A DNA stretch of 64,000 nt from an uncultured Rhizobiaceae bacterium (GTDB taxonomy: Bacteria; Pseudomonadota; Alphaproteobacteria; Rhizobiales; Rhizobiaceae), in NCBI GenBank assembly GCA_951813045.1, contig CATOTF010000002.1, positions 62,001 to 126,000 of the forward strand, read 5' to 3'. How positions within the stretch are numbered: position 1 is the stretch's first letter; every line of letters starts with the position of its first letter. Shown here piece by piece: positions 1-64,000 of this stretch. Under the pieces are notes generated by a model, which saw only the letters and a list, made by a program, of their open reading frames with translations, was not told the DNA's origin and did no database searches. Position numbers and translations under genes: made by a program.

Positions 1-1266
1 TCTCGCGCCCACGCCAAGATGTTGCACGATCAGGGCATATTGTCATCTGATGATCATGCGACAATTGATCAAGGGTTGCACACAATTTTGTCAGAGATTG
101 AAACCGGGCAGTTCACATTCTCGCGGGCGCTGGAAGATATTCACATGAATGTCGAGAACCGTTTGGCAGAGCTTATTGGCCCGGCAGCGGGGCGTCTGCA
201 CACCGCCCGTTCTCGCAATGATCAGGTGGCCGTTGATTTTCGCATGTGGGTGCGTGATCAGGCGGATAGTGTTCAATCCGCACTTGAAGAATTTATATCC
301 GCCCTGCTCGATAAAGCGGATGAACACGCCGACAGCGTGATGCCGGGGTTTACCCATTTGCAAACAGCACAACCCGTTACTCTCGGCCACCATTGTCTCG
401 CCTATGTGGAGATGATGGCCCGTGACCTGTCGCGGTTTAAAGATGCCCGTGAGCGGATGAACGAATGCCCGCTCGGCGCAGCGGCTTTGGCGGGCACGGG
501 TTTCAACATCGACCGCCATGCAACCGCGCAGGCCCTTGGGTTCCGTGAACCCACCCGCAATTCCCTTGATAGTGTATCGGACCGGGATTTTGCCTTGGAA
601 TTTCTGTCTGCGGCCAGCATATGCGCAACACATCTTTCGCGGCTGGCGGAAGAGATCGTTATCTGGTCAACGCCGCAGTTCGGCTTCGTGCAATTGTCCG
701 ACAGGTTTTCCACCGGCTCTTCCATCATGCCGCAAAAGAAAAACCCCGATGCGGCAGAACTTGTGCGTGGCAAAATCGGACGCATCACCGGGTCACTGGT
801 CGGCCTGCTGACGGTCATGAAAGGCCTGCCACTGACCTATTCAAAGGATATGCAGGAGGACAAGGAAGGGGTGTTTGACGCGGCAGAAACGCTGGAGCTT
901 TGCCTTGCCGCGATGACCGGCATGGTCACTGACATGACAATCAACCGGGGTGCCATGGAAGCCGCCGCCGGGTCGGGTTATTCAACCGCCACCGATCTGG
1001 CAGATTGGCTTGTACGCGAAGCAGGTATACCGTTTCGCGATGCCCACCACATAACCGGCCGTGCGGTTGCCATGGCTGAGGAAAATACTTGCGAACTCGC
1101 CGAAATTCCCCTCGAAGAACTGCAAGCCTTACATACTGACATCCATCAGGGTGTATTCGACGTGCTCACGGTACAGGCCAGCGTCGCCAGCCGCACCAGT
1201 TTTGGCGGAACCGCCCCGTCAGGGGTGCGGTCCCAAATCAAATATTGGCGTGGCAGGCTTGCGTAA
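1..1266 (+). CDS. argH: Argininosuccinate lyase, 5' end outside window
   Basis: Last step of arginine synthesis in the cytoplasm: argininosuccinate is split into arginine and fumarate. The reading frame is open from base 1 (S-R-A-H-A-K before the first Met at 19), so about 40 N-terminal residues lie outside the window; 421 residues are visible of the usual 460 or so. The fumarase/aspartase superfamily signature [12 protein letters not shown] is encoded near 715-750, and the substrate-binding stretch [10 protein letters not shown] is near 200-230. It heads the argH - lipoprotein - lysA arrangement typical of Alphaproteobacteria, although here a convergent sodC lies between argH and the lipoprotein gene. 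The identification is firm. Confidence 0.97.
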
Positions 1267-1794
1267 CTAGCTTCCGGTTACAATGCCACAAGCGACACGA
1301 CCACCGGCACCGCCAATCGGCTGGGTCGTGTGGTCGTCAGGATTTTCATGGATGATGAAGGCCGAACCGTCCGCGTCCAGCAGGTTGTGCTTTTCACCAC
1401 CGAGGGAAACCCGGCCTGCAAATATTTCGGCATTGGCGGTGCCATCTGAATTCACAAACAGGTTTGGCAAATCCCCAGCTTCCGGCCCGTCTGAATTATG
1501 CATGCCGTGGGCACCTGGAATTTTTCCCACATGGCCTTTGGCCGATTTAAACCCGGTATTGGCATCACAGGCCCCTGCGCTATGAAGGTGAAACCCGTGG
1601 TATCCGGGGGTCAAACCGATGACAGAAATCCGGATAATGACGCCTTTTTTAGCCTGAACCAGAGATGCTACCCCAATCTTGTCACCGGCAAGGCTCAAAA
1701 CATCGGCCGCTGCCGTTTTTTGCTGGTCAGATGTATCCGCATAACCTGTGGTTGTAGTCACCAAGAGGGCGCAAATCGTGAGAAGTTTTTTCAT
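1267..1794 (-). CDS. sodC: Periplasmic Cu/Zn superoxide dismutase
   Basis: Converts superoxide to hydrogen peroxide and oxygen in the periplasm. The 175-residue product begins with a Sec signal peptide (cleavage expected near residues 19-20, after TGYA). Copper ligands are visible as H69 and H71 in GFHLHS and H149 in FIIHE. The Zn-loop segment carries several His residues followed by AGDLPN. The structural disulfide pair is C76 (AGACD) with C169 (GGRVACGIV). The gene converges on argH with its stop abutting the argH stop. No metal-binding residue looks lost. Assignment rests on the SodC signature; the cognate copper source is not visible here. Confidence 0.95.
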   Translation of the reverse strand: MKKLLTICALLVTTTTGYADTSDQQKTAAADVLSLAGDKIGVASLVQAKKGVIIRISVIGLTPGYHGFHLHSAGACDANTGFKSAKGHVGKIPGAHGMHNSDGPEAGDLPNLFVNSDGTANAEIFAGRVSLGGEKHNLLDADGSAFIIHENPDDHTTQPIGGAGGRVACGIVTGS

Positions 1795-1865
1795 AATATT
1801 TCCTGTCTATTTTCATTCGTTGAAAAACCGAGAGCGTTAATCTCACAGTGAAAATGATTCAGGAG

Positions 1866-1884
1866 TGCCGATTATTCATCGGCA
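1866..1884. promoter_or_regulatory. Short perfect inverted repeat upstream of sodC
   Basis: TGCCGAT and ATCGGCA form a 7-bp perfect stem around a 5-nt loop, 72 bp upstream of the sodC start in the divergent sodC/lipoprotein intergenic region. It could be a regulator site or an mRNA leader hairpin. Nothing else supports either reading. Confidence 0.3.
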
Positions 1885-2010
1885 GATTGTCACAGTGTGT
1901 GCCATTGCACATATTACTGATGCCATCATGTTTGTTTCACGGGTGGCCATAAGCCAAAAACATGATATGAAATCCAAAGTTCACCGCTTTGGCAGGGTTT
2001 AAATGTTAGG

Positions 2011-2229
2011 ATGATGATGAGACCCCATTCCAGACTATCGATACTTGTCGCCCTTGCGGTTGCCGGCCCAGCCTTGCTGGCGGGGTGCGGGCGTAAAGGC
2101 CCGCCGATAAAACCGTCCGAAGCCGCTGTTCAACGGGCCAAGGAAAACAAGGAACCGGCACCTCAAAGACCGACACCCAACGCCAAAAACCCGGAAAAGA
2201 AGTTCATCCTTGATGGCCTGTTGGACTAA
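2011..2229 (+). CDS. lptM: LptM-like small outer-membrane lipoprotein
   Basis: A 72-residue lipoprotein precursor. After a hydrophobic segment comes the lipobox LAGC with C26 as the lipidated residue, immediately followed by GRKGPP, the hallmark of the LptM (YifL) family, then a Pro/Lys-rich tail. In Escherichia coli LptM associates with the LptD-LptE lipopolysaccharide translocon; the same role is inferred here from family membership and position directly upstream of lysA. Three consecutive ATG codons (MMM) make the exact start ambiguous by up to two residues. The gene lies 32 bp before lysA and is probably cotranscribed with it. Confidence 0.88.
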   Translation: MMMRPHSRLSILVALAVAGPALLAGCGRKGPPIKPSEAAVQRAKENKEPAPQRPTPNAKNPEKKFILDGLLD

Positions 2230-2261
2230 ACCACTTTACCTCTTTTCGTTGTAGAAAATTC

Positions 2262-3536
2262 ATGAACCATTTTGATTACCGTGACGGCATTTTGCATGCC
2301 GAAAACGTCGCCTTGCCCGAAATTGCGGCCAAGGTGGGTACGCCGTTCTATTGCTATTCTACAGCAACACTGGAGCGCCATTATAAGGTATTCGCCGATG
2401 CATTCAGCGATATCGATGCACTCGTTTGTTATGCGATGAAGGCGAATTCCAACCAGGCAGTTCTTGCGACTTTAGGGGGAGTTGGTTCCGGTGCTGATGT
2501 TGTGTCCGAGGGAGAACTCCGTCGCGCCCGTGCTGCCGGAATTCCACCGGAAAAAATCATGTTTTCAGGCGTCGGCAAAAAACTGTCGGAAATGGACCTT
2601 GCGCTTGAGGAAGATATTCTGTGTTTCAATATCGAATCCGAGCCTGAGCTTGAAATCCTGTCCACCCGTGCAACTGCGATGGGGAAAATCGCCCGTGTTT
2701 CCTTCCGCATTAATCCGGACGTAGACGCAAAAACCCATGCTAAGATTTCAACCGGTAAAGCAGAAGACAAATTTGGAATCCCCTGGAAAGACGCGCCGCG
2801 TATTTATGCAAAAGCTGCGGGCCTGCCGGGCATCAAAGTCACCGGTATCGACATGCATATCGGTAGCCAGATTACCGATCTGGAACCCTTTGATACGGCG
2901 TTCGCCCGCCTTGCTGAGTTAATTGAAGGGTTGCGGGCTGAAGGCCATGAGATCGATCATGTCGATCTTGGCGGCGGGTTGGGCATTCCCTACCATGAAG
3001 ACAATATGCCGCCACCAGACCCGGATGCCTATGCCGAAGTCGTCAAACGCCATGTCACAAATCTGAATGCGCGTGTAATATTCGAACCCGGTCGGCTGAT
3101 CGCCGGTAATGCGGGCGTATTTGTAACGGAAGTTATCTTCGTCAAAGAAGGGGATGAACGTGTATTTGTGATTGTCGACGGAGCGATGAACGATCTCATC
3201 CGTCCAACATTATACGAAGCCTACCATGAAGTACGCCCGGTTAATATCGCGCGTGGTTCGTCCTCTCGCATCACCGCCGATGTTGTCGGGCCTGTGTGCG
3301 AATCAGGAGATTATCTGGCGAAGCAGCGAGAAATGCCGAAACCCCGCGCAGGTGACCTGTTGGCACTTGGATCTGCTGGCGCCTATGGCGCGGTTCAGGC
3401 GGGAACTTATAACACGCGCCCGCTTGTACCCGAGGTTCTCGTGAAAGGCGACGAGTTTCATGTCATCAGGCCACGCCTGAGCTATGAAGAGTTAATTGGG
3501 CTGGATTCCCTGCCAAGTTGGTTGAGCCAAGATTAG
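2262..3536 (+). CDS. lysA: Diaminopimelate decarboxylase
   Basis: PLP enzyme that makes L-lysine and CO2 from meso-diaminopimelate, last step of lysine synthesis. The 424-residue length is normal. The PLP lysine is K60 in CYAMKANSN. The fold-III barrel motifs HIGSQI, the glycine-rich GGGLGIPY and the arginine motif EPGR follow in order. The C-terminal domain carries CESGDYLA with the catalytic cysteine contributed across the dimer, and the SAGAYG segment. The ribosome-binding site is weak, which fits translational coupling to the upstream lipoprotein gene. No riboswitch-like structure is seen in front of it. Confidence 0.97.
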   Translation: MNHFDYRDGILHAENVALPEIAAKVGTPFYCYSTATLERHYKVFADAFSDIDALVCYAMKANSNQAVLATLGGVGSGADVVSEGELRRARAAGIPPEKIMFSGVGKKLSEMDLALEEDILCFNIESEPELEILSTRATAMGKIARVSFRINPDVDAKTHAKISTGKAEDKFGIPWKDAPRIYAKAAGLPGIKVTGIDMHIGSQITDLEPFDTAFARLAELIEGLRAEGHEIDHVDLGGGLGIPYHEDNMPPPDPDAYAEVVKRHVTNLNARVIFEPGRLIAGNAGVFVTEVIFVKEGDERVFVIVDGAMNDLIRPTLYEAYHEVRPVNIARGSSSRITADVVGPVCESGDYLAKQREMPKPRAGDLLALGSAGAYGAVQAGTYNTRPLVPEVLVKGDEFHVIRPRLSYEELIGLDSLPSWLSQD

Positions 3537-3569
3537 CCCACCGGTTTGAGCGGGTGGATTAAAACCAAT

Positions 3570-4088
3570 TCATGCCGATTTGATTTGAGTATAGACCGGA
3601 GAAATCATTAGGATCACGCCGCTTTTTCGGCGTTTTTCCTGCCAAATCGGAAACACACCGCGTAATACCTTCATATTTAGCGTGCTCTTACGTGCAGAGG
3701 ATGCCCTTGCATACATTGGTTTTTTTAGAACCAGGCTGGTGGCTAACTCCATGACCCGCTCATTGGCCAAACCTGGATCCAGTCTTTGCGAATAGAGTTC
3801 ACCAGGCTCGATTGATGTGGTTTTGATGCCCGGAATATTTACGCCCTTCTGCAGCACAATGAAGTCGAGAAACGGATCAACAGATGTTGGCTCCAACAAA
3901 AGGCCATAGGTCATTAACTCCGGATCTGACCGGGCCAATAATGTTTCAAGAACCGGCAAACCTTCAGTCGGTATATTTTGATTTGTATTGAGATAGTGAT
4001 TGGCCATAATCGAAATCGGATGCCCATCGGCAATCTCGTTCAATTCGATAGAATTCAACCCTGGAGTTGATGTCATTACCTGCGCCAT
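3570..4088 (-). CDS. Hypothetical protein, possible PAS-like domain
   Basis: A 172-residue soluble protein with no signal peptide or membrane segment. I cannot name it with confidence. The C-terminal half (KPMYARASSARKSTLN, then RGVFPIWQ and ILMISPVY) resembles the last strands of the alphaproteobacterial PAS_5-type sensor domain. In that family a variable N-terminal helix region is followed by a compact PAS fold; here a typical W-rich N-terminal motif is missing, so the similarity is only partial. It converges on lysA and is transcribed away from the following MscS gene. If the reading is right it would be a small ligand sensor, but no output domain is present. Confidence 0.5.
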   Translation of the reverse strand: MAQVMTSTPGLNSIELNEIADGHPISIMANHYLNTNQNIPTEGLPVLETLLARSDPELMTYGLLLEPTSVDPFLDFIVLQKGVNIPGIKTTSIEPGELYSQRLDPGLANERVMELATSLVLKKPMYARASSARKSTLNMKVLRGVFPIWQEKRRKSGVILMISPVYTQIKSA

Positions 4089-4243
4089 ATGTTGACCTTC
4101 CGCTCCTTAGGATCAAGATTCAATGGCCCCCGGGGGGTAGATAAACTTGTTGTTCTTAATGTTAGATTACAATCCCGAATTAATTTTGATAAACCGTGGG
4201 TAATGACTTCTAATATATTGTGCTGTGAGACGTCAAACCATCA

Positions 4244-5560
4244 CTATGCTTTTGTTATATTGGGACTATCGTTGAGCACCCGAATTTCGCGCTGCGGATA
4301 AGGTATGGAAATGTTGTTATCCCGTAATACACGCCAGATGAGGAACAGGACGTCGGATGAAAATTTGTTTTTTCCGTCATCAATTCCATCGGCCCAGAAC
4401 TCGACAGCGAAGTTAATTCCGCTATCACCGAAACCACGTAGTTCAACATCAACGGGTTCTGGATCATCGAGTACTTGTGGATGGGTCGATACGGCTGCGC
4501 AAATCAGTTCTGGTATTTGCTCGATATCCGTATCGTAGGCGACCGAGAACTCCACCTCATATCTTTGGCGTGGATCATCACGGGTCCAGTTTACGAATGT
4601 TGTGGTTATGAATTTTTCATTCGGCAACATGATTTCTTTTCCATCATAGGTTGCCAATGTGGTGGAACGCATATTGATTTCTTTTAGAATTCCAGCCTTT
4701 CCATCCTCCATTTCAATGTAGTCACCCGGGGAAAGTGACCTTTCAAAAAGTATGATCATGCCGGAGATGAAGTTGGCCGCAATCTGTTGCAGGCCGAAAC
4801 CCAGACCCACACCAACTGCACCACCCAGAACCGCCAGAACCGTGAGATCTATGCCCAAAACCTGGAGGAACAGGATGCCCATCACAACAAATAAAACAAT
4901 TTGAAACAGCTTTGAAATCAGGGACTTCATGCCCAGGTCAAGGGTTTCCTGCCGGTTTATAGCGGTTTGGCCAACGGCGTTGGATTGGCGACCCAGCCAG
5001 AAGATTATTGCGCCAAATATCGCCGATTTGATCAGGAAAAGTGCTGAAAGGCGGATGTTGCCCAGCTGAAGGGCTACGGTATCGAGATAAATGGTGAACG
5101 TATCAAATACGCCAAATACCATCATCAATGCGCTAGGCAGCACCACCAGTTTTACAATGTTTTGCAGCCCCTGCGCGGGGACAAACAATTCGATGCCTTT
5201 TTTAAGAGCAAGAACCAGCGAGAGGCTCTGGGCTATCTTAACCAGCCAGGAACTGCCGGTGATGACATCCAAAACGGCAATTATTCCGCCAAGTGCGGCT
5301 ACCAATAACAACGATGGCACAAGGTCGCGGGCGCGATAGATCATGCTTCGCAGAAATAACAACCGCCCCGGTTGTGGTTCGCTGTTGAGAAATTGAACGC
5401 GCCTGTGCAATTGTTTTGCGACAAACCGGGCAATGAACCACGCAAGAATTATACCCGCGATCTGGCCCCAAAATGGTGGCGATTGCAGCCAGGCCAAAAC
5501 AACCAGTGACACCTCGATTATCTTGTCTTGATACACACTCAGGTCAGGCAGATTTTCCAT
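4244..5560 (-). CDS. Small mechanosensitive channel, MscS family
   Basis: Inner-membrane tension-gated channel that releases solutes on hypo-osmotic shock. I place the start at 5560 (MENLPDLS, 438 aa) because AAAGGA sits 9 bp upstream; an in-frame ATG 22 codons earlier (5626) lacks this. Five or six hydrophobic segments are followed by the pore-lining glycine/alanine helix and the signature region GLGFGLQQIAANFISG, then SPGDYIE at the start of the beta domain. The cytoplasmic vestibule domain completes the protein. It stands alone, divergent from the DUF4175 gene. A second, much larger MscS protein lies at 53162-55522. Confidence 0.93.
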   Translation of the reverse strand: MENLPDLSVYQDKIIEVSLVVLAWLQSPPFWGQIAGIILAWFIARFVAKQLHRRVQFLNSEPQPGRLLFLRSMIYRARDLVPSLLLVAALGGIIAVLDVITGSSWLVKIAQSLSLVLALKKGIELFVPAQGLQNIVKLVVLPSALMMVFGVFDTFTIYLDTVALQLGNIRLSALFLIKSAIFGAIIFWLGRQSNAVGQTAINRQETLDLGMKSLISKLFQIVLFVVMGILFLQVLGIDLTVLAVLGGAVGVGLGFGLQQIAANFISGMIILFERSLSPGDYIEMEDGKAGILKEINMRSTTLATYDGKEIMLPNEKFITTTFVNWTRDDPRQRYEVEFSVAYDTDIEQIPELICAAVSTHPQVLDDPEPVDVELRGFGDSGINFAVEFWADGIDDGKNKFSSDVLFLIWRVLRDNNISIPYPQREIRVLNDSPNITKA

Positions 5561-5813
5561 TGTAAACAATCCTTTAAATCCAGATTTAGGTGTGCGGTGT
5601 GTTTTGGATATCGGATCGTAAAGCACAGCTGCGCTGATTCCAATGTGCCTAACGCTCTATTAACCATATATCGTTTTTGGGAAGCGATGGTTCTGTGAAG
5701 TTTAAGATGGCCGATTTCACAATATCGGCATAGCGGTGAAAATTGGACCGATGGGTCTCGCCAACGCCATGATTGCTGCTATTGTGTGGTAACGGAAAGG
5801 ATACCTGGCTGCC

Positions 5814-8426
5814 ATGAAGGATTCTCACCTGGAACCTGGTTTAATTTTACGGTTGCGGTCTACCAGACGCGCCGCCTGGCTCGCCATTTTTTGGGAACGT
5901 TTATGGCCGCTAGCGCTGCCATTGCTTGGCGTTGTGGCATTATTTGCGTCCGTTTCATGGTTGGGGCTTTGGCCTGCAATCCCAGATATCCTTCGCATTG
6001 GTCTGCTTGCCGTCTTTGCAACTGCTGCATGTGCGGCGCTCTACCCTTTCCGGTATTTTCGACAACCGAGCCTCACAGATATCAATTCGCGTATTGAAAA
6101 CCGTTCGGGGCTGGAACATCAGCCGGTATCCACGCAGGAAGAACTACTGGCGGATGTAGCGGGGTCTAACGACCCATTTGCCAGGGCGCTTTGGCAGGAA
6201 CATCAAAAACGCATGGCGCAGACGTTGAGCAACCTCAAGGCTGGCGCACCGGTTCCTTCGGTTGCAAAACGCGATCCATTTGCCTTGCGGACGCTCGTTG
6301 GCTTATTATTGTTCGTCGCGGTTTCTGCAGGCTGGGGCAATTGGTCAACGGGTATCGCTGACGCGTTTAAAAGTCACGACGTATTAAACGCAGCAAACAA
6401 CATCCGTATTGATGCCTGGGTGACGCCACCGGCTTATACAAATCGCCCGCCCGTTTTTCTCGACCGCAGATCGGCGTCAGTTACGATTCCTGAAGGCAGC
6501 GAGCTTGTCATACGGGTTTTGAATTTGGATGATCCTTCTCTTGGAATCGTGGTTGGGGACCAGGAAAAAGCCATAGATTCGGAGAAAACAGACCAAAAAA
6601 CGGCGAAAAATGACCCGGAACTGGCGGAAAATACCCAAAAACAACCGAAAAGCCTGACGTTTAAATACGATTTACAGGAAACTGGCGTCGTTAAATTGCG
6701 CTCCGGTGAAATATCGGTCCAGGATTGGGCGTTTGTCGTACTGCCGGATAATGACCCGTCGATCAGTTTCGATGAAGAGCCAAGTGCGTCGACACGGGGG
6801 GCGCTCGAATTCTCTTATACGGTGAAAGATGATTACGGGGTTGCGGAGGCGACGGCTGAGATTACCTCGACCCGACCAACGCAAGATAAATCAGTGCCGC
6901 TTGTCGAAGCGCCGCAAATTGCACTGCCGCTTCCGCGAAGACGAGCGGTTGAGGGCACGTCAAAAACCAGCCAGGATTTAACCGCGCACCCTTGGACCGG
7001 TGCGGAAGTCAACATGAAGTTGATGGCAAAAGATGAAGCGGGCCAAAGCGGTAAAAGTGAAACGAAAACATTCATTCTGCCTGAACGGATTTTCACCAAA
7101 CCTCTTGCCAGAGCGATAGTGGAAGAACGCCGTAATCTGGCTCTTGATGCGAAATCTGCTCCTCAAGTTGCAGAAATGCTGGACATTATCACTGACACTC
7201 ACCCTGAGGAGTTTATCAAGAATGTCGGGCATTACACTGCGCTTCGCGTTGCCTACAGGGCAATAAGCCGTGCCGAAAACGAAGATGGTTTGCGCGAGAC
7301 CCTTGATTTGCTCTGGGAAACAGCTCTTTCCATAGAGGATGGTGACCTGTCGCTTGCGGAACGGCGGTTGCGTGATGCACAAGAACGCCTTTCCAAAGCT
7401 TTGGAAAACGGCGCGTCCGACGAGGAAATTGACGAATTGATGAAAGAACTGCGGGCCGCGATGGAAAATTTCATGCGGGAACTGGCGGAGCAAATGGCCC
7501 GTAACCCGCAAAACCAGCAAGCCATGCCGCTCGATCCGAATACGCAGGTCCTGCGCCAACAGGATCTTGAGCGGATGATGAAGCAGATTGAAGATCTTGC
7601 GAAATCAGGTTCGAAGGATGCCGCCCGGCAATTGCTGGAAGAACTGCAACGCATGATGAACAATCTGCAAACAGCGCGGCCCGGACAGCAGCAGCAACGG
7701 CAAACCGATGAGTTCAGTCAGCAGATGAATAAACTGGGTGAGATGATGCGCGAGCAGCAGCAACTCATGGACCAGACTTTTGACATGCAAAGACGTCAAC
7801 AACAGCAGCAGCAACAGGGTCAAAGTGGACCGCAGGAACAGCAGCAGCAACAACGGCGCAACCAGCACGGTCAGGGCCAACAGCAGCAAGGACAGCAGGG
7901 GCAACAAAGGCCTATGACGCCGGAAGAATTTGCCGAAGCCATGAAGCAGCTGCAAGAGCGGCAAGGCGAGCTTCAACGCCAGATGCAGGAGCTTCAAAAA
8001 GGGCTCAGCGAGTTGGGGATGGATCCGGGTAAGAACCTTGGTGAAGCCGGTGAGGCCATGGGAGAGGCGGAACAGCAGCTCGGGCAGGGTGAGACCGGCC
8101 CCGCAACCGGCCAACAGGGTCGGGCGCTGCAGGCCATGCGTGAGGGCGCGCAGCAGATGATGCAAAACATGCAGAATCAAGCCGGTGAGCAAGGAAGACG
8201 TGGCGAACGCGGGCAACACGGCCAGCAATCGCGTGGTGACCGGGACCCGCTTGGTCGCCAGAGCCGAAGCGAAGGACCGCAATTGGGCAATGACACAAAG
8301 GTCCCCGGAGAGATCGACGCCCAACGTGCCCGGCGCATATTGGATGCTATCCGCAAGAGGTTGGGAGAAACCAGCCGACCCAAATTGGAACTAGACTATC
8401 TGGATCGGCTGCTCCCGACCCGATAG
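5814..8426 (+). CDS. TIGR02302/DUF4175 membrane protein with Gln-rich region
   Basis: An 870-residue protein of the alphaproteobacterial TIGR02302 family (DUF4175), whose function is not established. Three hydrophobic segments lie in the first 180 residues (around 20-50, 62-82 and 162-180). A beta-rich extracytoplasmic part with repeated DDYGV-like elements follows (about 195-430), then a long helical region with heptad character (about 450-640), and an unusual Gln-rich stretch (about 620-745) with runs of five to seven Gln. It ends with a conserved region of the form ARRILDAIRKRLGE. The start is the ATG preceded by AAAGGA 14 bp upstream. Position downstream of lysA matches the family's usual neighbourhood. 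Confidence 0.9.
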   Translation: MKDSHLEPGLILRLRSTRRAAWLAIFWERLWPLALPLLGVVALFASVSWLGLWPAIPDILRIGLLAVFATAACAALYPFRYFRQPSLTDINSRIENRSGLEHQPVSTQEELLADVAGSNDPFARALWQEHQKRMAQTLSNLKAGAPVPSVAKRDPFALRTLVGLLLFVAVSAGWGNWSTGIADAFKSHDVLNAANNIRIDAWVTPPAYTNRPPVFLDRRSASVTIPEGSELVIRVLNLDDPSLGIVVGDQEKAIDSEKTDQKTAKNDPELAENTQKQPKSLTFKYDLQETGVVKLRSGEISVQDWAFVVLPDNDPSISFDEEPSASTRGALEFSYTVKDDYGVAEATAEITSTRPTQDKSVPLVEAPQIALPLPRRRAVEGTSKTSQDLTAHPWTGAEVNMKLMAKDEAGQSGKSETKTFILPERIFTKPLARAIVEERRNLALDAKSAPQVAEMLDIITDTHPEEFIKNVGHYTALRVAYRAISRAENEDGLRETLDLLWETALSIEDGDLSLAERRLRDAQERLSKALENGASDEEIDELMKELRAAMENFMRELAEQMARNPQNQQAMPLDPNTQVLRQQDLERMMKQIEDLAKSGSKDAARQLLEELQRMMNNLQTARPGQQQQRQTDEFSQQMNKLGEMMREQQQLMDQTFDMQRRQQQQQQQGQSGPQEQQQQQRRNQHGQGQQQQGQQGQQRPMTPEEFAEAMKQLQERQGELQRQMQELQKGLSELGMDPGKNLGEAGEAMGEAEQQLGQGETGPATGQQGRALQAMREGAQQMMQNMQNQAGEQGRRGERGQHGQQSRGDRDPLGRQSRSEGPQLGNDTKVPGEIDAQRARRILDAIRKRLGETSRPKLELDYLDRLLPTR

Positions 8427-8825
8427 GATCAGTTGTAAATTCTTTTTTTTGTGTGCAGACTCCTAAAACCTTGGTCCCAGAATTTTGTAAAAGAATATAG
8501 AGTTTGCACCGCCGAGGCACCGGGCGACTTCCGCTTTTGACCAGCGGAACAGAAAATGACGCGGTCAATACAATTCGCAAATGGGATCAGCAATATCTGA
8601 TACATTTCCTGAGTTATCAGATTTCCGGATTTCTGTTTATGGCGATTGTTGAGGTTGCCGTGCTGTAATTTGTGCATGCTTAATCAGTTTTCTATTCATT
8701 AACTATAGTTAGAAGAGTTTCATCAAAAACCCGGAATTATTACGGAATATATGAGTATTCGAACAATCTAATAACCTACCTGCGGTAGTGATAAATTCGA
8801 TTACCATGTCTTTCAGGAGTCTATT
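8427..8825. other. Non-coding gap with a 12-bp palindrome
   Basis: About 400 bp without a convincing gene. The one structured element is the perfect palindrome TAACTATAGTTA at 8700-8711, about 115 bp before the next start, where a repressor site could sit. AT-rich sequence around 8735-8770 could hold the promoter of the downstream secreted-protein gene. No terminator is recognisable after the DUF4175 gene. Confidence 0.4.
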
Positions 8826-9257
8826 GTGTTTAGATTTGTAATATTAACGGCATTTGTGACTTCAATGGTTTCCAGTACGATTGGTGTGGCGGCCCATGCC
8901 GGGAATATCGTCCAGCTGAACGGCGCAAAGAAAAGCAGATCTGTTCAAGTGATCGGTGAAGCGCCGGTGAAGAAAATTATCGTTCTGAAGCTTGGCGACC
9001 TTCGATCGGGTGACCCGGAACTTCCACCACGGTTGTTAACCCGGGAAGAACGTATGAAGCTGCGGGCCGAACGTGCTGTTCAACGCCAAAAACAGGTGAC
9101 TACAGCGAGGCGGGAACGGCGGACCACCAGCCGGACGGCTCAATATCGCAGCCCCAATGGAAAATCGGCCAACGCACCACCACCACTACCACCGCAAGGT
9201 GATGATCTGGGGCAGGATATCGCGGTCAATGATCAGGGTGACCCGGTCATGGAATAG
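8826..9257 (+). CDS. Secreted basic hypothetical protein
   Basis: A 143-residue product starting at GTG, chosen because AGGAG lies 7 bp upstream. Residues 1-25 form a Sec signal peptide ending VAAHAG. The mature part is very basic in the middle (REERMKLRAERAVQRQKQV, then RRERRTTSR), followed by a proline run (PPPLPPQ) and an acidic tail. No family is recognised. The composition suggests an extended, low-complexity periplasmic protein. It stands alone, between two non-coding stretches. Confidence 0.7.
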   Translation: MFRFVILTAFVTSMVSSTIGVAAHAGNIVQLNGAKKSRSVQVIGEAPVKKIIVLKLGDLRSGDPELPPRLLTREERMKLRAERAVQRQKQVTTARRERRTTSRTAQYRSPNGKSANAPPPLPPQGDDLGQDIAVNDQGDPVME

Positions 9258-9510
9258 CCGGATTGGCTGAAACCTGAATTCCGCTTGAATTCATTACCAT
9301 CAGCCGATCTGTACCGTTCATTCTTGAAATCGAACAAATTCCAAACGCATGAATGAATGATTTCTGTGTTTGGTATTATCCGTCGCTGTATTTGGCCCTA
9401 ATGCGCGGTGCGCTTATTCATCTTCATGAATGAGCGGTACAGACCCGCACAAAAAGAGAGCTCAAGTGAGTTCCAATGATTCATATTAAACGAAACGCGC
9501 TTTAGCCAAT
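9258..9510. other. Non-coding gap with long-range inverted repeat
   Basis: CTGTACCGTTCATTC at 9309-9323 is the reverse complement, with one mismatch, of the 15 bases at 9428-9442. The two arms enclose about 104 bp that contains several TGAATGA-like words. This could be a small structured RNA, a miniature mobile-element relic, or chance. No ORF is supported. Confidence 0.35.
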
Positions 9511-9545
9511 AAAAAAAGGCCCGTGTTACCACGAGCCTTTTTCAA
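9511..9545 (-). terminator. Rho-independent terminator of rpmF
   Basis: Stem AAAAAAGGC-CGTG with loop TTAC and matching arm CACG-GCCTTTTT (one mismatch in the stem), giving an A-tract on one side and a T-tract on the other. It lies 20 bp beyond the rpmF stop and would work for the minus-strand gene; the symmetric A/T flanks make it potentially bidirectional. Confidence 0.85.
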
Positions 9546-9564
9546 AAATTACTTGATTTGTGAC

Positions 9565-9750
9565 TTACACAGCGTCTTTTGGCTCGAGAATTTGTCGGCC
9601 ACGGTACATGCCTGATTTCAGGTCAATGTGGTGCGGACGGCGCAACTCGCCAGAATTTTTGTCTTCAACATAAGTCGGGTTCTTCAACGCATCTGTGGAA
9701 CGGCGGTGGCCGCGTTTCATGCGTGTGATTTTACTCTTTGGGACAGCCAT
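9565..9750 (-). CDS. rpmF: 50S ribosomal protein L32
   Basis: The 61-residue L32 of the large ribosomal subunit, beginning [18 protein letters not shown], which is the standard alphaproteobacterial N-terminus. The start is the ATG at 9750 with GGAGCG upstream; an open frame continues 44 codons further upstream but is not part of L32. Length and sequence are normal ([10 protein letters not shown] near the C-terminus). The zinc-ribbon cysteines of some L32 paralogues are absent, as is usual for this type. It is a single-gene unit followed by its own terminator. Confidence 0.97.
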
Positions 9751-9908
9751 TTTATCGCTCCGTCGAACATCGTGTGTGCAAATTACATGCGGTACCATTC
9801 TTGGCACCGACGGCCAGCACACTCCGTAATAAATTTCAGTGTGAATTGGCGGTTGATATAGCCGAAATGAGAAAAGAAGCAAGGGCTAACTGCTGCGAAT
9901 TCAAACTC

Positions 9909-10802
9909 TCATCGCACACACTTAATGTAAGCGCCGGATTGTCTGGCCCTGCGTTCTACAAGCCGCGCTAAACGCCTCATGCCTTTCCCGGGTTTTCGTG
10001 GATTTCGTAGAATTGGATTCGGTAGGGTGACAGCCAAAAGTGCAGCTTGTTTGCGGTTTAGAGATTTTGCTGATCGTTTAAAGTGGTGACGGGCAGCCGC
10101 TTCTACCCCGAATATTCCAGGCCCCCATTCGGCAATATTGAGATAGATTTCCAACAGGCGTTTTTTGCTCCAAACCTTGTCAACTAGAAGCGCCAAGGGG
10201 ACTTCTAAACCTTTTCGCACGTATGATCGGCTTGACCAAAGATAAAGGTTTTTCACCGTCTGCATCGGGATTGTGCTGGCGCCCCTTGGCCGCTCCCCTT
10301 CAATCAGGTCATCGACCACAAGATTGACCGCATCCCAATCCACCCCTTCGTGGGCGCAAAATTTCCCATCTTCCGACGAAATGACGGATTGGATGACGAA
10401 GGGTGAAATCTTTTCAAGTGGCACCCAGCTGCGCGTTACAGGTTCGCCAGATATCCACCGCGATATCATCAACGTGGACACAGGGTTTATCGAAGAGGAA
10501 CGGTAGACATAGGTGAAGACCGTGGGAATGAGGCAAGCCAAGATGAGCAGGAAAAGGGCAAGTTTAAAAATCGCCCAGCGCCAGCGCCTTTTCCGACTAG
10601 GTTTTACTGATGCTGTTACGGCCTCAGGTTTGGTCGGGCGGGTAGGTTTCTTGGGTGTTTTCGGTTTTGAGGGTTTCGTTTTAGCAGGCTTTTTCGATAT
10701 CTGTTTGGAATCGTTCGACCGGTCGCGCTTTTTGGTCTTTCTTCCGGCCTTGTCTTTCTTTTTTGCGTCGCGAGCCAATGTATTTATCCAAGGGATTCTC
10801 AA
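9909..10802 (-). CDS. mtgA: Monofunctional biosynthetic peptidoglycan transglycosylase
   Basis: Polymerises lipid II glycan strands at the periplasmic face of the inner membrane (GT51 family). The 297-residue protein has a long, highly basic cytoplasmic tail of about 73 residues (Lys/Pro/Thr-rich), one membrane helix at about 75-97, then the GT51 domain. Visible GT51 motifs: SSEDGKFCAHEGVDWDA with the catalytic Glu, RGASTIPMQTVKNLYLW, and KKRLLEIYLNIAEWG. The extended Lys-rich N-terminus is longer than in Escherichia coli MtgA (242 aa), and an internal start cannot be excluded. It is divergent from ispA. Confidence 0.94.
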   Translation of the reverse strand: MRIPWINTLARDAKKKDKAGRKTKKRDRSNDSKQISKKPAKTKPSKPKTPKKPTRPTKPEAVTASVKPSRKRRWRWAIFKLALFLLILACLIPTVFTYVYRSSSINPVSTLMISRWISGEPVTRSWVPLEKISPFVIQSVISSEDGKFCAHEGVDWDAVNLVVDDLIEGERPRGASTIPMQTVKNLYLWSSRSYVRKGLEVPLALLVDKVWSKKRLLEIYLNIAEWGPGIFGVEAAARHHFKRSAKSLNRKQAALLAVTLPNPILRNPRKPGKGMRRLARLVERRARQSGAYIKCVR

Positions 10803-10921
10803 ACACCCTGTCTAAAGATGCCAGGCCTCTCCTGCAACGGTGTGTTGACGCAGAGCTGCCGGACGGGCACATCGTCAGGATATCCAAACGACTGCAATTT
10901 CCATAAACAGGCCGGTAGTAA

Positions 10922-11827
10922 ATGAGCGCTGATTTCCATGCTCGGTTAAAATCATCCGCCGAACAAATCAATGGACGGCTGGACGCAATATTGTCCAGTC
11001 AGATTTGTGATGGTGAAATCAACCGTCCTGAAGCTCTATTGGCCGCGATGCGTCACGGGCTTTTGAACGGGGGAAAACGACTGCGGCCATTTCTCGTTCT
11101 GGAAACGGCAGCATTGTTTGAAGTGCCGGTCGAACACGCCATGCCTACGACCTGCGCGCTGGAATGCTTGCATTCCTATTCGCTCATTCACGATGATCTT
11201 CCGGCCATGGACGATGATGATCTTCGGCGGGGACAACCAACGGTACATAAGGCGTTTGATGAAGCCACGGCCATATTGGCCGGTGATGCACTGCTTACTC
11301 TGTCGTTTGATCTGGTTACGGATTCAAAGGGCCATCCTGATCCGTCGGTCCGGGCGGAACTGGCCAATCTGCTTGCGCGCGCATCTGGCATGGGCGGTAT
11401 GATTGGTGGTCAAATACTGGATATTGCTGCGGAAACGTCCGACCCCGATGAACAGGAAATACGGCGGTTACAGGCGATGAAAACCGGTGCTTTGATCCGT
11501 TTCGCATGCGAAGCTGGTGCTGTGCTCGGTGGCGCATCGGATAAGAATAGAAAAGACCTGACCCGGTTCGGTGAGACGATAGGGCTGGCGTTTCAACTTG
11601 CAGATGATCTACTTGATGTAACATCCAATGCTGAAGTGATGGGCAAGGCTGTGGGCAAGGACGCTGACCGGGGTAAAGGAACGTTGGTTGATCTGTATGG
11701 TGTCGCTAAGGTTCGGGAAGTTCTTGATGAAACCGTTGATCAGGCACATGCCTGTTTGAGCGATTTTGGCGATACAGCAGATATACTAAAGCAAACTGCC
11801 AAGTTCGTAGCCAATCGTTCAAAATAG
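10922..11827 (+). CDS. ispA: Farnesyl diphosphate synthase (short-chain polyprenyl synthase)
   Basis: Condenses isopentenyl diphosphate with dimethylallyl and geranyl diphosphate to make farnesyl diphosphate, feeding undecaprenyl and quinone synthesis. The 301-residue protein has the first Asp-rich motif DDLPAMDDDD at 91-100 and the second, DDLLD, at 228-232; GGKRLRP at 50-56 binds the diphosphate. The two extra residues between the aspartates of the first motif mark the bacterial FPP synthase type. An isoprenoid gene of the same pathway, ispG, lies 1 kb downstream on the other strand. Confidence 0.95.
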   Translation: MSADFHARLKSSAEQINGRLDAILSSQICDGEINRPEALLAAMRHGLLNGGKRLRPFLVLETAALFEVPVEHAMPTTCALECLHSYSLIHDDLPAMDDDDLRRGQPTVHKAFDEATAILAGDALLTLSFDLVTDSKGHPDPSVRAELANLLARASGMGGMIGGQILDIAAETSDPDEQEIRRLQAMKTGALIRFACEAGAVLGGASDKNRKDLTRFGETIGLAFQLADDLLDVTSNAEVMGKAVGKDADRGKGTLVDLYGVAKVREVLDETVDQAHACLSDFGDTADILKQTAKFVANRSK

Positions 11828-11864
11828 TTTCACGTCCTAAAGCGCGTTTACTCGGGTCCCGGAT

Positions 11865-12725
11865 TCAGTTCTTCTTGACCAGGCAAAACCCACCGACGGA
11901 GCGGATTTTTCTGCAAATATTTATTGCCGACTGGCGGTTATTTGCGCCAATGCGGACAGTCCACCGTGCTCTCATTCCACGCCTGCTCCTCTCCCGATAA
12001 AGGTTGGGTTTTGCCGACCCGATGGCGACACCCAGTTTACCCCGAACACGAACCCATGACCGCCTGGCGATGGTCCTTGAAAAGTTCCCTGCGACCTGCA
12101 CTCCCCACGGTTTGCGAGGGGAAGAGGAAATGCCTCTAAACCGGGTTTTCACCACGGGAAGTTCATTGCAGGATTTCTCGAAACTTTGGCCTTTCTTGAG
12201 AGAAAAATCGTTCAGTTGAAATTCGCGCTCTCTGAATTTTGAGGCGCCGAACCCTGTGACAGCAGCAATATAGTCTTGAGTTTCAAAAGGCAGATTGCTC
12301 CGTCGAGCAAGCCAGCGCGTTACGCGACCCGGACCTGCATTATAGGCCATTGCCGCCAGCCCAAAATTTCCAAATGTTGCCTGCAGGTCTGCCAAGAGGG
12401 ACGCAGAAGCTTCGAGAGCCTGGCCAGGATCGTAAGGGTCTCCTAGTCCACGTTCCTTGGCGGTTGCCGGCATAAATTGGGCGATACCCTGTGCACCCTT
12501 TGGGCTCAAAGCGTTGTGATCAAACCTGCTCTCAGTCCAGATTAGGCGTGTGAATGCAGCGCGGGGAATTTTATATTCTTTCGAAACCCTGCTGATCTCC
12601 GAACAGATTTGTGCGGTTGTCCAGGATTTGGGTATTTTGGGCAATTCATTCGTCGTCTGCCCCGCTGTGTTACCTGCCGACAGAGAAAATAGGCTTAATA
12701 CTATTGCGGCTTTATTCAGCCGCAT
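11865..12725 (-). CDS. Lytic transglycosylase, SLT domain
   Basis: Periplasmic muramidase that cleaves peptidoglycan with formation of 1,6-anhydro-muropeptides. Start placed at 12725 ([18 protein letters not shown]), which gives a signal peptide; the longer frame to 12794 would add 23 non-conserved residues inside ispG. The catalytic Glu is in [18 protein letters not shown], followed by IAQFMPATA and [11 protein letters not shown], the standard family-1 SLT motifs. The C-terminal about 100 residues are not recognised and contain several Arg/Trp-rich segments and cysteines. It overlaps the 3' end of ispG by 14 bp, so the two are translationally linked. Confidence 0.9.
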
Positions 12726-14016
12726 TGGAGTTGACGCCCAAACCGTATCGCTTTTCAACATAGTCCTGCACCAGAACTTCGAACTCCTCAGCAATATTCT
12801 CGCCCCGCAGGGTCACGGCCTTTTTTCCATCGATGAAAACGGGGGCGGCAGGGGCTTCACCGGTGCCCGGAAGGGAAATGCCGATATCGGCATGTTTGCT
12901 TTCGCCGGGACCGTTCACGATACATCCCATGACGGCGACTTTGAGATCGGCGACGCCTGGATATTCTTCGCGCCACGCGGGCATATTGGCGCGTAATTGC
13001 CCTTGTATCTTTGCCGCCAGCTCCTGGAATGTCGTTGATGTCGTGCGCCCACAGCCTGGGCAGGCTGCGACGATGGGCACAAAACTTCTAAAGCCCATCA
13101 CCTGCAATAATTCTTGCGCCACTTGAACCTCGCGGGTTCTGTCCCCGCCCGGTTCCGGTGTCAGCGATATTCGGATGGTATCGCCGATCCCCTGTTGGAG
13201 AAGAATACCCAGCGCTGCCGATGAGGCAACAATGCCTTTTGAGCCCATGCCTGCTTCCGTGAGCCCCAAATGGAGCGCATGGTCACTACGCCGTGCCAGT
13301 TCGGCATAAACGGCGATGAGGTGTTGTACCTCGGAAACCTTTGCTGAGAGGATAATGTGGTCCCGCGGCAGGCCGATGCGCTCCGCTTCAGCAGCAGAGA
13401 GTAATGCGGATTGTACGATGGTTTCGCGCATGACCTCATCTGCGGAAAGGGGCGAGCCTTCCGCCGCGTTCTTGTCCATCAAAGATGTGAGCAATGCCTG
13501 ATCGAGTGAGCCCCAATTGACACCGATGCGCACCGGCTTGTCGAATTTGATCGCCATCTCAATAATCGCGCCAAACTGCCTGTCGCGCTTTTCCTTAAAA
13601 CCAACATTGCCGGGGTTGATTCTGTATTTTGCTAGCGCCTGTGCGCAGTCCGGATGATCGGCGAGAAGCTTATGACCGATATAATGAAAGTCACCGACCA
13701 GTGGTACGTTGATACCGAGTCGGTCCAGACGTTCGCGGATTTTAGGAACACCCACAGCAGCCTCATCCCGGTCAACGGTGATACGCACAAGCTCAGACCC
13801 CGCTTCCGCAAGGGCCGCCACTTGAGCAACGGTTGAGTCAACGTCGGCGGTATCCGTGTTCGTCATCGACTGAACAACAATCGGCCCATCACCACCCACA
13901 GTAACGCCACCAACATTCACCCCCACCGTGCGCTGACGCCCAAGGGGGTGAATGAGGGGTGCTTGATCGTGGAATGGATCGCAGGTCAAATGAGGTCTCC
14001 GGACCGATAGTATCAT
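12712..14016 (-). CDS. ispG: 4-hydroxy-3-methylbut-2-enyl diphosphate synthase (IspG/GcpE)
   Basis: 4Fe-4S enzyme of the non-mevalonate isoprenoid pathway that converts methylerythritol cyclodiphosphate to HMBPP. The 434-residue protein shows the N-terminal barrel motif [15 protein letters not shown] and the C-terminal cluster-binding cysteines in CPGCGRTT and [18 protein letters not shown]. Length is normal for alphaproteobacterial IspG. The start ATG at 14016 yields an N-terminus of about 30 residues before the conserved VNVGGV region, in line with relatives. The gene is followed by an overlapping lytic transglycosylase gene. Confidence 0.96.
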
Positions 14017-14039
14017 CTATATATCAGAATCTATTATCA

Positions 14040-14061
14040 GCGTGACATTTTGATGTCACGC
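14040..14061. promoter_or_regulatory. 8-bp inverted repeat between ispG and the monooxygenase gene
   Basis: GCGTGACA and TGTCACGC form a perfect 8-bp inverted repeat around TTTTGA. It lies 24 bp upstream of the ispG start and 109 bp before the divergent monooxygenase start. The lack of a T tract argues against a terminator; a dimeric regulator site shared by the divergent genes is the likelier reading. Confidence 0.45.
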
Positions 14062-14169
14062 ACAGAACGGTAGTGCCAATGCGACAAACGTCACACGCAA
14101 TTGTAGCGATTGTATTTTACGTCAATGATTGCATGATGCGTTGGTTGTCGAATACCCGGTGGAACTTTC

Positions 14170-16065
14170 ATGCAATATCACCAAGACGGTTATAGATCCG
14201 GTTCCCCGGACATAAAAATTGTCGCCGATGATCTCGACCCTGTAAAATCGGACGTTGACGTGATGATTGTCGGTTGTGGGCCTGCCGGATTAACCCTGGC
14301 AGCTCAGCTTTCCCAATTCCCCGGAATCAACACGCGAATTATTGAGCAGAAGCCCGGTCGTCTCGAGATCGGGCAAGCGGATGGTATTGCCTGTCGTTCG
14401 ATGGAGATGTTTGAAGCATTTGGTTTTGCGGAAAAGGTCGAGCGCGAAGCCTATTGGGTGAACGAAATGGCCTTTTGGCGACCGGGTGCAGAACCGTGGT
14501 CAATTGGGCGAGCGGATCGCATTCTTGATGTGGAGGAAGGCCTGTCTGAATTCCCCCACACCATTCTCAATCAGGCTCGTGTACATGATTTCTTTCTCGA
14601 CGTGATGGTGCAATCACCACGTCGCCTGATACCCGATTACAAATGCCGCCTTTTGAATGTCACAAAGACGGGCGACCCAGATTACCCGGTTTCAGCGGAG
14701 ATTGAACGAACGCTCGACGGGAAATACGTACAAACAGAGATTATTCGTGCGCGCTATCTAGTCGGCTGTGACGGCGCGCGCAGCACCGTTCGTAGATCTC
14801 TGGGGTTAGCGCTTAAAGGGGAGTCCGCCCGCCAGCTCTGGGGCGTCATGGACATATTGGCGACCACCGACTTCCCGGACATTCGATTGAAATGCGCGAT
14901 CCAATCGGCGACGAGTGGCAGCCTGCTGATTATCCCCCGCGAAGGGGGGTATATGGTTCGCATGTATATCGAGTTGGACGAGCTGCTGGACAATGAGCGC
15001 AGCGGTGATCGCGACGTGACGCCAAAGATGCTGATCGACAAAGCGGGCATGATATTGTCGCCGTACACTCTGGATGTGAAAGAGGTTGTTTGGTGGTCGG
15101 CCTATGAGATCGGCCAAAGGGTGTGCGATTCATTTGATGATGTGCCGGAGGAGATGCGGGATATCAGCACACCGCGCATCTTCATCGCGGGTGATGCCTG
15201 CCACACCCATAGCCCTAAAGCCGGGCAGGGCATGAATGTATCCATGGCGGATTCTCTCAATCTCGGCTGGAAACTGGCATCCGTAATTTTGGGACATGCG
15301 CAATCTCGCCTTTTGAATACCTATTCGCAAGAGCGGCAATCGAAAGCCAAGGAGCTGATTGAGTTTGACCGCGATATCGCCAAACTGTTTAGCGCACGGG
15401 AAAAGGACGGGGAAGCGTCGGCGGAATTTCAGAAGTATTTTTCCAAACACGCGCGTTATACGGCGGGTGTTGAAACGCAATATGAGCCTTCGTTGATCAC
15501 CGGCCTTGATGACCATCAGACGTTGGCAGCAGGATTCACGGTTGGCAAGAGGTTCCATTCTGCGCCCGTTATACGGTTGGCTGATGCCAAGCCCATGCAG
15601 CTTGGTCACACGATTAAAGCCGACGGGCGCTGGCGCCTGTTCTTGTTTTCGCCGAGTGGGGATCGTGGGCAAGAGGGTGGCCCAATCGCTAGTCTGTGCG
15701 AGTTTCTCGGCGAGCATGAGAATTCGCCCCTTTTGCGCCACACACCTAAGGGTGCGGACGTTGATTCAATTATCGATGTTCGCGCCATATTTCAGCAGCC
15801 GCACCGGGAGTTGGCACTGGAAAAAATGCCATCGCTCTTACTCCCGCCCAAAGGCCGTTATGGCCTCACAGATTACGAAAAGACTTTTTGCCCGGACACG
15901 AAGCCCGGTACGGATATTTTTGACATGAGGCACATCAATCGGGAATTAGGCGCGATGATTATCACCCGCCCCGACCAATACGTCGCTAGCATAATGCCAT
16001 TTGATGGGGTGGATAATCTTACTGAATTTTTTGCCTCTATTTTTGAGAATCTGCGAGCCCGTTAA
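14170..16065 (+). CDS. FAD monooxygenase, phenol 2-monooxygenase / 3-hydroxybenzoate 4-monooxygenase family
   Basis: A 631-residue class A flavoprotein hydroxylase using NAD(P)H and oxygen to hydroxylate a phenolic ring. The N-terminal FAD-binding motif is IVGCGPAGLTLAAQL (about 32-46), the conserved DG motif is GCDGARSTVRRSLGL (about 198-212), and the second FAD motif is FIAGDACHTHSPKAGQGMN (about 337-355). The C-terminal thioredoxin-like dimerisation domain typical of the phenol hydroxylase branch (about 445-631) is present and explains the length. MobA-type 3-hydroxybenzoate hydroxylase is of the same size and branch, so the substrate is open. No aromatic ring-cleavage gene is adjacent; the nearest is the intradiol dioxygenase at 45 kb. 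Confidence 0.85.
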   Translation: MQYHQDGYRSGSPDIKIVADDLDPVKSDVDVMIVGCGPAGLTLAAQLSQFPGINTRIIEQKPGRLEIGQADGIACRSMEMFEAFGFAEKVEREAYWVNEMAFWRPGAEPWSIGRADRILDVEEGLSEFPHTILNQARVHDFFLDVMVQSPRRLIPDYKCRLLNVTKTGDPDYPVSAEIERTLDGKYVQTEIIRARYLVGCDGARSTVRRSLGLALKGESARQLWGVMDILATTDFPDIRLKCAIQSATSGSLLIIPREGGYMVRMYIELDELLDNERSGDRDVTPKMLIDKAGMILSPYTLDVKEVVWWSAYEIGQRVCDSFDDVPEEMRDISTPRIFIAGDACHTHSPKAGQGMNVSMADSLNLGWKLASVILGHAQSRLLNTYSQERQSKAKELIEFDRDIAKLFSAREKDGEASAEFQKYFSKHARYTAGVETQYEPSLITGLDDHQTLAAGFTVGKRFHSAPVIRLADAKPMQLGHTIKADGRWRLFLFSPSGDRGQEGGPIASLCEFLGEHENSPLLRHTPKGADVDSIIDVRAIFQQPHRELALEKMPSLLLPPKGRYGLTDYEKTFCPDTKPGTDIFDMRHINRELGAMIITRPDQYVASIMPFDGVDNLTEFFASIFENLRAR

Positions 16066-16083
16066 ATCCAGAATATATGGATT

Positions 16084-16524
16084 TTGAAATGGAATGTGCA
16101 GTTCAGATTCAAGGTGTGCATAGAGTCATTTTACAAATTTAAGGCTGGATTTAGTGACGACTTCAAACGAGATGCAGTGCATCAGATTGTTGAACGCGGT
16201 TATCCGGTTGCGGAGATTTCACAACCGTTAGGTGTGAGTACACACTCACTGCACGCGTGGGTGAAGAAGCTTTCAAAGCCAGAACCATCCGATTCCAGCG
16301 ATGAGCAGGAATTCAACCAATTTCTCAATTACAAGGGAGGCGTCGATTTGGAGGTCAAGCTCGAAGAATGGGAATGCACTTCAAAATTCGCAAGACCGCA
16401 CGGAGCCTTTGGCGGATATACACCTTACGAAGTACTCAGGGGGAAGCTACGGGCGACCCGTCTGATGTCCCACGGGCACCTTCAGCTTACACCTATCGAT
16501 TGGCAAAGTCCTGGTCAGCAATAA
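16084..16524 (+). pseudogene. IS3-family transposase remnant, internally deleted
   Basis: A 146-codon frame that joins the two ends of an IS3-type transposase. Residues about 21-65 match the HTH of OrfA (FSDDFKRDAVHQIVERGYPVAE then LGVSTHSLHAWVKKL). Residues about 95-130 match the C-terminal end of the integrase core (LEEWECTSKFARPHGAFGG then TPYEVLRGKL). The DDE catalytic core between them is gone, so it cannot transpose by itself. The TTG at its 5' end is not a convincing start. It sits at the left edge of the decayed region and may mark the event that brought in or damaged it. Confidence 0.75.
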
Positions 16525-16530
16525 TGGAGA

Positions 16531-17064
16531 TTATAGCGGTGTGGGCAGGGCGCGAAAGTTCGCAAATTTTCTGACAATTAGCATGTAAATTTTATAACCC
16601 AGAGTCTGGGAAACTCGTTTGACTAAGTTGGTTTGCCGATGAACCCAGGTTTTCCCGCCATCTGTGCTGTGATGGATTTCCCATTCAAAGCTGTCCTTTT
16701 GAATGTCGATGAATCTCACCTTGGCTATCAGCGTAAGATCATCGGAGATTTTGAAAACAGTTTTAAAATGCCCTTCGCCATCAACGAACTTTCCGGTGAA
16801 ACTATCGGGGATTGTTTGTTGTTGTGAGAACAGAAAGGTTGATACCCATTGTTCGGTTTTAAGGCAGTAAGTGCGCAGCGTTATGGCGCATGATGTTTCC
16901 TTGCCCTCAGGTGACAACCGGTTGAATTCATCCAAAATTATCCTGCCGTTATTTCTGTATTCGGCATTCCATCTGGCCTTTTCTTCGTAATCCACAGCCC
17001 CATCTGGAAGATAGCACTGTATATGAATGTCCCAGCTTCCTATGATGAAGTCGAACTCCTTCAT
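16531..17064 (-). CDS. Hypothetical protein, DUF1579-like
   Basis: A 177-residue soluble protein. The N-terminus MKEFDFIIGSWDIHIQCY carries the F-x2-G-x-W pattern that opens DUF1579/lipocalin-like domains, followed by repeated beta-strand-like segments (RIILDEFNRL, GHFKTVFKISDDL, SFEWEIHHSTDGGKTW). The function of this family is unknown. No signal peptide is seen. It is intact, unlike several of its neighbours, and its stop lies only 7 bp from the stop of the transposase remnant. Confidence 0.6.
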   Translation of the reverse strand: MKEFDFIIGSWDIHIQCYLPDGAVDYEEKARWNAEYRNNGRIILDEFNRLSPEGKETSCAITLRTYCLKTEQWVSTFLFSQQQTIPDSFTGKFVDGEGHFKTVFKISDDLTLIAKVRFIDIQKDSFEWEIHHSTDGGKTWVHRQTNLVKRVSQTLGYKIYMLIVRKFANFRALPTPL

Positions 17065-17208
17065 CTAGGCAGGTGGCGGGCCCAGTTTTTGTTGTGCAAG
17101 GTCAGTTGTCGGCGATTTTTTATCCGGCGTTGCTATATCTCTCGTATTCGAAGGGTGTACCGGGGCTAACCCCGATAACACCCGGTAACTTGGTCTAGTC
17201 CCCCAATT

Positions 17209-17622
17209 TTATTCAAAAGTAATGGGATGAAACCCTTCTTGCAGGTTGATTTTCGGGGAAATTGATCCGTCAGAATACACAAAATTGCGTTCTCCGGTTT
17301 CAGTATCCAGGATTATTTTATAGCAATAAATCCCACCCTTATCCCAATCTTCACAATAGGTGTCTGCCCCTTTAACAAACCACGGAGCAATGCGTATTGG
17401 TGAGCCATCAACATGTATCACCGCTATGCCATTCGCGTGATTGCGTTGCGCATAACGGGTGCTCTTTTCACCAAACACACCTGACAGCGTATTGCCGCTT
17501 ACCATTGCTGTAATTTCAGCCGCTGTTAGCGTCTTCTTTTCTCCAGCATGGGCTGTGCACACTGAGCCAACAGCTATTGCCATTCCAAATGCCCAGGCGC
17601 GGGCTGATTTGCTTTTAGTCAT
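17209..17622 (-). CDS. Secreted DUF995-like protein
   Basis: A 137-residue precursor. I place the start at 17622 (MTKSKSARAW) because GAAGGA lies 7 bp upstream; a further 16 codons are open but lack a site. Residues 1-26 form a signal peptide ending CTAHAG. The mature protein begins LTAAEITAMVSGNTL and has two Cys in the region YCEDWDKGGIYCYKI, a pattern seen in DUF995 proteins of Alphaproteobacteria. Periplasmic location is inferred. Function is not known. Confidence 0.6.
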   Translation of the reverse strand: MTKSKSARAWAFGMAIAVGSVCTAHAGEKKTLTAAEITAMVSGNTLSGVFGEKSTRYAQRNHANGIAVIHVDGSPIRIAPWFVKGADTYCEDWDKGGIYCYKIILDTETGERNFVYSDGSISPKINLQEGFHPITFE

Positions 17623-17651
17623 GATCGTTCCTTCACTGTTAGAGTTTGTTG

Positions 17652-18013
17652 TTAATTTCCGACCAGGCAAAAACCATTGCCAAAAGGGTCTACACAGGGT
17701 GCAAAATCTGAGGACACCTCACCTTCAACGGTTCCGCCGTGTTTTTGCACCAATGCTGCCGTAGCCACGACGTCATCGACGCCAAAGTCGAAATGAATCG
17801 GTGTCCAATGGCGTTCGTAGCTACGTTTCTGATCGGCTGCCGCGATGGTTCCAGCCTGTTTTTCCAGCAGATTGATGTTGATCCCGCCAACGCTGATCAC
17901 CGCCCAATCGTCTGAGTCCTTCGTTTTGAATTCACAAGAAAGTGCATTTACGTAAAAATCCGTAGCACTTGTCAGATCAGCTACATCGATGGTTATTGAA
18001 ATTGCTGTTGCAT
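17652..18013 (-). pseudogene. VOC-family (glyoxalase-like) protein, frameshifted at codon 2
   Basis: The open frame below 18010 reads TAISITIDVADLTSATDFYV at its N-terminus, then DDWAVISVGGININLLEK, and ends DPFGNGFCLVGN, a single VOC domain (betabetaalpha fold, metal-dependent small-molecule chemistry). The frame has no ATG, GTG or TTG before VISVGG. A properly spaced start exists out of frame: AGGAG, 6 bp, then ATG at 18011-18013 followed by CAACAG. Adding one A (CAAACAG) would give M-Q-T-A-I-S-I-T-I and restore the gene. I therefore read a 1-nt deletion in an A run at codon 2. A shortened product from the internal GTG at 17900 would lack about a third of the domain. Confidence 0.65.
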
Positions 18014-18102
18014 ATTTCTCTCCTAATCTTACCTTCTAACAATCATAGAAGGTGATAATTCAATTTACCAGCCAAATTTGTAAAATAATGGTATGACACC
18101 GA

Positions 18103-18657
18103 ATGGACCACGAAGAACTCACAGCAAAACTACGCACAGGGACGCCTCCTGCGCCGGGAAATCTTGTTCTTCTTGAAGGGTTTCTCAACACTTCCCACAG
18201 CGAGATGGGTTTTGATGATTTCGGAACAACCGACTCAACAGAATCGTGGTTGAGAGGTGTTGGCCTGTGGACAGAATCCAAAAAGATCACAATGGCGCAG
18301 GCTCAAAAGATCATCGATTTTCGCAGCGACCTGCGGCTATGGATTTTGGAAAAAGATCATATTCAGCCTCTCAATCACTTGGCCACAGCAATCACTTTCC
18401 AGGCTGAATTCAACTCCGAAGGCGACATTCAGTTTGTCCCAACCGGTGATGCCTGCGACCGCGTTTTGGGTGCGTTAATCGGCATGGTTTCACAAAGTCA
18501 GCAAGGCGGAACCTGGAGCCGCTTTAAATGCTGCGAGTTACCCACATGTGGCTGGGCATATTACGACTCCACACGCAGTCGCACCAAGCGCTGGTGCTCA
18601 ATGAAAACCTGCGGCTCCCGCCACAAGGCAAGAGAGTACTATAAACGTAACCGGTAA
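18103..18657 (+). CDS. CGNR zinc-finger protein (CGSR variant)
   Basis: A 184-residue protein with an N-terminal ABATE-type helical region, including the LVLLEGFLNT start, and a C-terminal CGNR zinc finger. The metal ligands are visible as C-x4-C (CELPTC), then GWAYYDSTRSRTKRWCSM and K-T-C-G-S-R; the usual Asn of CGNR is Ser here. Proteins of this type are thought to be stress-linked transcription regulators, with the finger contacting DNA. The frame is intact. The gene is divergent from the VOC pseudogene and could have regulated it, but nothing proves this. Confidence 0.82.
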   Translation: MDHEELTAKLRTGTPPAPGNLVLLEGFLNTSHSEMGFDDFGTTDSTESWLRGVGLWTESKKITMAQAQKIIDFRSDLRLWILEKDHIQPLNHLATAITFQAEFNSEGDIQFVPTGDACDRVLGALIGMVSQSQQGGTWSRFKCCELPTCGWAYYDSTRSRTKRWCSMKTCGSRHKAREYYKRNR

Positions 18658-18868
18658 GGCCGTTGGCATCGCGCCAAACTCGACCGACATGAAATCATCG
18701 GTCAGGCCTACTGAAAAACTGGAGCGTCAAAACCGCCCAAGGATATACTCCTGAATGTTTGTACGAGGTCATAAGTTTTGGGGCGCTTACAGGCATTATC
18801 CCGGTGGGGTCGTACAGGGGAAGTGAGAACCCAAGTCGCTCAACCGGGAATGCAACGCTTCCCGCTGA

Positions 18869-19768
18869 TTAGTCGGTCTCTATAGGCAAGGATTCGTCCT
18901 TTGCCCATTCCCCATCGACCCGTCATAGACGGTAATGTTCTCATGACCCAACTGGTGCTGTAGGAACACGTTGATTGTTGTCGAGACCCCCCACCGCAGT
19001 AGTTGATAATTCGCTGATCATTGTCACCTGACGCGGTACCGACCGCTTCGAACTGCTCCGCGGCCTTTTCCAGCGATGTGAATCTCAAGTCTTTACGGCT
19101 GATCACGCGGCCGGCGGCCACGTTCACGCTGCCCGGGATACGTCCGGGGCGACCGTAACGGCTCTCACCCTCGCCCGCGTGATAGGCGCGAGGTAAAGCG
19201 TTCAAAGTAACAACGTCTGGATTATCTATCGAGGCCAACACTTCTTCTTTCTCAACAAATATTTCAGGCCGGGGTTTGGCAACCAGGGTTCCCGCGGGAA
19301 ATTCAACGGTTTCCGTTGACAGCGTACGCCCTTCATTATTCCAATTGTCCAGGCCACCGTTCAGGACTCGCACATTATCGAAACCAATATACCGCAATAG
19401 CCACCACACGCTCGTCGCCCACTTCATGGTTTGCGAACTATAGACGACGACAAGTGATGATGAATCGATGCCATATTGTGCGAACCGGCCAGCCAGTTCC
19501 TTGGGGGAAGCAGCGCCATTGCAAGCTTGCCGGAATTATCTGACAGGTCGTTTTGCAGATCCAACAGCGCAGCACCCGGAATATGCCCCTCATTATACTC
19601 GGCAACAGCATTCTCAATAAGATAGGGTAGTCCTGATCCGGGTTCGACAGGGCGAATATGGGTCGAGCAGTCGAAAATTCTCAGCTTTTCGTCGCCAAGG
19701 CGAGCTTCCAGCCAGTCCGTCTCCGCAATTTGGTTCGGGTGTTTCCAGCCCTGCGCTTCCTCGCTCAT
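18869..19768 (-). pseudogene. Rhodanese-type sulfurtransferase with three frameshifts
   Basis: Two-domain thiosulfate/3-mercaptopyruvate sulfurtransferase, broken. Frame 1 gives WLEARLGDEKLRIFDCSTHI and NEGHIPGAALLDLQNDLSD; after a lost base near 19500-19507 frame 2 gives YIGFDNVRVLNGGLDNW and ends at the active-site loop YCGGG. A lost G in the G run near 18987-18992 and another near 18909-18913 move the tail to frames that read INVFLQHQLGHENITVYDGS and the terminal residues before TAA at 18869. The second-domain loop CGGG would have carried the sulfane sulfur. Start uncertain (ATG at 19768, TTG at 19780, no clear site). It lies just downstream of the acyl-CoA synthetase pseudogene on the same strand. 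Confidence 0.8.
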
Positions 19769-19809
19769 GGTATACGTCAATGATTGTCACGCACAATCCA
19801 TGGGTGCTT

Positions 19810-21414
19810 CTACTGATCATACCAACCTTTTTCCCATGCTTCGACAATGGCGAGCTTGCGGATTTTACCGGAACCGGTAAGCGGAAATTCACTAACCCGA
19901 TACCAAAAACGTGGCGTTTTTTGAGATGAAAGCTGCGCCCTTAAATAGGCGTACAACTCGGCATCACTTGCCAGGTCATCAGGGTCCGCATCGCGGATAA
20001 AGGCACCGATCTGTTCACCCCATTTGTCGTCAGGCAGGCCACAGACAGCGGCATCAACAACCTTTGGATGGGTGAACAGCAGTTCTTCAATTTCTCTTGG
20101 ATAGATATTCTCGCTGCCCCGAATGATCATGTCCTTGAGACGGCCGGTGATGGTGACGTATCCGCGATCATCAAGCGAAACGAGGTCACCGGTGTGAAGC
20201 CAGCCGTCGGCATCGATCGTCTCCCCGGTTTCAGCCGGCATTTCGAAATAACCGTGCATGACGAGATAACCGCGACAACACAATTCACCTGTTTCACCAA
20301 TCGGTGGTATGTCGCCGGTCTCATGACTGATGATCTTGATTTCGGCGTGAGGCAGGACCTGACCGATGGTATTGGCTTTGTCTTCAAACGAGTCGCCGGG
20401 TTTCCCAAGGGTGATACTGTTTGAGGCCTCGGTCTACCCGTAGATGATTGACAGGGCGGCACCAGTGGACTCTTCAATGCTGCGAACCAGTTCGACAGGC
20501 ACGGTCGCGCCGCCGGAACATACCGACACAAGGGACGACAGGTCTCGCGTTGCAAACGTCGGGTGCTCCATCATTGCAATCAGCATGGTGGGCACCCCGG
20601 CAATATGGGTGGCTTTGTGCGTTTTGATCAGTTCAAGCATGAGACCGAGTTCAAACGTTTCCAGGAATACGAGAGTGGCCCAATTCTGTATTGTGCCGAA
20701 CACGCCGAGCACACATCCGCCCGCGTGATAAAGCGTCATCGGGCTCACCAGAGCGTTATCCTGTTTCAAGGCGAGCCGGTCGAAGATGTATCCTGTATTG
20801 TTGGTGATGCCACGGTGATGCAGCAACGCCCCCTTCGGGAAGCTCGTCGTACCGGATGTGTAGAGAAGTTGCGCCGGATCATCAGGAGCTACATCAGGTA
20901 ATTCGACCGCCTCGGGTGCTGCAGCAACCCATTCCTCCAGATTAACGAGGGAAACCACCTCACGCATCTCAACAAGATCGGGAAGGACTGCGTGGAGATG
21001 TTCCCCCAGATTGTTGCCGCGGAAACCGGGCAGGTAGAACACACCCGCCGACCGGGATTGCTCAAGTGCATACTTCAGTTCCTGTGGCTGATATGCTGGA
21101 TTCACAGTGACCAGCACCAGTCCGGTAAGCCCGAAGGCATATTCTATCAGGACCCATTCGGGCATGTTTGGAGCCCATAATGCGACACGCTCGCCTTCGT
21201 CGAAACGGTGTGCAAGCGCTCGCGCGATTCGCTCCGCATCGTCCAGCAGTTGGGCAAAGGTCCACGTTTGCCGTTTGTCTGGGTTCTCAAGGCCTTCAAC
21301 CAACGCAAGCAAGCCCGAACTATCAGCCGCCGCCTCGCGCAAAACAGACGCAACTGTGGAGTCAAACAGGGGTACCGACGTGTCGACCGGCACGTAAGAT
21401 TCAGTCAGCGCCAT
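19810..21414 (-). pseudogene. Acyl-CoA synthetase interrupted by an amber codon
   Basis: AMP-forming fatty-acyl/aryl-CoA ligase of the ANL superfamily, about 534 residues if read through. The start at 21414 (MALTES) has GGGAGG 4 bp upstream. The first piece carries the P-loop LLYTSGTTSFPKGALL and ends IIYG. The next codon is TAG (20434-20436) where the invariant motif YG-Q-TE requires Gln, so CAG to TAG is the likely change. The second piece continues TEASNSITLG and has the A8 hinge GRLKDMIIRGSENIYP and the catalytic Lys region GSGKIRKLAI. No other lesion is seen, making this the freshest of the broken genes. A suppressor tRNA could in theory rescue it. Confidence 0.85.
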
Positions 21415-21474
21415 AACGCCTCCCACCTGTTTGGGGTTTTATTCAATGCACCGATGGCACAAATTCTGTGTGGT

Positions 21475-22204
<730 letters not shown>

Positions 22205-22674
22205 ATCCGGCTTCCCCTGTTTGGTTTGTTGTTCGGTATGTTCGAACCTGGGCAGTTAAGTTGTCCGACCGCAATCCTGGCTTTAGTCGACGAGGAAGCT
22301 TGCGCGCCTGCTTGCGAATTATACGTTCAGCCACTCAAGTTGGCGGTTTCGCCGCCGTATCCTGTCCATTTCATTAAGCATTCTATTTAAACTGTTCAGT
22401 TTATTTTAGCCAAGAAGGCACTTAAAGGTGGATGCAGGGCCGTAAAATTGACCCCTTATCGTTGATGCGTAATGGGGGGTGCCAAGTGGAGGGAACATTG
22501 CAACACAATAGAGCTGATACTTATGTTGATTTTCTAATAGAGACGCGCAAACATTTTATTTGGTGGCACTCTTCCAGGATTTGTAACCAAGTCTTTTCAC
22601 AGACGCTGCGTTTGGGCTAGGTACCCTGCAATTGTGATCGAACCACCAATTCAACGCTTTGGAGCAGAACCTCA
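22205..22674. other. Divergent promoter region of the decayed island
   Basis: A 470-bp gap between the SDR and tetR pseudogenes. It holds the palindromic operator described separately at 22385. A 62-codon frame (22432-22620) begins with GCCGTAAAATTGACCCC, a word reminiscent of insertion-sequence termini, but its protein resembles nothing and its start lacks a ribosome-binding site; I do not call it. A short GC hairpin, GGCGG-TTTCG-CCGCC, lies near 22341-22355. Confidence 0.4.
22385..22406. promoter_or_regulatory. TetR-type operator, copy 1
   Basis: TAAACTG-TT-CAGTTTA is a near-perfect palindrome inside a 22-bp element that recurs at 23277-23298 in inverted orientation with only two differences. 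Copy 1 lies about 180 bp upstream of the SDR start (minus strand) and 269 bp upstream of the tetR start (plus strand), so it could repress both. Confidence 0.75.
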
Positions 22675-23272
22675 ATGCCGAAGATCGTAAACCATCACGA
22701 GCGCAGGCGGGAAGTAGCGGCATCGGTGCTCGAGCTCGTTGTCCGCTACTGAGTAGGCGGGGTTACTCTCAACCGGGTTGCGGCGCAGTCTGGCTGGTCG
22801 CGAGGTGTATTGAGCCATTATTTTGACGACAAGGCCGCCCTTTTGGAAGCTGGCTTACGTGAAGGAGTTCGCATCCAGGGGCAGAACTCAGCAAAGCTGC
22901 CGCGGAAGCCGACACTCGTAAGGCGGTTCGATTAATCCTCGAAAAGGTTCTTCCCCTCGACGTTCCGCCGGAGGCTATCGCCCGCGTACTCGCCTCATTT
23001 CGGGGCGAGGCGCTGGTAACCGATTCGCTGCGATCCTACTTCGCCTACAACAACAATTATTGGAAAGACGTGATCACCCAAACCATCGAGCGCGGGCAAA
23101 CCCAAGGTGAGATCTGTGACCGTGTGGACGGATCACTCGCGGCGGAGATGTTGACGATGGCTGCCGAAGGTCTACAAAATCATGCTTTGGTCAACGATGA
23201 TCCGGACCCGGATACGCAGACGAAGAAGCTTACAGCCTGGGTTAAAATGCTCATTCCGCCAGCGTCTCCTTA
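22675..23272 (+). pseudogene. TetR-family regulator with opal codon and frameshift
   Basis: A BetI-like TetR regulator. Frame 1 reads MPKIVNHHERRREVAASVLE, hits TGA at 22750-22752 in the position of the usual GVGG turn, and continues GGVTLNRVAAQSGWSRGVLS with HYFDDKAALLEAGLRE, the complete HTH. After QGQN a lost base shifts the frame, and the ligand-binding domain continues as KAVRLILEKVLPLDVPPEAI, SFRGEALVTDSLRSYFAYNN and GEICDRVDGSLAAEML to TAA at 23270-23272. Two lesions make a working repressor unlikely. Its likely operators lie on both sides of the gene. Confidence 0.83.
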
Positions 23273-23276
23273 ATTT

Positions 23277-23298
23277 AAATAAGCTGATCAGTTTAAAT
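23277..23298. promoter_or_regulatory. TetR-type operator, copy 2
   Basis: Reverse complement of copy 1 with two mismatches, core GCTGATCAG flanked by TAA and TTTAAAT. It lies immediately after the tetR pseudogene stop and about 60 bp before the GrdB-like gene, the right place to control that gene and the glutaredoxin. An AGGAG and TTG-initiated 11-codon frame (23311-23346) follow, possibly a leader peptide. Confidence 0.72.
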
Positions 23299-23358
23299 AG
23301 AGGAGTTCAATTGGATTCCGAAATTGTTAGCCACCTATTTAGGTAAGGGAGAAATAAA

Positions 23359-24240
23359 ATGGACCATGTAAATACATCGACCGCACCCGTGAATACTACC
23401 TCGCACAAGGCTATGAAAAGCCATATAAATGGGCGCATTTCGACGAGATTCCCTTCGCGCCGTTGAATAAACCGCTAACGGAATGCAGGATCGCGCTGGT
23501 GACGACAAGCGATATCGCGGTTAAAGGTGAAGAAGAATCAGAAGAGCCATCCAACCCGTTCCCCATCGGCAATGTTTATTCGATCCCGACGGATACCCCG
23601 ATCGAAAAGCTCTATTCTCACCAGTAAAATTACGATGTTCACGCCACCACCCTAGATGATCCGAACAGCTTTTTCCCGATTTCCCGGCTGCATGAAGCGG
23701 CAGAGGACGGCCTTATAGCTGCTGTTACCGAGCGTGCGCACGGTGTTCACACCGCCTATAGCCATCGCCGCACCCTGGAAACTGATGCTCCCGAGGTACT
23801 AAAGCGTTGCCTGGAAGATGGTGCTGACGCCGTGGTCCTCACTCCTGTCTGCCCGGTGTGCCACCAGACGGTAAGTCTGATCAGTCGGTATTTGGAGGAA
23901 AACGGAATTTCCACCGTTGTGATCGGGGCTGCAAAGGACATCGTCGAACATTGTGGTGTTGCCCGTCACGTGTTCACTGTTTATCCTCTGGGCAATCCGT
24001 GCGGCGAAACTTTCGATGTCGATGAACAGCGCACAATTGTCGATTCGGCAATGCGCCTCCTGAAAACTGCCACGGAACCGCGCACCACCATTCAGTCGCC
24101 CTTTACGTGGAGCAGCGGAGAGCGCTGGAAAGAGTTGATTTTCAGTGCAGAGCAACCTTTTTTGGTGGGTAAAGCCCATGACGATTGGATGGCGTCCAAG
24201 GAAAAATACCGTGAAATGAAGGAAAAAGGGGAGGTTTGAG
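23359..24240 (+). pseudogene. GrdB-like reductase (glycine/sarcosine/betaine reductase B family), disrupted
   Basis: Member of the PF07355 family that includes selenoprotein B of glycine and D-proline reductases. The ATG at 23359 (GGGAGA upstream) reads M-D-H-V, then one A seems lost in GTAAATAC; the conserved frame continues YIDRTREYYLAQGYEKPYKW and PLTECRIALVTTSDIAV. A TAA stop at 23625-23627 follows KLYSHQ, after which DVHATTLDDPNSFFPISRLH resumes. The redox site is LTPVCPVCHQT, with Cys where Sec-using relatives have UGA-encoded Sec, then GNPCGETFDVDEQ. The 3' part from 23832 is an open frame of 135 codons. It overlaps the next gene's context (24241 start) and was cotranscribed with a glutaredoxin. 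Confidence 0.78.
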
Positions 24241-24510
24241 ATGAGTGACAGGGAAAATCCAGAAACCTCAGATATCCCAGAAATCATTGTCTATTACACA
24301 CCCTTCTGCAGGCCCTGCGTTGCCCTTAAGCAGTTTCTCACGGATCAAGGCGTAACATTTGTCAACAAGGACCTGATGATGGATGAAGAAGCCGCCGAAC
24401 TGATGGAAAGTCACAACATCCGCTCCTCCCCGGTACTGGGTGTGGGGGATGAGTTCTACGGTGGCAAGGTTTTGGAACGTGAAAACCTAGTCAATGTCTT
24501 GAAACTTTAG
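24241..24510 (+). CDS. Glutaredoxin-like protein, CxxC type
   Basis: An 89-residue thioredoxin-fold protein with the redox motif FCRPC (C25-x2-C28 region) after the strand IIVYYT, then NKDLMMDEEA, the cis-Pro region RSSPVLGVGDEF and GGKVLERENL. These match NrdH/glutaredoxin proteins. Its ATG directly follows the TGA of the GrdB-like pseudogene, and AGGGGAGG upstream is a strong ribosome-binding site. The pairing suggests that the glutaredoxin reduced the CPVC disulfide of the GrdB-like protein. It is intact, although its presumed partner is broken. Confidence 0.85.
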   Translation: MSDRENPETSDIPEIIVYYTPFCRPCVALKQFLTDQGVTFVNKDLMMDEEAAELMESHNIRSSPVLGVGDEFYGGKVLERENLVNVLKL

Positions 24511-25141
24511 GCTGTCCATTAGGAAGATAGGCCGGGAGAAAACGAGGCTGTGATGGCCGGGCGTAACTGACGGTCGGTGCAGGCGAGGTGCGCCGGTATT
24601 ATTAATGCGAAGAGACCTGGTTTCCATTCCGGATTTACTGGACAACTCGTAAACAGGGGTATTTGAGGGCTATTTATTTAAAAACACCAGCAAACTTTGA
24701 ACGTGCTTCGCGGACAATCGCACTACATCACTTAATGTACATCATTACCCTAAATGGTTGATCTTGGTGAATGTCCAGTTTTGTAATTTGGACTGCGCAC
24801 GAACGAAATCGAGCCAAAGAGTGGCTCCCTCAATTTACTTGCTCGAAGCCTGTCGCACCTAATACATTGAGTATCGGTACTCCAAGATACTTCGTACCTA
24901 ACGGGGGCTTTGGCTCGCCACTAATCCAGCATTTTTGGATTTTTGAAAGATTAAAGATAACTCTCTTTCAAAAATTTCCTGCTTAGGATCTTATCCTTTT
25001 CTGCAACCTCGCCTTCCTCGGTAATCACCACCTTTTTTTCCACAGCGCGTGATCGCTACTTGACATATTAGGTGTTTAGAATGTGGTATACCACGGAAGC
25101 TCGAACCATTCGAGTCACCTGTTGTTTGTGGGAGGTCATTT
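24511..25141. other. Non-coding gap with hairpin, then promoter of the oxalate operon
   Basis: No credible gene in 630 bp. ATTTTTGAAAG at 24939-24949 and CTTTCAAAAAT at 24965-24975 form an 11-bp perfect stem with 15-nt loop, which may end transcription from the glutaredoxin side. The last 85 bp carry the promoter and operator described next. A 71-codon frame at 24771-24986 has no ribosome-binding site or recognisable similarity and is not called. Confidence 0.5.
25060..25094 (+). promoter_or_regulatory. Promoter and GntR operator of the oxalate operon
   Basis: TTGACA at 25060-25065 matches a sigma-70 -35 box. A perfect 12-bp palindrome, GTGGTATACCAC, at 25083-25094 overlaps the expected -10 position. 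TGGTATACCA-type sequences are typical targets of FadR-subfamily GntR regulators, and the GntR gene starts 48 bp downstream, so autoregulation is likely. Confidence 0.72.
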
Positions 25142-25855
25142 GTGTCGATTGCTGGAAAGCTTTCACCAATTGCTGTAAATTTTACGCTGAAGGATCATAC
25201 TTATGATCTGCTGAAAGCCGCAATTCTCGATATGAATATCTATGAAGACGGGGCCGACCTGCGCCTTGATGAGCGGTCGATGGCTGAGCAATTGGGCATT
25301 TCCCGGACGCCAATACGGGAAGCTCTTGCGCGGCTGGCGCAGGATGGTCTTGTTGAAATTCTGCCCCGCAGAGGGGTATTTGTTCTTCGTAAATCGCTGG
25401 AAGAAGTGCTGGAGATGGTTGTCACATGGGCGGCGCTGGAAAGCATGGCGGCGCGACTGGCAGCGGAAATGGCGAGCGATGATGATCTAAAGGCGCTGCG
25501 TAAATTTGCCATGAAACACAGCGCCGATGTCGCCCGCGCCGATATTGAGGAATATTCGGAAGCCAATATTCAATTCCATCAAAAGATCCTCGAATTATCA
25601 CGATGCAGCCTGTTGAAAACAACGGCTGACGGGCTGTTCCAGCATATGCATGCCATTCGCCGCCGGGCGATGGGGGAGAGTGACCGGGCAACCCGTTCAG
25701 TGGTTGATCACATGCACATTATTGAATCACTGGAAGCGCGGGATGCTGATCTCGCAAGCCGTCTTGTGCGCGAGCACACCATGAAATTGCACGACCATAT
25801 CCAGCAAAGCTGGCTGGGTTTTGAAAACGAAGAAAAACAAGTGCAGTCGTCTTGA
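25142..25855 (+). CDS. GntR/FadR-family regulator of the oxalate operon
   Basis: A 237-residue regulator with an N-terminal winged HTH (LDERSMAEQLGISRTPIREA then LARLAQDGLVEILPRRGVFV) and a C-terminal FCD ligand domain whose metal/ligand residues lie in the helices around FHQKILELSR and HMHIIESLEARD. FCD regulators usually bind a small carboxylate. As first gene of the oxalate operon it is expected to answer to oxalate, oxalyl-CoA or formate (inference). It starts with GTG behind GGGAGG. Confidence 0.9.
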   Translation: MSIAGKLSPIAVNFTLKDHTYDLLKAAILDMNIYEDGADLRLDERSMAEQLGISRTPIREALARLAQDGLVEILPRRGVFVLRKSLEEVLEMVVTWAALESMAARLAAEMASDDDLKALRKFAMKHSADVARADIEEYSEANIQFHQKILELSRCSLLKTTADGLFQHMHAIRRRAMGESDRATRSVVDHMHIIESLEARDADLASRLVREHTMKLHDHIQQSWLGFENEEKQVQSS

Positions 25856-25876
25856 TTGCTGAAAACGGAAGATAAT

Positions 25877-27640
25877 ATGACTGAAGCGCCTACACCTGCC
25901 GGGGATTTGACCGACGGATTTCACCTCCTGATTGACGCGTTGAAGCTCAATGGGGTTGAAACGATTTACGGGGTTCCGGGCATTCCGATTACTGACCTTG
26001 GCCGTATGATGCAGGAAGAGGGACTGCGTGTCTTGTCCTTCCGCCACGAGCAAAATGCTGGCAATGCTGCGGCAATCGCGGGGTTTTTGACCAAAAAACC
26101 GGGCATATGCCTGACGGTTTCCGCTCCAGGTTTTTTGAATGGTCTTACGTCACTTGCCCATGCCACCACGAATTGCTGGCCGATGATCCTGATTTCCGGA
26201 TCGTCAGAACGAGAGGTCGTTGACCTCATGCAGGGCGATTATGAGGAGATGGACCAATTGGCCATTGCCAAGCCGCTCTGCAAGGCAGCCTATCGGGTGC
26301 TGCACGCGCAAGATATCGGCATCGCTATTGCCCGTGCGGTTAGGGCGGCGGTGTCGGGTCGGCCAGGTGGCGTCTATCTCGACGTACCTGGTGCGCTTTT
26401 AGGGCAGGTTATGGATGCAGTTAAAGGGGCGAAATCACTGGTTAAGGTAATTGACCCGGCCCCGGCACAAATTCCGTCGCCAGCTTCAGTTGATCGGGCA
26501 TTGGATGTTATCAAAGGTGCGAAAAAACCACTCATCATTCTCGGTAAAGGCGCGGCTTATGCGCAGGCAGATGACGTTGTTAAAGACTTCGTTGAAAAGA
26601 GCGGCATACCCTATCTGCCGATGAGCATGGCGAAAGGGCTTTTACCTGACGGGCACGAGCAATCAGCAGGGCCGGCGCGGTCTCTTGTACTCAAGGAATC
26701 TGACGTTGTGATCATGGTCGGCGCGCGCTTGAACTGGTTGTTGTCCCACGGGAAAGGCAAGCAATGGGGTGAAGCCCATTCCACCAGGTTTGTGCAGATC
26801 GATATTGAACCGAAGGAAATGGATTCTAATGTTGAAATCGTTGCGCCGGTAGTCGGTGATATTGAATCGAGCCTGAGCGCATTAACTGCGGGCATGGGCA
26901 ACGGCTGGAGCGGCCCACCCAAAGAATGGACGGATGCGGTCAAAGAAAAGAAAGACGCCAATATCGCAAGAATGGCGCCGACCTTGCAGAACAATGCGTC
27001 TCCGATGAATTATGCGGGCGCGCTTGGGGCGATCAAACGGGTTATCGATAAAAACCCCGATACTATGTTCGTCAACGAGGGTGCGAACACGTTGGATTTT
27101 GCCCGCTCGATGGTTGATATGCACAAGCCGCGCAAGCGCCTTGATGTGGGCACATGGGGCGTTATGGGCGTTGGTATGGGAACAGCGATTGCAGCCGCAG
27201 TTGAAACCGGATTGCCGGTCCTCGCTGTGGAAGGGGATAGCGCATTCGGTTTCTCCGGCATGGAGATTGAAACAATCTGCCGTTACAAATTACCGGTCTG
27301 TGTTGTGGTGTTCAACAACAACGGCATTTACCGGGGAACAGATGAAAACCGCTCCGCCGGTGATGACCCTGCACCGACGGTCTTCGTGCAGGACGCCCGT
27401 TACGACATGATGATGCAGGCGTTTGGCGGTGTCGGAATACATGCAGATAACCCCGACGCTCTGCAACGGGCGGTGAGCGATGCCATCGCTTCGGGCAAGC
27501 CCACTTTGATCAATGCCGTTATCGACCCGAAGGCGGGCAAGGAAAGCGGCAATATCGGCAATCTCAATCCATCCAGTGCAGTCACCGGCGAGAAAAGTGC
27601 CGCCGCGCTTGAAATTTTAAAACAAAAGGCATCACAATGA
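25877..27640 (+). CDS. oxc: Oxalyl-CoA decarboxylase
   Basis: ThDP and Mg-dependent enzyme that decarboxylates oxalyl-CoA to formyl-CoA. Start taken at 25877 (MTEAPTP, 587 aa) with GGAAG upstream; the open frame extends 7 codons more. The cofactor-activating Glu is E58 in [21 protein letters not shown] provides the Tyr-Glu pair seen at the active site of characterised Oxc, the ThDP motif is [15 protein letters not shown] with FNNNGIYRG, and [13 protein letters not shown] is characteristic of Oxc rather than acetolactate synthase. The C-terminal lid region reads [10 protein letters not shown]. 2-Hydroxyacyl-CoA lyase is the main alternative, disfavoured by the adjacent frc. The stop overlaps the next start (ATGA). 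Confidence 0.93.
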
Positions 27641-28911
27641 AGGCTCTTGAAGGCGTCAAAGTCCTCGATTTCACCCACGTTCAATCCGGCCCGACCTGTA
27701 CTCAATTGCTGGGTTGGTTTGGGGCCGACGTCATCAAGGTCGAACGCCCCGGCGTCGGTGATGCGACGCGCAAACAGCTTGTCGATGTGCCCGGCGCGGA
27801 CTCGCTTTATTTCACCATGTTGAATCACAACAAGCGTTCAATTGAACTGAACTCGAAAAACGAGACCGGTAAGGAAGTTCTCACCCGGTTGATCGAGGAA
27901 TGCGATGTTCTGGTGGAGAATTTTGCCCCCGGCGCGCTCGACCGTATGGGCTTCTCTTGGGAGCGTATTCAGGAGATCAACCCGCGCATCATCATGGCGT
28001 CCATCAAGGGCTTTGGACCGGGTAAATATGAGGACTGTAAAGTCTACGAGAACGTTGCTCAGTGCGCGGGCGGGTCCGCGTCCACCACAGGTTTTCGCGA
28101 TGGACCTCCTTTGGTAACCGGTGCGCAGATTGGTGATTCCGGAACCGGTCTGCATCTCTGTCTTGGCATTGTAACCGCGCTTTTTCAGCGCGAAAAATCC
28201 GGGCGTGGTCAAAAAGTATCCTGCGCCATGCAGGACAGCGTGTTGAATCTTGCACGGGTGAAACTCCGGGACCAACAACGGCTGGATGCGGGTCCGCTCC
28301 AGGAGTATTCCCAGTTTGGTGAGGGCGTCCCCTTTGGCGAAGCGACACCACGGGCAGGTAATGATTCAGGCGGCGGCCAACCGGGGCGGATTTTGAAATG
28401 TAAAGGCTGGGAACAGGATCCCAACGCCTATACCTATTTTATCATTCAGGCCGCGATCTGGGAAAAAGTCTGCGATGTGATCAACAAGCCTGAATGGAAA
28501 ACCCAGGAAGGTTATGCCAAACCGCCGCAACGTCTCGACAAGCTCAACGAGATTTTTGAGACCATCGAACAATGGACGATGACCAAGACGAAGTTCGAGG
28601 TCATGGATATCTGTAACCCGCACGACATTCCGGTTGGCCCGATACTTTCCATGAAAGAGATCGCCGAAGACGAAGGGCTTTTTGCAACCGGCACTATGGT
28701 CCGGGTCGACCATCCGGAGCGCGGCGAATATCTCAGCGTCGGCTGCCCGATCAAACTGTCCGACAGTGAGGCGGAAGTAACGCGCTCGCCATTGCTGGGT
28801 GAACATACGCAGGAAATTCTATCGGATGTTTTGGGTTATTCCGGTGATGAGCTGGATCGGATTATCGGGTCCGGTGCTGTGGGTGAAGTTACCCGAGATG
28901 CTGCAGAGTAA
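27637..28911 (+). CDS. frc: Formyl-CoA:oxalate CoA-transferase
   Basis: Class III CoA-transferase that moves CoA from formyl-CoA to oxalate, yielding oxalyl-CoA for Oxc and releasing formate. The 424-residue length matches Frc (about 428). The catalytic Asp is D167 in [13 protein letters not shown]. The glycine loop that closes over the active site, SGGGQPG, and the N-terminal [20 protein letters not shown] are both present. These loops separate Frc from other CaiB-type enzymes. It overlaps oxc by 4 bp, giving tight translational coupling of the two enzymes of the cycle. Confidence 0.94.
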
Positions 28912-28922
28912 GGGGTAGGGTG

Positions 28923-29840
28923 ATGCGTATAATTGTCATGGGACAACAGGCATTCGGCAAGGATGTTCTAACCAAACTGCTGGATGCAGGGACCGATGAG
29001 GTTGTCGCGGTATATTGCGAACCTGACCGGGAAGGCAGGCCGGCTGACCCGATAAAAGAATTCGCTTTGGAAAAAGACATTCCGGTTCTTCAGCCTGCGA
29101 AGTTTGATGATGAGGCTGTTCTCAATGAAATGGCCGGATTTAATGCTGACCTGATGATCATGGCATTCGTCAATATATTTGTACCGGAGGGTGCGCGTGA
29201 CACACCAAAGCTCGGCTCGATCTGTTTCCACCCGTCATTGTTGCCGCTCCACCGTGGTCCGTCAGCCGTTAGCTGGCCCATCATTATGGGAGCAACGAAG
29301 TCCGGCTACTCGTGGTTCTATCCAAGTGATGGCCTCGATGAAGGCGATAGCCTGCTGCAATGGGAATGCGATATTGACCCTGACGATACGGTGATCAATT
29401 TGTACTTCAAAAAGATCTATCCATCCGCTGTGGATTCCGTGCTCGAGGTTTGTGAACTGTTCCGGTCGGGCAATCCGCCACGCATTGTTCCCGATGAAAA
29501 ACTGGCGACATATGAACGGCGCTGCACCAAAAAACACGCCCATGTGGATTGGTTCAAGCCTGTGGGTCAGATCTACAACTTGATCCGCGGCACCAATCCG
29601 GCCCCCGGTGCTTGGACTACTCATAATGGTGCTGAACTTAGTATCTACGATAGTGCGCGGGTAGCAGGCGATGGTGTCGCCGGACGTGTTGTGGAGATTT
29701 CAAATGATGGTGTGACGGTTCAAAGCGTTGGTGGAAGGATTTTGGTGAAGCGCGTCAAACCGGCTGGTGGAGATAAACAATCTGCTTCGGACTGGGCCGC
29801 ATCAGCGGGCATCACCGTTGGCGATACGTTGGGAAGTTAA
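28923..29840 (+). CDS. Formyltransferase / 10-formyl-THF hydrolase-like protein
   Basis: A 305-residue protein with the two-domain layout of methionyl-tRNA formyltransferase: N-terminal formyl_trans_N (about 1-180) and C-terminal OB-like domain (about 200-285). The catalytic His and Asp are present as H103 in CFHPSLLPLHRGPSAVSW and D139 in PSDGLDEGD. The usual Asn before the His (N-I-H-P in Fmt) is Cys here. The SICFHPSLLP and SDGLDEGDSLLQ patterns are closer to the hydrolase domain of 10-formyl-THF dehydrogenase than to Fmt. Its place in the oxalate operon suggests that it moves the formyl group between formyl-CoA-derived formate or formyl-CoA and tetrahydrofolate. ATG 28923 preferred over GTG 28920. 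Confidence 0.72.
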   Translation: MRIIVMGQQAFGKDVLTKLLDAGTDEVVAVYCEPDREGRPADPIKEFALEKDIPVLQPAKFDDEAVLNEMAGFNADLMIMAFVNIFVPEGARDTPKLGSICFHPSLLPLHRGPSAVSWPIIMGATKSGYSWFYPSDGLDEGDSLLQWECDIDPDDTVINLYFKKIYPSAVDSVLEVCELFRSGNPPRIVPDEKLATYERRCTKKHAHVDWFKPVGQIYNLIRGTNPAPGAWTTHNGAELSIYDSARVAGDGVAGRVVEISNDGVTVQSVGGRILVKRVKPAGGDKQSASDWAASAGITVGDTLGS

Positions 29841-29844
29841 CGCC

Positions 29845-29970
29845 ATGAAGCTAAAGACAGACATCGGGGTTGTGCGGGAGGTCTGTATGAGTCGGCCCCC
29901 TATGCGCGCGCGCTGTCTATCTGGGGGTGGCGAGTTCATCAAGACGTTGTTTCCGGGAGTGAAGGGATGA
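29845..29970 (+). CDS. Possible 41-residue small ORF
   Basis: An ATG 4 bp after the formyltransferase-like stop opens a 41-codon frame (MKLKTDIGVVREVC... PGVKG) that ends in TGA overlapping the start of the UspA gene (ATGA). This tight packing on both sides favours real translation or at least translational coupling. The sequence has two Cys and no recognisable family. It may simply be a spacer frame. Confidence 0.35.
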   Translation: MKLKTDIGVVREVCMSRPPMRARCLSGGGEFIKTLFPGVKG

Positions 29971-30821
29971 TCCGCAAACTCCTCGTACCAGTTCGTGGCG
30001 ATGGGAAAGGGGACAACGTCCTTGCCCATGCAGCAGGATTGGCCGCGCGGTTTAAAGCCCATGTAACCATCACCCATTGTCGGGCACGGCCAGAGGATAT
30101 GATCCCCTATGGTGTCCCGATTCCCGCGTTCTTAAAAACGCAAATTCAAGAGCAGGCAACACAGATTGCAGATCTTGAAGAAAAAGGCTTGCAAGAAGAA
30201 CTTAAGGTTCTGGCCGCTTCACTCAATCTGGACATGGCGAATGGCCCATCAAAGAATGCCGCAACTGCGTCGTGGATAGAAGAAGAAGGCCGTCAGGTTG
30301 ATGTGATCAAACGGCACGGCCGGTTGGCCGATCTTATCTGTGTTGCAAAACCCGATGTCGATCGCAACCTTGGGACCAACACATTAAAGGCGGCATTGTT
30401 TAATACCGGTCGCCCGGTGATGATGTGCCCTGAAGCCACGGAAGACCTATCGGGTCTCGGGTCCCAAGTGGCGATTGCCTGGAATGGATCTACCGAAGCA
30501 GCTCGTGCGGTCGCGCTCACATTGGGGCTGATTGAGGCGGCTGATAATGTCACCATTCTAACGTCCGGTTCAGAGGTTCACGGGGCGAGCACCGCTGACC
30601 TCGTTACCTATCTCAACTTGCGGGATGTGAACGCAGATATCTTGAGATTTGATGCGAAGAAGAAAGTTGGACAGAAATTGCTGGAACGCAGCAAGGCTTG
30701 TGGTGCTGACTTAATGATTATGGGTGCTTATGGCGACAGTCATGAGAAAGAAGTAATTTTTGGCGGCAATACGCAATATATTGTCGACAACGGAGATATG
30801 CCGGTGGTCCTGGTGCATTGA
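29967..30821 (+). CDS. Tandem universal stress protein (UspA family)
   Basis: A 284-residue protein with two Usp domains. The first (about 1-135) starts MIRKLLVPVRGDGKGDNVL and is divergent; the second (about 155-284) contains VAIAWNGSTEAARAV and the ATP-binding-type G-x2-G-x9-G pattern in MGAYGDSHEKEVIFGGNTQY followed by DMPVVLVH. Ribosome-binding site GGGAGTGAAGG. Usp proteins are common companions of TTT and TRAP transporters. A role in sensing energy or acid stress during oxalate growth is only inference. Confidence 0.88.
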   Translation: MIRKLLVPVRGDGKGDNVLAHAAGLAARFKAHVTITHCRARPEDMIPYGVPIPAFLKTQIQEQATQIADLEEKGLQEELKVLAASLNLDMANGPSKNAATASWIEEEGRQVDVIKRHGRLADLICVAKPDVDRNLGTNTLKAALFNTGRPVMMCPEATEDLSGLGSQVAIAWNGSTEAARAVALTLGLIEAADNVTILTSGSEVHGASTADLVTYLNLRDVNADILRFDAKKKVGQKLLERSKACGADLMIMGAYGDSHEKEVIFGGNTQYIVDNGDMPVVLVH

Positions 30822-30880
30822 GGAGTGCGTATGGAATCCCGGCAACAAAGAGTGAAGGAATAACCGGGAAATCGGTTTGT

Positions 30881-30900
30881 AATGCGACGCGTGACGCATT
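30881..30900. promoter_or_regulatory. 20-bp inverted repeat upstream of tctC
   Basis: AATGCG-ACGCGTGA-CGCATT, 6-bp arms with a partly palindromic centre (ACGCGT), 40 bp before the solute-receptor start. The 118-bp usp-tctC gap is the widest in the operon, so an internal promoter or processing site here is plausible. Confidence 0.4.
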
Positions 30901-30939
30901 CACGCACACTAACGACAACAGTATCTGTTGGGAGGAAGT

Positions 30940-31911
30940 ATGACTATCACAAAGAGATTATTCATAAGCATGGTTGGTGCAACTGCTCTGGCCACAACCA
31001 CCTTTGCCGGAATTGCCCAGGCTTGGGATCCAAAAAAACCAATCGACTTTGTTATCATGGCAGGCGCAGGAGGTGGGGCTGACCAAATCGCCCGTTTCAT
31101 CCAGTCGGTTGCTGAGAAGAAAGACATGACGACACGTCCGTTGGTTCCAAACAACAAGGGCGGTGGTTCCGGTGCAGAAGCACTGATTGCATTGAAGGGC
31201 GCCAGTGACCCTGATCACACAATTTTGGTGACGTTGAATTCGTTTTTCGCAACACCACTTCGCCAACCAAATCTCGGGATCGATATCAAGACCTTCACAC
31301 CTGTGGCGATGATGGGCGTCGACCCGTTTGTTCTTTGGGTACACAAAGACAGTGGCATCACCACATTTGAAAAATGGCTGGAGACGGTTAAGGCCGCAAA
31401 TGGCGAATACGTCATGGGTGGAACTGGTAAAGGCCAGGAAGACAGCACGGTTGTTGCCTGGATGGAAGGAAACTACGGCGTTAAGATCAAGTACATTCCC
31501 TATGATGGTGGTGGTGCTGTTGCCAAGGATTTAGCAGGACAGCAGATAATGGCTTCGGTCAACAACCCTGCAGAAGCCAAAGGTTTCTACGAATCAGGTG
31601 ATGTTGTTCCACTGATTGCTTTTTCCGACGAGCGTCTGGCAGCTTATCCTGATGTCCGCACAGTCAAAGAACTGGGTAAAGACTTCAGCTACTACAATCA
31701 GCGCGCAGTCGTTGGTGCCCCTGGCATGTCAGATGAAGCCGCAGCCTATTATCAGAACCTCTTCAAGACAATTTACGACACCGAAGAGTGGCAAGCTTAC
31801 ATGAAGTCTGAAAGCCTGTCTCCACTATGGTTGGATGCCGGTGCGCAGCGCGCCTATTGGCAAACACAGGTGCAAAACCACAAAGAACTATTTGCCGCAA
31901 TGGACAAATAG
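30940..31911 (+). CDS. tctC: TTT solute-binding protein, TctC family
   Basis: Periplasmic receptor of a tripartite tricarboxylate transporter, 323 residues. The start at 30940 has GGAGGAAG directly upstream. Signal peptide residues 1-27 end in GIAQAW. The mature part shows the TctC/Bug fold pattern: FVIMAGAGGGADQIARF, then VPNNKGGGSGAEALI, GVDPFVLWVHKDSGI, YIPYDGGGAVAKDLAGQQIM and AAYPDVRTVKELG. Bug proteins bind carboxylates through main-chain and water contacts; oxalate is the inferred ligand because of the operon. No lipobox is present. Confidence 0.9.
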   Translation: MTITKRLFISMVGATALATTTFAGIAQAWDPKKPIDFVIMAGAGGGADQIARFIQSVAEKKDMTTRPLVPNNKGGGSGAEALIALKGASDPDHTILVTLNSFFATPLRQPNLGIDIKTFTPVAMMGVDPFVLWVHKDSGITTFEKWLETVKAANGEYVMGGTGKGQEDSTVVAWMEGNYGVKIKYIPYDGGGAVAKDLAGQQIMASVNNPAEAKGFYESGDVVPLIAFSDERLAAYPDVRTVKELGKDFSYYNQRAVVGAPGMSDEAAAYYQNLFKTIYDTEEWQAYMKSESLSPLWLDAGAQRAYWQTQVQNHKELFAAMDK

Positions 31912-31956
31912 AACCGACAAAAACATTTGACTATTGCGTATGTAAAGGGGGCCAGA

Positions 31957-32460
31957 ATGCGGCTGGGAGAAATTGTTACAGCGGGTATTTTGGCCCTTTT
32001 TTCCATCTTTCTAATGGTGGAAAGCGCAAAACTGGATGTTGGTTATATCACTGGAGAAGGACCGGGCGGAGGTGCCTGGCCCTTCTGGCTTTCGGCAATT
32101 ATGTTGATTTGTACCGGATTTATTGCGTACAACTGGTACCGGAAAACTTCACCACCATCGCAATCGAGCGAGCCTGTGCTCGACAGCTATGGGATGAAGA
32201 GCTTTTTATATGTGGCTGGTGGGTTATTGGGGTTCATCGCACTGATTGACATCATCTCGATGTATGGGGCGATGGCGGTCTTTCTTGTCTATTACGTGAG
32301 ATTTCTTGGCCGCCATTCATGGCTGCTGACGCTGATATTGGCTATTGCCTTGCCGATCGCGTTTTTCTTCTTTTTTGAAGGGCTTATGCGGATCACGATG
32401 CCAAAAGGGCTCGAATTCACCGAGCCGTTCTACAATATTCTTTACGATATTATCTACTGA
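31957..32460 (+). CDS. tctB: TTT small membrane subunit, TctB family
   Basis: A 167-residue membrane protein with four hydrophobic segments (about 6-25, 38-58, 81-101, 115-150). The start ATG at 31957 follows AAAGGGGG; the open frame upstream starts with TTG and is not needed. GEGPGGGAWPFWLS is the conserved TctB motif between helices 1 and 2. It forms the integral membrane complex with TctA. The second half contains a Phe-rich helix (FFFFF). It is spaced 45 bp after tctC. Confidence 0.88.
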   Translation: MRLGEIVTAGILALFSIFLMVESAKLDVGYITGEGPGGGAWPFWLSAIMLICTGFIAYNWYRKTSPPSQSSEPVLDSYGMKSFLYVAGGLLGFIALIDIISMYGAMAVFLVYYVRFLGRHSWLLTLILAIALPIAFFFFFEGLMRITMPKGLEFTEPFYNILYDIIY

Positions 32461-32506
32461 ACATGCTGCTTGTGCCAGCGCCTCTGGCTGAGAACAGGAA
32501 AGACTA

Positions 32507-34027
32507 ATGGAAATACTTGGACTTCTTGCAGATGGAATGGCGTTATCACTGCAGCCCTTGAACATTGGGTTGATTTTGATTGGCGTTACATTGGGCCTGT
32601 TTATTGGAGCGATGCCGGGGCTTGGGTCCGTAAATGGTGTAGCGATTCTCCTGCCCGTCACATTTCTTGTGCCACCTGGTTCAGCCATTATTTTTCTTGC
32701 CGCGATTTACTACGGGGCGATGTATGGAGGGGCTATAAGTTCAATTACGCTGGGTATTCCTGGGGCGTCCACAGCGGTTGCAACGACGTTTGACGGTAGA
32801 CCGCTGGCACTGAAAGGCCGCGCCAGACTGGCGTTGGTGACAGCAGCAATAGCGTCTTTCGTCGGTGGCTCGGTGGCAAATGTCCTGTTCACATTATTCG
32901 CGCCACTGCTGGCAGCCGTTGCGCTCAGCTTCGGTCCGCCCGAAATTTTTGCGTTGATGCTGCTCGCTTTTGCAACATTCGTTGGGTTGGGTGGCGACGA
33001 TATTCCAAAGACCGTATTTTCCATCTGTATTGGTCTGGTGTTTGCCGCGGTGGGGTTCGATCAAATCTCGGGTGCACCACGGCTTGTGTTCTTTGAAATT
33101 AGCGGTTTTCTGCACGGCATCAATTTTCTTGTGCTCGCAATCGGGGTTTACGGCATTGGCGAAATGCTTTGGACCTTGGATACGACCCGAGGAAAAATCA
33201 TTTCATCTGAAGCAAAAATGACGGTTAAAGGGATCGTTGAAGATTCAAAAGAAGGCATGCGCCGGGGGTGGAAAGGCACGGCAATCGGCTCGGTGCTTGG
33301 ATTTTTCGTCGGGATCTTGCCTGCGGCCGGTGCAACACCCGGTTCGTTGATGTCATATGGCGTTGCCAAAATGGTTGCCAAAAAACCCAAGGAGTTTGGC
33401 GAAGGACACCCAGGTGGTGTCGCGGCACCGGAAGCTGCGAACAATTCTGCCTCCACCGGGGCAATGCTACCCATGCTGACACTAGGTATCCCTGGTTCAC
33501 CTACCACTGCGATCTTGCTTGGCGGGATGGTGATTTGGGGCTTGACACCGGGCCCAAGGCTGTTCGTGGACCAGAGCGAATTTGTATGGGGGCTGATTGG
33601 CTCGTTTTATGTGTCGAATTTCTTCGCGCTTGCCATCAATTTGGCCTTCATCCCACTATTCATCTGGATGCTGCGCATGCCGTTTACAATCCTGGCCCCT
33701 CTGATCTTCGTACTGTCAGTGGTTGGTGGATTTGCAGCGACAAAGGATATGCATGATGTTTGGTTGATGCTCGGCTTCGGCATAGGCGCATTTTTCCTGC
33801 GCAAGTTTGACTACCCCCTAGCACCAGCGGTTCTTGCCATCGTTCTGGGACCGATTGCTGAACCAACACTGCGGCAGTCCCTGCTGCTTTCATCAGGTGA
33901 TGTATCGATCTTCTTTACACGACCGATTGCGGGGCCGATTACAGTCATCGCGTTGATACTGATCCTCCTTCCGTTGTTAAAAGTCATTCGCGACAGGATG
34001 CGGGAGAAAAAGGTTCAAGCGGGTTGA
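32507..34027 (+). CDS. tctA: TTT large membrane subunit, TctA family
   Basis: A 506-residue transporter with about 11-12 membrane helices. The two signature repeats are visible: GLFIGAMPGLGSVNGVAILL near the N-terminus and GFFVGILPAAGATPGSLMSY in the middle, each with the G-x3-G-x2-P-G-like core. AANNSASTGAMLPMLTLGIP and SPTTAILLGG are further TctA marks. It energises uptake with an ion gradient. As partner of the TctC receptor above it is inferred to import oxalate, a route different from the OxlT antiporter. Confidence 0.92.
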   Translation: MEILGLLADGMALSLQPLNIGLILIGVTLGLFIGAMPGLGSVNGVAILLPVTFLVPPGSAIIFLAAIYYGAMYGGAISSITLGIPGASTAVATTFDGRPLALKGRARLALVTAAIASFVGGSVANVLFTLFAPLLAAVALSFGPPEIFALMLLAFATFVGLGGDDIPKTVFSICIGLVFAAVGFDQISGAPRLVFFEISGFLHGINFLVLAIGVYGIGEMLWTLDTTRGKIISSEAKMTVKGIVEDSKEGMRRGWKGTAIGSVLGFFVGILPAAGATPGSLMSYGVAKMVAKKPKEFGEGHPGGVAAPEAANNSASTGAMLPMLTLGIPGSPTTAILLGGMVIWGLTPGPRLFVDQSEFVWGLIGSFYVSNFFALAINLAFIPLFIWMLRMPFTILAPLIFVLSVVGGFAATKDMHDVWLMLGFGIGAFFLRKFDYPLAPAVLAIVLGPIAEPTLRQSLLLSSGDVSIFFTRPIAGPITVIALILILLPLLKVIRDRMREKKVQAG

Positions 34028-34031
34028 GCGG

Positions 34032-35837
34032 GTGACACCAACTCCCGATGATGGAAATCAGGTCAAGATTGAATATGGACCCTGGAACCCGGGTATAAAT
34101 TCAAGCATTCCGCAGGATATCCTGCCATTTTCCACCATGTTTCGGGCAGAAAATGTCGAAACGGGGTTTGATGAAGCCCATGAACTTGCGGACTTTAGCG
34201 GGCTTTCGCCTTTTGACGTTGTTGCATTCCGCACCGAGCGTCTCGTCGTGCATGAGCTTTTAATTCGTGTGACCGCTGATCTATCGGTTCCTGATGGGCC
34301 GGAATATGAAGAACTCGGCATCAATATGCGCGGCATGACGCGGCGTATATTTGACCACTATGTTTTGCCAAGATTGAATGAGCTAAATGATGATCTTAGT
34401 GAATTGCGTGGCACGGCTCGGGTTTTCATCGGAAATGAATTGCGGCAGTTTTTGTACCCGAAAATGAAGGTTAGTATCGAACCGGCTCCTAAACCAACAT
34501 TGTTTCAGCGAATATTTGGCAAAGGTAAAAATGGCAATGTGAATACACCCGATAAGAACGAGTCGGAAGCGGACAGGCTTGCAGACCTTGAAAGACGAAT
34601 TCCCGCTAGCAGCGACGAATTGGAGATGGCATCAATGCAGGCGTTGCTGGATGTGTTGCGCTCGGTGATTGGTCATCGTGGACGTCTGATTGGGGACGAC
34701 GACATATTCGCTGACCTTGCAGTTAATATCGTCAGCAATAACCTGGGTAGCAAAAGATTGGGGGACGCGATTTCCCCGATCATTGCGGAGGCAGCGAAAG
34801 AGGAGAGCTATCGGTTTCTCTCGTCGCAGGAAAAACCAGTCATTATGAACGTTAAAGGAGCGTCTGCATCAGGCAAGAGCACCATCCGCCCTGAGCAGCG
34901 GAAACTTGCGGAAAGGCTTGATATCCCATGGAAGGATTTTGCGCTGATCAGCCCCGATTATTGGCGCAAATATCTTCTCGATTATGAGTCCCTTGGGAAT
35001 GACCATAAATATGGCGCGATGCTGACCGGGCATGAGTTGGAAATTGTCGATAAAAAGCTGGACCGCTATATGGCTGAAAAAGCCGGTGCTGGGACCATGC
35101 CTCACCTGTTGATCGACCGGTTCCGGTTCGACAGTTTTACAATCGAAGACGATCACGACGAGGGTAGCAAATTGCTCACCCGGTTTGGTGATACGGTCTT
35201 CATGTTTTTCATGATTACGCCGCCGCAAGAAACGGTTGAACGGGCCTGGAAGCGCGGCCTGACGACTGGGCGTTACAAAGCGGTGGAAGATCTTCTCGAC
35301 CACAACATTGAAGCTTATACCGGCATGCCATCGCTGTTTTTCTCTTGGGCGCTTTCCAAAAAGAAACGAGTCCATTTTGAGTTTCTCGATAACAGCGTTG
35401 CCCTGAACCAACGCCCGAAAACTGTGGCATTTGGCTGGAATGATTCGATGACCATTCTTGATATTCAAAAGTTGCTGGATATCGAGAGGTATAAGAAAGT
35501 CGATGTGGAAGCCACTTCACCGGACGATGTTTTTGACGATGCAGAATTGGATGCGCGGAAGAACACTGTATTTCTAACGCAGTGTGTTATCCGTATGCGC
35601 CGGGTGGAATTTGCCGATCAAAAGACCGGTAGAATTTATGGATGTATGGAGAATGGTACGTGGATGTGGCGCGACCGGGCCTATGTTCGCGATAATATAA
35701 CCGAAGCTGATGTTCTCATGGGGCTAAATATATTGAGTTGGAATGAGAGACCTGAAAGCGATGATGAAGACCCAGCGCCGCGTTTTGTTGACCGCGACAG
35801 AATTCGGACACTGGGGAATTGGTGCCACATTCGCTAA
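34032..35837 (+). CDS. Large P-loop (zeta-toxin-like kinase fold) protein, unknown role
   Basis: A 601-residue soluble protein starting at GTG 4 bp after tctA. A Walker A motif, GASASGKS, lies at 276-283 after the strand PVIMNVK, and a region resembling the zeta-toxin/AAA_33 kinase fold follows (SPDYWRKYLLDY with acidic and Arg residues, then LLIDRFRFDSF and FMFFMITPPQETVERAWKRG, a lid-like segment). The 270-residue N-terminal half and the C-terminal 130 residues are not recognised. No partner antitoxin is present, and the gene ends the oxalate operon. A phosphotransferase acting on a small molecule or a regulatory ATPase is possible; I cannot assign a substrate. Confidence 0.65.
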   Translation: MTPTPDDGNQVKIEYGPWNPGINSSIPQDILPFSTMFRAENVETGFDEAHELADFSGLSPFDVVAFRTERLVVHELLIRVTADLSVPDGPEYEELGINMRGMTRRIFDHYVLPRLNELNDDLSELRGTARVFIGNELRQFLYPKMKVSIEPAPKPTLFQRIFGKGKNGNVNTPDKNESEADRLADLERRIPASSDELEMASMQALLDVLRSVIGHRGRLIGDDDIFADLAVNIVSNNLGSKRLGDAISPIIAEAAKEESYRFLSSQEKPVIMNVKGASASGKSTIRPEQRKLAERLDIPWKDFALISPDYWRKYLLDYESLGNDHKYGAMLTGHELEIVDKKLDRYMAEKAGAGTMPHLLIDRFRFDSFTIEDDHDEGSKLLTRFGDTVFMFFMITPPQETVERAWKRGLTTGRYKAVEDLLDHNIEAYTGMPSLFFSWALSKKKRVHFEFLDNSVALNQRPKTVAFGWNDSMTILDIQKLLDIERYKKVDVEATSPDDVFDDAELDARKNTVFLTQCVIRMRRVEFADQKTGRIYGCMENGTWMWRDRAYVRDNITEADVLMGLNILSWNERPESDDEDPAPRFVDRDRIRTLGNWCHIR

Positions 35838-35849
35838 AGTAGCCCAGTT

Positions 35850-38231
35850 TCAGCCCCCCGATGTTGCCGTTACAGGTTGCGGCTCTCCCGCACCACCGCC
35901 GGAGCTTTTAAAGTAATGCAGCACCATCACTGCGACTGCGACCAGCAATGCCACTCCGTGTATGAGGGGGTCAGAGAACATGATGAGCGAGGCTAATCCC
36001 AGCCTTGATAGTACTTCCCAAGGGGCAAGCTTTGCGCGGTCGAAACGGGCCAATCCGCTTGCCAGCAGATAGAGTGCAAGCCCAAGCCGCAACAGCAGCC
36101 AGGTGAGTGCGCCAAGGTGCAATTGCCCGTCGTAGCCGGGCAAATATTTTGAAGCTGACGGTAGAGCTGTCGGGTCAATGACCGCCGCTTCGATGAGCAG
36201 AACTTCCGGGTACATCGCAAAGACGAACGGGATCACAAACATCACGATGCCGGACCGCACGGCGGAAAAGCCCGTCGCCATAGGTTCAGCTTTGGTGATG
36301 GTTGCCGCCGCGAAGGCGGCGATAGCCACTGGCGGGGTTATCGCGGACGCCACCGCAAAATAGAAAATGAACATGTGGGCGGTGAAGATCGACAGGCCGA
36401 GGCCCGCCAGAACCGGCCCCATGAGCAGTGCGACATTAATGTATGCGGGAACTGCTGGCATGCCCATTCCGAGCAGGACCGCGAGCGCCATTGTGGTGAG
36501 CAGAGCAACGAACTGGAAGAGGCTCGACCCGCTTCCCCCAAGGTCTAGCGACCGCAACCAACCCAGCACATCAATGGCGACGAAGTCTGAAAGGCCGGTG
36601 AGTTTGAGGCAAAAGTCGATGATCGAAACGGCGAGAAACATCAAATAAAGCGTCGAAATCAGCACCCCAGAATCCGATAAGGCGTCGAGTATTTTTCTCG
36701 GTCTGGCGCGTACGTCCGGATCGAGGAACAGCAGGAATATCAGCAGAACGACAGCCCACCAGCCTGCACTACCTGCATCACCGGCTGAATTTTGTAGTAA
36801 TTCGAAAAACCACGGCAGGTTTTGGGCGGTGCAACCGTTTGCATCAATTGTGGTCTGGACACCGAATATGGCTCCAAAAATGCCACAGCCAACGGCCTCT
36901 TTCGGGGTGAGCAGAAGAAACAGAATCAACAGGATCGGTCCAAAAATCATGATCAGATTGACGATGTCACGTCGCGACATAATCATGTCTTCGGTCTTTG
37001 CCCCTATCGCCTCAATGCCCTGTTTACGGGACTGGAATACGGCCGATAAAAACAGGCAGAGGAAATAGGCAAGTGCCGGAATGGTCGCCGCGATAATAAC
37101 CTCGCGGTAAGGTACCGCGGTAAGCGCGGCCAGAACGAACGCGGCAACACCCATGACGGGTGGCATGATCGACCCTCCGGACGAGGCCGCAGCTTCCATG
37201 CCCCCGGCGAAGGTTTTGGAAAAGCCGCGTTTGATCATCATGGGAATGGTCAAGACGCCGGTTGAAAGGACATTGACCACCGGTCCGCCGGAAATTGTGC
37301 CGAACATGGCCGATGAAATGATCGCCGCATGGGCCGGGCCACCGCGCAGTTTACGAGTCCACAGAAAGGCCAGTTTGATCAGAGATTTACCCCCGGCGGA
37401 AGCGCCAAACAGACCGCCCAGTACGATATAGGGGAATACGGTGTTCAGAATAATATCCAGAAAACGACCCAACAGACCGGATGAATTGTTGATCAGGGCG
37501 TCGTGAAGGCGCGGACGCCCATCGCTCAACAGGCGCGGTTCACCACCCAGTTTCGTGATCAGATATTTGTTGATGTCGTCGGCACCGTAGAAATACCACA
37601 CGAGCGCTGTAATGATTGTGTAGGCAGTGATCGCGATGGCAACCAGCACCAGGGGCAGACCCCAGACTTTCACGTTGTAGGACAGGAATATGATAACCGC
37701 GATGCCGATGATCGCGACGAGCCAGCCGCCGGTTGTGTTGATGCATTGCGGGTCTTCCACACTGTCGGGCACCGGAAGTCCGTAAAGCTCGGCAAACTCC
37801 TGTTCTTCCAGAAGGCTTTTGGCGATCAGTTCCGCCCGTTCCCCGGTCATTTGGTCGATGACGCAAACAGCTTCAATTTCCACCAGATAGGTTATGGAAA
37901 TTCCCACTGCGGCGATGACCAGCGCGAGGTCAAGCAGAAGTCCCATTCGGCGTTTGCCCGGCGAATGGTTCGCGAAATCGCGCCAAAGGGAATGTTTGAG
38001 CGCGACGATGATCATCATCACCGCGAAGACGAGCGGATAGAAATATTCGTAAGGGTATTTGCGGAGCGTGAAATCCCGCCAACCGGAAAGCTCAGTCGCT
38101 GCGTTGTCTAGTCCGGGTATGCCGGGCATGGAATTCAACAGGCCGACAATCACCAGCGCCAGCGCTAGCCAATAGACGATCTTCAGGCCCGGATCAGACC
38201 TGCTGTTGGAAAATGTGCCCTCGTCAGACAT
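35850..38231 (-). CDS. TRAP transporter permease, fused 4TM/12TM (DctQM) type
   Basis: A 793-residue membrane protein in which the small DctQ-like and large DctM-like TRAP subunits are fused, the form that works with TAXI receptors. The N-terminal part has about five helices up to about 230. The DctM-like part starts near 260 with FPYIVLGGLFGASAGGKSLI and contains GGPVVNVLSTGVLTIPMM with SSGGSIMPPVMGVAAFV, the ion- and substrate-binding glycine-rich hairpins, and LGMGMPAVPAYINVALLMGP in the second half. It takes up a carboxylate with sodium. Its start lies 81 bp after the TAXI receptor stop, with a strong hairpin between them. Confidence 0.92.
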   Translation of the reverse strand: MSDEGTFSNSRSDPGLKIVYWLALALVIVGLLNSMPGIPGLDNAATELSGWRDFTLRKYPYEYFYPLVFAVMMIIVALKHSLWRDFANHSPGKRRMGLLLDLALVIAAVGISITYLVEIEAVCVIDQMTGERAELIAKSLLEEQEFAELYGLPVPDSVEDPQCINTTGGWLVAIIGIAVIIFLSYNVKVWGLPLVLVAIAITAYTIITALVWYFYGADDINKYLITKLGGEPRLLSDGRPRLHDALINNSSGLLGRFLDIILNTVFPYIVLGGLFGASAGGKSLIKLAFLWTRKLRGGPAHAAIISSAMFGTISGGPVVNVLSTGVLTIPMMIKRGFSKTFAGGMEAAASSGGSIMPPVMGVAAFVLAALTAVPYREVIIAATIPALAYFLCLFLSAVFQSRKQGIEAIGAKTEDMIMSRRDIVNLIMIFGPILLILFLLLTPKEAVGCGIFGAIFGVQTTIDANGCTAQNLPWFFELLQNSAGDAGSAGWWAVVLLIFLLFLDPDVRARPRKILDALSDSGVLISTLYLMFLAVSIIDFCLKLTGLSDFVAIDVLGWLRSLDLGGSGSSLFQFVALLTTMALAVLLGMGMPAVPAYINVALLMGPVLAGLGLSIFTAHMFIFYFAVASAITPPVAIAAFAAATITKAEPMATGFSAVRSGIVMFVIPFVFAMYPEVLLIEAAVIDPTALPSASKYLPGYDGQLHLGALTWLLLRLGLALYLLASGLARFDRAKLAPWEVLSRLGLASLIMFSDPLIHGVALLVAVAVMVLHYFKSSGGGAGEPQPVTATSGG

Positions 38232-38254
38232 GAGATTTCAGCCACCCTGATATA

Positions 38255-38283
38255 AATCAGCCGACCACGGGGATCGGCTGATT
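38255..38283 (-). terminator. Intercistronic hairpin between TAXI receptor and TRAP permease
   Basis: AATCAGCCGA and TCGGCTGATT form a perfect 10-bp stem around a 9-nt loop, placed 28 bp after the receptor stop. There is no T tract, so it is more likely an mRNA-stability or partial-attenuation element that lets the receptor be made in excess over the permease. Confidence 0.65.
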
Positions 38284-38311
38284 AGTGTTTATCGGTTGCG
38301 AATTAAGAAGC

Positions 38312-39361
38312 CTATGGCTTTGCGCAATCGTCGATTTTGTAACCAGCCTCTTCCCATGCGGCGACTGCACCGGCGTGGTATTTTAGCGGGTTGGCACCAC
38401 ACATGCCGGACTTTACTGCATCAACAATACCATAGCCAGCGTTCTTGGCGAACGGGGCCTTGGCTTTCAGCTTATCAAGGGTGTCAATGTGAGCCTTGGT
38501 CAGCGCTTTAGCGAGATCGAACGACATGTTTTTATTGACAATATCGCCGCCAATCGTTGCCAGGCCGCGGAATTTTCCGTCTTCCGATTTTACGGTCACA
38601 CCTTCGGGCATGGTCGCTTCGCTAATGGGAATTTCGAAAGGCGCGGAGCCTGGAGCTCTAAGATATTTTTGAAATGAGTCAGATTCAAACTTGTCTTTCG
38701 GGGTCGACCAAACGGTCATTTTTCCCGAAGATACAGCCTGGGTAAGTCGGCCATCTGGAAACAGTACCGGTAGAACAACAGCATCGGCGGAGCCATCTGT
38801 GATTGTCTTGACCGCTTGGCCCCAGTTGACCTGAACCCCCTTATACCCGTCGCCTTCTTTCAGGCCAGCCGTTAGCTGGATTATTGCACGGGCATTGGTG
38901 ACAGCGGCACCGCGGGGAGGGCCGTTGTAAATGGTTTTCCCATTGAGATCACCCCAGCCGTTGAGCCCCTTAGAGTCATATGCGTACAACGTAAATATTC
39001 CCAAAGTGACGGGATAAAGCGCCCGCAGGTTGGCTGCGAGTTCCGCTCCCTTTTCAGCACCCAGCTTCGAATAAGGGCCACGGCCTTTGGCCAGCAGAAA
39101 CGGTAATATATAGGGTGTGCCAGCAACATCGGTCTTGCCTTCGGCAACATTCTGCACCGAATTGGTCAACGTTTGACCAGCGGCCACCTGAATGTTTGCG
39201 ATGTCTTTTTCAGCGGCAACTTCCGCCAGATGAGCCATGGACAAGTGAATTGATCCGCCCGGTGACGCGGTTTCACCGGTCAGATTTTCTGCTGCCTTTG
39301 CAACCGTCGTTGATAGCAGCGCCGCCATACCGACAGCAATTATTGTCTTCATCGATTTCAT
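38312..39361 (-). CDS. TAXI-family TRAP solute receptor
   Basis: Periplasmic substrate receptor of the TAXI-TRAP class, 349 residues from ATG 39361, which has GGGAGGAAATGAC directly upstream; the 24-codon extension is out. Signal peptide residues 1-23 end AKAAE. SPGGSIHLSMAHLAEVAAE near the mature N-terminus and the GDLNGKTIYNGPPRGAAVTN segment match TAXI proteins, as does the C-terminal KYHAGAVAAWEEAGY. It delivers its ligand to the fused permease encoded next. The ligand is unknown; the neighbouring FAH hydrolase suggests a keto- or dicarboxylic acid. Confidence 0.9.
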   Translation of the reverse strand: MKSMKTIIAVGMAALLSTTVAKAAENLTGETASPGGSIHLSMAHLAEVAAEKDIANIQVAAGQTLTNSVQNVAEGKTDVAGTPYILPFLLAKGRGPYSKLGAEKGAELAANLRALYPVTLGIFTLYAYDSKGLNGWGDLNGKTIYNGPPRGAAVTNARAIIQLTAGLKEGDGYKGVQVNWGQAVKTITDGSADAVVLPVLFPDGRLTQAVSSGKMTVWSTPKDKFESDSFQKYLRAPGSAPFEIPISEATMPEGVTVKSEDGKFRGLATIGGDIVNKNMSFDLAKALTKAHIDTLDKLKAKAPFAKNAGYGIVDAVKSGMCGANPLKYHAGAVAAWEEAGYKIDDCAKP

Positions 39362-39463
39362 GTCATTTCCTCCCAAAAACGAGTTTGTTAATTCAGTCTG
39401 GATTCTATTCTCTGTGGCGCGAGTGTTGCACAAATTAATCGTGAATAAAGCCCCCCGGACGAT

Positions 39464-39483
39464 TTAGTTAATAAGTCAACTAA
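39464..39483. promoter_or_regulatory. Inverted repeat between FAH and TAXI genes
   Basis: TTAGTT-AATAAGTC-AACTAA, 6-bp perfect arms, located in the 137-bp gap between the FAH stop and the TAXI start. It may be an operator for a second promoter serving the transporter genes, for example for the nearby GntR protein. Confidence 0.4.
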
Positions 39484-39498
39484 ATGTCATTGATGTGA

Positions 39499-40362
39499 TC
39501 AGACCGCTTCATCGACTATCGGGTTTCGCAACAGGCCGACGCCTTCGATTTCCACTTCCACCACGTCACCATGCTTCATCCAAAGGGGTGGTTTGCGTGC
39601 ATGGCCGACGCCCGATGGCGTGCCCATGAGAACCACGTCACCCGGCTCCAGCGTAATGCCTTCGGTCAGATAAATCAGGGTTTCCACGACGGGAAACATC
39701 ATCATATCCGTGTTGCTGGATTGTACGGTTTCGCCGTTTAACCGGCACTCAATTTTCAAACCCTTTGCGGCAGATGGCAGTTCGTCCGGTGTCACAAAAT
39801 CCGGGCCGAGCGGACCCGTCTGGTCAAAGTTCTTACCCATGCTCCATTGCACCGTATGGCGTTGATATTCGCGCACCGAACCGTCGTTGGAGCAGGTGTA
39901 ACCGGCGATGCAGTCGAGCGCGTTTTCTTCGGTGAGGTGTTTGGCGCGTTTGCCGATGACGAGTGCGAGTTCGGCTTCATAATCCAGCTGGATGGATTTT
40001 TGCGGGCGAATGACCGGCCTGTTATGGGGCACCATGGAGGTGACACAACGCATGAAGACTGTTGGAAATGCCTGTTTTTCAAAAATACCCTCGTTAACAT
40101 GTTCCATATAATTGAGGCCGAGGCAGAGAATTTTACCGGGGGCAGCGACGGGCAGGAGAAAATCAAGGTCGTCGTAATTTAGCAGAGTTTGATCACCCGC
40201 CTGTTCAGCGGCTGCGGTGAACTCACCCATGCGGTTCTCGTTGATGGCCGTTTGAATATCTCGGGGGGCGCTCGGATTGATGACAGATACATCCACCACA
40301 CCATTTTCCGTCACTACCCCCACTCTTGGGCCGTCTGCCCCTTCAAAAGCAACCAGTCGCAT
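39499..40362 (-). CDS. Fumarylacetoacetate hydrolase (FAH) family protein
   Basis: A 287-residue metal-dependent hydrolase or isomerase of dicarbonyl compounds. The start at 40362 (MRLVAFEG) is preferred because GGAGA lies just upstream; the frame is open 11 codons further. Metal ligands are the two Glu of LDYEAELALVIG and the Asp of GYTCSNDGSVREYQ. Also visible are LCLGLNYMEHVNE and GDVVLMGTPSGVGHAR, the conserved FAH C-terminal motifs. Substrates in the family range from acylpyruvates to homoprotocatechuate products. It begins the operon with the TAXI-TRAP transporter and is divergent from a GntR gene. Confidence 0.9.
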   Translation of the reverse strand: MRLVAFEGADGPRVGVVTENGVVDVSVINPSAPRDIQTAINENRMGEFTAAAEQAGDQTLLNYDDLDFLLPVAAPGKILCLGLNYMEHVNEGIFEKQAFPTVFMRCVTSMVPHNRPVIRPQKSIQLDYEAELALVIGKRAKHLTEENALDCIAGYTCSNDGSVREYQRHTVQWSMGKNFDQTGPLGPDFVTPDELPSAAKGLKIECRLNGETVQSSNTDMMMFPVVETLIYLTEGITLEPGDVVLMGTPSGVGHARKPPLWMKHGDVVEVEIEGVGLLRNPIVDEAV

Positions 40363-40468
40363 GCCATTCTCCAAACGCGTATTGTTATTTTCCAACCCGG
40401 CCGGGCCAGCTTGAGGCGGACCTTATCTGCTGGTGAATTGGCAAACAATCAAAAAACGATATATTCTT

Positions 40469-40486
40469 GATATTTGAAAAAATATC
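40469..40486. promoter_or_regulatory. Candidate GntR operator in the FAH/gntR divergent region
   Basis: GATATT-TGAAAA-AATATC, 6-bp arms, 23 bp before the gntR start and about 107 bp before the FAH start. Position and symmetry suit a site for the adjacent GntR regulator. Confidence 0.45.
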
Positions 40487-40508
40487 TACAAAATTAGGCG
40501 GGAACGAC

Positions 40509-41237
40509 ATGGTTCAAGAGGCTGAATTGGACGCTATTAAGGAAGAAGAGGACGATGGTCTTAGCGTCCCAATGGACGCTGAAGCCAGTTCCACGTCCAT
40601 GACCAGCCGCGCCTACGGGAAATTGCGCGCCGATATCATGTCCGGCACCCTGCAGCCGGGGCGCAAGCTGAAAATTGAGGAGCTTCGCGCCAGTTATGAT
40701 CTTGGCACGAGTCCCATACGCGAAGCGCTGAGCTTGCTGACATCCGACCATTTTGTGGAACGGATAGATCAGCGGGGTTTTCGGGTCGCCAAAGTGAGCG
40801 CGGAGGAGTTCGAGGAATTGCTCAAAACCCGTTGCTGGCTCGAAGAGCGGGCACTACAGGAATCAATCGAAAACGGCTCCCAAGCTTGGGAGGAGCAGGT
40901 GGTTCTGGCAAACTACAGATTGTCGCGCATTCCCCGGTCGCAGGCGGCGGATCATTTTGTCGCGAACGCGAAATGGGAAGCGGCGCATAAGCAATTTCAC
41001 ATGACGATTATCAGCAAATGTGGCTCGTCCATCCTGCTAAAATTCTGCGACCGGCTCTACGACCAGAATGTGCGTTACAGACAATTGTCCGGGACCAAAG
41101 CCTACCCGGCGCGGGATATCGCAGAAGAACACAGCGCCATTTGCGACGCAGTTCTGGCCCGCGACGCGGACCTAGCATCACAGCTTTTGCTAAAACACTA
41201 TCGGCGTACGAGCAAGTTTTTGGATGCGGAGTTGTGA
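40509..41237 (+). CDS. GntR-family regulator, FCD type
   Basis: A 242-residue regulator starting at the ATG at 40509 (MVQEAELD), with GCGGGAACGAC upstream; the longer TTG frame to 40467 has no site. It has an acidic N-terminal extension of about 30 residues, then a winged HTH (IMSGTLQPGRKLKIEELRAS with DLGTSPIREALSLLTSDHFV) and an FCD domain (FHMTIISKCGSSILLKFCDR, EEHSAICDAVLARDADLA). It probably controls the divergent FAH-TAXI-TRAP operon and responds to the transported carboxylate (inference). Confidence 0.88.
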   Translation: MVQEAELDAIKEEEDDGLSVPMDAEASSTSMTSRAYGKLRADIMSGTLQPGRKLKIEELRASYDLGTSPIREALSLLTSDHFVERIDQRGFRVAKVSAEEFEELLKTRCWLEERALQESIENGSQAWEEQVVLANYRLSRIPRSQAADHFVANAKWEAAHKQFHMTIISKCGSSILLKFCDRLYDQNVRYRQLSGTKAYPARDIAEEHSAICDAVLARDADLASQLLLKHYRRTSKFLDAEL

Positions 41238-41259
41238 AATTTCAGCTCGTCGGCTGAGA

Positions 41260-42785
41260 GCTGATTTTGATGAAAAAGTCGGCCTTAAAGTAATCACCAT
41301 TGGCTGATTCAGTTTACCCATTGATTTGGGAGATTGATGCGATGCTGGGACCACGCCAGGAATTTCAATCGGCTTTGTTTTACGAGTTCAATCTCGAAGA
41401 CCACGTGCCTGATGATCATCTATTGCGGTCAATTGACCGGTTTGTTGATCTTGGCGATATGCGGTCGCACCTGCGCCCATTTTACAGCGACATTGGCCGC
41501 CCTTCGGTTGATCCTGAACTGATGATCCGCATGTTGCTGGTCGGATACATCATGGGCATCCGATCTGAGCGACGGTTGTGCGATGAGGTCCATGTGAATC
41601 TTGCCTACAGATGGTTCTGCCGTCTTGATCTAGGCGACCCCGTGCCTGATCAATCGACCTTTTCCAAGAACCGCCATGGCCGGTTTCGAGAGAGCGATCT
41701 GTTCCGGCAATTGTTTGAGAGCGTTGTTACTCGTTGCATTGCTGAAGGTTTAGTTGGTGGAGAGGTGTTTGCGACTGATGCCAGCATTATTCGGGCAGAT
41801 GCCAACAAGCAGAAATCGACACCAAAGGAGGAATGGGACGCATCATCACTCGATCCAGCAACTGTGCCTCGGGCTGTGAAGGAATATCTAGAGGTGCTGG
41901 ATGACGCAGCATTCGGTGCCGCCAGTGAGGTCGAACCTAAGTTCACTTCACGTTCTGACCCTGCTTCCCAATGGACCGGTGCGCTCAAGGGCCCAGCTTT
42001 CTTCGCTTACTCAGACAATTACCTGATCGACACAGATCACGCGATTATCGTGGATGTGGAAGCCAGCCGTTCAATTAGACAGGCCGAGGTTGGTTCTACA
42101 CGCACCATGATCGTACGAACGCGGGAAACGTTTGACCTCTACCCCGAGATACTGGTCGCCGACACAGCTTATGGTTCCGCAGAAAACCTCAACTGGTTGG
42201 TCAACAAAGAAGGTATCCTGCCGCATATTCCAATCATCGATAAGTCGCGACGCAAGGACGGCACTTTTGAGAAAAGCGAGTTTGTCTACGACCACGAAAA
42301 GGACGCTTATATTTGTCCGATCGGATTACCGCTGCGTCCAACCCAACGGGCTTACCGGAATCGAAAATCTCCTGTAGCGGCGGACAATACGATCCGTTAC
42401 CGCGCCAGCAAATATGATTGCCAGGAATGCCTGCTGAAGAAATATTGCTGCCCCAACCAACCCGTCCGCAATGTCGGCCGCCACATTTATGAAGGTGCTC
42501 GTGATTTGGCCCGCGAGCTCTCGCTGACCGACGCTTATGTCGATTCACAACGACGGCGAAAAAAGGTCGAAATGCTGTTTGCCCACCTCAAACGCATCAT
42601 GAAACTCGACCGACTGCGCCTGCGGGGACCAAACGGAGCCAAAGATGAATTCCTTCTCGCAGCAACAGCACAAAACCTCAGAAAACTAGCCAAGTTGATC
42701 CCGCAACCGGTGTGAAACCGGATCGGGAGACGCTCGATCAAACTCCAAAGCCGACTAAAACAAAGCCTTTTTCATCAAAATCAGC
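41260..42785 (+). mobile_element. IS1182-family insertion sequence, apparently complete
   Basis: An element of about 1,526 bp bounded by 19-bp perfect inverted repeats: GCTGATTTTGATGAAAAAG at 41260-41278 and its reverse complement at 42767-42785. It carries one intact transposase gene. No clear target duplication is visible. The left flank contains CAGCTC and GAGCTG arms around 41244-41264, so insertion into or next to a small palindrome (possibly a hairpin after the gntR gene) is likely, as several IS1182 members favour such targets. Confidence 0.85.
41300..42715 (+). CDS. IS1182-family transposase
   Basis: A 471-residue DDE transposase starting at TTG. The N-terminal DUF772-like region contains VDPELMIRMLLVGYIMGIRS and the DQSTFSKNRHGRF segment. 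DDE residues are expected at FATDASIIRADAN (first Asp), EILVADTAYGSAENL (second Asp) and VEMLFAHLKRIMKLDRLRL (Glu of the conserved helix). A four-Cys cluster, YDCQECLLKKYCCP, precedes the last block and is typical of IS1182. The frame is uninterrupted, so the element could be active. The ATG at 41339 (MLGPRQEF) is a possible alternative start. Confidence 0.93.
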   Translation: MADSVYPLIWEIDAMLGPRQEFQSALFYEFNLEDHVPDDHLLRSIDRFVDLGDMRSHLRPFYSDIGRPSVDPELMIRMLLVGYIMGIRSERRLCDEVHVNLAYRWFCRLDLGDPVPDQSTFSKNRHGRFRESDLFRQLFESVVTRCIAEGLVGGEVFATDASIIRADANKQKSTPKEEWDASSLDPATVPRAVKEYLEVLDDAAFGAASEVEPKFTSRSDPASQWTGALKGPAFFAYSDNYLIDTDHAIIVDVEASRSIRQAEVGSTRTMIVRTRETFDLYPEILVADTAYGSAENLNWLVNKEGILPHIPIIDKSRRKDGTFEKSEFVYDHEKDAYICPIGLPLRPTQRAYRNRKSPVAADNTIRYRASKYDCQECLLKKYCCPNQPVRNVGRHIYEGARDLARELSLTDAYVDSQRRRKKVEMLFAHLKRIMKLDRLRLRGPNGAKDEFLLAATAQNLRKLAKLIPQPV

Positions 42786-42864
42786 CCAGAGTTGACTCAT
42801 CCAACGCGTCGCAATTTGAATGGATTACGATCGGTCCCCGTCACTTTAGGCCAAAATCGTTCAA

Positions 42865-43539
42865 TTATTCGCATCCAATGCTAGGTCTATTGAATGTGGT
42901 GACATGTATTTCTTCGTCATTACCCAAATGGCTTTCCTCCACGCCTTTCCCTTGAACTTTTAGGCCGCATGCCACGAATGAATCGATGTGCTCGGGTGTA
43001 AGTACCCAGGGCGGACCGTTGTCGAAGCTCCTTTTTTTCCGGCCCACCTCAGCAACGACAAGGAGTTGACCATAAGGCGCTACAAAATTTGAAATATTCC
43101 GAATAAGTTCGTTTTCATATTTTGGGGGAAGCGCTTGAACCGTAAATATTTCGAGAACGAAATCGAACTTACGCTGCCATTGAGGTTGAATCTCCAAGAG
43201 ATCTGCCTGCTCAAAATTCACTTTTGATTGTGGGAACCGCTCTTTGCAATATTCAATTGCTGTCGCTGAAACGTCAAAGGCCGTGACGTGAAAACCAAGG
43301 GACTCCAGTTCGATGGCATCGTCCCCCATGCCACACCCCACGACTAGTGCTAGCTTCCCGTCTCCATCCTGCGGATATTGGTTCAACCAATTGGCAAAAG
43401 AAGGATGGGTTTTCATATTTGCCCAAGGAACACCCCCACCATCCTTATTGGAACTTGAATACAGCGGTTCAAACCAATTTGAAGGCTGCTCTTCCTGAAT
43501 TGAAAATCGTTTCTGAGTTTCGTTTTTTGAGTTGCTCAT
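42865..43539 (-). CDS. Class I SAM methyltransferase (TPMT/TehB-like)
   Basis: A 224-residue methyltransferase starting at 43539 (MSNSKNETQ) with GAGGCATCT upstream. The SAM motif I is ALVVGCGMGDDAIELESLGF, motif post-I is VTAFDVSATAIEYCKERFPQ, then NFEQADLLEIQ and FDFVLEIFTVQALPP. W-F-E-P-L-Y-S near the N-terminus is typical of thiopurine methyltransferase-like proteins. The substrate is unknown. It is divergent from the MFS gene, and its stop lies 80 bp from the IS1182 right end. Confidence 0.85.
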   Translation of the reverse strand: MSNSKNETQKRFSIQEEQPSNWFEPLYSSSNKDGGGVPWANMKTHPSFANWLNQYPQDGDGKLALVVGCGMGDDAIELESLGFHVTAFDVSATAIEYCKERFPQSKVNFEQADLLEIQPQWQRKFDFVLEIFTVQALPPKYENELIRNISNFVAPYGQLLVVAEVGRKKRSFDNGPPWVLTPEHIDSFVACGLKVQGKGVEESHLGNDEEIHVTTFNRPSIGCE

Positions 43540-43686
43540 AGATGCCTCGAATCTTGTTTGCACTTATTTCTCGATGTAGATTGGCCCGCCGTACTGACCT
43601 CTCGTCGATATCCTAAATTACGATTTCATTCTTCAATAATTTGTAATATCTCTCTGCTTTCGTAATTGATCAAACTGGAGCCATAT

Positions 43687-44823
43687 GTGTCAAAGCTTCG
43701 AACACCTTGGCGTGCTGTTGCAGCCATGTTCATCCTCAATGGCGCACTCTTTGGCATTTGGGCGTCCCGAATTCCCGCAGTTACGAATACGCATCAACTG
43801 ACACCTGGAAACCTTGGTATTCTTCTGTTGCTTATGGCAGCGGGCGCAATCATCGCGTTTCCGATCGCGGGAAGAGCTGCCGACACCATTGGTTGCTCTA
43901 AAGTTACAACGCGAGTTGCCGTGGTGTATGTTGCGTCGCTGGTCTTTATCGCCCTTTCACCAACGATACTCGTTTTGGGCCTTGCTCTTTTCTTTTTTGG
44001 GGCCGTTCATGGAAGTATGGATGTTGCCATGAACGCTTGGGCCGGTGAGGTTGAACGAGCTTCAGACAAACCTGTCATGTCCTCGTTTCACGCAATGTTC
44101 AGCCTCGGCGCAGGGCTTGGTGCTGCCTCTGGATATTTTGCAGCGACATTCGGTCTTTCCATCGCCACGCACTTTCTTTTCTCTGGTGCAGTTTTTGCAG
44201 CTATCACGTTACCTCTGGCGCAGATCAATTGGACTTCGCAGACAGCCTCTCGCGATGCTGCACCGCCCTTGTTCACTCTGCCCAATGGTCCGCTGCTTGC
44301 TGTCGGCCTTGTGGCTTTCTGTGCATCTCTTGGCGAAGGTGCAATGGCTGATTGGAGCGCTATCTTTCTGGTTTCTGCAGCCGGTGTCAGTGAGGCAAGA
44401 GCTGCATTGGGATATACGGTTTTTTCGGTCGCAATGGTGATCATGCGCCTAATGGGCGATCGAATAGTTCATCGCATTGGAACCGTGAATTCTGCTCGAA
44501 TTGCAGGCTTGGCCGCCGCCACTGGCTCCGCCATTGCAATCATGTTCGGTACATTCCCCATGATCCTATTGGGCTTTGCCCTAATGGGAATAGGTTATGC
44601 CGTAGTTATGCCGCTTGCATTTACCCGTGCTGCAAATGACCCTGATATCGCTCCCGGTCAGGCTATCGCAAGCGTCTCCACACTCGGATACGGAGGCATT
44701 CTACTTGGTCCGCCACTGATTGGATTTGCGGCAGAAGTTACATCTATCAGAACTGCATTTATCATCCTGACGGCATTGGCTGTGTTGATTTTTGTATTTG
44801 CCAAAGTTCTCACCAGGAAATGA
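43687..44823 (+). CDS. MFS transporter, YbjJ-like
   Basis: A major facilitator permease of about 378 residues with 12 hydrophobic segments. I place the start at GTG 43687 with CTGGAG 6 bp upstream (TTG at 43666 is the longer option). The first half has NGALFGIWASRIPAVTNTHQ and GRAADTIGCSKVTTRVAVVY; SMDVAMNAWAGEVERASDKP with MSSFHAMFSLGAGLGAASGY is the YbjJ-type pattern. Role in efflux or uptake is unknown. It converges with the intradiol dioxygenase gene. Confidence 0.87.
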   Translation: MSKLRTPWRAVAAMFILNGALFGIWASRIPAVTNTHQLTPGNLGILLLLMAAGAIIAFPIAGRAADTIGCSKVTTRVAVVYVASLVFIALSPTILVLGLALFFFGAVHGSMDVAMNAWAGEVERASDKPVMSSFHAMFSLGAGLGAASGYFAATFGLSIATHFLFSGAVFAAITLPLAQINWTSQTASRDAAPPLFTLPNGPLLAVGLVAFCASLGEGAMADWSAIFLVSAAGVSEARAALGYTVFSVAMVIMRLMGDRIVHRIGTVNSARIAGLAAATGSAIAIMFGTFPMILLGFALMGIGYAVVMPLAFTRAANDPDIAPGQAIASVSTLGYGGILLGPPLIGFAAEVTSIRTAFIILTALAVLIFVFAKVLTRK

Positions 44824-44954
44824 CGGCTTTTACACCCCTGACCGATTATCACTGTCGCATGCTGAACATTGGGGCTGCACCGACACAGTGACTTTGTCCC
44901 CGTTGCCGACCTTGGCGATTGTTCAGTAAAGGTTTGAAATCCGGTCGCTTTGTC

Positions 44955-45824
44955 TTACTCAGACGACAACACAAAGTCGAAGTCGACCTGATAGAATTTG
45001 CCATCCAGCTTATCCTTGATCGCGAGATCATTGGGCAGGGCGCTTGCGTCAGTGCGCTCCTGATATTCCATGATCAATTGTTCGCGCACGCCAAAGACTG
45101 CGTCTTCGTCGAGGTATGGGTCATCGTTCGGGAAGACTTCAGTTACCAGTGAACGATGCCCTTTAGCGGTTACGATGAAATGCAGGTGCGACGGGCGCCA
45201 GGGGTGGCGGCCTGTGGCGTGGAGAAGTTCACCGACCGGGCCATCGTCGGGGACTGTATAGGGTGCGGGGCGGACGGTGGAAAACAGATAACGACCATCT
45301 GCATCCGTCGTCATATGGGCGCGCAGATTATATTCGGGTTGTGCTTCATCCTGACCGGAATAAAGGCCGTTTTCGGCCGTCTGCCAGATTTCGAGTTCTG
45401 CCCCTTCGATGGGTGCACCGTCCGTCGTCAATACACGACCGCCAACAACGGATATGTCACCGGTATTATCGCCAACAAGGTCGGCACCGACCGGAACATC
45501 GGGTGCGCCCAGAATGTGGAACGGGCCAAGGACGCTCGACGGTGTTCCGTCTTCTGCTGAATTGACCATATCCACAAGAGACGACAGGCCAAGCACATCG
45601 GACAGGAGAACGAACTCATTGCGTTCCGGGGTGGAAATCTCACCGGAGCCGTAAAGAATTTCTAACCCTTTGCGCCATTCATCATGGGTCAATGCGGTTT
45701 CACGAACAAAATCATGAAGATGATGGGCGAGTTTTTCCAGAATGAATTTCAAACGGGGGTCGGTATCATCCGCCACATAATCGAGGAACGATTGGGTGAT
45801 GGTGTCTTTGGTTACGGTGCGCAT
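44955..45824 (-). CDS. Intradiol ring-cleavage dioxygenase, hydroxyquinol 1,2-dioxygenase type
   Basis: A 289-residue non-haem Fe(III) enzyme that opens 1,2-dihydroxy aromatic rings between the hydroxyls. Fe ligands: Tyr in WQTAENGLYSGQD, Tyr in TVRPAPYTVPDDGPVG, and two His in HPWRPSHLHFIVTAKGH. The N-terminal helical dimerisation domain (about 1-95) and the VLGPFHILGAPDVPVG start of the catalytic domain fit hydroxyquinol and chlorocatechol subclasses rather than catechol 1,2-dioxygenase. It is last in the operon starting at 50140, 38 bp after dctM. No maleylacetate reductase is present nearby, so the pathway must continue elsewhere. Confidence 0.88.
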   Translation of the reverse strand: MRTVTKDTITQSFLDYVADDTDPRLKFILEKLAHHLHDFVRETALTHDEWRKGLEILYGSGEISTPERNEFVLLSDVLGLSSLVDMVNSAEDGTPSSVLGPFHILGAPDVPVGADLVGDNTGDISVVGGRVLTTDGAPIEGAELEIWQTAENGLYSGQDEAQPEYNLRAHMTTDADGRYLFSTVRPAPYTVPDDGPVGELLHATGRHPWRPSHLHFIVTAKGHRSLVTEVFPNDDPYLDEDAVFGVREQLIMEYQERTDASALPNDLAIKDKLDGKFYQVDFDFVLSSE

Positions 45825-45862
45825 GACGATCTCCGTTTAAACTGGAATTAGGTGACTTATTA

Positions 45863-47170
45863 TCACAGAATCCCGATGGAAAGCACCGGGAAATTGATCA
45901 GGATGATCAGGACGAGAAGCATGATAACCGCGAAAGGGAAGGCACCAAAGAATACATCCTTGAGGGAAACTTCCGGATCATTGAGGCTGGCCTTGATGAC
46001 AAAACAGGAAATGCCGAGTGGCGGTGTCAGCAGGCCGATCTCAGCACCGATGACGGTGATGATGCCGAACCAGACAAGGCTCAGGCCCATCGATTCAACA
46101 AGCGTTATGAACAGGGGAACAACGATCAGAATGATGGATGCGGTGTCGAGCAGCGTGCCCAGAAACAGCATCAGGACAACATAGATCACCATCACTTCGA
46201 CAAAGCCAAGATTGTAGGTTTGCAGGACTTCGTTCAACTCATTAGGCAGGCCGGCATAGCCAAGCATCCGGCTATATAAAGATGCCATTGTGATCAGGAA
46301 CAGGATGGAGGCGGTGATATGGCCGGTCTCAATCGCGGTTTCCCAAAGGCCCCGCCAGGTTATTTTGCGGCGCAATAATGCGATGATCAAAGCAGCCAGT
46401 GCGCCCGTTGCGCCAGCTTCCACCGGCGTGAGCCAGCCGGTATAAATACCGCCAAGCACAATAAGAATGAGGAGAACAATTGGCACCGTTTTATCGAAAA
46501 TCTCGAACAGCGAGAGCGGCTGCTCTGATGTCTCATTGATCCCTTCGCCGAGATAGGCTGGTCTCAGCCGACCCGCGACAAATATCCAGGCAATGTAAGC
46601 TGCGGTGAGAATGAGGCCGGGAACAACACCGGCTAAAAACATATCGCCGACTGATTGTTCGGCCACAAAAGAATAGATGATCAGCATGGCGCTTGGCGGG
46701 ATGATCATCCCCAATACGGATGAGCCCGCTACTACGCCGACCGCAAATCGTTTGTTGTAGTTTAGTTTGCGCATTTCCGGCACGGCGATGCGGGTGAAGA
46801 CCGATGCGGACGCGATGGATGATCCAGTCACCGCCGCAAATACAGCGTTAGCGCCCACCGTTGCCATGCCAACACCGCCAGTTACCGCGCGAAACCCCCG
46901 GTTGAGGACGGTATAAATATCCGTGCCCAACCCCGCTCGTGAAACCAGCAGTCCCATGACGGTGAAAAGGGGAATAGTGGCAAATGCGTATTCGGTGACG
47001 CCATCGCTCACGGCGATTTTCAGGAAGTTAAAAGCGAGAATTGACTTACCGCTGATCAGCCAGATTGAGGCGAATGAAACCAGGCCCAGGGCAACGGGAA
47101 TATAAACGCCAAGATAAACCATCATGACGATGGCGGCGACGGAGAGCGCTCCGATTTCGACCGGGCTCAT
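45863..47170 (-). CDS. dctM: TRAP transporter large permease, DctM
   Basis: A 435-residue large TRAP subunit with about 12 helices that moves a carboxylate with sodium. Motifs: GSSIASASVFTRIAVPEMRK, AGSSVLGMIIPPSAMLIIYS in the first half and LGTLLDTASIILIVVPLFI with IGAEIGLLTPPLGISCFVIK in the second, the twin glycine-rich hairpins of the elevator domain. Its ATG overlaps the dctQ stop by 4 bp. The substrate is unknown, but the following ring-cleavage enzyme suggests an aromatic or ring-fission acid. Confidence 0.94.
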   Translation of the reverse strand: MSPVEIGALSVAAIVMMVYLGVYIPVALGLVSFASIWLISGKSILAFNFLKIAVSDGVTEYAFATIPLFTVMGLLVSRAGLGTDIYTVLNRGFRAVTGGVGMATVGANAVFAAVTGSSIASASVFTRIAVPEMRKLNYNKRFAVGVVAGSSVLGMIIPPSAMLIIYSFVAEQSVGDMFLAGVVPGLILTAAYIAWIFVAGRLRPAYLGEGINETSEQPLSLFEIFDKTVPIVLLILIVLGGIYTGWLTPVEAGATGALAALIIALLRRKITWRGLWETAIETGHITASILFLITMASLYSRMLGYAGLPNELNEVLQTYNLGFVEVMVIYVVLMLFLGTLLDTASIILIVVPLFITLVESMGLSLVWFGIITVIGAEIGLLTPPLGISCFVIKASLNDPEVSLKDVFFGAFPFAVIMLLVLIILINFPVLSIGIL

Positions 47171-47802
47171 ACCGGGCTCTCCGTTATCTCACCATCGTTT
47201 TTATCAATTAAATGAGGTGTACGATCTCCAAGGATCGCCTTGAAAGCGAAAATGACCATGCAGAGAGCGGTGCTGAAAAATATCGCCATTTTAGCAGGCC
47301 ACCAAGGGGCGGTGAATATGCCGGGAGTGCCGAAATATTCACATCGATCGAACGCGGCTGAAAGATCGACGAAGAAATCACCGCTTGGGGTGGGGCCGTA
47401 TTCCGGTGGGGTGATGAAATGGCAGGTCTCGATGGATTCAACAAATTCCGGCCAGATGGTCCACGCAATCAACCCCATGAAAATGGCAGCAGCCGTGTCT
47501 ATGATGCGGGATAGATTGTTGGCCAGGTTTGGCCACCGTACCTTGGCATAGGCTAGAAAGCCGTCGGAACGAGTAAGGCGGTCATGGCGTACGACGTCTG
47601 GTAATTGCAGAAAGACGATCAGCACCAGCGAGAAGATTACGACTTCCACAACGCCACGTAGTGGGGCGTGAAACAGCCCGCGGGCGATGACGTCGACATT
47701 CATGATGCCGACTAGAAGGAATATCACAAGTGTGCCAATGGCATTTGCAACACTGGCCACCGTGATAAATGGGCCGTATGCGCGGCGGAGAGCGCTCGTC
47801 AT
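47167..47802 (-). CDS. dctQ: TRAP transporter small permease, DctQ
   Basis: A 211-residue small TRAP subunit with four predicted helices (about 17-40, 52-70, 100-120, 178-200). The arrangement IARGLFHAPLRGVVEVVIFS and RHDRLTRSDGFLA matches DctQ. An insertion of about 45 residues between helices 3 and 4 with two Cys (ETCHFITPPEYGPTPSG ... FDRCEYFG) is unusual and would face the periplasm. It overlaps dctM by 4 bp. Confidence 0.88.
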   Translation of the reverse strand: MTSALRRAYGPFITVASVANAIGTLVIFLLVGIMNVDVIARGLFHAPLRGVVEVVIFSLVLIVFLQLPDVVRHDRLTRSDGFLAYAKVRWPNLANNLSRIIDTAAAIFMGLIAWTIWPEFVESIETCHFITPPEYGPTPSGDFFVDLSAAFDRCEYFGTPGIFTAPWWPAKMAIFFSTALCMVIFAFKAILGDRTPHLIDKNDGEITESPV

Positions 47803-47841
47803 TCTTATAATTCTCCCCGCCGCTTGTCTTCTAGTCTTTAT

Positions 47842-48948
47842 TTAGAGTTCAGATGCCCAATCGCGAACCGGTGTAAACCCAGCCGCTTTCAGTTTGCCTG
47901 AATAGGCTTTCAGCATGTCAGACCCTGGCGCGCCAGCACCGTCGAGCTTTTTGGCCCAGTCAGCCGCAATGTTCGGCATGGACTTTGCCCATGCTTCGCG
48001 GTCGCTAACGCTCATTTCAACAACGGTGCCGCCGCCTTTTTTATAAGCTTCGAGCGAAGCACCGGCACGGTCCATCGCAACACTTGCAACGTGGTCACGA
48101 TACTCAACAGCAACTTTTTGCAATACGGACTTCACTTCGTCAGGAAGTTTCTTCCACACGTCTTTGTTGACGGTCACGGTTTTGGAGTTCACCGCTCCGA
48201 GGTCAGCTTTCAACATGTAAGGTGCGACTTCGGCAATCTTGAACGTCTTGGCGGCTTCAGGCCACAACATGGCGGCATCCACAACACCGGTTTGAAGCAT
48301 GTTGTAGAAGTTTGGCAGGCCGCCACGTACACCGGCAGCGCCGTCGATACCTTCAAGATAACGCAGGTTGTAGCCGGCACCGGCAACCTTTTTACCTTTC
48401 AGATCAGCAAGTGAGTTGATCGGTGTTTTTGAGAACATCTGATAGGTGTCGAGCACAACGCCGGTTGCCAAATAGACTTGGTTTTCATTGTCCAGCTCTT
48501 TCGCCATTTGTGGGAATTCCTTGGCGATTTCGTCAACCGCCTTGGCGACCGCGCGGGCGTCAGCTGCGATGAACGGAGTAACCGCAGAAATACCCTGACT
48601 TGGCAATTTGGAGTTATGGAAAATGGTGGTGACAATACCGATGTCGCCAAGGCCAAGTTTAATGCCTTCAAGGACGCCGCGGGGCTTTACGATCTGGCCA
48701 CCGTAGGCCTCCTGCCAATTAATCTCGTAATTCCCACTTTTTTTGAGCTCTTCATTAACGCGTGGAATGAAGAAGCCGGTGAATTCCTTTACCCACATGG
48801 CGCGGGCCGGATAACCGTCAATGGCGATCATATTGATTGTTTCAGCAGCTGAGACAGACGACGTGCCAAGCGGCGTAGTCAAGGCCGCAGTAGCCAGTGA
48901 CGCTGCGATTAACCCGTGACGGCTGGATTTAATAAGTGTTGTAAACAT
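47842..48948 (-). CDS. dctP: TRAP transporter solute receptor, DctP family
   Basis: A 368-residue periplasmic receptor from ATG 48948, with GGGAGAATTATT directly upstream. The signal peptide spans about 1-34 (ending SSVSAAE). NWQEAYGGQIVKPRGVLEGI and GDIGIVTTIFHNSKLP near the N-terminus, ADLKGKKVAGAGYNLRYLEG and VVDAAMLWPEAAKTF later, follow the DctP pattern, with the carboxylate-binding Arg expected within the L-K-G-K-K-V/Y-L-E region. It is 39 bp before dctQ, so all three TRAP parts are one unit. Confidence 0.92.
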   Translation of the reverse strand: MFTTLIKSSRHGLIAASLATAALTTPLGTSSVSAAETINMIAIDGYPARAMWVKEFTGFFIPRVNEELKKSGNYEINWQEAYGGQIVKPRGVLEGIKLGLGDIGIVTTIFHNSKLPSQGISAVTPFIAADARAVAKAVDEIAKEFPQMAKELDNENQVYLATGVVLDTYQMFSKTPINSLADLKGKKVAGAGYNLRYLEGIDGAAGVRGGLPNFYNMLQTGVVDAAMLWPEAAKTFKIAEVAPYMLKADLGAVNSKTVTVNKDVWKKLPDEVKSVLQKVAVEYRDHVASVAMDRAGASLEAYKKGGGTVVEMSVSDREAWAKSMPNIAADWAKKLDGAGAPGSDMLKAYSGKLKAAGFTPVRDWASEL

Positions 48949-48970
48949 AATAATTCTCCCGGTTATTGAT

Positions 48971-49438
48971 TTAGGCGGCGGCGGCCACCCAGTTTTCCTC
49001 AATCACGGTTCCGGCCTGTCGGAACAGTTTTGATAAAGGGCAGTATTTCGAGACTTCTGCGGACAGTCGTTCCAGATCATCATCAGAGACAGGAGCGCTG
49101 GCTTCGACCCGCAATTTGATCTTAACGAAAGGCAGATCAATTTCTTCAGAAAGCATGACGCCTCGACGATCAAACTCGCAGTCAGCGGAGATATCCAGAT
49201 GGCCGATTTCGATGCCAAGACTGCTCGCGCACTTATGACCAATAACGTTGGTACAGCCGATCAGTGCGGCGACCACGGTGTCTGTCGGCGTCGGCCCGGT
49301 ATTTGTGCCACCACGTTCGGTCGGCTCATCAATCGCAAAACTCAAATCCCGCACGCTAACCTGCGCTTTGGAATGGGAAGGACAATGGGCTTGGGACTTT
49401 AGGATTACACTTGTTTTGGGTCTGATATTTAGGGCCAC
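48971..49438 (-). CDS. OsmC/Ohr-family peroxide-reducing protein
   Basis: A 155-residue OsmC-fold thiol peroxidase. The two redox Cys are in ALIGCTNVIGHKCASSLGI and VSKYCPLSKLFRQAG, with the Arg/Glu site nearby (E-E-I-D-L in the central sheet). It reduces organic hydroperoxides using a dithiol donor. Position between the nitroreductase and TRAP genes implies protection against peroxides formed during oxidation of aromatics. The stop lies 22 bp before dctP. Confidence 0.9.
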   Translation of the reverse strand: MALNIRPKTSVILKSQAHCPSHSKAQVSVRDLSFAIDEPTERGGTNTGPTPTDTVVAALIGCTNVIGHKCASSLGIEIGHLDISADCEFDRRGVMLSEEIDLPFVKIKLRVEASAPVSDDDLERLSAEVSKYCPLSKLFRQAGTVIEENWVAAAA

Positions 49439-49468
49439 GGTATCTCTCGCAGTTGCAGTTAATTTAGA

Positions 49469-50140
49469 CTAGGCGAATGTGCACGCTTCGTCGAATGTAA
49501 AACGGGGAAGGCGCTGGAACAGCGCCGTCTCGTCAGCGGTTCCAATGTTGCACAGGAAATTTGATTTAAGAGTGGTGCCGGCAAAAAACTCTTCGTCGAC
49601 AATGGTATTGGAAAAGCCGGACATGGCTCCGACATCGAGGCCGATGGCGCGAGCGGCCATCATCAGGTAGCCCCCCTGAAGGGTGGAATTGCGATAGGCC
49701 GTGTCTTCGCAATATTCCGGCTTGCCATCAAACAGGTGACGCCGGTCTTCATGGGGAAATAATTTGGGAAGCTCGCGCCAGAAATCCGTATCATAGGCCA
49801 CGATCACAGTGAGCGGTGCACCAGCCATTTTAGGAACATTTGCCGGTTTCAGTGATTTTGCTAGACGCTCTTTCCCTTCTTTTGACCGTACAAAGGTAAA
49901 GCGCGCTGGGCATGAGTTCATGCTGGTGGAGCCCATTTTCACGATGTCATACATCCGGGCTATCTGCTCATCGGTAACTGGCTTGTCTGTCCAGGCATAA
50001 TGGGATCGGGCACGGGTTAAAATGAGATCGAGTGATGCCTGATCAAGCTGGCTGATTTCAGCGCGAAGCGCGCGTGCCTCAGCCTGTGCGTCATCCCTCA
50101 TACGTTGAAGGTCTTGTTCAGATGGCGGTGTGGCTAACAA
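49469..50140 (-). CDS. Nitroreductase-family oxidoreductase, RutE-like
   Basis: An FMN-dependent reductase of the RutE/HadB branch: DLILTRARSHYAWTDKPVTD with MGSTSMNSCPARFTFVRS (FMN-binding Arg and Ser), and MSGFSNTIVDEEFFAGTTLK with SNFLCNIG near the C-terminus. RutE reduces malonic semialdehyde or toxic aminoacrylate-derived product in uracil breakdown; other members reduce nitro- or quinone groups. The 223-residue frame starts at TTG and has about 28 residues more than RutE, so a later start (ATG at 50101) is possible; neither has a strong ribosome-binding site. It leads the six-gene minus-strand operon. Confidence 0.85.
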   Translation of the reverse strand: MLATPPSEQDLQRMRDDAQAEARALRAEISQLDQASLDLILTRARSHYAWTDKPVTDEQIARMYDIVKMGSTSMNSCPARFTFVRSKEGKERLAKSLKPANVPKMAGAPLTVIVAYDTDFWRELPKLFPHEDRRHLFDGKPEYCEDTAYRNSTLQGGYLMMAARAIGLDVGAMSGFSNTIVDEEFFAGTTLKSNFLCNIGTADETALFQRLPRFTFDEACTFA

Positions 50141-50180
50141 TTCCGAGGCCCGTGAAGCGTGAATTTCAATGAGTCAAAAA

Positions 50181-50199
50181 TACCCACATTATATGGGTA
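50181..50199. promoter_or_regulatory. Palindrome upstream of the aromatic/TRAP operon
   Basis: TACCCA-CATTATA-TGGGTA, perfect 6-bp arms 40 bp upstream of the nitroreductase start. Just beyond it, AAATATCGATATTT (50208-50221) is a perfect 14-bp palindrome. Both lie in the 143-bp divergent region shared with the YciI gene and are good candidates for regulator sites. Confidence 0.55.
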
Positions 50200-50283
50200 A
50201 CGTCAATAAATATCGATATTTTCAATTGGATTAATTTAGCGTAAGCTCGGGATGTAACTATTGACCCAGCATTGGAAAGTCAC

Positions 50284-50670
50284 ATGCCTTCTTGGAACGA
50301 ATATAAACAGACTGCGAAGTCGCGTGGTGCCCTTGCATTTGAACTGTTTGTTGTTGAATCAATGCCCGCCGCGCCGCCGGAAGAGATGTTGGCAGTCCTG
50401 CCAGCTCATCTTGAGTATCAAAAACAACAGGAAGCAGAAGGGAAGCTGTTCCTTGCCGGACCATTATCAGATTCCGAAGGTGAGAATATGTCGGGAGGTG
50501 GCCTGATCATTTACCGAGCCAGTTCCATGGAAGAGGCTAAGGCCTTGGCTGATGGGGATCCAATGCATGCGCAAGGCAAACGGGAATATACCTTGCGCAA
50601 ATGGTTGGTGAATGAGGGGAGCCCCTCTTTTTCCACCGCCTTGTCTGATCAGAGAGTTGTATTACGCTGA
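50284..50670 (+). CDS. YciI-like protein
   Basis: A 128-residue YciI-family protein starting at ATG 50284, with TTGGAAAG upstream. FELFVVESMPAAPPEEML, the spaced HLEYQKQQEAEGKLFLAGPL with the conserved His, and MSGGGLIIYRASSMEEAKAL, then DGDPMHAQGKREYTLRKW are YciI traits. The family has a ferredoxin-like fold, with roles ranging from lactonase to dehalogenase-like chemistry and unknown in most cases. It is divergent from the nitroreductase operon and converges on the THI5-like gene. Confidence 0.83.
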   Translation: MPSWNEYKQTAKSRGALAFELFVVESMPAAPPEEMLAVLPAHLEYQKQQEAEGKLFLAGPLSDSEGENMSGGGLIIYRASSMEEAKALADGDPMHAQGKREYTLRKWLVNEGSPSFSTALSDQRVVLR

Positions 50671-50724
50671 TTCGCTACAGATTAACGTCCATCGCCTCCA
50701 ATCTAACGGGTAGCGGTTAATGCA

Positions 50725-51609
50725 TTATTGCGGTGGTTCAGCGCAAACCTGCTCATACGGAAACCGCTGGGTCAATCCGCCCGCAAATTCGTAAATATCC
50801 TGAGTTGCCTCATAGGCTTCTCGGGTTATTTCAACATGGGGTGTCCAGTTGCCAAGTTGTTGGTAGGTGGCAATACAGTCGGTGAGGACCGCCTGATCAA
50901 TTTCCGGGAAATAGGGTTTTTGGGCACGTGCAATTTCTGCAGCGGACTCCTCGTTCATATAAGTGCGTGTTTTTGCATAGGCGCGCGTAAAAGCTTTTGC
51001 CATATCGGTCGCTAGCCATTCGTGCGTTGCAGCAAGTGACGAAAATCCACAGGGCCCGATTTGTGTTCCCACCTGTGCCACGATGTGCCCAATGCCATCG
51101 GCTGCTAGTTGTTGGGGGAACGGCCCTTGCTGTTGAACATATTGGCCTTGCCCATTGCGGAATGCTTTATCCATGTCCGCTGCACCGCCCACATGGATGG
51201 CGTTGATTTTGTCAAACTCGATATTGGCTTTGTGACAGGCGTATTTGAACATCGCCAGCGGTTGTCCGCTGCCAAATAATATAACATCCGCCCCCTCAAG
51301 CTTCGACCAGGAAAACCCGGTGTCTTGTTCTCGTCCGGTAAGGAAAAATCCGTCCATTTCATTGACTTGAGCAAAATGCAGACAGGTTGGTGTTTCCCCT
51401 TTCATCAAGGGTGTAAAACTTTGGCTTAGCGCGGATTGTACAACATGGGCGGACCCGTCTTCCAACGCGGCAATTGCCGATACCCCGGCAGGTGCGACCG
51501 ACCAGTCCGGTTCCAACCGTTCTTCCTTCAAAAACCCGCCTGACATCGTTGCGATCAAGGGGGCATAAAATGCAGAGAAGAGGGTGAATTGAATATTGAT
51601 TTTTTCCAT
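50725..51609 (-). CDS. NMT1/THI5-like substrate-binding-fold protein, no signal peptide
   Basis: A 294-residue protein with the type II periplasmic-binding fold of NMT1/THI5-like proteins: INIQFTLFSAFYAPLIATMS, GFLKEERLEPDWSVAPAGVS, GSAHVVQSALSQSFTPL, and FKYACHKANIEFDKINAIHV in the second lobe. The N-terminus MEKINIQFTLF is not a signal sequence, so the protein appears cytoplasmic, unlike ABC receptors of this family. No permease or ATPase gene is near. The role may be in pyrimidine or small-molecule binding or in a reaction on a His-rich region; it is unknown. Confidence 0.8.
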   Translation of the reverse strand: MEKINIQFTLFSAFYAPLIATMSGGFLKEERLEPDWSVAPAGVSAIAALEDGSAHVVQSALSQSFTPLMKGETPTCLHFAQVNEMDGFFLTGREQDTGFSWSKLEGADVILFGSGQPLAMFKYACHKANIEFDKINAIHVGGAADMDKAFRNGQGQYVQQQGPFPQQLAADGIGHIVAQVGTQIGPCGFSSLAATHEWLATDMAKAFTRAYAKTRTYMNEESAAEIARAQKPYFPEIDQAVLTDCIATYQQLGNWTPHVEITREAYEATQDIYEFAGGLTQRFPYEQVCAEPPQ

Positions 51610-52052
51610 GATGAATTCCCGAAAACCTTTGGGTCAAGAGTAATGGGGCTTCGCCACCGGACACAACAGGAAATTTGAGTGTGGGACCGATTGAACGTTT
51701 GGTGTCGGAGCATGTCGATATTGCGAATTGAGAGCTGGTATTCACATTGAGGCAAGTTTGTAATGACTGTGTGGGAGAAATGGTCAACTGCGATTTCTTG
51801 CAAAGGCTGTTCAGAACCCTTTCTTCATGCAGTTCTTGTCGCGATGTGGCCTTGGGTTGGTCGTCTGATCTCATTGTAATTCGGAGAGATCTCATATCCT
51901 TTCTAAAGATTAACTTGTCTGGAGCAGCAATTCAGGTCTTATTGCCAGTAATTGGGAAGGGAGAAATGGTGGAATCTTTAAACTGATATCTGTTGGACAG
52001 GCCAGTTTGTGAGAGACAAGCCCCGCTATTTTAAGTTCATTTAGGATATTTC
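51610..52052. other. Non-coding gap
   Basis: About 440 bp between divergent genes. A 79-codon frame at 51747-51986 has no ribosome-binding site and no similarity. I see no strong palindrome or terminator. Confidence 0.4.
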
Positions 52053-53165
52053 ATGACGCGAACTCTTCGAATTGTGACAGGCATTGTGCTGTTTGTATTT
52101 GTCGCGATGCATCTCTTAAACATGTCAGTGGGACTGGTTTCGCTTGAGGCCTTGGATCAGGCTCGACCTTATTTCATGCTCCCTTGGCGCAATCCTGTTG
52201 GCTTTATTGTTCTGGCGGGATCCATGTTGATTCACGCAGCTTTGGGATTGGTTGCAATATATTGGCGCAATACCCTGCAAATGACGCGATATGATCTGAT
52301 TCAGACTGTTTCAGCGCTGTTGGTTATTCCATTGCTCGCATCGCACGTACTCGGCGTTACACTGGCGGCAAATATGATGTCATTTGAACCCACCTACCAA
52401 AGAACGCTTACATTGTTTTGGGTCCAGTCGCCCGCCGACGGCCTACGCCAGGTTCTTGTCGTCGGTGTGGTTTGGATTCACGCTTGCATTGGGTTGTTTA
52501 CGTGGATGAGGCTCAACACCTGGTGGCCAAAAGTTGCGCTGGTCGCGTATCCGCTGGCTGTTATTATTCCCGTATCCGCTTTGCTCGGGTTCGTTGAAGC
52601 CGGCAATCAGGTTATCGAAATGAGCGCCAATGCAACAGCATATTCAACACCTGTTTCTTCCGAAGTTGCCGCTGAACAGGCGGCCATTTTTGAATTGTAC
52701 AACACCGTCAAATGGTCGGTCATCAGCACTTATCTGATTATCGTGGCTGCCGTGCTCATTGCACGGAAAATACGTTTGCGTGCTGCAAATACCGGAATGC
52801 TGACGTTGAGCTATCTGACTGGAGATACCATTCGAACTGAAGGGGGTGTATCACTGCTCGAAGCAGCGGAGCTCCATGACCTGCCGCATGCCAGCATGTG
52901 CAAAGGGCGGGGAAGATGCGGCACTTGCCGTGTAAGGATTATGTCATCTTCAGATGAGCTACCAAGGCCCTCCCAAATAGAGCAACAAACTCTGGAGCGA
53001 TTTGAGTCGCCCGACAATGTTCGATTGGCCTGTCAACTGGCTCCGACTGCTGGTAAAATCGAACTGGAGCGGTTGCTCCCTCCCGATGCTGGTCTAGATG
53101 CGCTGGTTCCGCCATCGAAAAAACGGGTTCCGGATTTGGGTTCAGCGATTGAGCCAGCAACTTGA
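52053..53165 (+). CDS. Membrane protein with C-terminal 2Fe-2S ferredoxin domain
   Basis: A 370-residue protein with six or seven hydrophobic segments (about 5-30, 48-70, 85-105, 135-153, 160-182, 224-240) and a plant-type ferredoxin domain (about 245-350). Its cluster ligands are C-x5-C-x2-C in MCKGRGRCGTCRV and a distal Cys in LACQLAP. The membrane part has several His that could bind haem b, for example in AMHLLN and WIHACIG. The same membrane-ferredoxin unit precedes the catalytic domain in a group of alphaproteobacterial adenylate cyclases, but here the protein stops after the ferredoxin. The next gene begins at its stop codon. Confidence 0.8.
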   Translation: MTRTLRIVTGIVLFVFVAMHLLNMSVGLVSLEALDQARPYFMLPWRNPVGFIVLAGSMLIHAALGLVAIYWRNTLQMTRYDLIQTVSALLVIPLLASHVLGVTLAANMMSFEPTYQRTLTLFWVQSPADGLRQVLVVGVVWIHACIGLFTWMRLNTWWPKVALVAYPLAVIIPVSALLGFVEAGNQVIEMSANATAYSTPVSSEVAAEQAAIFELYNTVKWSVISTYLIIVAAVLIARKIRLRAANTGMLTLSYLTGDTIRTEGGVSLLEAAELHDLPHASMCKGRGRCGTCRVRIMSSSDELPRPSQIEQQTLERFESPDNVRLACQLAPTAGKIELERLLPPDAGLDALVPPSKKRVPDLGSAIEPAT

Positions 53166-55522
53166 GCTGGTTCGTCAGATTATCCTGCCTGTTCGCGGCC
53201 TGTCTGATCTGCTTTGGATTTGGTTCGCAATACGTCGGCGCACAATCACTGCCGCAGATCAAAACGGTGGAACAGACGGCTGATGTCATCGGACCGCCTT
53301 CGCCGAACGACGTCAAAGAACTTATTCGTCTCCTTGACGACAAACGAATAAAGAACTGGCTCGAAAAAGGTGCGCAAAACTCCGAAGAATCTGAACTGAC
53401 GGATTCGTCGGCCATTGGTGATGGATTGAAGGCACAACTGTCAGCTGCATTGGACAGAACGCGCCAGCGTGCACGGCTACTCCAGGGTGCATGGCAACAC
53501 ATTTCCGATGTACCGGCACATCTTGCGCGTGAATGGGGCAAGGCTATTAAGCCAGGCGGGACAGTACGTAGCATGACTTACGTACTGATATTTTTGTTCA
53601 TTGGTGGCGGGCTTGAGTGGTTATACAAACAATACACCAATAATCGGCTGCTTCGGCTTCAACTTATTAACCCCGGTTCATTGTCCGGTAGGGTACGCGC
53701 TGCGTTGTCCAGGGCGTTGTTGATTTTTGGTGGTCTCGCCGTATTCACAATTGGCAGCATCGGCGGCTTCCTGAGCTTTGACTGGAACCCGTTTGTTGAA
53801 GAGCTAGTTCTTATTCTGCTTCTGTTGGTGCTGGTACTGCGGACCATCGCAACACTATCTATGTTTGTTCTCGCGCCTCGGGTTCGCGAATTGCGTCTGG
53901 CGCCATTTGAAAACCAGCTCGCAAAACAATTCCACCGAACCTTGATCATCACGCTGAGCATTATGGCGATTTCGCTGGCTGTTTCAGATATTTTTGCGGA
54001 ACTGGCCGAAGAGGGAAATCAACAGTCCGAAATCCAGGCAGCAGCCTTCTCGGTTTCGATACTCGCTGGCCTGGTCTGTTTAACCGTTGCACTGCTGGCG
54101 ATCTGGCGGATAGCCGGTCTTCTCATGATTGTATCTGACCCGTCGGATGAGGATGGGCATGCGGCGAGCAATCAAAGAGTGTTCAATTGGCGGCTCTATT
54201 TGTCAGTGCTGGCAACCTTAACTTTTGTTCTGTGGCTGTTTGCGGCCACCGACGTGATGTGGACCGTGCTGATTTTGGGGCTCCTGCCGGCGGTCTTAAG
54301 TCTTGTGCGAGGCTGGGTGAATTATTTCTTTGATGAATCAGAAAACTACCTCCTTGGCCGAAACCAGGGCCATCAGTTGGTTGCTGAGCAGGAGTTGGAA
54401 TCGGAAGTCACTGAGGCCATCGAGGCTATTGAAGTTGGGGAAGAAACTGACACCATACCGGAATTGGATGAGCATCGACCATTCGATACAGTTCGCTTGG
54501 TGACCGTGAGATTCCTCCGATTCGTGCTGGTCATCATCAGTGTTCTTACGGTGCTAGCGGCTTGGGCCACAGACATATTCTCTTTAGCGGAGTCACCGAC
54601 TTTCTATGGCAAGGTCATATCGATTGTCGTTGAACTTATTGTGGCTGTCCTGATCGCTGATCTAATTTGGACATGGGCTAAAACTTCCATTGATCGCAGG
54701 CTTGCCGACTATAAACCGCCGGAAGGGCCCCAGGCTCCAGGGCCCGAAGCCAGAATGGCCACACTGCTACCGTTGCTGCGCGTCATCCTGTTGGTTACCC
54801 TCGTGGTCATGGTTGGGCTTAGCGTCTTGTCGTCTGCTGGGGTCAACATTGCACCGCTCATTGCCGGTGCGGGTGTCCTGGGCGTGGCTATCGGGTTTGG
54901 CGCGCAGTCGTTGGTAAAAGATATTGTATCAGGAATATTCTTTTTGATTGATGATGCATTTCGTGTCGGAGAATATATCGAGCTCGGCAATTTACGCGGT
55001 GTAGTAGAATCCATGTCAGTTCGTTCATTGAGGGTCCGTCATCACAGGGGGGCTGTCCACACGATACCTTTTGGCGAGTTGACCTCGTTGACCAATTACA
55101 GCCGTGACTGGGTGATCATGAAAATGGAATTTAGAGTTCCATTTGAAACCGATATCAAAGTTGTCAAAAAATTGGTCAAACGGATCGGCGCTGAGATGTT
55201 GGAAGACCCGCTTTACAAAGATGGTTTTCTGCAACCTTTGAAGTCGCAGGGTGTTCGCCGGATGGAAGAGTTCAACATGGTTGTCGGTGTCAAATTTATG
55301 GCCAAGCCTGGCGAGCAATGGGTTATCCGGCGTGACGCCTATCAGAAAATTGTCAACGCCTTTGAGGCAAGTGGAATACGGCTTGCTGAACGAAATGTAA
55401 AAGTCGAAGTCATTAGCGATAGAGAATTGACCGAAGATGAAAAACAGGCCGCAATCGGAGCTGCTCAGGATTCGATCGAACAACAAGCTGGCCCTCCCCA
55501 TCCCTTAGCCGACGAACCGTGA
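53162..55522 (+). CDS. Large MscS-family channel (YbdG/MscM-like type)
   Basis: A 786-residue mechanosensitive channel starting at TTG overlapping the upstream stop. It has a signal-like first helix, an extracytoplasmic region of about 130 residues (residues 25-140), then about ten membrane helices and the MscS core. The core shows GAGVLGVAIGFGAQSLVKDI followed by VSGIFFLIDDAFRVGEYIEL, the pore helix and beta-domain entry. The cytoplasmic C-terminal domain contains VRVPFETDIKVVKKL-like strands. The operon link to the ferredoxin membrane protein is unusual and raises the question of redox or osmotic coupling. Confidence 0.9.
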   Translation: MSWFVRLSCLFAACLICFGFGSQYVGAQSLPQIKTVEQTADVIGPPSPNDVKELIRLLDDKRIKNWLEKGAQNSEESELTDSSAIGDGLKAQLSAALDRTRQRARLLQGAWQHISDVPAHLAREWGKAIKPGGTVRSMTYVLIFLFIGGGLEWLYKQYTNNRLLRLQLINPGSLSGRVRAALSRALLIFGGLAVFTIGSIGGFLSFDWNPFVEELVLILLLLVLVLRTIATLSMFVLAPRVRELRLAPFENQLAKQFHRTLIITLSIMAISLAVSDIFAELAEEGNQQSEIQAAAFSVSILAGLVCLTVALLAIWRIAGLLMIVSDPSDEDGHAASNQRVFNWRLYLSVLATLTFVLWLFAATDVMWTVLILGLLPAVLSLVRGWVNYFFDESENYLLGRNQGHQLVAEQELESEVTEAIEAIEVGEETDTIPELDEHRPFDTVRLVTVRFLRFVLVIISVLTVLAAWATDIFSLAESPTFYGKVISIVVELIVAVLIADLIWTWAKTSIDRRLADYKPPEGPQAPGPEARMATLLPLLRVILLVTLVVMVGLSVLSSAGVNIAPLIAGAGVLGVAIGFGAQSLVKDIVSGIFFLIDDAFRVGEYIELGNLRGVVESMSVRSLRVRHHRGAVHTIPFGELTSLTNYSRDWVIMKMEFRVPFETDIKVVKKLVKRIGAEMLEDPLYKDGFLQPLKSQGVRRMEEFNMVVGVKFMAKPGEQWVIRRDAYQKIVNAFEASGIRLAERNVKVEVISDRELTEDEKQAAIGAAQDSIEQQAGPPHPLADEP

Positions 55523-55673
55523 TCATCTCACAGCTTGTTGCAGAGCATATGTTCTACACTCTTTATCAGGTTGCAACCGGAGTGTTACTCTCAATACATA
55601 TTTCACATTGTCAGCAACTCGACGATACGCCGCCGAAACCGAATACCCATCTCGTCACGTGCTATAGTATGAC

Positions 55674-56336
55674 GTGATTGTTCGAATGGGCATTCCGTGC
55701 CAAGTGTTGGAAATGCCTAAGAAGTTCCGCCAAGACCCCCATGCAACCGCTGATTTTTCGGAGAACGACCTTCAGGCGGCTATAGGCCGGCAGATACGAA
55801 ATATCCGTCGACGTAAGAAGCTGACAATCGCGCAATTGGCGCAGGATATTGATATTTCAAATGGTATGTTGTCGAAGATTGAGAACGGTCAGACGGCGCC
55901 GTCTTTGTTGACATTGCATGCCCTGTCGCGGGGGTTGAATGTCCCGCTGACCGTCCTGTTCAAAGGGTTTGAAGAAACCCGGGACGCTGTCCATGTTAAA
56001 TCCGGTGATGGTGTGCATGCGGAGAGGGCTGGCACAAGGTCAGGTCATCAATATAATCTTCTGGGCAGTATTACCGGGTCCGCAGGCGTCACCGTTGAAC
56101 CCTATTTGATAAGCTTGACCCACACATCCGACGTGTTTCCCACATTTCAGCATGAAGGGTTGGAATTCCTTTATATGCTGGAAGGACGTGTTGAATACCG
56201 GCATGGCCGGTCGACCTATTTGCTGGAACCGGGGGACAGTCTGTTTTTCGATGCTGATGCACCACACGGGCCCGAAAAGCTGGTCGAATTACCCTCCCGC
56301 TATCTCTCGATCATTTGTTACCTTGAGGAAAATTAG
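55674..56336 (+). CDS. XRE-family regulator with cupin domain
   Basis: A 220-residue regulator. An HTH_3 domain (about 37-92: GRQIRNIRRRKKLTIAQLAQ with DISNGMLSKIENGQTAPSLL) is followed by a cupin (about 140-218: EFLYMLEGRVEYRHGRSTYL then EPGDSLFFDADAPHGPEKL, with His residues for a metal or ligand site). Such proteins often control amine and glutamate-related pathways. The start is uncertain: GTG 55674, ATG 55686 and ATG 55713 all lack a clear site. It lies 104 bp upstream of the GlxB-like gene and probably controls that cluster. Confidence 0.88.
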   Translation: MIVRMGIPCQVLEMPKKFRQDPHATADFSENDLQAAIGRQIRNIRRRKKLTIAQLAQDIDISNGMLSKIENGQTAPSLLTLHALSRGLNVPLTVLFKGFEETRDAVHVKSGDGVHAERAGTRSGHQYNLLGSITGSAGVTVEPYLISLTHTSDVFPTFQHEGLEFLYMLEGRVEYRHGRSTYLLEPGDSLFFDADAPHGPEKLVELPSRYLSIICYLEEN

Positions 56337-56440
56337 AGAAATAATTATTCCTGTAATGAACTAAACATTCGTCAGGATAAACTTTCCTTGCATCCCGTTT
56401 TAAATTATTTAGCCTGATGGCCAAACCGGGAGGATAATAT

Positions 56441-57316
56441 ATGTGCGGAATTGTGGGCCTTTTCCTGAAGGATAAATCACTTGAGCCTGACCTTGGACAT
56501 ATGTTGACCGATATGCTGGTCACCATGTCCGACCGTGGCCCTGACAGTGCAGGAATTGCAGTTTATCGCGGCGCCGATGATGGCCAGACCAAAATTACCG
56601 TTCAGTCACCCAATCCGGAATCCGATTTCGAGGGACTGGCACAGAAGCTTGGCGTTGATGTTACCTGCATCGACACTCATGCGATCATTTCATGTGACCA
56701 GGATCAGGCTCCATCTGTTCGCGCCAGGATCGATGACATGCCGAACCTCCGGGTGATGTCGAGTGGTGACGCGATTGAGATTTATAAAGAAGTCGGCCTG
56801 CCCAAAGACGTTGCGAGCCGGTTTGATATCCCCAAACTCCAAGGGACGCACGGGATCGGCCACACCCGTATGGCCACGGAAAGTGCTGTCACAACATTGG
56901 GTGCACATCCGTTTTCCACTGGTGCCGACCAATGTCTCGTTCATAACGGTTCTCTCTCCAACCATAATTCGTTGCGGCGCAAGCTCACGCGACAGGGGGT
57001 GAGGGTTGAAACGGAGAATGATACGGAAGTTGCAGCTGCTTACCTGAGTTGGAAAATGCAGGAAGGCGCAAACCTTGGGGAAGCGCTGGAAGCCGGTATC
57101 GACGATCTCGACGGTTTCTATACGTTCGTCGTTGGCACCAAAGATGGCTTCGGTGTGTTGCGCGACCCGATTGCCTGCAAACCGGCGGTGCTGGCGGAAA
57201 CCGACCAATATGTGGCCTTTGGTTCCGAATATCGCGCTCTGGTCAATCTGCCCGGTATTGAAGCCGCCCGTGTCTGGGAACCCGAACCGGCAACTGTTTA
57301 TTTCTGGGAGCAATAG
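56441..57316 (+). CDS. Class II glutamine amidotransferase, GlxB/MgsA-like
   Basis: A 291-residue N-terminal-nucleophile amidotransferase, the detached first domain of glutamate synthase. The nucleophile is C2 in MCGIVGLF; LTDMLVTMSDRGPDSAGIAV, TRMATESAVTTLGAHPFS and VHNGSLSNHNSLR carry the glutamine-binding residues. It probably supplies ammonia or works as subunit A of N-methylglutamate synthase. Start behind GGGAGGATAATAT. The next gene starts 3 bp after its stop. GlxB in Rhizobium and MgsA in methylotrophs are the closest known types; the choice is not settled here. Confidence 0.88.
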   Translation: MCGIVGLFLKDKSLEPDLGHMLTDMLVTMSDRGPDSAGIAVYRGADDGQTKITVQSPNPESDFEGLAQKLGVDVTCIDTHAIISCDQDQAPSVRARIDDMPNLRVMSSGDAIEIYKEVGLPKDVASRFDIPKLQGTHGIGHTRMATESAVTTLGAHPFSTGADQCLVHNGSLSNHNSLRRKLTRQGVRVETENDTEVAAAYLSWKMQEGANLGEALEAGIDDLDGFYTFVVGTKDGFGVLRDPIACKPAVLAETDQYVAFGSEYRALVNLPGIEAARVWEPEPATVYFWEQ

Positions 57317-57319
57317 GGC

Positions 57320-58000
57320 ATGGAATCACTTGATTTAAAAACGCTCGAACTGCGCGCAATCAATGCAACATTGCAGGCGGAAGGCGACGGTTCCAACAAG
57401 TCATTTAAGATCACCAATCCTCTCGGCAGCCATGCAATTGCTGTGGGGCTGGATGCCCCGATTGAAGTGAATGTTCACGGATCAACTGGTTATTATTGCG
57501 CGGGCATGAACAAGCAGGCGACGGTCAACGTCTTGGGTTCTGTTGGCCCCGGCGTTGCCGAAAATATGATGTCGGGCAAAGTCGTAATTGAAGGGGATGC
57601 AAGCCAATATGCCGGTGCTACGGCCCACGGCGGCCTGCTGGTCATCAAAGGCAATGCGTCCAGTCGTTGCGGCATATCGATGCAAGGTATCGATATTGTT
57701 GTTCACGGCAACATCGGCCACATGAGTGCCTTCATGGCGCAGGCGGGGAACCTTGTCGTATTGGGCGATGCTGGTGACGCCTTGGGTGACAGTCTTTATG
57801 AGGCGCATATATTTGTGCGCGGAGACGTGAAGTCGCTGGGCGCTGATTGCGTTGAAAAAGAGATGCGCATGGAGCATCTCGACACGCTGAAACGCCTGCT
57901 TGATGAGGCGGGAGCTGAAGCCGAACCCTCCGAGTTCCGCCGCTACGGGTCGGCGCGAACGCTGTATAATTTTGATATCGACAATGCGGGAGCTTACTGA
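57320..58000 (+). CDS. GXGXG-domain protein, GlxC/MgsB-like
   Basis: A 226-residue protein equal to the C-terminal beta-helix domain of glutamate synthase. Repeated G-rich strands (VNVHGSTGYYCAGMNKQATV, NVLGSVGPGVAENMMSGKVV, IEGDASQYAGATAHGGLLVI) are the GXGXG pattern. As in Mgs/Glx systems this domain is split off as a separate small subunit, probably structural. It overlaps the following gene by 1 bp (TGATGG). Confidence 0.86.
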   Translation: MESLDLKTLELRAINATLQAEGDGSNKSFKITNPLGSHAIAVGLDAPIEVNVHGSTGYYCAGMNKQATVNVLGSVGPGVAENMMSGKVVIEGDASQYAGATAHGGLLVIKGNASSRCGISMQGIDIVVHGNIGHMSAFMAQAGNLVVLGDAGDALGDSLYEAHIFVRGDVKSLGADCVEKEMRMEHLDTLKRLLDEAGAEAEPSEFRRYGSARTLYNFDIDNAGAY

Positions 58001-59325
58001 TGGACAAAACACCAGGCACTCATCCCGTTAAGCCGTGGACATTTGACGACTACACAAACTCCTACATCCGCCGCGCCGCGGCAACCGGAATTTATGATAT
58101 CAGGGGTGGCGGAGCGAAACGACGTGTTCCGCATTTCGATGACTTGTTGTTTCTAGGCGCATCCATGTCGCGCTACCCGCTGGAAGGTTATCGTGAACGC
58201 TGCGACACGTCTGTGGAACTTGGAACACGGTTTGCGAAAAACCCAATCAAGCTCGATATACCCATCACCATTGCGGGGATGAGTTTTGGGGCGCTTTCCG
58301 GGCAGGCGAAGGAAGCGCTCGGTCGTGGGGCTAACGCCGCGGGCACGTCAACAACAACGGGTGATGGCGGCATGACACCCGAAGAGCGGGGCCATTCCAA
58401 CCAGCTTGTCTATCAATATCTGCCATCTCGCTATGGTATGAACCCGGATGATTTGCGCAAGGCCGATGCGATTGAAATCGTTGTCGGGCAGGGCGCTAAA
58501 CCGGGCGGTGGTGGTATGTTGCTTGGACAGAAGATTTCAGACCGAGTGGCTGAAATGCGCACATTGCCCAAGGGCATTGACCAACGCTCGGCGTGCCGAC
58601 ATCCAGACTGGACAGGGCCGGACGATCTCGAAATCAAGATTATGGAATTGCGCGAAATCACCGGTTGGAAAGTTCCGGTCTTCATCAAAATTGGCGGTGC
58701 ACGACCGTATTTTGATACAACTCTGGCGATCAAAGCGGGTGCTGATGTTGTCGTTCTTGACGGTATGCAAGGGGGAACCGCAGCAACGCAGGATGTGTTT
58801 ATTGAACATGTCGGTCAACCGACTCTCGCCTGTATTCGCCCGGCGGTCCAGGCCCTTCAAGAGCTTGATATGCATCGGAAAGCTCAACTGGTTATTTCCG
58901 GTGGCATAAGAACTGGTGCTGATGTGGCCAAGGCTCTGGCATTGGGGGCAGATGCGGTTTCAATCGGCACTGCCGCCCTCATTGCGCTGGGTGATAATGA
59001 TCCGGCGCTGGAAGAGGAATATCAGAAACTCGGAACCACAGCGGGCGCTTATGACGACTGGCACGAGGGGTTGGACCCGGCTGGCATTACCACGCAGGAC
59101 CCCGAACTGGCGGCGCGGCTTGACCCGGTTGCAGCAGGGAGGCGTCTTGCAAATTACCTGCGCGTGTTGACGCTTGAAGCGCAAACCATTGCAAGAGCAT
59201 GTGGTAAAAACCACGTTCTCAACCTGGAGCCCGAGGACCTGTGCGCGCTGACAATAGAAGCGGCAGCCATGACCGGCGTACCGCTTGCTGGTACTAGTTG
59301 GGTACCTGGGGCCGAAGGTGCCTAA
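58000..59325 (+). CDS. Glutamate-synthase-like FMN subunit, GlxD/MgsC-like
   Basis: A 441-residue FMN barrel, the catalytic domain of GltB alone. ITIAGMSFGALSGQAKEALG, the glycine-rich MTPEERGHSNQLVYQYLPSR and GQGAKPGGGGMLLGQKIS, then VFIKIGGARPYFDTTLAIKA and VISGGIRTGADVAKALALGA match the family. Cys residues in QRSACRH, TLACIRP and RACGKNH are candidate Fe-S ligands. With the two preceding genes it would form N-methylglutamate synthase or the GlxBCD complex: amide nitrogen or methylamine is added to 2-oxoglutarate or glutamate. Confidence 0.88.
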   Translation: MDKTPGTHPVKPWTFDDYTNSYIRRAAATGIYDIRGGGAKRRVPHFDDLLFLGASMSRYPLEGYRERCDTSVELGTRFAKNPIKLDIPITIAGMSFGALSGQAKEALGRGANAAGTSTTTGDGGMTPEERGHSNQLVYQYLPSRYGMNPDDLRKADAIEIVVGQGAKPGGGGMLLGQKISDRVAEMRTLPKGIDQRSACRHPDWTGPDDLEIKIMELREITGWKVPVFIKIGGARPYFDTTLAIKAGADVVVLDGMQGGTAATQDVFIEHVGQPTLACIRPAVQALQELDMHRKAQLVISGGIRTGADVAKALALGADAVSIGTAALIALGDNDPALEEEYQKLGTTAGAYDDWHEGLDPAGITTQDPELAARLDPVAAGRRLANYLRVLTLEAQTIARACGKNHVLNLEPEDLCALTIEAAAMTGVPLAGTSWVPGAEGA

Positions 59326-59354
59326 ATTCGTTTTACTCAAGGGGAAGAATAACA

Positions 59355-59621
59355 TTGGCTAAAGACCTGTTCATGATCATCGAGACTTTCCCTCCCTCGT
59401 CACTGAATGCAGTTTACAAGCGTTTCTATACAGAGGGACGCATGCTTCCCGACGGGCTCGAATTCATCGAAAGCTGGATGGATGAAAGTGGAGGACGCGT
59501 GTTTCAGGTCATGGCGGCGGCGGATCCATCGGTGTTTGATCAATGGACACCGCTGTGGGAAGATTTAGTCGATTTTGAAATTATTAAACTGCGAGCAAAA
59601 CCGCAGGAAAAAGACGTATAG
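59355..59621 (+). CDS. DUF3303 small protein
   Basis: An 88-residue protein starting at TTG 59355 (MAKDLFMIIETF) behind AAGGGGAAG; the longer open frame is not needed. The pattern MIIETFPPSSLNAVYKRFYT, RMLPDGLEFIESWMDESGG, VFQVMAAADPSVFDQW and LVDFEIIKL matches DUF3303, small ferredoxin-fold dimers of unknown role. It lies between the FMN subunit and the synthetase, 29 bp and 10 bp away, so it may modulate one of them. Confidence 0.75.
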   Translation: MAKDLFMIIETFPPSSLNAVYKRFYTEGRMLPDGLEFIESWMDESGGRVFQVMAAADPSVFDQWTPLWEDLVDFEIIKLRAKPQEKDV

Positions 59622-59631
59622 GGAGAGAGAA

Positions 59632-60939
59632 ATGACACAGGATCTAGCAAAGTTTGCCGCCGACAAAGGGGTTAAATTTTTTCTATTTAACTTCACCGAC
59701 CTGTTTGGTGTCCAACGGGCCAAGCTGGTGCCGACACAGGCGGTTGCCGATATGCAGAAATCCGGCGCCGGGTTTGCCGGGTTTGCAAGCTGGCTTGATA
59801 TGACACCCGCTCACCCGGATATGTTTGTCATGCCGGATGCAGACAGTGCCATTCAACTACCGTGGAAACCGGAGATTGCCTGGGTTGCCGGCGATCCGTG
59901 GATGGATAACGCCCCCGTTGCCCAAGCCCCCAGAAATGTCTTGAAAACGCTGATTGCCCGCGCTGCCGAGCATAGTGTGAAAATGATGTCGGGTGTCGAA
60001 CCGGAATTCCATCTGATCAACGCTGACGGTTCTGATATTTCCGATGACCGCGATATTCAGGAAAAACCCTGTTACGATCAAAGCGCGTTGTTGCGCCGAT
60101 ATGATGTGATTTCCGAAATTTGCACAACCATGATCGATTTGGGCTGGGGCCCGTATCAAAACGACCATGAAGACGCCAACGGGCAATTCGAAATAAACTG
60201 GGATTTCGGCGATTGCCTGAAAACTGCCGACCAGCACGCGTTTTTCAAGTTCATGGTCAAGGCGATTGCTGAAAAGCATGGCCTGCGGGCGACCTTCATG
60301 CCCAAGCCATTCTCCAATCTCACCGGTAACGGATGCCATGTGCACCATTCCGTCTGGACTTTGGATGGCTCCAAATGTGTGTTCGCCGATGACGACGGTG
60401 AATTGGGTCTATCCGATACGGCGTACCATTTTCTTGGCGGTCTCATGGCTCACGGTACGGGAATGTGCGCCATCACCAACCCCACGGTAAACAGCTACAA
60501 GCGCATCAATGCGCCGGCGACTCTTTCTGGCGCGACCTGGTCTCCGTCATCGGTAACCTATGGCGGTAATAACCGCACCCATATGGTGCGCATTCCCGAT
60601 GCTGGTCGTCTGGAATTCCGTCTGGCGGATGGCGCATCCAATCCGTACCTGCTTCAAGCCGTGCTGCTCGCTGCAGGGCTTGATGGCATTGAGCGTGAGC
60701 TGGACCCGGGAAAACGACTTGATATCGACATGTACACTGAGGGTCACAAGGCACGTGGCGCCAAAAAACTACCGCTTAATATGCTCGATGCCATTCGTGA
60801 GTTCGAAAAAGACAAATATCTCGTCAAAACGATGGGTGCTGAGTTCTCACAAGCCTATGTTAAATTGAGAAACCGAGAGTGGACGCAGTTCACCCAGCAC
60901 CTGACCCAATGGGAGCGAGACCAATCGCTCGATTGTTAA
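59632..60939 (+). CDS. Glutamine synthetase-like, GlnT / gamma-glutamylmethylamide synthetase type
   Basis: A 435-residue ATP-dependent ligase of the glutamine synthetase superfamily, of the size and start (MTQDLAKFAADKGVKFFLF) of type III GlnT and of GmaS. Metal and substrate residues are visible in GVEPEFHLI, NDHEDANGQFEINW, NGCHVHHSVW, NSYKRINAP and GASNPYLLQ. The adenylylation Tyr of type I enzymes is absent. GmaS joins methylamine to glutamate; GlnT uses ammonia. The Mgs-like genes upstream make the methylamine reading attractive, but the N-methylglutamate dehydrogenase genes mgdABCD are not within the window. Start 59632 has GGGAGAGAG upstream. Confidence 0.82.
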   Translation: MTQDLAKFAADKGVKFFLFNFTDLFGVQRAKLVPTQAVADMQKSGAGFAGFASWLDMTPAHPDMFVMPDADSAIQLPWKPEIAWVAGDPWMDNAPVAQAPRNVLKTLIARAAEHSVKMMSGVEPEFHLINADGSDISDDRDIQEKPCYDQSALLRRYDVISEICTTMIDLGWGPYQNDHEDANGQFEINWDFGDCLKTADQHAFFKFMVKAIAEKHGLRATFMPKPFSNLTGNGCHVHHSVWTLDGSKCVFADDDGELGLSDTAYHFLGGLMAHGTGMCAITNPTVNSYKRINAPATLSGATWSPSSVTYGGNNRTHMVRIPDAGRLEFRLADGASNPYLLQAVLLAAGLDGIERELDPGKRLDIDMYTEGHKARGAKKLPLNMLDAIREFEKDKYLVKTMGAEFSQAYVKLRNREWTQFTQHLTQWERDQSLDC

Positions 60940-61244
60940 TCGCTTGATTGCTATGTAGCTATCGGAATTGATCCAACGATTGTTTCAACCCGGATATTCA
61001 ATTGTATCCGGGTACCTTCAATCAAAATTATTTTCAATTTTGATCTGGACAAAGAACTACAATGTTAACAGATAGTTATCATTGTGGAACTGGAATATTT
61101 TGCGTCAAAGGCAGGGCCGCGGATGTTTTGACCAGCTTTAATTTAGCTCCCACGCGAGCCCTTAGCTTGACCTACAATTGATTTAACGAAAAACTTAGTT
61201 ATGGCGGGTCGAAATTCCCCGTTTGTGATCAATTGGAGAGAGTT
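60940..61244. other. Intergenic region with two perfect hairpins
   Basis: ACCCGGATA (60988-60996) pairs with TATCCGGGT (61005-61013) as a 9-bp perfect stem with 8-nt loop. Eight bases later ATCAAAATT (61021-61029) pairs with AATTTTGAT (61036-61044). The first, GC-richer stem, lacks a T tract but may end the gmaS/glnT operon; the second may be a protein site near the ugp promoter. No ORF is supported. Confidence 0.6.
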
Positions 61245-62558
61245 ATGAAGTTAAGCAAGTTTGCACTGGCCGCATCGGTGGCCGCTACGTCATTGTGGAG
61301 CAGCCACGCGATGTCCGCCGAAATACAGTTCTGGCACGCCTTTACCGGACGGTTGGGTGAGTTGGTGGCAGAACAGATCGAAACCTTTAATTCATCCCAG
61401 GACAAGCACAAGGTGATTGGTTCCCATAAGGGCAATTACTCGGAAACTCTAAATGCCGGTATTGCCGCATTCCGCGCGAAAGAACAGCCTCATATCCTGA
61501 TGGTGTTTGAAGTCGGTACCGCAACGATGATGGGCGCTAAAGGCGCGATTAAACCGGTCTATGAAGTCATGAGTGATTCCGGCGCTGCGTTCGACCCCGA
61601 TGCTTATATTGGCTCGGTCAAAGGGTATTATACAACAACCGATGGTAAGATGCTGTCTTTGCCATTTAACTCCTCAACTCCGGTTTTGTGGGTCAACCGC
61701 GACGCCCTGCAGGCGGCTGGAATTGATCCGGACATCGATATGTCGACCTGGCAAAAAGTTGGCGGTGTGCTGGACTCGTTGAAAGCGTCCGGCCACGAAT
61801 GCCCGCTGACCACCGCTTGGCAGAGCTGGATTCATCTGGAAAATATGTCCGCCTATCACGACACGCCATTTGCCACTAAAGATAATGGCTTTGGCGGTAC
61901 TGATACTGAATTGGCTCTAAACGGATCGGTTCAGGTGAAGCACATTCAGCAAATGGGCGACTGGGCTAAGGATGGTAAATTCGTTTACAAAGGCCGCCGT
62001 AACGAAGGTGGTGCGGATTTCCGCGCAGGTGCCTGTGCACTGTTTACTGAAAGCTCAGCCGGTTACGCGGGTATCAAGAAAGAAGCCAAGTTCAAGTTTG
62101 ACGTCCGCACCTTGCCCTATTGGGAGGGCGTGTCCGGTGCCCCGCAAAATACGATTATCGGTGGTGCTTCCCTTTGGGTCATGACGGGTCATGAATCAGA
62201 AGAATATAAGGCTGCAGCGGACTTTCTGAACTTCCTGTCTTCCGTCGATATTCAGGCTAAATGGCACCAGAATACCGGTTATCTGCCTATTACCGCAGCC
62301 GCTGGTGATAAAACCAGAATTGATGGATTTTATGAGAAAAACCCCGGCACGGATGTCGCTGTAATTCAGATGACAGCAAAGAAACCAACGGGCAATTCCA
62401 AAGGTCTTCGTCTTGGTTCCTTCGACCAGATTCGCGGCATCATCGATGAAGAGCTGGAAGCCGTCTGGACCGGGGACAAGACCGCTCAGGCTGCAATGGA
62501 CAGTGCCAAGGAACGCGGTGACAAATTGTTGCGCCGTTTCGAACAGGCAAACCGCTAA
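61245..62558 (+). CDS. ugpB: sn-Glycerol-3-phosphate-type ABC receptor, UgpB-like
   Basis: A 437-residue periplasmic receptor from ATG 61245 with TTGGAGAGAG upstream. Signal peptide 1-24 ends AMSAE. EIQFWHAFTGRLGELVAEQI, then VIGSHKGNYSETLNAGIAAF, ACALFTESSAGYAGIKKEAK and the tail TGYLPITAAA match UgpB. The family binds glycerol-3-phosphate or glycerophosphodiesters. It follows the synthetase gene by 305 bp and precedes the permease genes; the C-terminal KKPTGNSKGLRLGSFDQIR is the conserved UgpB tail motif. Confidence 0.9.
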   Translation: MKLSKFALAASVAATSLWSSHAMSAEIQFWHAFTGRLGELVAEQIETFNSSQDKHKVIGSHKGNYSETLNAGIAAFRAKEQPHILMVFEVGTATMMGAKGAIKPVYEVMSDSGAAFDPDAYIGSVKGYYTTTDGKMLSLPFNSSTPVLWVNRDALQAAGIDPDIDMSTWQKVGGVLDSLKASGHECPLTTAWQSWIHLENMSAYHDTPFATKDNGFGGTDTELALNGSVQVKHIQQMGDWAKDGKFVYKGRRNEGGADFRAGACALFTESSAGYAGIKKEAKFKFDVRTLPYWEGVSGAPQNTIIGGASLWVMTGHESEEYKAAADFLNFLSSVDIQAKWHQNTGYLPITAAAGDKTRIDGFYEKNPGTDVAVIQMTAKKPTGNSKGLRLGSFDQIRGIIDEELEAVWTGDKTAQAAMDSAKERGDKLLRRFEQANR

Positions 62559-62579
62559 GGTTCATTGGTAAAACGATTT

Positions 62580-62616
62580 CTGGCGGCGTCAAAAGATGCC
62601 GCCAGTTTTCCTTTTT
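62580..62616 (+). terminator. Attenuator-type terminator between ugpB and ugpA
   Basis: CTGGCGGC (62580-62587) pairs with GCCGCCAG (62598-62605), followed by TTTTCCTTTTT, a typical Rho-independent shape. It lies in the gap between receptor and permease, so some transcripts would stop and others continue, leaving more receptor than permease. Confidence 0.8.
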
Positions 62617-62633
62617 GTATGGGAGAAGGGTAA

Positions 62634-63515
62634 ATGGAAAAAAGGGTGACCTTCAAAGGTTGGTTTTTGCCCTTAGCACTCGTCTTCCCGCAGATATTAA
62701 TATCCGCCGTCTTCTTTTTTTACCCAGCCGGACAGGCAATCTGGCAATCCCTGTTTATTCCCGATCCGTTTGGCCTGTCGACACAATTTGTCGGCTTGGG
62801 AAACTTCGAATTTTTGCTGACGGATAAATATTATCTAACATCATTTTTCACGACCGCCATTTTCTCAACGCTGGTGACGCTTGTCTCAATGATACCGGCG
62901 CTGTTTCTCGCGGTTCTCGCAGACCGGCTGATCAAGGGTGCAGGCGCATACCGAACACTTCTGATCTGGCCTTACGCCGTCGCGCCTGCCGTCGCCGGTG
63001 TGTTGTGGCTCTTCATGTTCAACACCCGCGTTGGTGTGGTCTCGTGGTATCTTGGCCAGCTTGGATATGACTGGAACCATGTGCTCAACGACAGTGAAGC
63101 CATGGGACTCGTGGTCGTGGCTTCATCTTGGGGTCGGATCAGCTATAATTTCCTGTTTTTCTTTGCGGCCCTTCAAGCGGTTCCCAAGTCCGTCATTGAA
63201 GCTGCCGCGATAGACGGTGCACGGTTCTGGCGGCGGTTTTTCACCATTGTTTTGCCACTACTTTCTCCAACGACGTTCTTCCTTCTGGTCGTCAACATCG
63301 TCTACGCGTTTTTTGAAACATTCGGCGTTATTCACACCATCACGGCGGGTGGCCCTCAGCAGGCCACGACTATTCTCGTTTATAAGGTTTTCGCAGACGG
63401 GTTTGTCGGGCAAGACCTTGGATCATCGGCAGCGCAGTCCGTCATTCTATTGTTTCTGGTTGGTGCGCTTACGGTGTTGCAGTTCAAATTCGTGGAAAAG
63501 AGGGTCCACTATTGA
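62634..63515 (+). CDS. ugpA: ABC transporter permease, UgpA-like
   Basis: A 293-residue inner-membrane permease with six helices. The start follows [33 protein letters not shown] begins helix 1, and the EAA loop that contacts the ATPase is [20 protein letters not shown] with GAxxF-type pattern. [20 protein letters not shown] and [20 protein letters not shown] are typical of MalF/UgpA proteins. It forms the pore with the UgpE-like protein encoded next. Its stop overlaps the next start (TTGA). Confidence 0.92.
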
Positions 63516-64000
63516 CCGGCACATCCAGCTCCATCGCCCAAACAGCTATCGACCCGCCACCTGGCATGGTGGAACGGCGTGGGCGTTCGCTTTGGCTCAC
63601 GCACGTGTTTATGGTGATTGGGGTCCTGATCGTCTTTTTCCCGATCTGGCTGGCATTTGTTGCGTCAACGGTGACCCAAGCTGAAATCGTCTCACCTCCC
63701 ATGCCGCTTTGGCCTGGAGAGTATTTCTTTGAGAACTATAAGCGTGCTTTGTTTTCCGGTGTAAATGTACCGGTTGCAACCATGTTATTTAATTCGCTCG
63801 TGATGGCGGTAGGCATTGCAGTTGGTAAAATTATCATCTCTTTGTTGTCCGCATTTGCGATTGTCTATTTTCGGTTTCCCGGTCGAAATTACTTTTTCTG
63901 GATGATCTTCATCACATTGATGCTTCCAGTCGAGGTTCGTATTGTGCCGACCTACGAAGTGGTGGCTGGATTTGGCCTGCTCAATTCCTATTCCGGTCTG
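63512..64000 (+). CDS. ugpE: ABC transporter permease, UgpE-like, 3' end outside window
   Basis: The frame from TTG 63512 ([19 protein letters not shown]) runs off the window; the visible 163 residues include helix 1 ([20 protein letters not shown]), the loop [20 protein letters not shown], helix 2-3 and the start of the MalG-type transmembrane region ([19 protein letters not shown]). The EAA loop lies beyond the end. ATG 63566 is an alternative start. It is coupled to ugpA by a 4-bp overlap. Confidence 0.85.

What the first reader, a model, noticed from the sequence alone, without database searches (positions are those of the whole stretch)
25060..35837. Ten-gene oxalate operon with a TTT importer instead of OxlT
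Frc and Oxc are diagnostic of oxalate catabolism. They are cotranscribed with a TctC-TctB-TctA transporter, a UspA protein, a formyltransferase-like protein and a P-loop protein. Known oxalate uptake uses the OxlT oxalate/formate antiporter; an ion-driven periplasmic-receptor TTT system would be a different route suited to low concentrations. All genes are intact and tightly spaced (two ATGA overlaps, one 4-bp gap).
Basis: partly seen in the sequence, partly recalled or inferred. Interest (0 to 1): 0.72.

Follow-up and report, generated by a model that had tools for sequence, protein, structure and literature searches.

The report
Oxalate operon with its own importer
A bacterium carries an oxalate-eating operon that includes a three-part importer with a periplasmic receptor, and comparison across many genomes strongly suggests, but does not yet prove, that this importer brings in oxalate.

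Summary
The locus is real, with small errors in its description: nine genes, not ten; one ATGA overlap found, not two; two gaps of over 100 bp. Order: GntR/FCD regulator, oxc, frc, formyltransferase-like gene, usp, tctC, tctB, tctA, P-loop gene. Oxc and Frc pass curated equivalog cut-offs; the genome has no OxlT match. That the TTT imports oxalate is well supported by genomics. (1) Of 80 relatives of this TctC, 32 lie with oxc/frc and 19 with a different oxalate pathway, a PanE-like reductase and (18 of 19) an oxalate-CoA ligase. (2) In 292 Rhodobacterales-type genomes, 28 of 30 with this TctC have an oxalate-activating enzyme, against 40 of 262 without it. (3) In 61 oxc genomes of the window's order, this TTT and OxlT nearly exclude each other (OxlT in 2 of 24 versus 28 of 37). 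(4) The palindrome TGGTATACCA occurs once in the 4.84-Mb genome, at this promoter; in relatives it recurs before oxalate-locus genes, including before tctC where tctCBA is transcribed apart. Substrate binding is untested, and many oxalate-activating genomes lack this TTT. The formyltransferase-like protein resembles the hydrolase domain of 10-formyl-THF dehydrogenase and may consume formyl-CoA.

The parts
25060..25065 (+). -35-like box TTGACA; a -10 at normal spacing would lie inside the palindrome
   Evidence: read directly; not among the 8 sigma-70-like sites
25083..25094 (.). palindrome GTGGTATACCAC (core TGGTATACCA 25084-25093), proposed operator of the GntR/FCD regulator
   Evidence: core is the only exact copy in the 4.84-Mb genome; TNGTNNACNA within 250 bp upstream of the gntR homologue in 44 of 66 loci
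25142..25855 (+). GntR-family regulator with FCD domain, proposed regulator of the operon
   Evidence: PF07729 1e-23, PF00392 1e-14
25877..27640 (+). oxc, oxalyl-CoA decarboxylase (alternative TTG start 25856)
   Evidence: TIGR03254 972 bits, cut-off 739
27637..28911 (+). frc, formyl-CoA:oxalate CoA-transferase
   Evidence: TIGR03253 697.5 bits, cut-off 504
28920..29840 (+). formyltransferase-like protein, closest in PDB to the hydrolase domain of 10-formyl-THF dehydrogenase; proposed formyl-CoA:THF formyltransferase
   Evidence: 4qpd 180 bits versus best Met-tRNA formyltransferase 125 bits; H104 and D140 in 61 of 61 homologues
29967..30821 (+). universal-stress-family protein that travels with tctCBA in both pathway contexts
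   Evidence: PF00582; in 28 of 32 oxc/frc loci and 18 of 19 oxs/panE loci
30940..31911 (+). tctC, periplasmic receptor, signal-peptide-like N-terminus judged by eye (alternative TTG start 30928)
   Evidence: PF03401 6.8e-25; model pLDDT 87.9, best PDB matches TctC-family receptors
31957..32460 (+). tctB, small membrane subunit (alternative TTG start 31927)
   Evidence: PF07331 3.3e-15
32507..34027 (+). tctA, large membrane subunit
   Evidence: PF01970 462.5 bits
34032..35837 (+). 601-aa P-loop protein of unknown role; follows the oxc pathway, not the TTT
   Evidence: sub-threshold PF06414; no PDB match at E 0.01; in 21 of 32 oxc/frc loci and 0 of 19 oxs/panE loci

Best explanation
This is an oxalate utilisation operon whose uptake system is a tripartite tricarboxylate transporter dedicated to oxalate. 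TctC would capture oxalate in the periplasm and TctB/TctA would import it, driven by an ion gradient (inferred from the family). Frc would charge oxalate to oxalyl-CoA and Oxc would decarboxylate it to formyl-CoA (established chemistry of those families). The resulting formate or formyl-CoA would be oxidised or passed to tetrahydrofolate. The GntR/FCD protein would act on the palindrome at the promoter (inferred from the conserved site). The same TTT clade serves a second pathway in other bacteria, oxalate-CoA ligase plus a PanE-like (probably oxalyl-CoA) reductase, so the transporter appears to have been kept while the pathway behind it was exchanged. Shown here: gene identity, context, co-occurrence, near-exclusion of OxlT, operator sharing. 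Inferred: substrate, energy coupling, regulation.
For: Equivalog-level Oxc and Frc. Context of 80 TctC relatives (70-88% identity): 32 oxc/frc, 13 with only other parts of that operon, 19 oxs/panE (18 with the ligase, 1 with PanE alone), 16 neither. The ligase matches PDB oxalate-CoA ligases at 410, 397 and 371 bits (a fourth, shorter chain at 263), with malonyl-CoA synthetase next at 209. Of the 16 'neither' genomes, 14 encode that ligase elsewhere, 62-77% identity. In 292 genomes of the order of G305, 28 of 30 TctC carriers versus 40 of 262 others have the ligase or Oxc, p 3e-18 uncorrected for kinship; tctC is within 10 kb of the ligase in 15 of 21 and of oxc in 6 of 7 (coordinates). In 61 oxc genomes of the window's order, OxlT occurs in 2 of 24 with the TTT clade versus 28 of 37 without: p 1.5e-7 by genome, 0.004 by genus, 0.002 by family; in 18 of the 24 tctC is on the same contig within 10 kb of oxc (coordinates). 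TGGTATACCA: 77 copies in 2.48 Mb of loci, 70 within 350 bp before a gene of the oxalate loci; six control palindromes 0-1 copies each. Exact copies lie before tctC in nine loci and before oxlT in L175 and L180. The ten other TctC loci of the window genome have no Oxc, Frc or PanE relative and no operator.
Against: No binding or transport data. In 16 of 80 loci no oxalate gene lies in the fetched flanks, and two of those genomes (L080, about 2.7 Mb; L089) have neither ligase nor Oxc; in the 292-genome sample G381 and G300 (the genome of L089) are the two exceptions. Of 68 genomes there with ligase or Oxc, 40 lack this TctC, so it is not the only route; OxlT was not searched in that sample. Nine of 61 oxc genomes have neither this TTT clade nor OxlT. 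A sister clade of 22 TctC rows (about 32-40% identity) sits beside oxc in several genomes that also have OxlT, so not every TTT near oxc need carry oxalate. 22 of 66 regulator homologues showed no palindrome upstream, and the operator tally was made in loci chosen for these genes. One of the ten control TctC loci (L228) has an AMP-forming ligase at 32% identity to the oxalate ligase. PanE as oxalyl-CoA reductase is recalled; no characterised sequence was compared. Related genomes are not independent counts.
Confidence: 0.85

Rival explanations
1. The TTT imports a precursor of oxalate or a neighbouring C2/C3 acid (oxamate, glyoxylate, tartronate, glycolate) that is turned into oxalate or oxalyl-CoA inside the cell, not oxalate itself.
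For: Isochorismatase-family hydrolase genes lie in 16 of 32 oxc/frc loci. Characterised TTT substrates have two carboxylic groups or groups such as sulfate and amide (PMC5812351, passages).
Against: That hydrolase is in 0 of 19 oxs/panE loci, which keep the same TTT, and is not among the nine genes of the window operon. OxlT, a known oxalate carrier, is the alternative in sister genomes and has the same palindrome upstream in two loci.
Confidence: 0.1
2. The TTT is an unrelated carboxylate importer (for example for citrate or another C4-C6 acid) that happens to be cotranscribed with oxc-frc.
For: TTT systems are abundant: the window genome has 11 TctC matches, and the ligands named in the review passages read are mostly larger acids (PMC5812351).
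Against: Association with two unrelated oxalate pathways in several gene orders, co-occurrence 28 of 30, near-exclusion of OxlT, exact operator copies before tctC. The ten other TctC loci of the genome have no Oxc, Frc or PanE relative; one has a distant (32%) AMP-forming ligase.
Confidence: 0.04
3. The TTT works for export or exchange of oxalate or formate, or TctC is only a sensor.
For: Roles of TctC-type receptors in signalling have been suggested or reported (PMC5812351 passage; a title in the reference list of PMC2864759).
Against: Membrane subunits are kept: TctA in 31 of 32 oxc/frc and 19 of 19 oxs/panE loci. Receptor-dependent secondary transporters are importers (recalled).
Confidence: 0.03

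Closest known systems
Frc + Oxc oxalate pathway with OxlT, as in Oxalobacter formigenes
   Same: Same two enzymes at equivalog level.
   Different: No OxlT match in the genome; a receptor-dependent TTT instead; added formyltransferase-like, Usp, P-loop and GntR genes and a promoter palindrome.
Tripartite tricarboxylate transporters (TctCBA; BugD, BugE, Bug27, AdpC, TphC, MatC receptors)
   Same: TctC, TctB and TctA domains, gene order, receptor fold.
   Different: Distinct clade (99% SH-aLRT, quick tree) with loop [IV]MAGxGGGAD in 113 of 114 rows, where the family motif is P-F-x-A-G-G-x-x-D (PMC5812351 passage). Predicted ligand oxalate; the word does not occur in the held main text of that 2018 review.
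Oxalyl-CoA reductase route of Methylobacterium extorquens (recalled; the paper is not held)
   Same: The second context of this TTT has an oxalate-CoA ligase and a PanE-family reductase.
   Different: The window itself uses Oxc; in the second context oxalate is activated by an AMP-forming ligase.
ALDH1L1 hydrolase domain and HypX N-terminal domain
   Same: The fmt-like protein is closest to the former in PDB. HypX's N-terminal domain moves formyl from 10-formyl-THF to CoA (PMC12134894 passage); ALDH1L1 moves it to a phosphopantetheine arm (recalled).
   Different: A stand-alone protein in an operon where Oxc makes formyl-CoA, so the reaction would run toward folate (inference). Kinship to HypX was not tested.

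Membership tests
Frc/Oxc oxalate pathway with OxlT | Oxc above TIGR03254 cut-off | tested here: met
   972 vs 739 bits
Frc/Oxc oxalate pathway with OxlT | Frc above TIGR03253 cut-off | tested here: met
   697.5 vs 504 bits
Frc/Oxc oxalate pathway with OxlT | OxlT antiporter (TIGR04259) present | tested here: not met
   no match at E 1e-30 in the window genome
Tripartite tricarboxylate transporter | TctC, TctB and TctA domains in one operon | tested here: met
   all three above Pfam gathering score
Tripartite tricarboxylate transporter | TctC-type receptor fold | tested here: met
   model pLDDT 87.9; the 17 best PDB matches are TctC-family receptors, query-normalised TM 0.73-0.83
Tripartite tricarboxylate transporter | loop motif P-F-x-A-G-G-x-x-D of domain 1 | tested here: inconclusive
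   G-G-x-x-D part present; P and F stand as M and A (aligned by eye) in 113 of 114 clade rows
Oxalate importer | binds or transports oxalate | not testable with these tools
   context, co-occurrence and operator evidence only
Oxalate-CoA ligase (AAE3/Pcs60 type), second context | closer to oxalate-CoA ligases than to other acyl-CoA synthetases | tested here: met
   410/397/371 bits vs 209 for malonyl-CoA synthetase; none of the 25 NCBIfam models shown (of 107) is above its cut-off
Oxalyl-CoA reductase (PanE2) | kinship to the M. extorquens enzyme | not tested
   no reference sequence at hand; PanE/ApbA family shown; PanE relatives lie in 10 of 60 oxc loci of the window's order
10-formyl-THF hydrolase/formyltransferase family | catalytic His and Asp of the formyl transfer site (roles recalled) | tested here: met
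   H104 and D140 in 61 of 61 homologues; both align with ALDH1L1 residues

The most novel reading that the evidence does not exclude
The clade is a dedicated oxalate importer of alphaproteobacteria and some Granulosicoccaceae that has been handed between two unrelated oxalate pathways. The fmt-like protein of the operon is the missing enzyme for formyl-CoA, a formyl-CoA:tetrahydrofolate formyltransferase running the ALDH1L1/HypX half-reaction toward folate, so that oxalate carbon enters the C1-folate pool without spending ATP on formate.
Probability: 0.4. Interest if true: 0.78.

Novelty: new variant of a known kind. Interest (0 to 1): 0.64.

Why it matters
How aerobic oxalotrophs take up oxalate is poorly known. 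[quoted passage not shown] A receptor-based importer found by context in many proteobacteria gives a testable uptake gene, a marker for oxalate use in genomes and metagenomes, and a regulon motif. It also names a candidate enzyme for the fate of formyl-CoA.

Tried and rejected
Chance cotranscription of an unrelated TTT: disfavoured by the second pathway context, co-occurrence, operator and own-genome controls. 'Ten genes': nine found. Met-tRNA formyltransferase as identity of the fmt-like gene: TIGR00460 is below its cut-off (133 vs 201.5) and ALDH1L1 scores higher. Zeta toxin as identity of the P-loop protein: below cut-off, no PDB relative at E 0.01. A first ORF caller picked shadow ORFs in GC-rich loci; a second helped, and counts were then taken from tblastn. 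The sigma-70 scan gave no more sites than shuffles (8 vs 10.0); its terminator-like hits (27 vs 12.8) were not followed up. With one mismatch allowed, the palindrome is found before 13 of 107 tctC genes, but two GC-rich control palindromes reach 6 and 7 of 107; exact matches are 8 versus 0 for all eight controls.

Literature (open-licence PMC library only): searches returned nothing. One search returned four papers. I read the matching passages of three: PMC2448597 (only a reference to the TTT family in the held text), PMC2864759 (a general remark that such receptors might bind oxalate among other acids), PMC10838667 (an OxlT-like antiporter and a TTT named apart). The fourth, PMC8230837, was seen in the listing only. 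Of searches I saw the listings, and passages of PMC12927642, PMC5812351, PMC3720670, PMC12134894, PMC10192776 and PMC5924519. A Usp partner protein recalled for a related transporter (TeaD) was sought in PMC5924519 without success.

Limits: the 80 TctC loci are the best 80 of 105 found, so they lean to close relatives. The tree was a quick one with weak inner branches and long outgroup branches. Adjacency counts were made by hand from printed coordinates.
Full report
What is there. On the + strand, 25142-35837 encodes nine genes with open frames: a GntR/FCD regulator, oxc, frc, a formyltransferase-like gene, a Usp-family gene, tctC, tctB, tctA and a 601-aa P-loop gene. Oxc and Frc pass their curated equivalog cut-offs. 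Spacing is tight for oxc/frc (ATGA), frc/fmt (8 bp) and tctA/P-loop (4 bp), with gaps of 126 bp (fmt-usp) and 106 or 118 bp (usp-tctC). A fused TRAP permease gene on the - strand ends 12 bp beyond the last gene. The window lies in a 4.84-Mb genome with 11 TctC matches and one Oxc above cut-off.

Survey of the transporter. A scan with TctC found 105 relatives, of which the best 80 (70-88% identity) were kept. By tblastn with the operon proteins, 32 of 80 lie with oxc and/or frc; 13 carry only other genes of that operon (FTHFS, fmt, P-loop), 12 of these on contigs that end close to tct; 19 lie with a PanE-family reductase, 18 of these also with an AMP-forming CoA ligase; 16 show none of these in the fetched flanks. 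The ligase matches oxalate-CoA ligases of known structure at 410, 397 and 371 bits, and the next kind of enzyme, malonyl-CoA synthetase, at 209. The PanE-family protein is above an NCBIfam 2-dehydropantoate 2-reductase subfamily cut-off (538 vs 223). That a PanE homologue is the oxalyl-CoA reductase of Methylobacterium is recalled; that aerobic methylotrophs reduce oxalyl-CoA to glyoxylate is stated in PMC3720670 (passage). PanE relatives also lie in 10 of 60 oxc loci of the window's order. Oxalate is the only free substrate the two pathways share. In the second context the enzymes occur convergent to tctCBA, downstream in the same direction, and upstream in the same direction, so linkage survives rearrangement.

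The 16 'neither' loci plus L095 and L114 were searched genome-wide: 15 of 18 genomes encode the oxalate-CoA ligase (62-77% identity) and 1 of 18 encodes Oxc. L080 and L089 have neither. For the 16 alone the ligase count is 14.

Co-occurrence. In 292 genomes drawn from the order of G305 (the genome of L104, Roseobacter cerasinus by its record title), 58 have the ligase at E 1e-170, 10 have Oxc and 30 have this TctC at E 1e-100. Of those 30, 21 have the ligase and 7 have Oxc; G381 and G300 have neither. Of the other 262 genomes, 40 have one of the two enzymes, so 40 of 68 carriers of an oxalate-activating enzyme do without this TctC. Fisher p = 3e-18, uncorrected for kinship. By coordinates, tctC is within 10 kb of the ligase in 15 of 21 and of oxc in 6 of 7.

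OxlT as alternative. In the window's order, 61 of 297 genomes have an Oxc match at E 1e-200, 60 of them above the family's cut-off. OxlT (TIGR04259, above cut-off) is in 30 of these 61, not in the window genome. The TctC clade is in 24 of 61 (44% identity or more); in 18 of the 24 it is on the same contig within 10 kb of oxc. Both occur in 2, TctC only in 22, OxlT only in 28, neither in 9: p = 1.5e-7 by genome, 0.004 by genus, 0.002 by family. In 60 oxc loci fetched with up to about 10 kb on each side (the window left out), 29 carry TctA, 24 OxlT, 7 both, 14 neither TTT nor OxlT; some of these contigs are short. The 29 include a more distant TctC clade (about 32-40% identity) that often sits in OxlT-bearing genomes; I do not extend the claim to it.

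Operator. TGGTATACCA starts 58 bp before the regulator's start codon and is the only exact copy in the genome. Within 250 bp upstream of the regulator homologue, TNGTNNACNA occurs in 44 of 66 loci, against 0.056 per 250 bp as background; 22 of 66 have none. In the window and 140 loci (2.48 Mb, chosen for these genes) the exact 10-mer occurs 77 times, 70 of them within 350 bp before a gene of the oxalate loci (regulator, oxc, frc, tctC, oxlT, or the neighbouring sucC, isochorismatase or P-loop genes); six control palindromes occur 0-1 times. Exact copies lie before tctC in nine loci. In L133 tctCBA is on the other strand, and in L127, L134, L147 and L177 it precedes the regulator gene, with the site between tctC and a divergent sucC-like gene; there tctCBA must have its own promoter. 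In L074, L084, L126 and L150 the site is an extra one inside the co-directional row. OxlT has a copy in L175 and L180. The oxs/panE loci lack this regulator (0 of 19), so they must be regulated otherwise.

Tree and receptor. In a quick tree of 148 TctC rows, 114 rows (oxc, oxs, partial and 'neither' contexts) form a group at 99% SH-aLRT, apart from the nine other TctC proteins of the window genome that entered the tree. The main oxs/panE group (41 rows, 98%) is nested among oxc-associated rows, and one further oxs row (L237) branches elsewhere with an oxc row (92%), so the pathway behind the transporter may have been swapped twice (many inner branches are weak). In 113 of 114 rows the ligand loop reads [IV]MAGxGGGAD, where the family motif is P-F-x-A-G-G-x-x-D (PMC5812351 passage). 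The model (pLDDT 87.9) matches TctC-family structures at query-normalised TM 0.73-0.83. The four nearest rows by path are from Litoreibacter, two Paracoccaceae and a 'Rhodobacter' MAG (82-88%), while none of the 12 same-family genomes has Oxc; horizontal gain is a plausible inference, not tested further.

The formyl branch. The formyltransferase-like protein is closer to the hydrolase domain of 10-formyl-THF dehydrogenase (180 bits) than to Met-tRNA formyltransferase (125 bits), with His104 and Asp140 in 61 of 61 homologues. It is in 31 of 32 oxc/frc loci, formate-THF ligase in 22 of 32; in the order's own loci it is less regular (30 of the 56 loci with frc). The window genome has formate-THF ligase elsewhere. 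[quoted passage not shown] I therefore propose that this protein runs formyl-CoA + THF to 10-formyl-THF + CoA, with formyl-CoA hydrolase as the alternative. This is inference.

Literature. Searches joining TTT, TctC or TctA/TctB with oxalate returned no paper making the link (passages of three of the four papers read), apart from a general remark in PMC2864759 that receptors of this family might bind oxalate among other acids. The library holds only open-licence PMC papers, so a statement in a subscription journal would be missed.

Verdict.

Noticed in passing
window 28920-29840: Stand-alone relative of the ALDH1L1 hydrolase domain next to frc; candidate for the missing formyl-CoA-consuming enzyme.
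   Followed up: partly
window 34032-35837: 601-aa P-loop protein with no PDB relative at E 0.01 and only a weak zeta-like match, in 21 of 32 oxc/frc loci and 0 of 19 oxs/panE loci.
   Followed up: partly
L074 4620-6368: The Oxc slot of an otherwise typical operon is filled by a different protein that looks like another thiamine-diphosphate enzyme (25% identity to Oxc), with frc, the fmt-like gene and a PanE gene nearby: a possible natural swap of the central enzyme.
   Followed up: partly
L050 672-2454, L065 144-1052: Divergent SucC/SucD-like CoA ligase and isochorismatase-family hydrolase genes share the palindrome region with many of these operons; role unknown.
   Followed up: partly
L057, L062, L072, L094, L106, L183: Formate dehydrogenase-like (FdhA/NuoF-type) genes near the operon in several relatives, linking it to formate oxidation.
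   Followed up: no
L213 6888-14981: A second frc (712 bits to TIGR03253) with a GntR relative, SucCD-like genes and a distant TTT, on another contig than oxc in that genome.
   Followed up: no
window 35850-41237: Fused TRAP permease, TAXI receptor and FAH-hydrolase genes (- strand) with a divergent GntR/FCD gene: looks like a separate small-acid uptake and breakdown cluster.
   Followed up: partly
window 41300-42715: DDE-type transposase about 5.5 kb downstream of the operon.
   Followed up: no
window 20434-21426: AMP-binding protein of 330 aa that ends at about position 320 of the 384-position Pfam profile, possibly a truncated ligase.
   Followed up: no
window 44955-49002: Intradiol dioxygenase gene with TRAP DctM and DctP genes: looks like an aromatic-acid cluster.
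   Followed up: no
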